Assembly (NCBI GenBank): GCA_001784175.1
Contig: MFPR01000021.1
Location: forward strand, 1 to 23,977
DNA: 23,977 nucleotides
Origin: Candidatus Lindowbacteria bacterium RIFCSPLOWO2_12_FULL_62_27
GTDB lineage: Bacteria; Lindowbacteria; 2-12-FULL-62-27
Direction: 5' to 3'
Shown one piece after another: positions 1-23,977 of the stretch. Position 1 is the first letter of the stretch. Each line of letters starts with the position of its first letter. Made by a program: the position numbers and the translations under genes. Under the pieces are notes generated by a model that searched no databases, was not told the origin of the DNA, and saw nothing but the letters and a program-made list of their open reading frames with translations.

Positions 1-66
1 TTCCGATGCCGTTGGCAGTCTCATCTCACCTTGCACCAGATGATTATGACTCACAACCTCGAAAAT

Positions 67-276
67 TCACCCACAGGAAAACCGGAAGAGGCATAAAAAT
101 TTACCCCCGTTTGTCATACCCAATACGATTCTCCGATCCTCATATTCTTTATGCGGGATGACGATATTTGGATTTTCAAAAACCTGTTCGATCTCCGTGT
201 CAGAAATCCCGTGTAGTTTAAGGTTCTTACCAGAGTTATTTTTGTCCCACTCGAATTCATTGTAGGGAGCACGCAT
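67..276 (-). CDS. BrnT-like (DUF497) toxin, short at the C-terminus
   Basis: A 69-residue protein. It opens with the pattern typical of BrnT ribonuclease toxins: an FEWD motif near residue 8, then N-L-K-L-H-G-I-S, an acidic helix ending V-F-E-N-P, and an E-D-R-R-I-V-L-G strand. BrnT toxins cleave RNA and are normally held by the DNA-binding antitoxin BrnA, encoded next. Family members are usually about 90 residues and end in an R-I-I-S-A-R-like strand. That strand is absent here: a TGA stop follows F-R-F-S-C-G. The frame past the stop stays open to the window edge but does not restore the motif. The protein is therefore truncated or divergent, and it may be inactive. No BrnA is visible in the 66 bases left. 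Base composition is clearly more AT-rich than the operon to the right, which suggests a transferred module. The start at 276 is favoured by the promoter just upstream. Confidence 0.6.
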   Translation of the reverse strand: MRAPYNEFEWDKNNSGKNLKLHGISDTEIEQVFENPNIVIPHKEYEDRRIVLGMTNGGKFLCLFRFSCG

Positions 277-285
277 TCATGTCCA

Positions 286-314
286 ATTGTATAGCATATG
301 CTTTACGTTGTAAA
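286..314 (-). promoter_or_regulatory. Sigma-70-type promoter of the BrnT-like gene
   Basis: Read on the minus strand, a -35 box TTTACA (314-309) and a -10 box TACAAT (291-286) are separated by exactly 17 bases. Each box matches the consensus at five of six positions. The ATG at 276 is only 9 bases beyond the -10 box, so the transcript would be nearly leaderless, consistent with no visible Shine-Dalgarno sequence. Confidence 0.55.
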
Positions 315-316
315 GC
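300..316. promoter_or_regulatory. Operator-like palindrome over the -35 box
   Basis: GCTTTAC-GTT-GTAAAGC is a perfect 7-base inverted repeat with a 3-base centre, and it covers the -35 element of the BrnT-like promoter. A second small palindrome, GCATATGC (294-301), abuts it. BrnT/BrnA operons are known to be autorepressed by BrnA or the complex binding inverted repeats at the promoter. This is the obvious candidate site, though the binding protein is not in the window. Confidence 0.5.
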
Positions 317-508
317 TTTGGCCTCAATTTCCCTCTGTGGGGGGTGGCGTTCAACATCCGCGTTTGCGAATCCGGCGCCACGAAATCGATCCGGCCAAGT
401 TCAGGCGCAACGGGTGGCCGGCAAACGGGGCCGGGTATTGACTTAATTGACTTTTGCTCAAATCAAATAAGTCACGATAGTCAATACCCGGCCCCCGGGG
501 TGTCCACG
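317..508. other. Intergenic region between operon end and toxin promoter
   Basis: No gene is recognised here. The stretch marks the change from AT-richer (left) to GC-rich (right) sequence. Its one clear structure is the nested inverted repeat at 427-495. Short reading frames cross the region on both strands, but none resembles a known family. Confidence 0.5.
427..495. repeat. Nested inverted repeat, mobile-palindrome or terminator-like
   Basis: Arms 427-442 and 480-495 are perfect 16-base reverse complements (GGGGCCGGGTATTGAC and its complement). They enclose 37 AT-rich bases that contain a second stem, TGACTT (448-453) with AAGTCA (469-474). The motif TTGACT also occurs twice directly within 438-452. 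It starts 14 bases beyond the stop of the last operon gene. It could therefore end or stabilise the operon mRNA, but no T-tract follows, so it is not a classical terminator. The GC-rich arms around an AT-rich core look more like a small non-autonomous palindromic element. Confidence 0.7.
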
Positions 509-913
509 TCACGGCACAATCAGGAGAGAATTCGTTTCGGTGCCCTCGACGTCGGTCCGGGGGTTGCCCTCGTCTTTTTTCCAATCGACGCCGTCGATCA
601 CGAATTTGTACTGATACCGTTGGCCGTGTTGAAGATAAACTTGGCTGCCGCCGCTGAATTCCCGAAAGGGGATAATCACACTCCATTTGCCATCGCCTAA
701 TTTTTTCATGAATATCCTTTTTTCGTCCGGCGAAGTTTTCCAATCGTTGAACGTGCCGGCCACTTGAACACTAAAGGCCACCGGATTGAAATACTGCAAC
801 AGCATGCCCGTCTCGACGGCCTGCGGCGGAGGCGGCCGGTCGCCGAGGAGGGCGCATCCCGCCATGACCAACAGAATCGACATGCCCCTCATTGCGGTTC
901 TCGCGCTCATCAT
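509..913 (-). CDS. Outer-membrane-type lipoprotein with one CBM48 domain
   Basis: A 134-residue protein with a lipoprotein signal ending V-M-A-G-C, so Cys20 is the predicted lipidated residue. Nearly all the rest (about 36-133) is one CBM48/AMPK-beta-type glycogen-binding E-set domain. It has A-G-T-F-N-D-W (Trp58), Y-K-F-V-I-D-G (Lys103), Trp111 after D-G-V-D, and a terminal T-N-S-L-L (Asn128). These match the sugar-contact positions of AMPK-beta (Trp, Lys, Trp, Asn). An insert of about 10 residues lengthens the loop before the last strands. No catalytic domain is present. The start overlaps the upstream stop as ATGA, so it is translationally coupled and last in the operon. A role in holding alpha-glucan at the envelope is inferred from the domain; ligand specificity cannot be read from sequence. 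A start at residue 8 would keep the same lipobox. Confidence 0.85.
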   Translation of the reverse strand: MMSARTAMRGMSILLVMAGCALLGDRPPPPQAVETGMLLQYFNPVAFSVQVAGTFNDWKTSPDEKRIFMKKLGDGKWSVIIPFREFSGGSQVYLQHGQRYQYKFVIDGVDWKKDEGNPRTDVEGTETNSLLIVP

Positions 914-1857
914 TCCACTTTTCCCTCTTTCCCCTCCATCTGCAAGGTCAGCGAAAGAAAAAGGCTTGAGCTGAAGTGCCCGATCCGGAGCGCCGCAAAA
1001 TCCACGCGCCCCGCCTCAAAAAGGTCGACGCCGAATCCAACCCGCAATTTCTCGTCTCCGTCCGGCGTATACGCATAGCCTCCGCGCACGTGAAACCGGC
1101 TCAAGAGGGTCGCCTCCAAACCGAACGTGGCCGTCATCCCGTCCTGAACGTTTCCGTGTTTCAGGGAGAAATTGAATGTCACAAGACGCCGATAGCCGAT
1201 GGACGGTTGAAACGCCATCGCCGCTTCCAATTCCGTCGGCAGCTTTTCCTTCTGAACGAACCCCATGTCCGGCCCGACATTTTTGAGCACGACGCCAAAC
1301 CGCCACAGATTCCCGTGCCCGGTCTGCAGTCGGCACTGATATCCGAAATCCCCCGCGTAGCCGTTCGCCGACCGATGGTACAGTGTCCGGTTCAAGTATT
1401 TCACGTTGAAGCCCAAGTGATGACGGCCCGTCAGCCGCAGTCCAATTCCGGTCGTCAGAACGCCGTCGCCGACCACGAAGGTGCTCAACGGCCGGCCCAC
1501 GTTGTCGCGCTCGGTTTCTTCCGCATGAAGATACGCTCCGCTGAACCCCCACGCGAGCGGACCCGCGGGAAACGCAAAGCCGAAGAATTCGTTTTGCATG
1601 CCGCTCAACCACTCGGTGTGCGTGGCCGTCATCTGCGTCCGGCCGACCGTCGCCAGTCCCGCGGGGTTGTAGTAGAGCCCGTGCACGTCGTCCACCAGCG
1701 CGCCAAATCCTCCGCCCATCGCCACCGCCCGCGCGCTTGGCTCGATCCGCAGAAAATCGGCGCCGCTGGACCGTTCGCCGGCGGTGGCGGAAGCCGCAGC
1801 AAGTAACGTGCAAGCGGCCGCGAGTACGATGAATTGCGACCTGTTACTAATATCCAT
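910..1857 (-). CDS. PorV/PorQ-family outer-membrane barrel protein (first copy)
   Basis: A 315-residue protein with a signal peptide (cleavage likely near Ala26, S-A-T-A). It then has the family signature: F-L-R-I-E-P-S-A-R-A-V-A-M-G-G-G, L-V-D-D-V and Y-Y-N-P-A-G-L. The remainder alternates short hydrophobic strands, as expected of a FadL/PorV-type beta-barrel. PorV proteins shuttle type IX secretion cargo, but many lineages carry relatives of unknown role. The start overlaps the previous stop by one base (TGATG) and the stop overlaps the next start (ATGA), so it is tightly coupled between the CBM48 barrel and the CBM48 lipoprotein. A role as outer-membrane pore or anchor for the CBM48 proteins is inferred. 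It is a distant relative, not a near duplicate, of the protein at 15798-16757. Confidence 0.8.
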   Translation of the reverse strand: MDISNRSQFIVLAAACTLLAAASATAGERSSGADFLRIEPSARAVAMGGGFGALVDDVHGLYYNPAGLATVGRTQMTATHTEWLSGMQNEFFGFAFPAGPLAWGFSGAYLHAEETERDNVGRPLSTFVVGDGVLTTGIGLRLTGRHHLGFNVKYLNRTLYHRSANGYAGDFGYQCRLQTGHGNLWRFGVVLKNVGPDMGFVQKEKLPTELEAAMAFQPSIGYRRLVTFNFSLKHGNVQDGMTATFGLEATLLSRFHVRGGYAYTPDGDEKLRVGFGVDLFEAGRVDFAALRIGHFSSSLFLSLTLQMEGKEGKVE

Positions 1858-3980
1858 CAGAACCTGAGCTCCGCCTGGAGCGCGATAATGGATTCTACGT
1901 CAAGTCTTGCCGCAGCTTCACCCATATTGGCCAATGTGCCAAGCCCAAATCCAACGTCGGCGCCGACGTTGGCAATCGCCTCCGCCCCCCGTTTATAGAA
2001 ATCATGCACCCGCCACGCCGCGCCGATTCTCTTGTCCTCATCGATGTAAGGATCCAGTCCATACCACAGGCGAATATGGAAGAGTTTTGACCATTCGTAT
2101 TTGATGCCCGCAAATGGTTTGATCATCTCATCAGAAAATCCTGTTTTCAGGGGAGTAGATTCAGCGTCATAACTCACATAGAAGTACCGCATCCCCAAAT
2201 CAAGATTCCAGCGGCTGCCCAATTTCCAGTTCAACCGCGACGATCCGATTCTTGTTTCAAATGATTCATCCAGGGTCCCGAATCGCTTGAAACTGGTCAG
2301 GTCCATCCAGTCCAATTTGTTATGCCAGGTGACCGCACGGGTCAACCGCCACTCCACGTAAATACGCTCCGCAAGCGTCCTTTTCGCCCAAGCGACATCT
2401 GAAAACTGGTAGTGAGGCGCGCCCAACCGCTCACGGTAGAAGATATTTCCTTGTTTGAGATCCGACCGTTTGACATACCGGCTCTCAAGCTCGAATCCCC
2501 ATTTTCGGTCCGGCCGGCGATTCAGCAACAGCCGGTGCGTGACCTCCATCCAGTCCGGGGATACCCGAACCAACTGACTGTCCGATGACACCGGCGCCGT
2601 TGTGAAGCTAAACGTCGTGGCCCGATAATTATGCAATTTTAAATTCAATTCGCTGGCCCAGGTTCGGCCCTCCACCACCGCTCCTGTCATCAGTGAAAGC
2701 CCGTCTGATTGATCTCCGAACACTCTCTCCTGACCCGCGGCGCCGGCGCCCGAAGTAACGGGCTGGCCATACGCGAAGACGAAGACCCGGCGCTGAAACC
2801 CGGTTGAATAGACCAAAGCGGCAGCGTCGTTCTGAGTCACGAGGACTTCCGTCATTAATTTCAAGCGGCCAAAGGTAAACGTGAAATCCATGGCGGTGCG
2901 GATACTTCTGTTCTGGCCGCCCGGTTTCACCTGGCGAAGCACGTCCATGTGATAGTATGAGCTGGACCCTGCGGGATATTCGATGGATCCGGGCCCCAGG
3001 TCGGTGACCGTTTTCACTTCATTTGAAAAGGTCCCACTCGCCTTGATCCCGTTCTCTATCTGCCACTGAACGTAGCTGATCCCCCATGAAAGCCGTTTGC
3101 CGCCGCGTTTCAGCCGAAACCCCCACACATCTTCGTCGATCGGGCTCTGATCCAGACGGACCTTGTTGGAAAAAAAAGCATATCCTTGCCAGGGGTCCCG
3201 CTTGAGATCGAAACTGAATCCCGTGGCATACCGGCCATACCGATGATAGAAGGGCCGCGCTTCACCCGTCAGGTAAATGTTGTCGTCAAAAATATAGTTG
3301 TGTTCATCCAGCAGTCGAAGGGGATCGTCAAAGTCGATCAGCCAGTGTGTCTCGAAGGGGCGGACCACCAGCGACCGGGTGTTGTCGCCGAGAGACAATT
3401 CCATGTAGGCTTCGTCCAGATTGAACCGGTCCGCGGACGCCGTATTTACATTGAGCTGCATCCAGACTTTCAGGAAATCCATAAAACTCGGCCGGATGTC
3501 AAAGTTCAAATCGAGGTCGTTTCTGGGCGACTCCGAGCGGATCCTCCCACCCGGCCCGTCCACGTCGTCCGTGAGCAGATTAAAGAAGAGAAAATAGCCG
3601 TCCATGTCGATTTTCGAAACATTGGGAAATCGCAGGTACGGCTGCCGCGGATAAATGTACAGCTTCCCGTCTCGCCGGACCAGCGTCACCTTGAGATCGT
3701 CTCCGGTCATAAAGCTGCCGTCGATCACGTACTTGTACTTATAGGTCCCCACCGGCAGCGGCAACACGATTTCAAACTTTCCGTCTTTTTTTTCCATGGG
3801 CAGAGACTTATCGTTCCATCCATTGAACTCGCCGGCCAAATGGACCTTCTCGGCGAGCGCGTCCTCGAATTGAAACAGAACGCCATATTCTGTCATCTCG
3901 GGCGGAAGGGGCGACGCCCATCCCGTTACAGGCGCCAAAGCGCCGATCAAGCACAAGCAGACCCCAAGGAAAAGGTTCAT
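1857..3980 (-). CDS. Outer-membrane beta-barrel with N-terminal CBM48 domain
   Basis: A 707-residue protein with a signal peptide to about Ser23. One CBM48 domain follows at about 32-103 (A-G-E-F-N-G-W with Trp55, Y-K-Y-V-I-D-G with Lys83, and Phe90 where AMPK-beta has its second Trp). A long region (about 120-707) of alternating amphipathic strands rich in Trp, Tyr and Arg ends in A-E-L-R-F. The terminal Phe is the usual outer-membrane assembly signal. Many extracellular-type loops and about 580 barrel residues suggest a large channel or adhesin, not a small porin. The CBM48 comes right after the signal, so it should sit on the periplasmic side. It overlaps its upstream neighbour by four bases (ATGA) and its downstream one by one. 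No TonB box or plug domain is seen, so it is not a SusC-type receptor. Substrate passage is inferred. Confidence 0.75.
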   Translation of the reverse strand: MNLFLGVCLCLIGALAPVTGWASPLPPEMTEYGVLFQFEDALAEKVHLAGEFNGWNDKSLPMEKKDGKFEIVLPLPVGTYKYKYVIDGSFMTGDDLKVTLVRRDGKLYIYPRQPYLRFPNVSKIDMDGYFLFFNLLTDDVDGPGGRIRSESPRNDLDLNFDIRPSFMDFLKVWMQLNVNTASADRFNLDEAYMELSLGDNTRSLVVRPFETHWLIDFDDPLRLLDEHNYIFDDNIYLTGEARPFYHRYGRYATGFSFDLKRDPWQGYAFFSNKVRLDQSPIDEDVWGFRLKRGGKRLSWGISYVQWQIENGIKASGTFSNEVKTVTDLGPGSIEYPAGSSSYYHMDVLRQVKPGGQNRSIRTAMDFTFTFGRLKLMTEVLVTQNDAAALVYSTGFQRRVFVFAYGQPVTSGAGAAGQERVFGDQSDGLSLMTGAVVEGRTWASELNLKLHNYRATTFSFTTAPVSSDSQLVRVSPDWMEVTHRLLLNRRPDRKWGFELESRYVKRSDLKQGNIFYRERLGAPHYQFSDVAWAKRTLAERIYVEWRLTRAVTWHNKLDWMDLTSFKRFGTLDESFETRIGSSRLNWKLGSRWNLDLGMRYFYVSYDAESTPLKTGFSDEMIKPFAGIKYEWSKLFHIRLWYGLDPYIDEDKRIGAAWRVHDFYKRGAEAIANVGADVGFGLGTLANMGEAAARLDVESIIALQAELRF

Positions 3981-5455
3981 CTGAACTCCATTTCGAGCTT
4001 CAAAACGGCGATGCGGTCCGTATTGACGGAGTTGTCGGCAAAAGATCCGTCCCGGGTCAGATCATCGTTTCCGTGATCCTGGTTTCCATAAGCAAGAATC
4101 AGATTGTTGATCCCCCCGAAGGCGAACCAGAGCTGGCCATAGAGGCTGGTTCGGCTGAGGTCCGGCTGATATTCGAAGGCGTGAAGGACGCGTAGAATAA
4201 ACTTGAGAGCAAATCTGTTCTTCTTTTTTTCCCGGTCCTCGTCCGTGATGAAATTGAAGGTGTTTTGAATGCCGAACAAATTCTTTCTGTACCGGTTGCT
4301 CATGTCCGTCACTCGGATATGTGCCTTGAATTCGTTGTTTTTCGCGAGCGATTCCAATTGCATGAACATCCCGGGTTTTCGAAGATCGTTATTCCACGGA
4401 TCGTTCGACACTTCGTAATAAAACTTGGCCTTGTACCCCTTCTTGAATTCCGAGTAAACCTCGCCCTTCCGATAGGTGGTCCGCCGTTCTGGCCGGTTCA
4501 GAATGTTGAGCCGGGTTTCCCGCTTGATGTCCTGTTCATACGTGACGTTGACAAATTTTGCGGGAACTTCGTACGCAATTTCGTTTTTGACGCCGATCTC
4601 CCTATTTTGCGGGTTGTGGCCGAGATAATTTTCATATCCGCTCGCCCAGTTCCTGAATTTCGAACTCACCCTTAGACCGCCCCATCGCTCCGTCTTCGCA
4701 TAGAGATTTTTCAGCTCAGTTTCAAACAGCGTCTCCGGTCCCGTGGTCGCATTGGTCGTGGAGGAAGCGGACCCGGCGGTGACCCATTCGGCGTCGCCGA
4801 AACGCAGGGTCACATCCACGGCATGCACCCGATTGTATCCGTTGGACCAGCCTTTGAAGTTGGAGGTCGTTCCCAGCATCAGGCGATGCTTGTTCTCTTT
4901 CTTAAAAAAATTCCGGCCGGTCCGGAACGCATAAACGTCCGAATTCTCGAAAAGAAAGCGGGCCTGATAAAGATGCATCCATGCGTCCCAGCCGGAAATA
5001 TCCAGCCGAGTGCCGCGCAAGTCGGATTTCTGCTGCGTAATACCCAGCAGAGGCTCGCCCAGACTGAACCGCCCCTGGTTTTCAAACAGCAGCCATTCCG
5101 CCTTCTTCCCGCCGGCTTCTTTTCTAAAACTGACGTGGCCTTCCGCATACCGCAGAAGATCGTCGCCGGTATTTTTCGAGTTCAGACGCATCTTGGCGAA
5201 GATGGACACTCCGGGCGACGGGTCGGAAAAAAGCTTGCCCTCAAAATAACTCTGGGCGCCCCAGTTCGGCACGCCTTCGGCCTGTATGTTGGGCGAAAAA
5301 GCGCCCGCCTCCTGGTTGATGTCGGTTTGAAATTTATAGAAGGTCTCCATTTTGACAATCCGGGCGGAAGCCTCAAGAGGAAGTAAACAAATGACCACGT
5401 CTAAAAGCAGGAACACGATTCCAGTTCGCCGCGCCCCCCCTTGCCGCCCTGTCAC
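3977..5455 (-). CDS. Probable outer-membrane beta-barrel protein, no CBM48
   Basis: A 492-residue protein. A basic N-terminus (R-R-T-G) and hydrophobic stretch end near A-S-A-R (about residue 33). Repeated amphipathic strands with aromatic ends follow, finishing in L-E-M-E-F-R. I recognise no named family; length and strand pattern resemble the barrel part of the neighbouring gene, so the two may be a pair. The start is a GTG at 5455 preceded by a purine-rich A-G-A-G-G-G-G-G-G ribosome site. A second in-frame GTG about 14 codons in would also keep the signal peptide. The start region is made of long G runs, including G7 inside codons 6-8, so slippage or mRNA structure could affect expression. 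The stop overlaps the next start as ATGA. A transport or surface role is inferred from context only. Confidence 0.65.
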   Translation of the reverse strand: MTGRQGGARRTGIVFLLLDVVICLLPLEASARIVKMETFYKFQTDINQEAGAFSPNIQAEGVPNWGAQSYFEGKLFSDPSPGVSIFAKMRLNSKNTGDDLLRYAEGHVSFRKEAGGKKAEWLLFENQGRFSLGEPLLGITQQKSDLRGTRLDISGWDAWMHLYQARFLFENSDVYAFRTGRNFFKKENKHRLMLGTTSNFKGWSNGYNRVHAVDVTLRFGDAEWVTAGSASSTTNATTGPETLFETELKNLYAKTERWGGLRVSSKFRNWASGYENYLGHNPQNREIGVKNEIAYEVPAKFVNVTYEQDIKRETRLNILNRPERRTTYRKGEVYSEFKKGYKAKFYYEVSNDPWNNDLRKPGMFMQLESLAKNNEFKAHIRVTDMSNRYRKNLFGIQNTFNFITDEDREKKKNRFALKFILRVLHAFEYQPDLSRTSLYGQLWFAFGGINNLILAYGNQDHGNDDLTRDGSFADNSVNTDRIAVLKLEMEFR

Positions 5456-5484
5456 CCTGTCCCCCCTCTGCCGCCCTTGTCCCC
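5434..5484 (-). repeat. G-run array / G-quadruplex-type motif at a start codon
   Basis: On the coding strand this stretch holds six runs of three to seven G separated by 3-7 bases (loops 4, 7, 3, 5 and 6). It reads like two degenerate copies of a GACAGGGCGGCAAGGGG unit. It fills most of the only real gap (39 bases) between the solute-binding gene and the barrel gene, and contains the ribosome site and GTG start of the latter. The pattern meets the usual definition of a potential G-quadruplex. Folding in the mRNA would hide the start. Confidence 0.55.
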
Positions 5485-5494
5485 TTGCGCGCCC

Positions 5495-6817
5495 TTACGA
5501 GGGTCGAAGGACGTTCAACTGCGCCAGGATTTTCCTTTCGACCAGCTTGCCCGCGTCCCGGAGGGCGGCCGGGACCGGTTTGGCGCCTTTCAGGGCCAGC
5601 TCCATTTCGGCGTTGACGATGGTTTCGAGCATGAAATAGTTGGGGATGTTGGGCCGCGGCCTGGCCGTCTGCATCTGTTCCATGAAGGTGCGAAGGTACG
5701 GGTGCGCCTCCGGGGACACCCTCCGGATCGCTTCGAGGCGCACCGGGATCTGGTTCAGCGTCTTCGACCAGCGGATCTGATGGTCGTTGGATGAGACGTA
5801 ATTCAAAAAGGCGAGCGCCAGTTTGGGATGTTTGGTCTTGCGGAAAATCACCATGTTTGTGCCGCCGACATTGGTCGATGTGCCCGCGGGGCCGGCCGGG
5901 ATGAGGGCCACGCCATAATCGACGCCCGACTGCCGGAAGGTTTCGAGGCGCCAGGGGCCGCTGAGAATCATGGCATACTTGCCGTTCATGAATCCCTGGT
6001 CCGCGCCGATGGCGCCCGGTTTCCAAGCGCCCGCTTCGAGCTGGTGTTTCTCGTACAAATCCACTTTCAGTTGCAGCGCCGCGACGCCCGAGTCCTCCGC
6101 CAGCCGGTATTTCCAGACGCCCCGCACCAGTTCGATAATCGGCGCCGCGTAGGTGTTGTAAAAGGGCATGGTCCACCACAGGGAATTGTCCATCCCGAAT
6201 CCGTACTCCTGCTGAGCCGTGTCGGTCAGCGCACGGCCATATCGAATGAAATCGTCCCATGTTTTCGGCGGCTCCAGCGGGTTCAATCCCGCCGCGGCCA
6301 GCTTCTGCGCCTTTTTCCTGAACACTTCGCGGTTCCAGTAGAGCGCGACGCACGTGGTCTGGTCCGGGATTCCGTACAGGTGCGTCACGTTGCCGATGGT
6401 GAGGAGATTCGATCCGATCGCGGCTTGCACAAATTTGTTCTTGAACGTTTCCAAGTCCGGCCCTTCGAAGCCGTCCGCTTTGTCGAGCGCCAGGAGCGCC
6501 TTGCCGTAGGCGAGGGTCGGCATGTCGCCGATGTCGACGCGGGCGATGTCGGGCGTCGTGTGGGTGAGGGCGGCGGTTTTGAGTTTGGACAAAAACCCGT
6601 CGAAGGGCACGCGCTGGATGTTCAGGCGGACTTTGACGCCGAACTCTTTTTCCGCAATCGGCACGAAATCCTCCGTGAGTTTGACGAACACGTTGTGCTC
6701 TTCCGTGTTGTAGGTTTCCCAGACCGTCAGGGTCACAGCGTCGTCGGAGACGGATGGGGAACGGCCACAGCCTGTCAAACACAGACAGACGAGGAGCGAC
6801 GAAACAAATATTTTCAT
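5495..6817 (-). CDS. Sugar ABC transporter substrate-binding lipoprotein (MalE-type)
   Basis: A 440-residue extracellular solute-binding protein, family 1. A signal peptide with lipobox L-T-G-C puts the lipidated Cys at residue 17, so the binding protein is membrane-tethered and not soluble like E. coli MalE. Typical features include T-V-W-E-T-Y at the start of lobe 1, D-I-A-R-V-D, Y-G-I-P-D, a hinge-region W-D-D-F, G-F-M-N-G-K-Y-A-M with S-G-P-W, and a C-terminal A-L-A-F-L-N-Y-V segment. These are found in maltose, trehalose and oligosaccharide binders. It directly precedes the two permeases' products in function; its start overlaps the upstream MalG-type stop by ATGA. The ligand is presumably an alpha-glucan oligosaccharide given the CBM48 context, but the binding-site residues do not let me name it. 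Confidence 0.9.
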   Translation of the reverse strand: MKIFVSSLLVCLCLTGCGRSPSVSDDAVTLTVWETYNTEEHNVFVKLTEDFVPIAEKEFGVKVRLNIQRVPFDGFLSKLKTAALTHTTPDIARVDIGDMPTLAYGKALLALDKADGFEGPDLETFKNKFVQAAIGSNLLTIGNVTHLYGIPDQTTCVALYWNREVFRKKAQKLAAAGLNPLEPPKTWDDFIRYGRALTDTAQQEYGFGMDNSLWWTMPFYNTYAAPIIELVRGVWKYRLAEDSGVAALQLKVDLYEKHQLEAGAWKPGAIGADQGFMNGKYAMILSGPWRLETFRQSGVDYGVALIPAGPAGTSTNVGGTNMVIFRKTKHPKLALAFLNYVSSNDHQIRWSKTLNQIPVRLEAIRRVSPEAHPYLRTFMEQMQTARPRPNIPNYFMLETIVNAEMELALKGAKPVPAALRDAGKLVERKILAQLNVLRPS

Positions 6818-8190
6818 CCTTTCACCGCCCCCTGGGTCATCCCTTCAATGAAATATCTCTGCGCGAACACGAAGAGGACGGCGACAGGGACGATCGAGAA
6901 ACACGCGCCGGCCATCTGCAGTTCCCACTGTGTCAGGTACTGGCCCTTGAAGAGCGCCAGGCCGACCGGCAGGGTCCGGAGGGCGCTGTCGGGCGTGTTG
7001 ACGACGAGCTGCCAGAGGAAATTGGACCACTGGCCGAGGAAGGTCAGCAAAAAGAGGGTGACCATGATCGGCATCGACAGCGGGATGACGATTTTGGTCA
7101 GCTCGTGATACTCGTTCGCGCCGTCCATCCGGGCGGCCTCGAAGAGCGAGTGCGGGATGGTTTCGATGTACTGCCGCATGAGGAATATCCCGAAGACGTT
7201 GGCGAGGTGCGGCACGATCATGCCGAGATAGGTGTTGATGCCGAAGATCCGCATTTCCTGAAGCGTCGTGCCGAACAGCGGCATCTTGCCGATGATGTTG
7301 ACCAGCGCGAACTGCGGGACGAAAAAGATCATCCCCGGCACCATCATGACGGACAACAGGAGATAAAAAAGCTTGTCCTTCCATAAGAAATCCTTCACCG
7401 CGAACACGTAACCCGCCAGCGTGCAGAGGATGACCGTCAAGAGGCCGCTCACGGTCCCCACCACCATGCTGTTGATGAAAAACCGGCCGAACGGGAAATC
7501 GGGCGACCCGGCGATCGCCGCGAAATTGCCCAAAGTATAGATCGACTTCAGGCCCGCCCAGAACGAGTTTCTTACGGAAAACCGGTACGTGACGTTCCCG
7601 CCGCCAGCCGCCAGCATCTCCGCGGACCAGCGGCTCTCAGCGTCTTTGACCAGCGGAATTTCCTTGTCATCGACCAGCGCCGTCACCGCGATCGCGGCGG
7701 GGTCCTGGTAGACGAACCGGACGCGCCCGCCCTCGTATTCGGTCCGGTCCGCCGACGGCGGGATGTCCAGCGCCTGGTTGGGCCCATCCATCCACTGGCC
7801 GTCCACCACGAATTTGTATTCGTGTTTGCCCACCGGCAGGCGCAGCGTCTTCTGAAACACGCCGCCGCCGGTGGTCGTCAGCGCCTCCGCGCCCGCGTTC
7901 CAGCCGTTGAACGTGCCCGCGACGGTAACGCGTTCGGCGCCAGGCGCGGTGTGAAAAAACGTGTGGGCCTGAAACGCGCCCGCGATTTCGCCCGGCGCCA
8001 GCGCCGCCGGTCCCGTCGTTCGCCGCAGTTCCGGCAGAAACTCGTTCTTGAGCGCCGTCCCCTGTTCCTTGAAGGCCGTGAGCAGCATCCAGAACAGCGG
8101 CATCAGCACGACCAGCGACCCCACGGTCAGCGCGACGTAGAGAAGGAGATTCCTCAGAATCAAGAACACCCAATCCGACCACGAGCGCAT
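6814..8190 (-). CDS. MalG-type sugar permease with CBM48 domain inserted in loop 1
   Basis: A 458-residue ABC permease, whereas MalG-type proteins are about 280-300. Membrane segment 1 is at about 13-37, then five more from about 238 to 447. The EAA loop (E-A-A-R-M-D-G-A at 351-358, ending I-V-I-P-L) shows the normal coupling site for the ATPase. The extra length lies between segments 1 and 2, on the periplasmic side. Residues 74-150 are a clear CBM48 domain with G-T-F-N-G-W (Trp97), Y-K-F-V-V-D-G (Lys126) and Q-W (Trp133), the AMPK-beta carbohydrate contacts. Residues 156-207 look like a second, decayed copy (R-F-V-Y-Q-D ... Y-R-F-S-V). Without about 50-215 the protein has ordinary MalG length. 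One base separates it from the MalF-type gene. A direct ligand-presenting role is inferred. It is not a sequencing fusion, since the frame is continuous. Confidence 0.92.
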   Translation of the reverse strand: MRSWSDWVFLILRNLLLYVALTVGSLVVLMPLFWMLLTAFKEQGTALKNEFLPELRRTTGPAALAPGEIAGAFQAHTFFHTAPGAERVTVAGTFNGWNAGAEALTTTGGGVFQKTLRLPVGKHEYKFVVDGQWMDGPNQALDIPPSADRTEYEGGRVRFVYQDPAAIAVTALVDDKEIPLVKDAESRWSAEMLAAGGGNVTYRFSVRNSFWAGLKSIYTLGNFAAIAGSPDFPFGRFFINSMVVGTVSGLLTVILCTLAGYVFAVKDFLWKDKLFYLLLSVMMVPGMIFFVPQFALVNIIGKMPLFGTTLQEMRIFGINTYLGMIVPHLANVFGIFLMRQYIETIPHSLFEAARMDGANEYHELTKIVIPLSMPIMVTLFLLTFLGQWSNFLWQLVVNTPDSALRTLPVGLALFKGQYLTQWELQMAGACFSIVPVAVLFVFAQRYFIEGMTQGAVKG

Positions 8191-8191
8191 C

Positions 8192-9118
8192 TTATTTGAT
8201 CCTCTTCGGCTGGAATATTTTCACGTTGATGATCGACACGGTGATCGCGACCACCAAAAGCACGTAGGACACGGCGGCCGCATAGCCATACTGGCCGTCC
8301 TCGAACTGCAGGTAGAGGTAAAAACCGGAAATGCGGCTCGCGCCCACCGTGTTGCCCATGACCGAAACGTTCGGCCCGCCGCGGCTGGTCATCGCATATA
8401 TTTCGGTGAACGCGTTCAGCGCGCCGAGGATGCCGGTGACGATGAGAAAGAGCGTGATGGGTTTCACGAGCGGCCACGTGATGTGCCGGAGTTTGTCCCA
8501 CCAGCCGGCGCCGTCGAATTCGGCGGCCTCATAGATGGATGTGGGAATGTTCTGGATCGCGGTCAGATACAGAATCATCCCAAAGCCGGATCCCTTCAGC
8601 ACCATCGCGAACGCCACGGCCGGCAGGGCGGTCCACGGTTCCGACATGAGCGCCGACTCAGCCAGCACGTCGATCTTCAGCGCGCGGCCCAGGACCGACA
8701 GGAGGCCGTACGTCGGCGCGTAGATCAACGTCCAGATGACGCCGACCACCAGCATGTCGAGGACGTTCGGCAGGAAAAACGCGCTGCGGAAAAATCCCCG
8801 GCCCGGCAGTCGGTTGTTCAGGAGGAGGGCCAGAAGAAGCGACAGCGCGATGAAGGCGGGGATCGTCAGAAAGGCGTAATAAAACGTGAGGAGGAGCGAC
8901 CACCAGAATTCGGGGTCGCCGAGGAGCGCCGCATAATTTCCGAATCCGACGAATTTCATGTCCGCAAACACGTTGTAAAAATCGGAATAGATCGTGTTCT
9001 TCTGGAAACTCAGGAGCAGAGAATAGAGGATGGGGTAAAGGAGAAAAATGCCGAAGACAACCAGAAACGGGGAGAGAAACACATACGAAACGATCGTGTC
9101 GCGCGTCTTGCGGTCCAT
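8192..9118 (-). CDS. MalF/UgpA-type sugar ABC permease
   Basis: A 308-residue inner-membrane permease with about six hydrophobic segments (from S-Y-V-F-L-S-P-F-L near 11 to A-A-V-S-Y-V-L-L near 281-290). Its EAA loop is E-A-A-E-F-D-G-A-G at 197-205, followed by W-P-L. It pairs with the MalG-type permease one base downstream and the MalK-type ATPase three genes upstream. I place the start at 9118 instead of the longest reading at 9220. The 34 extra residues are unlike any permease N-terminus and lie inside the upstream gene. A GGAG ribosome site sits about 7 bases before 9118, and the upstream stop ends two bases away. It lacks the large P2 periplasmic domain of E. coli MalF, as in most Gram-positive-type sugar permeases. 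Confidence 0.92.
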   Translation of the reverse strand: MDRKTRDTIVSYVFLSPFLVVFGIFLLYPILYSLLLSFQKNTIYSDFYNVFADMKFVGFGNYAALLGDPEFWWSLLLTFYYAFLTIPAFIALSLLLALLLNNRLPGRGFFRSAFFLPNVLDMLVVGVIWTLIYAPTYGLLSVLGRALKIDVLAESALMSEPWTALPAVAFAMVLKGSGFGMILYLTAIQNIPTSIYEAAEFDGAGWWDKLRHITWPLVKPITLFLIVTGILGALNAFTEIYAMTSRGGPNVSVMGNTVGASRISGFYLYLQFEDGQYGYAAAVSYVLLVVAITVSIINVKIFQPKRIK

Positions 9119-9120
9119 GC

Positions 9121-10578
9121 CTAGCTCCGACCCGCCGGAACGGCCGCGGCCGGATGGGCCTCTGGATTTCCCTGTGGCCGGAAGACCCGCACGCAGTTTC
9201 GGCCCGCGTGTTTCGCGCAATAGAGCGCCTCGTCCGCGCTCTTGATCAGCCGGTCGGCCGTCAGGGACGGGTCGTCGCTCTGGACGGTCTGCGACAGGTC
9301 GTTGACGCCGATGCTGATGGTCACGGCCAGCGCTGTGGTCTCCAGCTTCACCGGCGTTTTGCCGACCGCGCCCCGAATCCGCTCGGCCACGCGCGCGGCG
9401 TCGGACGCGGCGGTTTCCGGGAGAATCGCCGATATCTCCTCGCCGCCGTATCTCGCCACGAGGTCCCCGTCGCGTAATACTGATTTGATCCGGCCGGCGA
9501 CATCCCGCAGCACGGTGTCACCCGCGAGGTGCCCGTACGTGTCGTTCACCTGTTTGAAATGGTCGAGGTCCATCATCAGAAGCGTCAGGGGCCGGCCACT
9601 CCGCATGGACCGGTGCACTTCGTCCTTCAGGCGGTCCTTGAAATACCAGAGGACATAGAGTCCGGTCAGGCGGTCCGTGATGGCCATCTGATTGACCTGC
9701 TCGTAGAGCACACTGTTCTGGACCGCAAGCCCGAGGAGGTCCGCCGTGACGGCGAGGAGTTTCACGTCCGGCGGCGACAGCGGGATCGTGACGAGCCAGC
9801 CTTCGATCTCGAGGCACAATCCGCCCAGCAACCTGTTCTGATACCGGACGGGGAGCGCGATCCAGGCGCCCTCGCGAATGACACCCGAAGGTTCCGCCCC
9901 CTCCGGCGCGGCGCGCGGCCGGAGAACTTTCTCCTTGACGGCGCGGCCGCGCGAGGCGTCCTCCATCGACGCCGCCGCCCGCGGATTGCGCAGGTCGATG
10001 TCCTCGCCCGATGCGAGGCAGAGCCACATGGCGTTCAGTTGCAAGTCGCGCCGCCGCGCAAGCTCCTTCAGGCTCTGGCCCGCGGCGGCCAGGATGTCGA
10101 CGCGGGCCATGCCCACGGTCTGCCGGGTCGCGAGGTCATACACCGTCTGAAACAGCGTGATCTCCTCCTGAACGCGATCGAATTGATTCTTCATTTCTTC
10201 CAGCGAGATCATGGACTCGGTGTTCTGCCGTTCCAGACGCCGCCGGACGAGTTCGTGCCGGTAGCCATCCATCCACTGCCGGCGGATCACGGCACACCCG
10301 AATTCCAGGAGGCCAAACCAGACCAGCGCGATCCATATCTGGTGAATGAACATCCCACCCCGAACCGCCGGAAGAACGACCAGCGCCGCCGACATCAGCC
10401 GCGCCGGCATCCCGAAGGGCCGGGGGGCGCCGCGCACAAAGGCAAAGAGAGCGATCATCGCCGCCAGAACGCCCAAATGGTATTTGTCGACGCCAAATCT
10501 CGCCGGCCACGCCATCCCCGCCGCCCCGACAACCGCCGATGCGACGACGATGACCAGCGCCGCGCGGCGCTCAGTCAT
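9121..10578 (-). CDS. Membrane GAF-GGDEF diguanylate cyclase (first)
   Basis: A 485-residue protein with hydrophobic segments within about 6-95, a coiled region (about 105-145), a GAF-like domain (about 145-295) and a C-terminal GGDEF domain (about 297-465). The catalytic loop reads G-G-E-E-I (378-382), so the last residue of the usual G-G-E-E-F is Ile. The Mg/GTP motif L-M-M-D-L-D-H-F-K-Q-V-N-D is intact. The inhibitory RxxD site (369-372) stands five residues before the loop as in WspR, so product feedback is expected. It makes c-di-GMP if active. It lies inside the sugar-transporter operon, overlapping the other GGDEF gene by eight bases and ending two bases before the MalF-type start. Signal input is unknown. 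The Phe-to-Ile change may lower activity but the acidic residues needed are present. Confidence 0.88.
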   Translation of the reverse strand: MTERRAALVIVVASAVVGAAGMAWPARFGVDKYHLGVLAAMIALFAFVRGAPRPFGMPARLMSAALVVLPAVRGGMFIHQIWIALVWFGLLEFGCAVIRRQWMDGYRHELVRRRLERQNTESMISLEEMKNQFDRVQEEITLFQTVYDLATRQTVGMARVDILAAAGQSLKELARRRDLQLNAMWLCLASGEDIDLRNPRAAASMEDASRGRAVKEKVLRPRAAPEGAEPSGVIREGAWIALPVRYQNRLLGGLCLEIEGWLVTIPLSPPDVKLLAVTADLLGLAVQNSVLYEQVNQMAITDRLTGLYVLWYFKDRLKDEVHRSMRSGRPLTLLMMDLDHFKQVNDTYGHLAGDTVLRDVAGRIKSVLRDGDLVARYGGEEISAILPETAASDAARVAERIRGAVGKTPVKLETTALAVTISIGVNDLSQTVQSDDPSLTADRLIKSADEALYCAKHAGRNCVRVFRPQGNPEAHPAAAVPAGRS

Positions 10579-12073
10579 GGTCCACCACCTGGTCCCGGCC
10601 GGTATTTTTCGCGCGGTACAGGCGCCGGTCGCTGATCTGGAACAGTTGTTCCGGATCGCCGGTGTCGGCCGGAAACGACGCGACGCCGACGCTGACGGTC
10701 ACCCGAAACGTGGGCGCCGGGCCGCCCTTCGGCGCGCCCTCGGCGGGCTCGCCCTGAAACGCGATGGCCTTGATTTTGCCGGCGATATCCTCCGCCCGAG
10801 CCTTCGCCTGGGGACGCGTGGCGTCCGGGAGCGCCACCAGAAATTCCTCGCCGCCCCATCGGCAGGGCAGCGGCCCGCCCCAGTCGACTTCGCGGATCAC
10901 GCGGCCGACCGCCTGCAGCACGCGATCCCCCACCGAGTGACCATAGGTGTCGTTGACGCGCTTGAATAAATCGATGTCGACCAGGATCACGGACAGGTTG
11001 TTCGATTTCCGAAGAGCCCGCTTGCATTCCTCCGAAAAACGCTTCTCGTAATAATACCGCTTGTACAACCCGGTCTGGCCGTCGGTCAGCGCCAGTTCCT
11101 CCGTCCGCTCATACAGCCGGACGTTGCTGGCCGACATCGAAAAGACGGAGGCAATGTGGCTCAGGATCACCATGTCGTCATGATCGAACCGTTCCGGTTG
11201 CTCCGACACCACGCGAAGATTCCCGTATATGTTGCCCTCTTCAATCAGAGGACACACGAGCGCCGACCGGCCGGAAAAACGGCTCTCGGCGCTCTGAAAC
11301 CGCGAGTCCTTGTCGCGGTCCACCACCAGGATGTTTTGCCGCGACTGCCCCGCCACCAGGTCCAGACCGTCCGGGCACGGAACCAGGAGGTCGTACGTCC
11401 GGCGCTGGTACCGGCGGCCCTGGGAAGCCGGCTGAGATGCGGGCCGGACGACGGCCGCAGACCGCGCGTCCGCACGGGGCGGCGCGGCGCTGAGCCACAG
11501 GCTGGCGCGGTCTTCCGGAAAGAGCGCCTCGACCGTCGCGAGGACCGCCTCGGCCAACTGGTCGAACTTCAGCGTCGACGAACACTCGTGGACGACGCCG
11601 ACGAGCGAGGTCCATGTTTGGAGTCGCTTCTCATGTTTTTCGGTTTTCTGCACAAATTCCTCCTCGCCCTCGTGCGACATCCTCACCGCCGTCTCCAGAT
11701 CGCCGGCGACGCTCCGCCGGTGATCCCGCCCGGTATGGATGTCCTGGATCCACGTCGAATAGAACGCCATAAAACCGGCGACGACGATGCCGCCCACCGC
11801 CAGCGTCAGGCCCCGGGCCATCGGGATGCCGATCACGGCCACGAGCGTGGCCGTGATGAGAAACCCGACCGCGAGCGGCCCGCCGCGGATGCCGAACTGG
11901 TGGATGAAAAACACGCCGGTGAGGGCGAAGAGGGACAGCGCGGCGATTTCCGAGCCGGCCGCGAAGATCGGCGCCACGATGAGGCTCGTGGCCGAGACCG
12001 CCAGAAGCCCGAGGGTGGGGACGAGCCGGTCGATGCGGAAATTTTCGTCGAGCCGGACGAGGGCGTTGGTCAT
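10571..12073 (-). CDS. Membrane GAF-GGDEF diguanylate cyclase (second)
   Basis: A 500-residue protein with four hydrophobic segments within about 17-108, a coiled linker, a GAF domain (about 160-322) and a GGDEF domain (about 327-498). The loop is G-G-E-E-F (407-411) and the metal site is V-D-I-D-L-F-K-R-V-N-D, both intact. Five residues before the loop, where RxxD would be, the sequence is W-G-G-P, so the inhibitory site is missing and product inhibition should be lost. It differs in this way from its neighbour, giving the operon one feedback-sensitive and one insensitive enzyme. I use the ATG at 12073, which forms an ATGA overlap with the ATPase stop. A reading 65 codons longer lies inside the ATPase gene and looks non-coding. 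The architecture suggests duplication of a common ancestor with strong divergence. Confidence 0.88.
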   Translation of the reverse strand: MTNALVRLDENFRIDRLVPTLGLLAVSATSLIVAPIFAAGSEIAALSLFALTGVFFIHQFGIRGGPLAVGFLITATLVAVIGIPMARGLTLAVGGIVVAGFMAFYSTWIQDIHTGRDHRRSVAGDLETAVRMSHEGEEEFVQKTEKHEKRLQTWTSLVGVVHECSSTLKFDQLAEAVLATVEALFPEDRASLWLSAAPPRADARSAAVVRPASQPASQGRRYQRRTYDLLVPCPDGLDLVAGQSRQNILVVDRDKDSRFQSAESRFSGRSALVCPLIEEGNIYGNLRVVSEQPERFDHDDMVILSHIASVFSMSASNVRLYERTEELALTDGQTGLYKRYYYEKRFSEECKRALRKSNNLSVILVDIDLFKRVNDTYGHSVGDRVLQAVGRVIREVDWGGPLPCRWGGEEFLVALPDATRPQAKARAEDIAGKIKAIAFQGEPAEGAPKGGPAPTFRVTVSVGVASFPADTGDPEQLFQISDRRLYRAKNTGRDQVVDHD

Positions 12074-13191
12074 GGAACGGCGGCGTCGATGCGTTTCTCC
12101 GATTCGGGATCGAAAAATTTCACCTTCCGGAAATCCAGCACAATGTTCATCTCCTGCTGGGGCTCGATCTTCGTCTCCGGTCCCATGCTCGCCGTCAGCG
12201 TGTGCTTGCCGTTCCGCAAATACACGTATATCTCCGACCCCAGTGGCTCGACGACGTCCACGACGCACCGGATCGCGTCGCTCAGCGTCCGCTGCGGCGT
12301 GTAGAGCGTGTCGTAGATGTCCTCCGGCCGGACGCCCATGACGATGTCGCGGCCGACGGCGCGGCGTTTTTGCAGAATGCCCGAAATTTCCGCCGGCAGC
12401 GGCAGATCGAACGATCCGCCGTGAAGCCGCACCTGGCCGTTTTCCTGGAGGACCGACAGCCTCATGAAATTCATGGGCGGCATGCCGATGAATCCGGCCA
12501 CAAACTGGTTCGCCGGCTCCTCGTACAGATGAATGGGCGTGTCGACCTGCTGAACGACGCCGTCCCGCAGGACGGTGATTCGGCCGCCCAGGGTCATCGC
12601 CTCCGTCTGGTCGTGCGTCACGTAGATCATGGTCGACTGGAGCCGGTTGTGGAGCCGCGCCAGCTCCACGCGCATCTGCACGCGCAGCTTCGCGTCCAGG
12701 TTCGACAGCGGCTCGTCGAACAGAAAGACCTTCGGGCGCTGGACGATCGCGCGGCCCACCGCCACGCGCTGGCGCTGCCCGCCGGAAAGCTGCTTGGGAT
12801 AGCGTTCGAGGAGGTGCTTGATCTCAAGGACCTCGGCGGCCTCCGCCACGCGCTTTTCGATTTCGTCTTTGGGATATTTCTTCAGCCGCAGTCCGAACGA
12901 AAGGTTGTCCTCGACGCTCATGTGCGGGTACAGGGCGTAGTCCTGAAACACCATGGCGACGTTGCGGTCCTTCGGCGGCAGATGGTTCACCACCTTGCCG
13001 TCGATCCGGACTTCGCCGGCCGTCACTTCCTCGAGGCCCGCGACCATTCTCAGGAGGGTGGATTTCCCGCACCCGGAGGGACCCACCAACACCATGAATT
13101 CCCGGTCCTTGATCTTCAACGATACTTCCTTGACCGCCTTCACTCCGGCCGCGTACTGCTTGACGACGTTTGTCAGCTCGACCTCTGCCAT
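12070..13191 (-). CDS. MalK/UgpC-type sugar ABC transporter ATPase
   Basis: A 373-residue ATPase with all motifs: Walker A G-P-S-G-C-G-K-S-T (37-45), Q-loop Gln83, signature L-S-G-G-Q (135-139), Walker B V-F-L-F-D-E (155-160), D-loop S-N-L-D and H-loop His193. The C-terminal part (about 235-370) is the regulatory TOBE/OB domain of the MalK-UgpC-MsmK group, with G-V-R-P-E-D. It energises the two permeases encoded downstream. The gene starts immediately after the stop of the six-CBM48 gene (TAA directly followed by ATG in reading order) and ends in an ATGA overlap with a diguanylate cyclase. So the ATPase and its permeases are separated by two signalling genes, an unusual order. A specific symbol is not assigned because the substrate is unproven. 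Confidence 0.95.
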   Translation of the reverse strand: MAEVELTNVVKQYAAGVKAVKEVSLKIKDREFMVLVGPSGCGKSTLLRMVAGLEEVTAGEVRIDGKVVNHLPPKDRNVAMVFQDYALYPHMSVEDNLSFGLRLKKYPKDEIEKRVAEAAEVLEIKHLLERYPKQLSGGQRQRVAVGRAIVQRPKVFLFDEPLSNLDAKLRVQMRVELARLHNRLQSTMIYVTHDQTEAMTLGGRITVLRDGVVQQVDTPIHLYEEPANQFVAGFIGMPPMNFMRLSVLQENGQVRLHGGSFDLPLPAEISGILQKRRAVGRDIVMGVRPEDIYDTLYTPQRTLSDAIRCVVDVVEPLGSEIYVYLRNGKHTLTASMGPETKIEPQQEMNIVLDFRKVKFFDPESEKRIDAAVP

Positions 13192-15786
13192 TTATTTCAC
13201 CTCAACACTCCATTTGTTTCCCGGTTTGTCCCGGTTCAGCGAATTCCAGTCTCCGTCTTCCACGTACTTGTATTCATATCGGCCGACCGGCAAATCTACC
13301 ATCGTTTCCCACCAGCCGCCGCCTTTTCTTCGAAGCTCGATGCCGTTCGGGTCCCAGTTGTTGAAATCGCCGGCCAATGTCACCCGGCGCGCCTTCGGGG
13401 CCTCGATCCGGAACGTCCACGGCACCTTGATGTCCCTCAACCTCAGAATTTCCACCTTGATCATCGAATCCGGACCGAACCCGGCGTCCAGCCGGTCCGG
13501 GTTCTCCGGGTCCAGCTTTCCAACACCGTCCACGTAATATTTGTATGTATATGTTCCCGGCCTCAGCTTCAAGGTCGACACCCACAAACCGTCCGGCCGC
13601 TTCATCATGGGCCAGGCGTCGGGAACCCAGTTGTTGAACGACCCGGCCAGGTACACCTGTTCCGCCCACATGTCCTGATACGCAAACATCACCTGGCCGT
13701 TCGGCAGCATGTGAACGCCCGGCGTCAGGCCGTCCTTGTTCGCGAGTTCGGCGGGCGTCGGGCCCGTGACGCGGGCCAACGAGTTGCTGTTGCCGCCGAC
13801 CTCTTTTTTCAATGGATTCTCCGGGTCCAACCGCCAGTCCCCGTCGACGACAATCTTGTAGGCGTATTCGCCGGGATCGAGCCGCATGGTCCGCGTCCAG
13901 ACGCCGTCCGATCCCTTATCCATCAAGCCGTCCTCCCATTTCCAATTGTTAAACTCGCCGCCCACCCCGACCTTCTTCGCGTCCGGCGCCTTGTATTTGA
14001 ACGTCACCTCCGGAACCTGGGCCGCAGCCCGCACCTGTTTCGTTTCGGGTCTGTGGGGCGCGGCCGTGGTGGGCGCGGGCGCTCCGGCAGGGGCGGCGAC
14101 CACACCCGCGCCTCCTTCCGGCGCCGCCACCGTGACCGTGCGGTTGTCCTTGTTGGCTTTGTCCCAGTCGCCGTCCACCACGAATTTGTATTCATATTGC
14201 CCGGGCTTGAGATCGACGGCGACTTCCCATTTCCCGTCGTCGGCGCCGCTCTTCTTCATCTCCAGCGCGGCCGGATTCCACTGATTGAATTCCCCGGCCA
14301 GCGTGACCTTCTTCGCCTTCATGTCGGTGTGAGAAAACACGGTCGGGACCGTTTCCGGCCGAGGCGTGACACTCACGGGAGTGGGCGCAGGCGCGGGCGC
14401 GGGTGGCAGTAACTCAGCGACAACGACAGCCATCCCAACGCGAATGAGAGAGTTTTGCGTCCCGTCCACAGCCTTCTTCAGCGGGTTTTCCGGATCTTCC
14501 ACCCAGTCGCCTTCCACGACGAATTTGTACGCATACTCGCCCGGCGAAAGCCGCAGCCTGATCGTCCAGACGCCGTCCGGACCCTTTTTCATCCGCGCGG
14601 CCTTCCAATCCCACCGGTTGAATTCACCGCCGACCCCCACCAGAATCGCGTTCGGATCCCTGTACCGAAATTGCACGTCCACCAGCCCCGCGCTGTCGGC
14701 GACGGCCGCCGAAAAACTCGGGCCGGCCGGGGAATCCAAAGACGCGGCCCGGCGAACAAGATCCCTGATTTCTTTGGGCGCAACTTCCGGAAGCCGCACG
14801 TCAGGCCGGGGCGGCGACACGGACGTCAGCCGTCCCTGCCCACCGTCCGACAGGGATGTCGGACGCTCCGGCAGGGGCGGCGACACGGACGGCGCTTTTT
14901 GTTTTGGCGCAACCGGCAGCGGAACCGGCGCGGGCGCCGGGACTTTCTGCGAGAGCGCGACCGGTTTCACCGACGCGATCATCTTCGGAGGCTCCTTGCG
15001 CCTCGCCAGACCTTTCGCAGGGCCGATGACGGGACCGAGGTCAGCCGCAGCCGGAATCCCCGGCGACGCGCGAGGAGAAGGTTGGACAGCAGGCGAAGAC
15101 GTTCGGCGCGCAATCCCCTTCGCCGCCCCCAACGCCGGACTGCCTGCCGTCAACCCCTTCCCCCCTTGTGGGGGAAGGCTGGGATGGGGGGACTCTTTCG
15201 CAATCACCGGCGCAACCGCCGGCTGTTCCACCTTGGCCGCCGCAATCACCGGCGCGACGCGGGGAACTTCGACCTTCGAAACCGGCGGCATCACAACTTT
15301 CACCGGCAGAATTTCCGCCTTCGTAACGGGCGCCACCGGCGGCGACACGGATGTCAGCCGTCCCTGCCCACCGTCCGACAGGGATGTCGGACGCTCCGGC
15401 AGGGACGCCGGCACGGCCGACACGGGCAATTCCGGCAGAAGCGTCATTCCGGCCGCAGCCGGGGTCTGGTCCGCCTTGACATTGACCGTCCGGTTGTCCT
15501 TGTTGGCCTTGTCCTCGTTGCCGTCCACCACGAACTTGTATTCATACCGCCCGGGGTTCAGGTCCTTCTGAAGGACCCACTCGCCCGCCAGGTTCTTCTG
15601 CATTTCATCCGCCGTTTTGTCCCAGTTGTTGAATTCCCCCGCCACCGTCACCTTCTTGGCGCCCGCATCCGCATGCTTGAACGTCACAAGGACAGCCTCC
15701 GCACCCTGGCCCCCAAGGAAGAGCATCCCCCCTATTATATATACATACAAATATATATATATGTGCCTCCAAAATCTCAGTTTCAT
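13192..15786 (-). CDS. Secreted protein with six CBM48 modules
   Basis: An 864-residue exported protein with no catalytic or membrane domain after the signal peptide (cleavage likely after A-E-A, residue 31). CBM48 modules lie at about 33-103, 370-450, 481-553, 593-673, 697-778 and 789-863. Modules 1 and 3 share a D-K-A-N-K-D-N-R-T-V tail; 2 and 4 share D-P-E-N-P-L-K-K, so they alternate A-B-A-B, with 5 and 6 as divergent B and A types. All six keep the F-N-x-W Trp and the Y-K Lys; the second ligand Trp (D-G-D-W) is kept in 2, 3, 4 and 6 but lost in 1 and 5. The 266-residue Pro/Ala-rich linker after module 1 contains three in-frame palindromic repeats. The start has AGGAG 8 bases upstream and lies 11 bases after the PorV stop. 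A multivalent glucan scaffold in periplasm or on the surface is inferred. Confidence 0.9.
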   Translation of the reverse strand: MKLRFWRHIYIYLYVYIIGGMLFLGGQGAEAVLVTFKHADAGAKKVTVAGEFNNWDKTADEMQKNLAGEWVLQKDLNPGRYEYKFVVDGNEDKANKDNRTVNVKADQTPAAAGMTLLPELPVSAVPASLPERPTSLSDGGQGRLTSVSPPVAPVTKAEILPVKVVMPPVSKVEVPRVAPVIAAAKVEQPAVAPVIAKESPHPSLPPQGGKGLTAGSPALGAAKGIARRTSSPAVQPSPRASPGIPAAADLGPVIGPAKGLARRKEPPKMIASVKPVALSQKVPAPAPVPLPVAPKQKAPSVSPPLPERPTSLSDGGQGRLTSVSPPRPDVRLPEVAPKEIRDLVRRAASLDSPAGPSFSAAVADSAGLVDVQFRYRDPNAILVGVGGEFNRWDWKAARMKKGPDGVWTIRLRLSPGEYAYKFVVEGDWVEDPENPLKKAVDGTQNSLIRVGMAVVVAELLPPAPAPAPTPVSVTPRPETVPTVFSHTDMKAKKVTLAGEFNQWNPAALEMKKSGADDGKWEVAVDLKPGQYEYKFVVDGDWDKANKDNRTVTVAAPEGGAGVVAAPAGAPAPTTAAPHRPETKQVRAAAQVPEVTFKYKAPDAKKVGVGGEFNNWKWEDGLMDKGSDGVWTRTMRLDPGEYAYKIVVDGDWRLDPENPLKKEVGGNSNSLARVTGPTPAELANKDGLTPGVHMLPNGQVMFAYQDMWAEQVYLAGSFNNWVPDAWPMMKRPDGLWVSTLKLRPGTYTYKYYVDGVGKLDPENPDRLDAGFGPDSMIKVEILRLRDIKVPWTFRIEAPKARRVTLAGDFNNWDPNGIELRRKGGGWWETMVDLPVGRYEYKYVEDGDWNSLNRDKPGNKWSVEVK
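14810..14876. repeat. In-frame palindromic coding repeat, copy 1
   Basis: A 67-base unit identical to 15338-15404 except for one base. It contains a hairpin: outer arms CCCTGCC (14834-14840) and GGCAGGG (14870-14876), inner arms CGTCCGACA (14844-14852) and TGTCGGACG (14857-14865) around a GGGA loop. It is translated as about residues 304-326 of the six-CBM48 protein. An 18-base direct repeat (14808-14825 and 14874-14891) brackets it, probably the start of a second, truncated unit. Confidence 0.85.
15156..15190. repeat. In-frame G-rich palindromic coding repeat
   Basis: CCTTCCCCC (15156-15164) and GGGGGAAGG (15170-15178) form a hairpin with a 5-base loop, followed by CTGGGATGGGGGG. It has the same build as the intergenic elements at 20799, 22406 and 23871 (C-arm, short loop, G-arm, then GGG-rich tail), though not the same sequence. 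It encodes about residues 199-212 (S-P-H-P-S-L-P-P-Q-G-G-K-G) of the linker. Confidence 0.75.
15338..15404. repeat. In-frame palindromic coding repeat, copy 2
   Basis: The second copy of the 67-base unit, 66 of 67 bases equal to 14810-14876. Here the outer stem is longer: CGTCCCTGCC (15359-15368) pairs perfectly with GGCAGGGACG (15398-15407). It encodes about residues 128-149 of the six-CBM48 protein, in the same frame as copy 1, giving the repeated peptide L-P-E-R-P-T-S-L-S-D-G-G-Q-G-R-L-T-S-V. Confidence 0.85.
15751..15762. repeat. (AT)6 microsatellite in a signal-peptide coding region
   Basis: Six AT units lie within a longer AT-only tract (about 15734-15763), in otherwise GC-rich sequence. 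On the coding strand it encodes the Ile-Tyr-rich core of the signal peptide of the six-CBM48 protein (residues 8-18). Loss or gain of one unit would shift the frame. A TATAAT hexamer and a G6 run followed by an in-frame ATG (codon 21) lie just downstream on the coding strand. Confidence 0.7.
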
Positions 15787-15797
15787 CGTCTCCGCTC

Positions 15798-16757
15798 CTA
15801 AAACTTGAACAGCAGCGAGAATTGGTGCGCGCTGCCGAAGGTGTCGTAGGGCTTGAACGCGTAATCGACAACCAGCCTCACGATCCGGATGCCCATGCCG
15901 ACCGAGTAGCCCTTCTCGTCCGACGTGTTGTCCGGCCGCGCCGTATACCCGGCCCGGAACGCGAGGAAATGCACGACCCAGCCCTCGACCCCCAGGTTGA
16001 AGTATGGCTGATTGTCGGTCGGAAATACCAGATCGGTCGCGACATTCAGCCGGCCAAGGAACGGGCGGAAATTGACGCCGAACGTAAAGCGCTCCGGCAG
16101 ACGCTCCCGGACGAAATCGAACGGCGAGGCGCGGCCGATGTTCGCAGCCGTAAACGCGATGTCAATCGGGAAGTCCGGTGACTTCCACTTGAGGCCGAAA
16201 TCAACCGCCAACCCCGTCGCGCTCTCCACATCGATCTTTTCCTTGAAGAACTTGAGCGTGAATCCATATCGCATCGGCATGCCCCAGAGGCCAAAGCGGT
16301 TCGCGTACCCCAGCCCGAAGAGATAGTCGCTGGCGGTGAACGTCCCGACCTTCTGGAAAAACGGCGCGCCCTTCACGGCGATGGTCTTGTCGATGTCGCC
16401 CATCGTCAGGGCGGTGACGTACGTCCCGAGCGTGCCGAACCGGCGCGGCAACGGATGCGCGTAGGCGAACCCGCTGTAATTGATGTCCTCGATGAATTTC
16501 AGGTGCGACACCAGAATCTCCGCGCGTTTGAGTTCCTGCAGCCCGGCCGGGTTCCAGTACAATGCGCTCACGTCGTCCGCCCGCGCCGTAAACGCGCCGC
16601 CCATGCCGACGGCGCGCGACCCCAGCCCGAGTTTCAGGAACTGGAACGCCCGCGTGCCGGCTTTGGAGCTGGTCGCGTCTGCAGACTGCGCGGCCGCGAG
16701 CACGGCGACCACCGCCGCCACCAGCGACACGCGCATCGTCAGACGCCGGGCCTTCAT
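15798..16757 (-). CDS. PorV/PorQ-family outer-membrane barrel protein (second copy)
   Basis: A 319-residue protein with a signal peptide (likely cleavage after S-A-D-A, residue 28). The family signature follows: F-L-K-L-G-L-G-S-R-A-V-G-M-G-G-A-F-T-A, A-D-D-V-S-A-L-Y-W-N-P-A-G-L. It ends L-L-F-K-F, a good outer-membrane assembly signal. The start at 16757 overlaps the stop of the 902-residue gene as ATGA; a much longer reading to 17459 only runs through that gene in another frame. PorV acts in type IX secretion as carrier for cargo with a C-terminal sorting domain, and the gene immediately upstream encodes a protein with such a domain, so the two may be cargo and carrier. No type IX motor or pore genes are in the window, so this is inference. 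Confidence 0.88.
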   Translation of the reverse strand: MKARRLTMRVSLVAAVVAVLAAAQSADATSSKAGTRAFQFLKLGLGSRAVGMGGAFTARADDVSALYWNPAGLQELKRAEILVSHLKFIEDINYSGFAYAHPLPRRFGTLGTYVTALTMGDIDKTIAVKGAPFFQKVGTFTASDYLFGLGYANRFGLWGMPMRYGFTLKFFKEKIDVESATGLAVDFGLKWKSPDFPIDIAFTAANIGRASPFDFVRERLPERFTFGVNFRPFLGRLNVATDLVFPTDNQPYFNLGVEGWVVHFLAFRAGYTARPDNTSDEKGYSVGMGIRIVRLVVDYAFKPYDTFGSAHQFSLLFKF

Positions 16758-19462
16758 CGCACCACCGCCACTTTGCCGGTCTTGTTCGACGTCGCGCTCT
16801 TGGCGTGGAAGAGGTAGACGCCGCTGGCCGCCGGCCGGCCGTGGTCGTTGGTCAGGTCCCAGATCATCCGCGTGGCGACACCGGTCGTGCCGTACTCGCT
16901 CGCATCGTTCGGATCGAGCGTGCGGACGAGTTCGCCGGTGATGGTGTAGATTTTGATGAACTCGATATCTGTTGGAATGTTCAGGAACGTGATGCCCGGC
17001 CGGCCGTCGCCGTACGGATCGCCGCGCTGAGCGAAATCGCGGTTCGGATAGCACGGGTTCGGGAACGCCACCATGTCGTTCAGGTTGTTCGGCGAGCCGG
17101 CCAGGGCCATGACCTGGAAGATGGAGAACTTGAACCGCGGCGCGCCGACGATGTTGGCGGCCGGGCTGGTCTTGGAGCCCGGCACCAGATCCCAGCGCAT
17201 GGTCGTTTCGTTCAGAACGTACAGCGCGTATCCGACGACCGGCAGGCCGGCGCGAGCGGCGTATTCCTGATGTAAAGACGTGAACGGGATGGTGACCCGG
17301 ACCGGCGTGTCGGCGAAGACGACCGCCTCGCCGGTCGTCTTCGACTTGACGTCGATGATGTAAATCAGCGAGTCCGTGTCGCCAGTCGAGTTTTCGGAGA
17401 GCGTCCACTCCAGCGGGTTCGTGAGCTGCGCGGCTTCGGCGGCCTTCAGCATCGCGCACACCTGCGCCATCGCCGTGTCGGTCGACTCCGCATCGATTGC
17501 CTCGACCAAGCTGGTGACCCGCACGAACGAGTTGGCCGGGATCGTTCCCGCCGGGAACATGATCATGACGCTCGTGTCCTGCCCCTCGGCCTTCCGGCGC
17601 GCCGTCGCGCCGCCGGCGGCCGGTATTCCTTCCTGGGCCGAGGAATAGTCGCTCTCGAGGAGGGTGTGGGTGTCGTAGGCCGTGATCTTGTAGTAGTACG
17701 TGACGCCGTTCGTCAGGCCGTCGTCAAGATACTCCGGATAGGCAGACGCCGGGACGGTGTCGATCAGCGGGAAGAGGCCGCTCAGGGAAGTGTCGCGATA
17801 GATGTTGTAGCTGTTGACAATGAAATCGGCGGACGGCCGCCAGGACAGGAGCACCTTCGTGTCCATGCTGATGGCGGTGATCGACACCGGCGTCCTCGGC
17901 GGCGCGAATCCCGCCGCCTCCCACACGTCCACCACCCGCATCATGTCCTGTCCCATGTTCGCGGAGATCGTCACCAGCCGGTTGCCGGTGACTTCGAGCG
18001 TGCGGTCCGAGCCGCTTTCGTAGTCGCCGTTCTTGACGCCATCGTTCGTCTTGTCGATGATGAACTTGTATTTGTGCGTGCCGTTCGGCATATTCCGGGT
18101 CAGCCGCCAGGTCTTCCGGTTGTCCACCGTCAGCTTGTAAAAGTCGTCAGCCTTGCTGCCCAGCCAGTCGTTGTTCGTCCAAGGGTCGAACTCGCCCGTG
18201 ATCCAGACACCCACGGCCTGCGTGTCCGGGCCGTACACGAACTCGTTCGGAATGTCCGACAGCGCAACGCCGAGATCGGACCCGCCCGGAATCCAATCGC
18301 CGGCGGAGGCGCCGGTGTGGATCGCGAAGTACTTGTACGTCTGCCATCCCTTGATCGACTTGACCAGCCGAAAGACGCTGTCGGACTCGAGTTTCATCTT
18401 CCAGTTGTCGTCGATCCCGAAACTGTTGAACGACCCGCGGACGTAGACCGACGAGACGTTCGTCGCGTTCAGGCCCCACGTCGAGGGGTCGAACCGGAAC
18501 AGCATCGGGTGCTCGTCGGTCTGGCCCTCCCACTCCTGCTTCGATGTGCCGGGATTCTTGACGTACTTGTACTGCAGTTTCTGCCCGCCCTGCATCACTT
18601 GCGTTCCGGACCAGATACCGGTCTGGATTTCGGTCAGCGGCGCCTCGTACGGTTTCCAAGTCAGCGGCGACTGGTTGCCGCCCAATCCCATCCCGAAGAC
18701 CGGCCGGCCGTTCAGAGCGATGTCCTGACGCATATCCACCACGAACTGCACCAGCACCTTGCCCTGCGGCGTGTCGGTCACGACCGCCGACGTGCTGGTG
18801 TACGGGCCCGGCGGCGCCGGCGTGTCCGTGGCGGGCTCGCCCGGCGTATCGTAGGCGTCGACCGCGGTGATGATGAAATGGTAAACGGTCCCGACATTCA
18901 GTCCCCGAATCGTGAAGGACGTCGTGGTCCCCTGGATAAGCTGCGTGTCAGCTTGCGTCCAGGGTGGACCTGCGGCGCCGGCGCGGTAATAGACGTGATA
19001 GCCCCCGCCGTAAACCACGTCCCAAGTACTCGGAACCGGCATCGCCCAGGTCAGTTTGACCTCTCCGTCCCCCACAATGGACGTCGCGACAGATACCGGC
19101 GCCTGCGGCGTGTCCGCCCAGTTGCCCGGAACGTAGATGGTGTCGACGCCCGATGGCACCGTGAACTCGCGGTAGCCCGAAGACGTCGCGAAGTTCGGTT
19201 CGATCTGGGTGTCGGTGGCGCTGAGGACTACACCGTACTTGTACTGGATCGTCGAGCCCGGAAAGAGCTTGACCTCGTACCGGTACAGGCCATTCGAATC
19301 AGGCCCGCTCATCGCCTTTGTCTCCCAGCCACTATTGAACTGCCCGATCAGGGCCTTCTTCAGATCCGCCCACTTCGTGTCGGCGCCCGCATGGGCGTCG
19401 CCCGGGGACAGGCAGAGGAACAGCCCGACCAGGACTGCGGAGACGATCGGCCTCAGTCTCAT
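16754..19462 (-). CDS. Multidomain surface protein: E-set and FN3 repeats, FlgD-Ig/type IX-like tail
   Basis: A 902-residue exported protein with signal cleavage near A-H-A-G (25). Visible order: an E-set/CBM48-like domain (about 27-115); FN3 (about 118-228); a starch-binding-like sandwich (about 236-320, V-Q-F-V-V-D-M ... L-Q-Y-K-Y); CBM48-like domains at about 336-410 (R-G-S-F-N-S-F) and 415-495 (I-T-G-E-F-D-P-W, H-K-Y-K-F-I-I-D); FN3 (about 522-613); an unassigned 180-residue region; and a C-terminal FlgD-Ig/type IX sorting-like domain from about 815. That last domain shows F-P-N-P, I-Y-T-I-T-G-E-L-V-R-T-L, W-D-L-T-N-D-H-G-R-P-A-A-S-G-V-Y-L-F and a final basic V-A-V-V-R. It is probably surface-exposed and glucan-binding. 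It overlaps the PorV gene by ATGA and follows the last paralog after 39 bases. The ribosome site is weak. Confidence 0.85.
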   Translation of the reverse strand: MRLRPIVSAVLVGLFLCLSPGDAHAGADTKWADLKKALIGQFNSGWETKAMSGPDSNGLYRYEVKLFPGSTIQYKYGVVLSATDTQIEPNFATSSGYREFTVPSGVDTIYVPGNWADTPQAPVSVATSIVGDGEVKLTWAMPVPSTWDVVYGGGYHVYYRAGAAGPPWTQADTQLIQGTTTSFTIRGLNVGTVYHFIITAVDAYDTPGEPATDTPAPPGPYTSTSAVVTDTPQGKVLVQFVVDMRQDIALNGRPVFGMGLGGNQSPLTWKPYEAPLTEIQTGIWSGTQVMQGGQKLQYKYVKNPGTSKQEWEGQTDEHPMLFRFDPSTWGLNATNVSSVYVRGSFNSFGIDDNWKMKLESDSVFRLVKSIKGWQTYKYFAIHTGASAGDWIPGGSDLGVALSDIPNEFVYGPDTQAVGVWITGEFDPWTNNDWLGSKADDFYKLTVDNRKTWRLTRNMPNGTHKYKFIIDKTNDGVKNGDYESGSDRTLEVTGNRLVTISANMGQDMMRVVDVWEAAGFAPPRTPVSITAISMDTKVLLSWRPSADFIVNSYNIYRDTSLSGLFPLIDTVPASAYPEYLDDGLTNGVTYYYKITAYDTHTLLESDYSSAQEGIPAAGGATARRKAEGQDTSVMIMFPAGTIPANSFVRVTSLVEAIDAESTDTAMAQVCAMLKAAEAAQLTNPLEWTLSENSTGDTDSLIYIIDVKSKTTGEAVVFADTPVRVTIPFTSLHQEYAARAGLPVVGYALYVLNETTMRWDLVPGSKTSPAANIVGAPRFKFSIFQVMALAGSPNNLNDMVAFPNPCYPNRDFAQRGDPYGDGRPGITFLNIPTDIEFIKIYTITGELVRTLDPNDASEYGTTGVATRMIWDLTNDHGRPAASGVYLFHAKSATSNKTGKVAVVR

Positions 19463-19501
19463 GCCGAACCGTCCGTCCTGTCGATCAAGTCCGCGCCTCC
19501 T

Positions 19502-20692
19502 CTACGAAGCGGACTTGCGCTGGGCGATGACCGCCCGCGTCTTGATCGGCTTGCCCTGCGGCACGCCGTCCACATAGGGCGTCAGGTAGATCGTTCCCTC
19601 CATGGCGCCGTCCGAAAACACGACTTGCGGGTCGAAATACTCGACGAGAAAAATCACCGTCACCGCCACACCCCGCGTCCACCGGGCCGCGCCGCCGCTG
19701 AAATTCTGGTCCGCCGTGTCGTTCTGGAATCCGTAGGCGTCCACCCACAGCACCGTGTACACGAAAGAGTCGCCGTTCGGCGTCGCTGGGATCGACGTGT
19801 CCGTGAATGTCACCGGAACGTGGTAGTACCCGCCTCCGTAGGCTGCCCGGTTCGGCGAGTACAGCGTGTCGCCCATCACCTGGTTCACGACCGTGTCCTC
19901 GAACCGCAGGTGCGACGGCATCGTCGTATCCGAACTCCATCCCGACGGCAGCCGGGCCCGCAGAATCCGGAATCCGTACGGCGTGTACGTCCCCGTATCG
20001 AACTCCTTCGCGCCCTCCACCGTAGGGACGATCTCGTCCCCGGTCGTGATCTTCAGTTGCCAACTGATCTTCACGGCCGTGTCCGCTGTCTGAACGGCCG
20101 ACACGCCGTAGTTGTTGTTGCCGCCGAGATCCGTCGTGTCGTTATTTCCGCTGGAACTGACATCCGTCGTTCCCAGATACTGCGCCAAGTCCGGGTTCTG
20201 AACCGTCAGCCATGAATCCCCGGACACCGGCGTTCCCTGCTTGCCCATCACGTCCTGGTCGCCAAACCGGTTGTAGAACACGTACCCCTCCGACGCGCTT
20301 GCCGGCACCGTGATCGTCCGCTGGGTGCTCTGGTCCTGCGCCCGGGGTCCGCCGATCGTCGTACTCTTCCACCCCGACGCCGAGTCGAAAATCGGAATCC
20401 GGTACTCGAACCAGTACGAGTAATTGGCGCCGGCCACCACCACCGCCGTGCATACCCACGATCCGTCCCCCACAGCCCGCATTGGAATCGCGCACGACCG
20501 CACCAATCCTAAATGCCCCTGGACCGTCTCCGCGTCCACCGGACACGGATACGTGCCGGTCTCGAAGACGATCGCCTTCGAAAAATCCCCATAGCCTCCC
20601 CTCTGATACCCGGCCACCGTCATCGCCTCGGCGCTCACCGCCAGAAGCCCGACGATCGCCATCACCAGAAACACTGCTCCTGTTCCTCTCAT
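19502..20692 (-). CDS. Secreted E-set/FN3-like protein, paralog 1 of 3
   Basis: A 396-residue exported protein of no family I can name. The mature part begins M-T-V-A-G-Y-Q after a signal ending A-E-A (about residue 23). An N-terminal beta-sandwich contains three conserved Cys (in Y-P-C-P, R-S-C-A and W-V-C-T) and the E-set pattern V-G-D-G-S-W ... Y-S-Y-W-F-E-Y. A middle block holds D-L-A-Q-Y-L-G-T-T-D-V-S-S-S-G-N-N. A later FN3-like sandwich has V-K-I-S-W-Q, Y-G-F-R-I-L-R-A and Y-T-V-L-W-V-D-A-Y-G. I take the start at 20692: AGAGGTGAG lies about 6 bases upstream and a signal peptide follows at once. It lacks the T-V-Y-T-D-T-Q-K-T segment of the other two copies, so it is the most divergent, and it is 39 bases from the main operon. 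Function is unknown; surface or extracellular location is inferred. Confidence 0.8.
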   Translation of the reverse strand: MRGTGAVFLVMAIVGLLAVSAEAMTVAGYQRGGYGDFSKAIVFETGTYPCPVDAETVQGHLGLVRSCAIPMRAVGDGSWVCTAVVVAGANYSYWFEYRIPIFDSASGWKSTTIGGPRAQDQSTQRTITVPASASEGYVFYNRFGDQDVMGKQGTPVSGDSWLTVQNPDLAQYLGTTDVSSSGNNDTTDLGGNNNYGVSAVQTADTAVKISWQLKITTGDEIVPTVEGAKEFDTGTYTPYGFRILRARLPSGWSSDTTMPSHLRFEDTVVNQVMGDTLYSPNRAAYGGGYYHVPVTFTDTSIPATPNGDSFVYTVLWVDAYGFQNDTADQNFSGGAARWTRGVAVTVIFLVEYFDPQVVFSDGAMEGTIYLTPYVDGVPQGKPIKTRAVIAQRKSAS

Positions 20693-20741
20693 ATCGATCT
20701 CACCTCTATGGACCGCGCGACGCTCGCGCAGCCCCAAACTC

Positions 20742-20764
20742 CGGACGACGACACGCGTCGTCCG
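20742..20764. promoter_or_regulatory. Leader hairpin upstream of paralog 1
   Basis: CGGACGACG (20742-20750) and CGTCGTCCG (20756-20764) form a perfect 9-base stem with a 5-base loop, about 50 bases before the start codon. The sequence between it and the start includes GCGGTCC and AGAGGTGAG, also found before paralogs 2 and 3. Confidence 0.5.
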
Positions 20765-20798
20765 CACTCCGATCTATCCTTCACCCTCCGCCTCGCCC

Positions 20799-20837
20799 CC
20801 CTCTCCCCCGCAGGGGGAGAGGGTTGGGGTGAGGGGG
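20799..20837. repeat. Dispersed G-rich palindrome (family P1), copy a
   Basis: CCCTCTCCCCC (20799-20809), a GCA loop, GGGGGAGAGGG (20813-20823), then TTGGGGTGAGGGGG. The plus strand contains four G runs with loops of 3, 2 and 3, a textbook potential G-quadruplex. The same unit recurs at 22406-22443 and 23871-23908. I recognise it as a kind of intergenic repeat common in many GC-rich bacterial genomes. Confidence 0.85.
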
Positions 20838-20861
20838 TTATCGGCCCTTCGCTCTCCCCGA

Positions 20862-20931
20862 CGTTCCTCCCTAACTCCCCGGAGGGGACCTCCAACGCTT
20901 CCCCTCCGGAGAGGGAGGGAAGGGAGGAACG
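20862..20931. repeat. 70-base palindromic repeat (family P3), copy a
   Basis: Outer arms CGTTCCTCCCT (20862-20872) and AGGGAGGAACG (20921-20931) are perfect complements. Inside, CTCCCCGGAGGGGA pairs with TCCCCTCCGGAGAG with one mismatch, so nearly the whole unit can fold into one long hairpin. A second copy begins at 23929 and is cut by the window end. Both copies sit about 20-25 bases beyond a P1 element, forming a composite. Confidence 0.8.
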
Positions 20932-20955
20932 CCGGGAAGAGCACGGGCCAAAGCC

Positions 20956-21017
20956 GTACACTTCCTGCTCACGTATGAGTCCTTCAGTCCTCGGTCCTCA
21001 GACCTCGGACCTCGTTC
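20956..21017. repeat. 60-base direct repeat downstream of paralog 2 (copy 1)
   Basis: The stretch from GTACACTTCCTGC to CCTCGTTC closely matches 22457-22519, which lies in the same place after paralog 3. It contains the GGTCC/GGACC-rich motif CGGTCCTCAGACCTCGGACC. The gene and its flank were therefore duplicated together. Confidence 0.7.
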
Positions 21018-21068
21018 CCTTACTCCTTACTCAGCACTCATCACCTCACAATCCGTAGGCCTCAGCCC

Positions 21069-22301
21069 TTACGACGACTTCCGCACCGCCAGATACACCG
21101 GCGTCCAGAACGAATACGCAGGCTGCGGGATCCCTTCCACCCACGGCGTCACGCGCACTCGCCCCTCCGTCGCGCCGTTCGGAAACACCACGTTCGCGTC
21201 GAAATGCTCCACCAAAAACAGAACCTCGATCCGGCCGCCGCGCACCCACTCCGCCGCGCCGCCCACGAAGTTCTGGTCCACTGTGTCGTTCTGGAATCCG
21301 TAGGCGTCCACCCACAGCACCGTGTAGATGAACGAGTCGCCGTTCGGCGTCGCCGGGATCGACGTGTCCGTGAACGTCGTCGCCGCGCTGTAGTAGGACC
21401 CGCCCGGCCGGTACGGCGAATAGAACGTGTCGCCCATCACCTGGTTCACGACGGTGTCCTCGAACTTCAGGAGCGTGGGCATCGTCGTGTCCGAACTCCA
21501 GCCCGACGGCAACCGCGCGCGCAGAATCCGGAATCCGTACGGGTTGTACGCCGACTGCGTGTCGAACTCCTTCGCGCCCTCCACCGACGGCACGAGTTCG
21601 TCCCCGGTCGTGAGCTTCAGTTGCCAACTGATCTTGACCGCGGTGTCCGACGTCTGAGTGGCCGACACGCCGTAGTTGTTGTTGCCGCCCAAATCGGTCG
21701 TGTCGCCGTTTCCGCTCGAACTTACGTCCGTCGTTCCCAGATACTGCGCCAAATCCGGGTTCTCCTTCGTCAGCCAGGAATCCCCGGATACCGGCGTGCC
21801 CTGCTTGCCCGTCACGTCCGGGTCGCCAAACCGGTTGTAGAACACATAGCCGTTCGACGCGCTCGCCGGCACCGTGATCGTCCGCTGCTGGCTCTGGTCC
21901 TGCGCGCGGTTCTGGTCGTTGCCCGCGTTCTTCCACGCGTACGTCTTCTGCGTGTCCGTATACACCGTCGTCGAATCGAAAACCGGAATCCGGTACTCGA
22001 ACCAGTACGCGTAGGTCGCGCCGGCCACGAGGATCGCCGTACACGTCCACGACCCATCCCCCACCGGGCGCATGGGAAGCGCGCACGACCGGGCCGCGTT
22101 GCTGCCCGCAACGGTCTCGGCATTCGACGGACACGGATACGTGCCCGTTTCGAACACAATCGCCTTCGAAAAATCCGCAAAGCCTCCCTTCTGATACCCG
22201 GCCACCGTCATCGCCTCGGCGCGGTCTCCAACCACCGCCAGAAGCCCGACGATCGCCACGGCAAACACCGCCGTCGCTAACATCCAACTCGCTGCTTTCA
22301 T
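21069..22301 (-). CDS. Secreted E-set/FN3-like protein, paralog 2 of 3
   Basis: A 410-residue exported protein, closest to paralog 3 and very similar to it along the whole length, including the signal peptide (first 20 residues identical) and the C-terminus T-P-V-Y-L-A-V-R-K-S-S. Signal cleavage is likely after R-A-E-A (about residue 30). It carries the same three Cys in the N-terminal sandwich, the segment V-Y-T-D-T-Q-K-T-Y-A-W-K-N, the block Q-Y-L-G-T-T-D-V-S-S-S-G-N-G, and the FN3-like part with I-S-W-Q and T-V-L-W-V-D-A-Y-G. The start follows a leader (AGAGTGAGGTGAAAGGCAG) almost the same as that of paralog 3. No enzyme motif is seen. Proteins made as tandem near-identical copies are often abundant surface subunits, but nothing here proves that. 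Confidence 0.82.
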   Translation of the reverse strand: MKAASWMLATAVFAVAIVGLLAVVGDRAEAMTVAGYQKGGFADFSKAIVFETGTYPCPSNAETVAGSNAARSCALPMRPVGDGSWTCTAILVAGATYAYWFEYRIPVFDSTTVYTDTQKTYAWKNAGNDQNRAQDQSQQRTITVPASASNGYVFYNRFGDPDVTGKQGTPVSGDSWLTKENPDLAQYLGTTDVSSSGNGDTTDLGGNNNYGVSATQTSDTAVKISWQLKLTTGDELVPSVEGAKEFDTQSAYNPYGFRILRARLPSGWSSDTTMPTLLKFEDTVVNQVMGDTFYSPYRPGGSYYSAATTFTDTSIPATPNGDSFIYTVLWVDAYGFQNDTVDQNFVGGAAEWVRGGRIEVLFLVEHFDANVVFPNGATEGRVRVTPWVEGIPQPAYSFWTPVYLAVRKSS

Positions 22302-22327
22302 CTGCCTTTCACCTCACTCTGTTTTCA

Positions 22328-22348
22328 CGGACCGCCTTTCGCTGTCCG
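22328..22348. promoter_or_regulatory. Leader hairpin upstream of paralog 2
   Basis: CGGAC (22328-22332) pairs with GTCCG (22344-22348) across an 11-base loop. The hairpin stands about 27 bases before the start, at the same place as the one at 23810-23832, with the loop sequence changed. Confidence 0.4.
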
Positions 22349-22405
22349 CCCGTCGCTTCAACTCAACTCAACTCAACACATCTATGCTCACCCTCCACCG
22401 CTCCC

Positions 22406-22443
22406 CCCTCTCCCCGCAGGGGGAGAGGGTTGGGGTGAGGGGG
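22406..22443. repeat. Dispersed G-rich palindrome (family P1), copy b
   Basis: CCCTCTCCCC (22406-22415), a GCAG loop, GGGGAGAGGG (22420-22429), then TTGGGGTGAGGGGG. It is the same element as 20799-20837, and here it is not followed by a P3 palindrome. Confidence 0.85.
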
Positions 22444-22456
22444 TTCTCGCGCTCCT

Positions 22457-22519
22457 GTACACTTCCTGCCTCACATATGAGTCCGTCAGTCCGCGGTCCT
22501 TCAGACCCGGACCTCGTTC
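22457..22519. repeat. 60-base direct repeat downstream of paralog 3 (copy 2)
   Basis: Matches 20956-21017 with scattered changes and lies about 27 bases beyond the paralog-3 stop. The block CGCGGTCCTTCAGACCCGGACC corresponds to the GGTCC/GGACC motif of copy 1. Confidence 0.7.
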
Positions 22520-22545
22520 ACCTCGCCATCCTCATGCCTCAGGCC

Positions 22546-23784
22546 TTACGACGACTTCCGCACCGCCAGATAGACCGGCGTCCAGAACGAATACGCAGGC
22601 TGCGGAATGCCCCCAACCCACGGCGTCACGCGCACACGGCCTTCCGTCGCGCCGTCCGGAAACACCACGCTTGCGTCGAAATGCTCCACCAGAAACAACA
22701 CATCGATCCGGCCGCCCCGCACCCACTCGGCCGACCCGCCCGTGAAATTCTGGTCCCCTGTGTCGTTCTGGAATCCGTAGGCGTCCACCCACAGCACCGT
22801 GTAGATGAACGAGTCGCCGTTCGGCGTCGCCGGGATCGACGTGTCCGTGAACGTCGTCGCTGCGCTGTAGTAGGACCCGCCCGGCCGGGACGGCGAATAG
22901 AGCGTGTCGCCCATCACCTTGTTCACCACCGTGTCCTCAAACGTCAGGTGGGCCGGCATCGTCGTGTCCGAACTCCAGCCCGCAGGCAGCCGCGCCCGCA
23001 GGATGCGGAACCCGTACGGGTTGTACGCCGACTGCGTGTCGAACTCCTTCGCGCCCTCCACCGACGGCACGATGTCGTCGCTGCCCGTGATCTTCAGTTG
23101 CCAGCTGATTTTCACTTCTGAATCCGAAACCTGGGTCGCCGACACGCCGTAGTTGTTGTTGCCGCCCAAATCGGTCGTGTCGTTGTTTCCGCTCGAACTC
23201 ACATCCGCCGTCCCGAGGTACTGCGCCAAGTCCGGGTTCGCGATCGACAACATCGTGTCCACCCAGTCCGTGTCCGACGATCCCTGCTTGCCCGTCACGT
23301 CCGGGTCGCCGAACCGGTTGTAGAACACATAGCCGTTCGACGCGCTGGCCGGCACCGTGATCGTCCGCTGCGTGTTCTGATCCTGCGAACGGGTTGAACC
23401 GGCACCTACGGTCATGTTCCTCCACACGTACGTCTTCTGCGTGTCCGTATAGACCGTCGTCGAGTCGAACAGCGGAATCCGATACTCGAACCAGTACGCA
23501 TAGGTGGCGCCGGCAACCACGGTCGCCGTGCACACCCACGAGCCGTCTCCCACGGGGCGCATCGGAACTGCGCACGTCCGTACGTTGTTGTTGCTCCCCT
23601 GGATCGTCTCCGCGTTCACCGGACACGGATACGTCGTCGTGTCAAACACAATCGCCTTCGAAAAATCGGCAAACCCTCCCTTCTGATACCCGGCCACCGT
23701 CATGGCGTCGGCGCTTATCACCCAAAGCCCGACGATCGCCACGGCAAACACCGCCGTCGCCAACATCCAACTCGCTGCTTTCAT
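22546..23784 (-). CDS. Secreted E-set/FN3-like protein, paralog 3 of 3
   Basis: A 412-residue exported protein. Signal cleavage is likely after S-A-D-A (residue 27), followed by M-T-V-A-G-Y-Q-K-G-G. N-terminal sandwich: Cys54, Cys71 and Cys85 with V-G-D-G-S-W and Y-A-Y-W-F-E-Y. Middle: R-T-I-T-V-P-A-S-A-S-N-G-Y-V-F-Y-N-R-F-G-D-P-D. FN3-like part at about 225-355. It differs from paralog 2 mainly by a short change where paralog 2 has T-P-V-S-G-D-S-W-L-T (here S-D-T-D-W-V-D-T-M-L) and by a few added residues near 118-125. It is the first gene of the visible series in the transcription direction. Whether it shares a transcript with the large operon depends on the repeat-filled gaps. Confidence 0.82.
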   Translation of the reverse strand: MKAASWMLATAVFAVAIVGLWVISADAMTVAGYQKGGFADFSKAIVFDTTTYPCPVNAETIQGSNNNVRTCAVPMRPVGDGSWVCTATVVAGATYAYWFEYRIPLFDSTTVYTDTQKTYVWRNMTVGAGSTRSQDQNTQRTITVPASASNGYVFYNRFGDPDVTGKQGSSDTDWVDTMLSIANPDLAQYLGTADVSSSGNNDTTDLGGNNNYGVSATQVSDSEVKISWQLKITGSDDIVPSVEGAKEFDTQSAYNPYGFRILRARLPAGWSSDTTMPAHLTFEDTVVNKVMGDTLYSPSRPGGSYYSAATTFTDTSIPATPNGDSFIYTVLWVDAYGFQNDTGDQNFTGGSAEWVRGGRIDVLFLVEHFDASVVFPDGATEGRVRVTPWVGGIPQPAYSFWTPVYLAVRKSS

Positions 23785-23809
23785 CTGCCTTTCACCTCAC
23801 TCTATTGTC

Positions 23810-23832
23810 GCGGACCGCTTCCAGATGTCCGC
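23810..23832. promoter_or_regulatory. Leader hairpin upstream of paralog 3
   Basis: GCGGAC (23810-23815) pairs with GTCCGC (23827-23832) across an 11-base loop. The position and stem match the hairpin before paralog 2 while the loops differ, so the pairing, not the sequence, is what is kept. Confidence 0.4.
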
Positions 23833-23870
23833 GCTTCGCTTCAACTCATCTATACTCACCCTCTCCTCCC

Positions 23871-23908
23871 CCCTCTCCCCCGCAGGGGAGAGGGTTGGGG
23901 TGAGGGGG
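23871..23908. repeat. Dispersed G-rich palindrome (family P1), copy c
   Basis: CCCTCTCCCC (23871-23880), a CGCA loop, GGGGAGAGGG (23885-23894), then TTGGGGTGAGGGGG. Same element as copies a and b. Confidence 0.85.
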
Positions 23909-23928
23909 TTCTCCCGCGCTCTCCCCGA

Positions 23929-23977
23929 CGTTCCTCCCTAACTCCCCGGAGGGGACCTCCAACCCTTCCCCTCCGGA
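23929..23977. repeat. Palindromic repeat (family P3), copy b, partial
   Basis: Runs from CGTTCCTCCCT through CCCCGGAGGGG to TTCCCCTCCGGA, matching the first 49 bases of 20862-20931 with one difference (ACGCTT against ACCCTT). The right arm is beyond the window. Confidence 0.75.

Follow-up and report, generated by a model that had tools for sequence, protein, structure and literature searches.

In type I ABC importers, the supply of substrate and the specificity are commonly ascribed to a separate binding protein. In the MalG-type permeases of these importers, the loop between TM1 and TM2 is periplasmic. The MalG of Escherichia coli (296 aa), a subunit of the CUT1 type I importer MalFGK2-E, contains neither a CBM48 nor any other domain in this loop. 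A folded periplasmic insert beside the binding protein is found in its partner MalF, whose P2 insert lies between TM3 and TM4, is not a CBM48 and has no glucan-binding residues. Large inserts in the MalG loop itself have been known since 2008, when hydrophilic TM1–TM2 inserts of about 500 aa, with no recognized similarity and of unknown function, were reported for MalG1 and MalG2 of the Thermotogales (PMC2246101).

The CBM48 fold is represented by AMPK-β, a cytosolic kinase subunit, and by the CBM48/E-set tandems at the N termini of GH13 enzymes such as GlgB and pullulanase, in which the tandem precedes the GH13 barrel. Here, we describe a MalG-type permease whose TM1–TM2 loop contains a CBM48. 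It is encoded within a stretch of 23,977 nucleotides (the window) from Candidatus Lindowbacteria bacterium RIFCSPLOWO2_12_FULL_62_27. The initial annotation knew of no other ABC importer permease with its own carbohydrate-binding domain. This holds within the open-access literature searched, outside which most subscription journals lie and in which no report of a CBM48 or any other CBM in an ABC permease was found, but it does not extend to the insertion as such. Inserts in the MalG loop were already known, with no domain identified in those of 2008, and what is new within that literature is the CBM48 as the insert.

Architecture of the permease

The permease gene (6814..8190, minus strand) is one uninterrupted open frame of 458 aa with a two-domain insert in a loop. 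Hydropathy places TM1 at residues 15–33 (8092..8148, minus strand; a helix of residues 4–39 in the model) and the next TM segment at residues 247–265, and therefore the CBM48 insert sits in the TM1–TM2 loop. This is where the initial annotation had put it, as positions 7570–7971 of the minus strand correspond to residues 74–207 of the single frame. By analogy with the MalG topology, the insert would be located on the periplasmic side. The TM2–TM6 core with the EAA loop (residues 234–458; 6817..7489, minus strand; EAARMDGA at residues 351–358) contains a BPD_transp_1 domain at residues 258–448 (Pfam, E 8.7e-13, 48.8 bits versus a cut-off of 26.4). The TM part of the model superimposes on E. coli MalG (2r6g_G) with a Z score of 18.9 and 2.8 Å over 260 residues (VIA-align), and Foldseek matched the same structure. 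The TM domain, the EAA loop and a match to the MalG model are common to both proteins. Because residues 229–458 match the NCBIfam MalG model NF008231 with 108 bits, below the equivalog cut-off of 261, the permease is classed by sequence as MalG-like and not as a MalG equivalog of that model. Subtracting about 160 aa for the insert gives a length in line with that of insert-less relatives (275–300 aa), in agreement with the proposal that its removal restores a normal MalG.

The first domain of the insert (residues 73–153; 7732..7974, minus strand) is a CBM48. Pfam AMPK1_CBM matches residues 81–139 (E 6.5e-13, 49.1 bits versus a cut-off of 26.8) and CBM_48 also matches the permease (E 4.4e-8, 33.8 bits versus 22.4), so that both models and BPD_transp_1 are found in one protein. 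An AlphaFold2 model, calculated with the window protein and 29 relatives as the alignment, has a pLDDT of 82.3 overall and about 90–96 across the insert (about 89–96 for the CBM48), which forms two β-sandwiches with strands at residues 73–153 and 151–208. In a Foldseek search, the first sandwich matched the CBM of AMPK-β1 (4yef and 1z0m) with TMt values of 0.67–0.71 and 30% sequence identity; 4yef, the cyclodextrin complex, gave a TMt of 0.67. The predicted fold and the fold search both give E-set sandwiches, and the segment is not an ordinary permease loop.

Trp97 (7900..7902), Lys126 (7813..7815) and Trp133 (7792..7794, all on the minus strand) align with W100, K126 and W133 of AMPK-β and fall on its GSFNNW, HQYKF and DGQW motifs (PDB sequence search, E 2.3e-9), as proposed from the first reading of the DNA. 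Unlike AMPK-β, the window domain lacks the C-terminal 'DPxN...NS' loop segment, which several relatives retain and which makes up the other side of the AMPK site. In AMPK-β1, glycogen binding is abolished by W100G and K126Q and weakened by W133L (PMC6274970).

The second sandwich (residues 154–208; 7567..7731, minus strand) is an E-set/CBM48-like domain on the membrane side that contains no binding triad. Modeled alone, it has a pLDDT of 89.4. Its nearest folds are the E-set/CBM48 domains of the GH13 proteins pullulanase, GlgB and glycosyltrehalose trehalohydrolase (best VIA Z of 7.5), while Foldseek returned no match with E below 0.001. Weak GlgB_N matches occur at the same position in the relatives L049 and L135. 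As modeled, therefore, two E-set domains in tandem make up the insert, with the binding triad in the first alone. The tandem arrangement is shared with the GH13 enzymes, to whose domains the second sandwich is closest, although here it is found in the loop of a membrane permease instead of ahead of a catalytic barrel. The second sandwich had been described as decayed. It is indeed present and fast-evolving: identity between the window and its Lindowbacteria relative L039 falls from 81% in the TM domain and 61% in the CBM48 to 32% in the second sandwich (dN 0.79, dS 1.44). However, its confident predicted fold, both in the whole model and alone, does not support plain decay.

Distribution and evolution of the insert

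A relative from Lindowbacteria, L039/L010, is 69% identical to the window permease over its full length. The insert is found at the identical site in this relative and in some 25 homologues from Lindowbacteria, Sumerlaeota, Planctomycetota, Blastocatellia and further groups. The recurrence of the architecture in an independent genome at this level of identity, together with the open frame, excludes an assembly or frameshift artefact joining two genes. Permeases with full inserts at this site carry the labels Sumerlaeota, Planctomycetota, Blastocatellia and Uabimicrobium, and one more comes from a genome deposited as Dependentiae. The Pfam cut-off for CBM48-type domains is passed by the window permease and by L039–L042, L044–L046, L048, L049, L102 and L134–L137. 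Insert-bearing permeases were detected in two of the three genomes of the window's own phylum, about 13 of 40 Sumerlaeota genomes, 4 of 162 Blastocatellia genomes and 6 of 392 genomes of the Planctomycetota group, and a broad sample of 386 genomes yielded only three full-length cases. The CBM48-in-permease architecture is real, conserved and rare.

The W/K/W triad is intact in ten permeases (the window, L039, L042, L045, L046, L102, L116, L117, L118 and L121), with the last Trp of L042, offset by one gap in the alignment, assigned by eye; L049 has W/Q/W. About half of the insert-bearing homologues have no binding triad. Partial or complete loss of the triad, with the loop retained, is seen in Blastocatellia, Uabimicrobium and most derived Sumerlaeota members. 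The CBM48 part has been dropped in L050, L055 and L060, of which L055 and L060 are shortened and L050 retains the second sandwich.

On a tree built from the TM domain only, insert-bearing permeases cluster strongly, requiring 6 changes versus 20.9 in shuffles. In a closer set of relatives, the insert requires three changes, and a tree that unites its bearers in one clade is not rejected (p-AU 0.14). With insert-less Sumerlaeota (291–300 aa), the shortened L055 and L060 and the CBM48-less L050 among the relatives, the pattern fits one gain with later losses as the probable direction of change. Under such a history, the tandem E-set unit would have invaded the TM1–TM2 loop once, in an ancestor common to several phyla. 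A recent local copy of a neighboring CBM48 finds no support, since the window loop groups with that of L039 and is nearest to the loops of other permeases, not to the CBM48 domains encoded by its neighbors. A tree with the permease-loop CBM48s as one clade apart from those of neighboring genes is not rejected (p-AU 0.285), with the deep branches of the domain tree unresolved. Between the window and L039, the CBM48 (dN 0.29, dS 0.92; dN/dS of about 0.3) is under purifying constraint, and the TM core (dN 0.14, dS 0.85) is the most constrained part.

Other MalG-like permeases carry different inserts in this loop. In Cloacimonadota, the TM1–TM2 periplasmic loop contains a helix-hairpin-helix domain (HHH_3; Pfam, E 2.5e-14), found at residues 120–176 of L064:8399-9838 and residues 117–174 of L073:7965-9296. 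In a 739-aa permease (L087:1495-3711), the site is occupied by a long insert (about 460 aa) that has no confident Pfam match; this permease resembles the long MalG proteins reported from Thermotogales. No CBM48 was found by Pfam in the long inserts of the MalG-like permeases L019, L020 and L024. Since a CBM48, HHH_3 and a long unclassified insert occupy it in different lineages, the MalG TM1–TM2 loop seems particularly prone to domain insertion. The likeness between the window permease and MalG1/MalG2 of the Thermotogales (PMC2246101) lies in the insertion site alone. In a control search, Thermotoga maritima gave an AMPK1_CBM match at the level of the whole genome.

Gene neighborhood of the importer

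The permease gene belongs to a minus-strand operon that also encodes the MalF, MalK and binding-protein components. It includes a secreted protein (13192..15786) that consists largely of six AMPK1_CBM domains and low-complexity linkers and has no catalytic domain. This gene is followed by a MalK/UgpC-type ATPase with an OB_MalK domain (12070..13191; Pfam and NCBIfam), two genes for GAF-GGDEF diguanylate cyclases (9121–12199) and a MalF-type partner of 310 aa with six TM segments (8195..9124, or 8192–9124 in the operon order; Pfam/NCBIfam and hydropathy). After the permease come a substrate-binding lipoprotein (5495..6817; SBP_bac_1/8 with weak MalE and GanS matches; Pfam and NCBIfam) and a series of envelope genes, all on the minus strand: another secreted protein, a secreted or outer-membrane-like protein with an N-terminal CBM48 (1857..3980; Pfam E 2.1e-12), a PorV/UPF0164-like protein and a small CBM48 lipoprotein (509..913; CBM_48 E 1.1e-6). 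Elsewhere in the window, positions 19502–23784 encode three tandem paralogous secreted proteins of 410–421 aa with no Pfam match.

No glycoside hydrolase is encoded within the 23,977-nt window. The relatives' permeases are flanked by α-amylases, several with CBM48 (L056, L061, L070 and L053), by a cyclomaltodextrinase and a pullulanase-like enzyme (L041), or by a GH31 enzyme (L136). Because of these α-glucan enzyme genes, the substrate of the importer is likely an α-glucan. The host genome has 14 α-amylase domain matches; α-amylase domains lie there in very long open frames (G000:C6:121755-122864, 8313 aa; G000:C31:9143-9592, 4195 aa).

Possible roles of the insert

The architecture of the initial annotation is borne out by HMMs, structure prediction, a fold search and the occurrence of homologues that combine the two domains in several phyla. 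The permease is most likely the MalG subunit of a maltodextrin/α-glucan importer, whose CBM48 probably tethers α-glucan at the periplasmic face. The outer CBM48 would stand atop the membrane-side sandwich, and Trp97, Lys126 and Trp133 would bind the terminus of an α-glucan chain, linear or branched. The polymer and its degradation products, supplied by periplasmic GH13/GH31 enzymes or through capture by other CBM48 envelope proteins, would then be held close to the entrance for translocation and to the binding protein. In this way, the CBM48 may raise the local substrate concentration for both the binding protein and the translocation path. The match to AMPK-β with the triad aligned, the confident fold close to that of the cyclodextrin-bound 4yef, the insert and triad kept across phyla, the constraint on the CBM48, the clustering of the insert on the TM-domain tree, the α-glucan neighbors, the many α-amylase domains of the host and the further CBM48 envelope proteins argue for such a tether. 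The triad losses, the CBM48-less L050, L055 and L060, the C-terminal segment missing from the window domain and the window without a glycoside hydrolase argue against it.

The main rival to glucan tethering assigns the loop to docking or allostery: it would touch the binding protein or MalF, as P2 does in E. coli, with the CBM48 serving as a sandwich for protein contacts and not for glucan. We consider this rather unlikely, although several features agree with it. E. coli MalF-P2 is reported to signal substrate availability, in a study cited by PMC8134467. The MalF proteins of the window and of nine relatives (307–333 aa, six TM segments), unlike that of E. coli, have no P2 loop. MalF-P2 may be a functional analogue of the permease insert. 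Moreover, the CBM48-less L050 retains the membrane-side sandwich, and many members keep the loop despite having lost the triad. Yet, some ten distant members keep the triad even though the identity of their loop regions is otherwise only about 30%, and docking alone fails to explain why exactly the glucan-contact residues are retained.

Two further explanations are less likely than docking. It is improbable that the CBM48 acts as an α-glucan sensor, restraining or activating the importer with no hand-over of sugar, as glycogen acts on AMPK. The CBM of AMPK-β regulates its complex upon glycogen binding (PMC6274970), and the two GAF-GGDEF genes between malK and malF hint at regulation. However, no coupling element is visible from the loop to the NBDs, and BLAST did not find the GGDEF genes in those neighborhoods of relatives that were examined. 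Still more remote is the possibility that the insert is neutral in function and in decay, and that the periplasmic loop is permissive enough to tolerate it. The rapid divergence of the second sandwich, the shortening or loss of the insert in several lineages and the unrelated inserts of Cloacimonadota and L087 in the same loop would be expected of a neutral insert, but the CBM48 itself is constrained and its binding residues are kept in several phyla.

Glucan tethering, the reading we favor, suggests that the importer keeps its own food polymer at the entry gate. More tentatively, and with some doubt on our part, the polysaccharide module of the permease may act as a second capture site that feeds or gates uptake, as the initial annotation had envisaged, and the operon may form a CBM48 relay across the envelope. 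The members of such a relay would be MalG, the outer-membrane-like protein, the lipoprotein and the six-domain periplasmic protein. As the insert amounts to one soluble loop of some 160 residues, the idea can be tested directly, and a CBM48 insert provides a specific hypothesis for the large Thermotogales MalG loops that have been unexplained since 2008. If true, the transporter would itself bear a second capture site or sensor in the form of its built-in polysaccharide-binding module, and it would be a natural model for the way in which uptake is coupled to the periplasmic breakdown of starch in uncultured bacteria.
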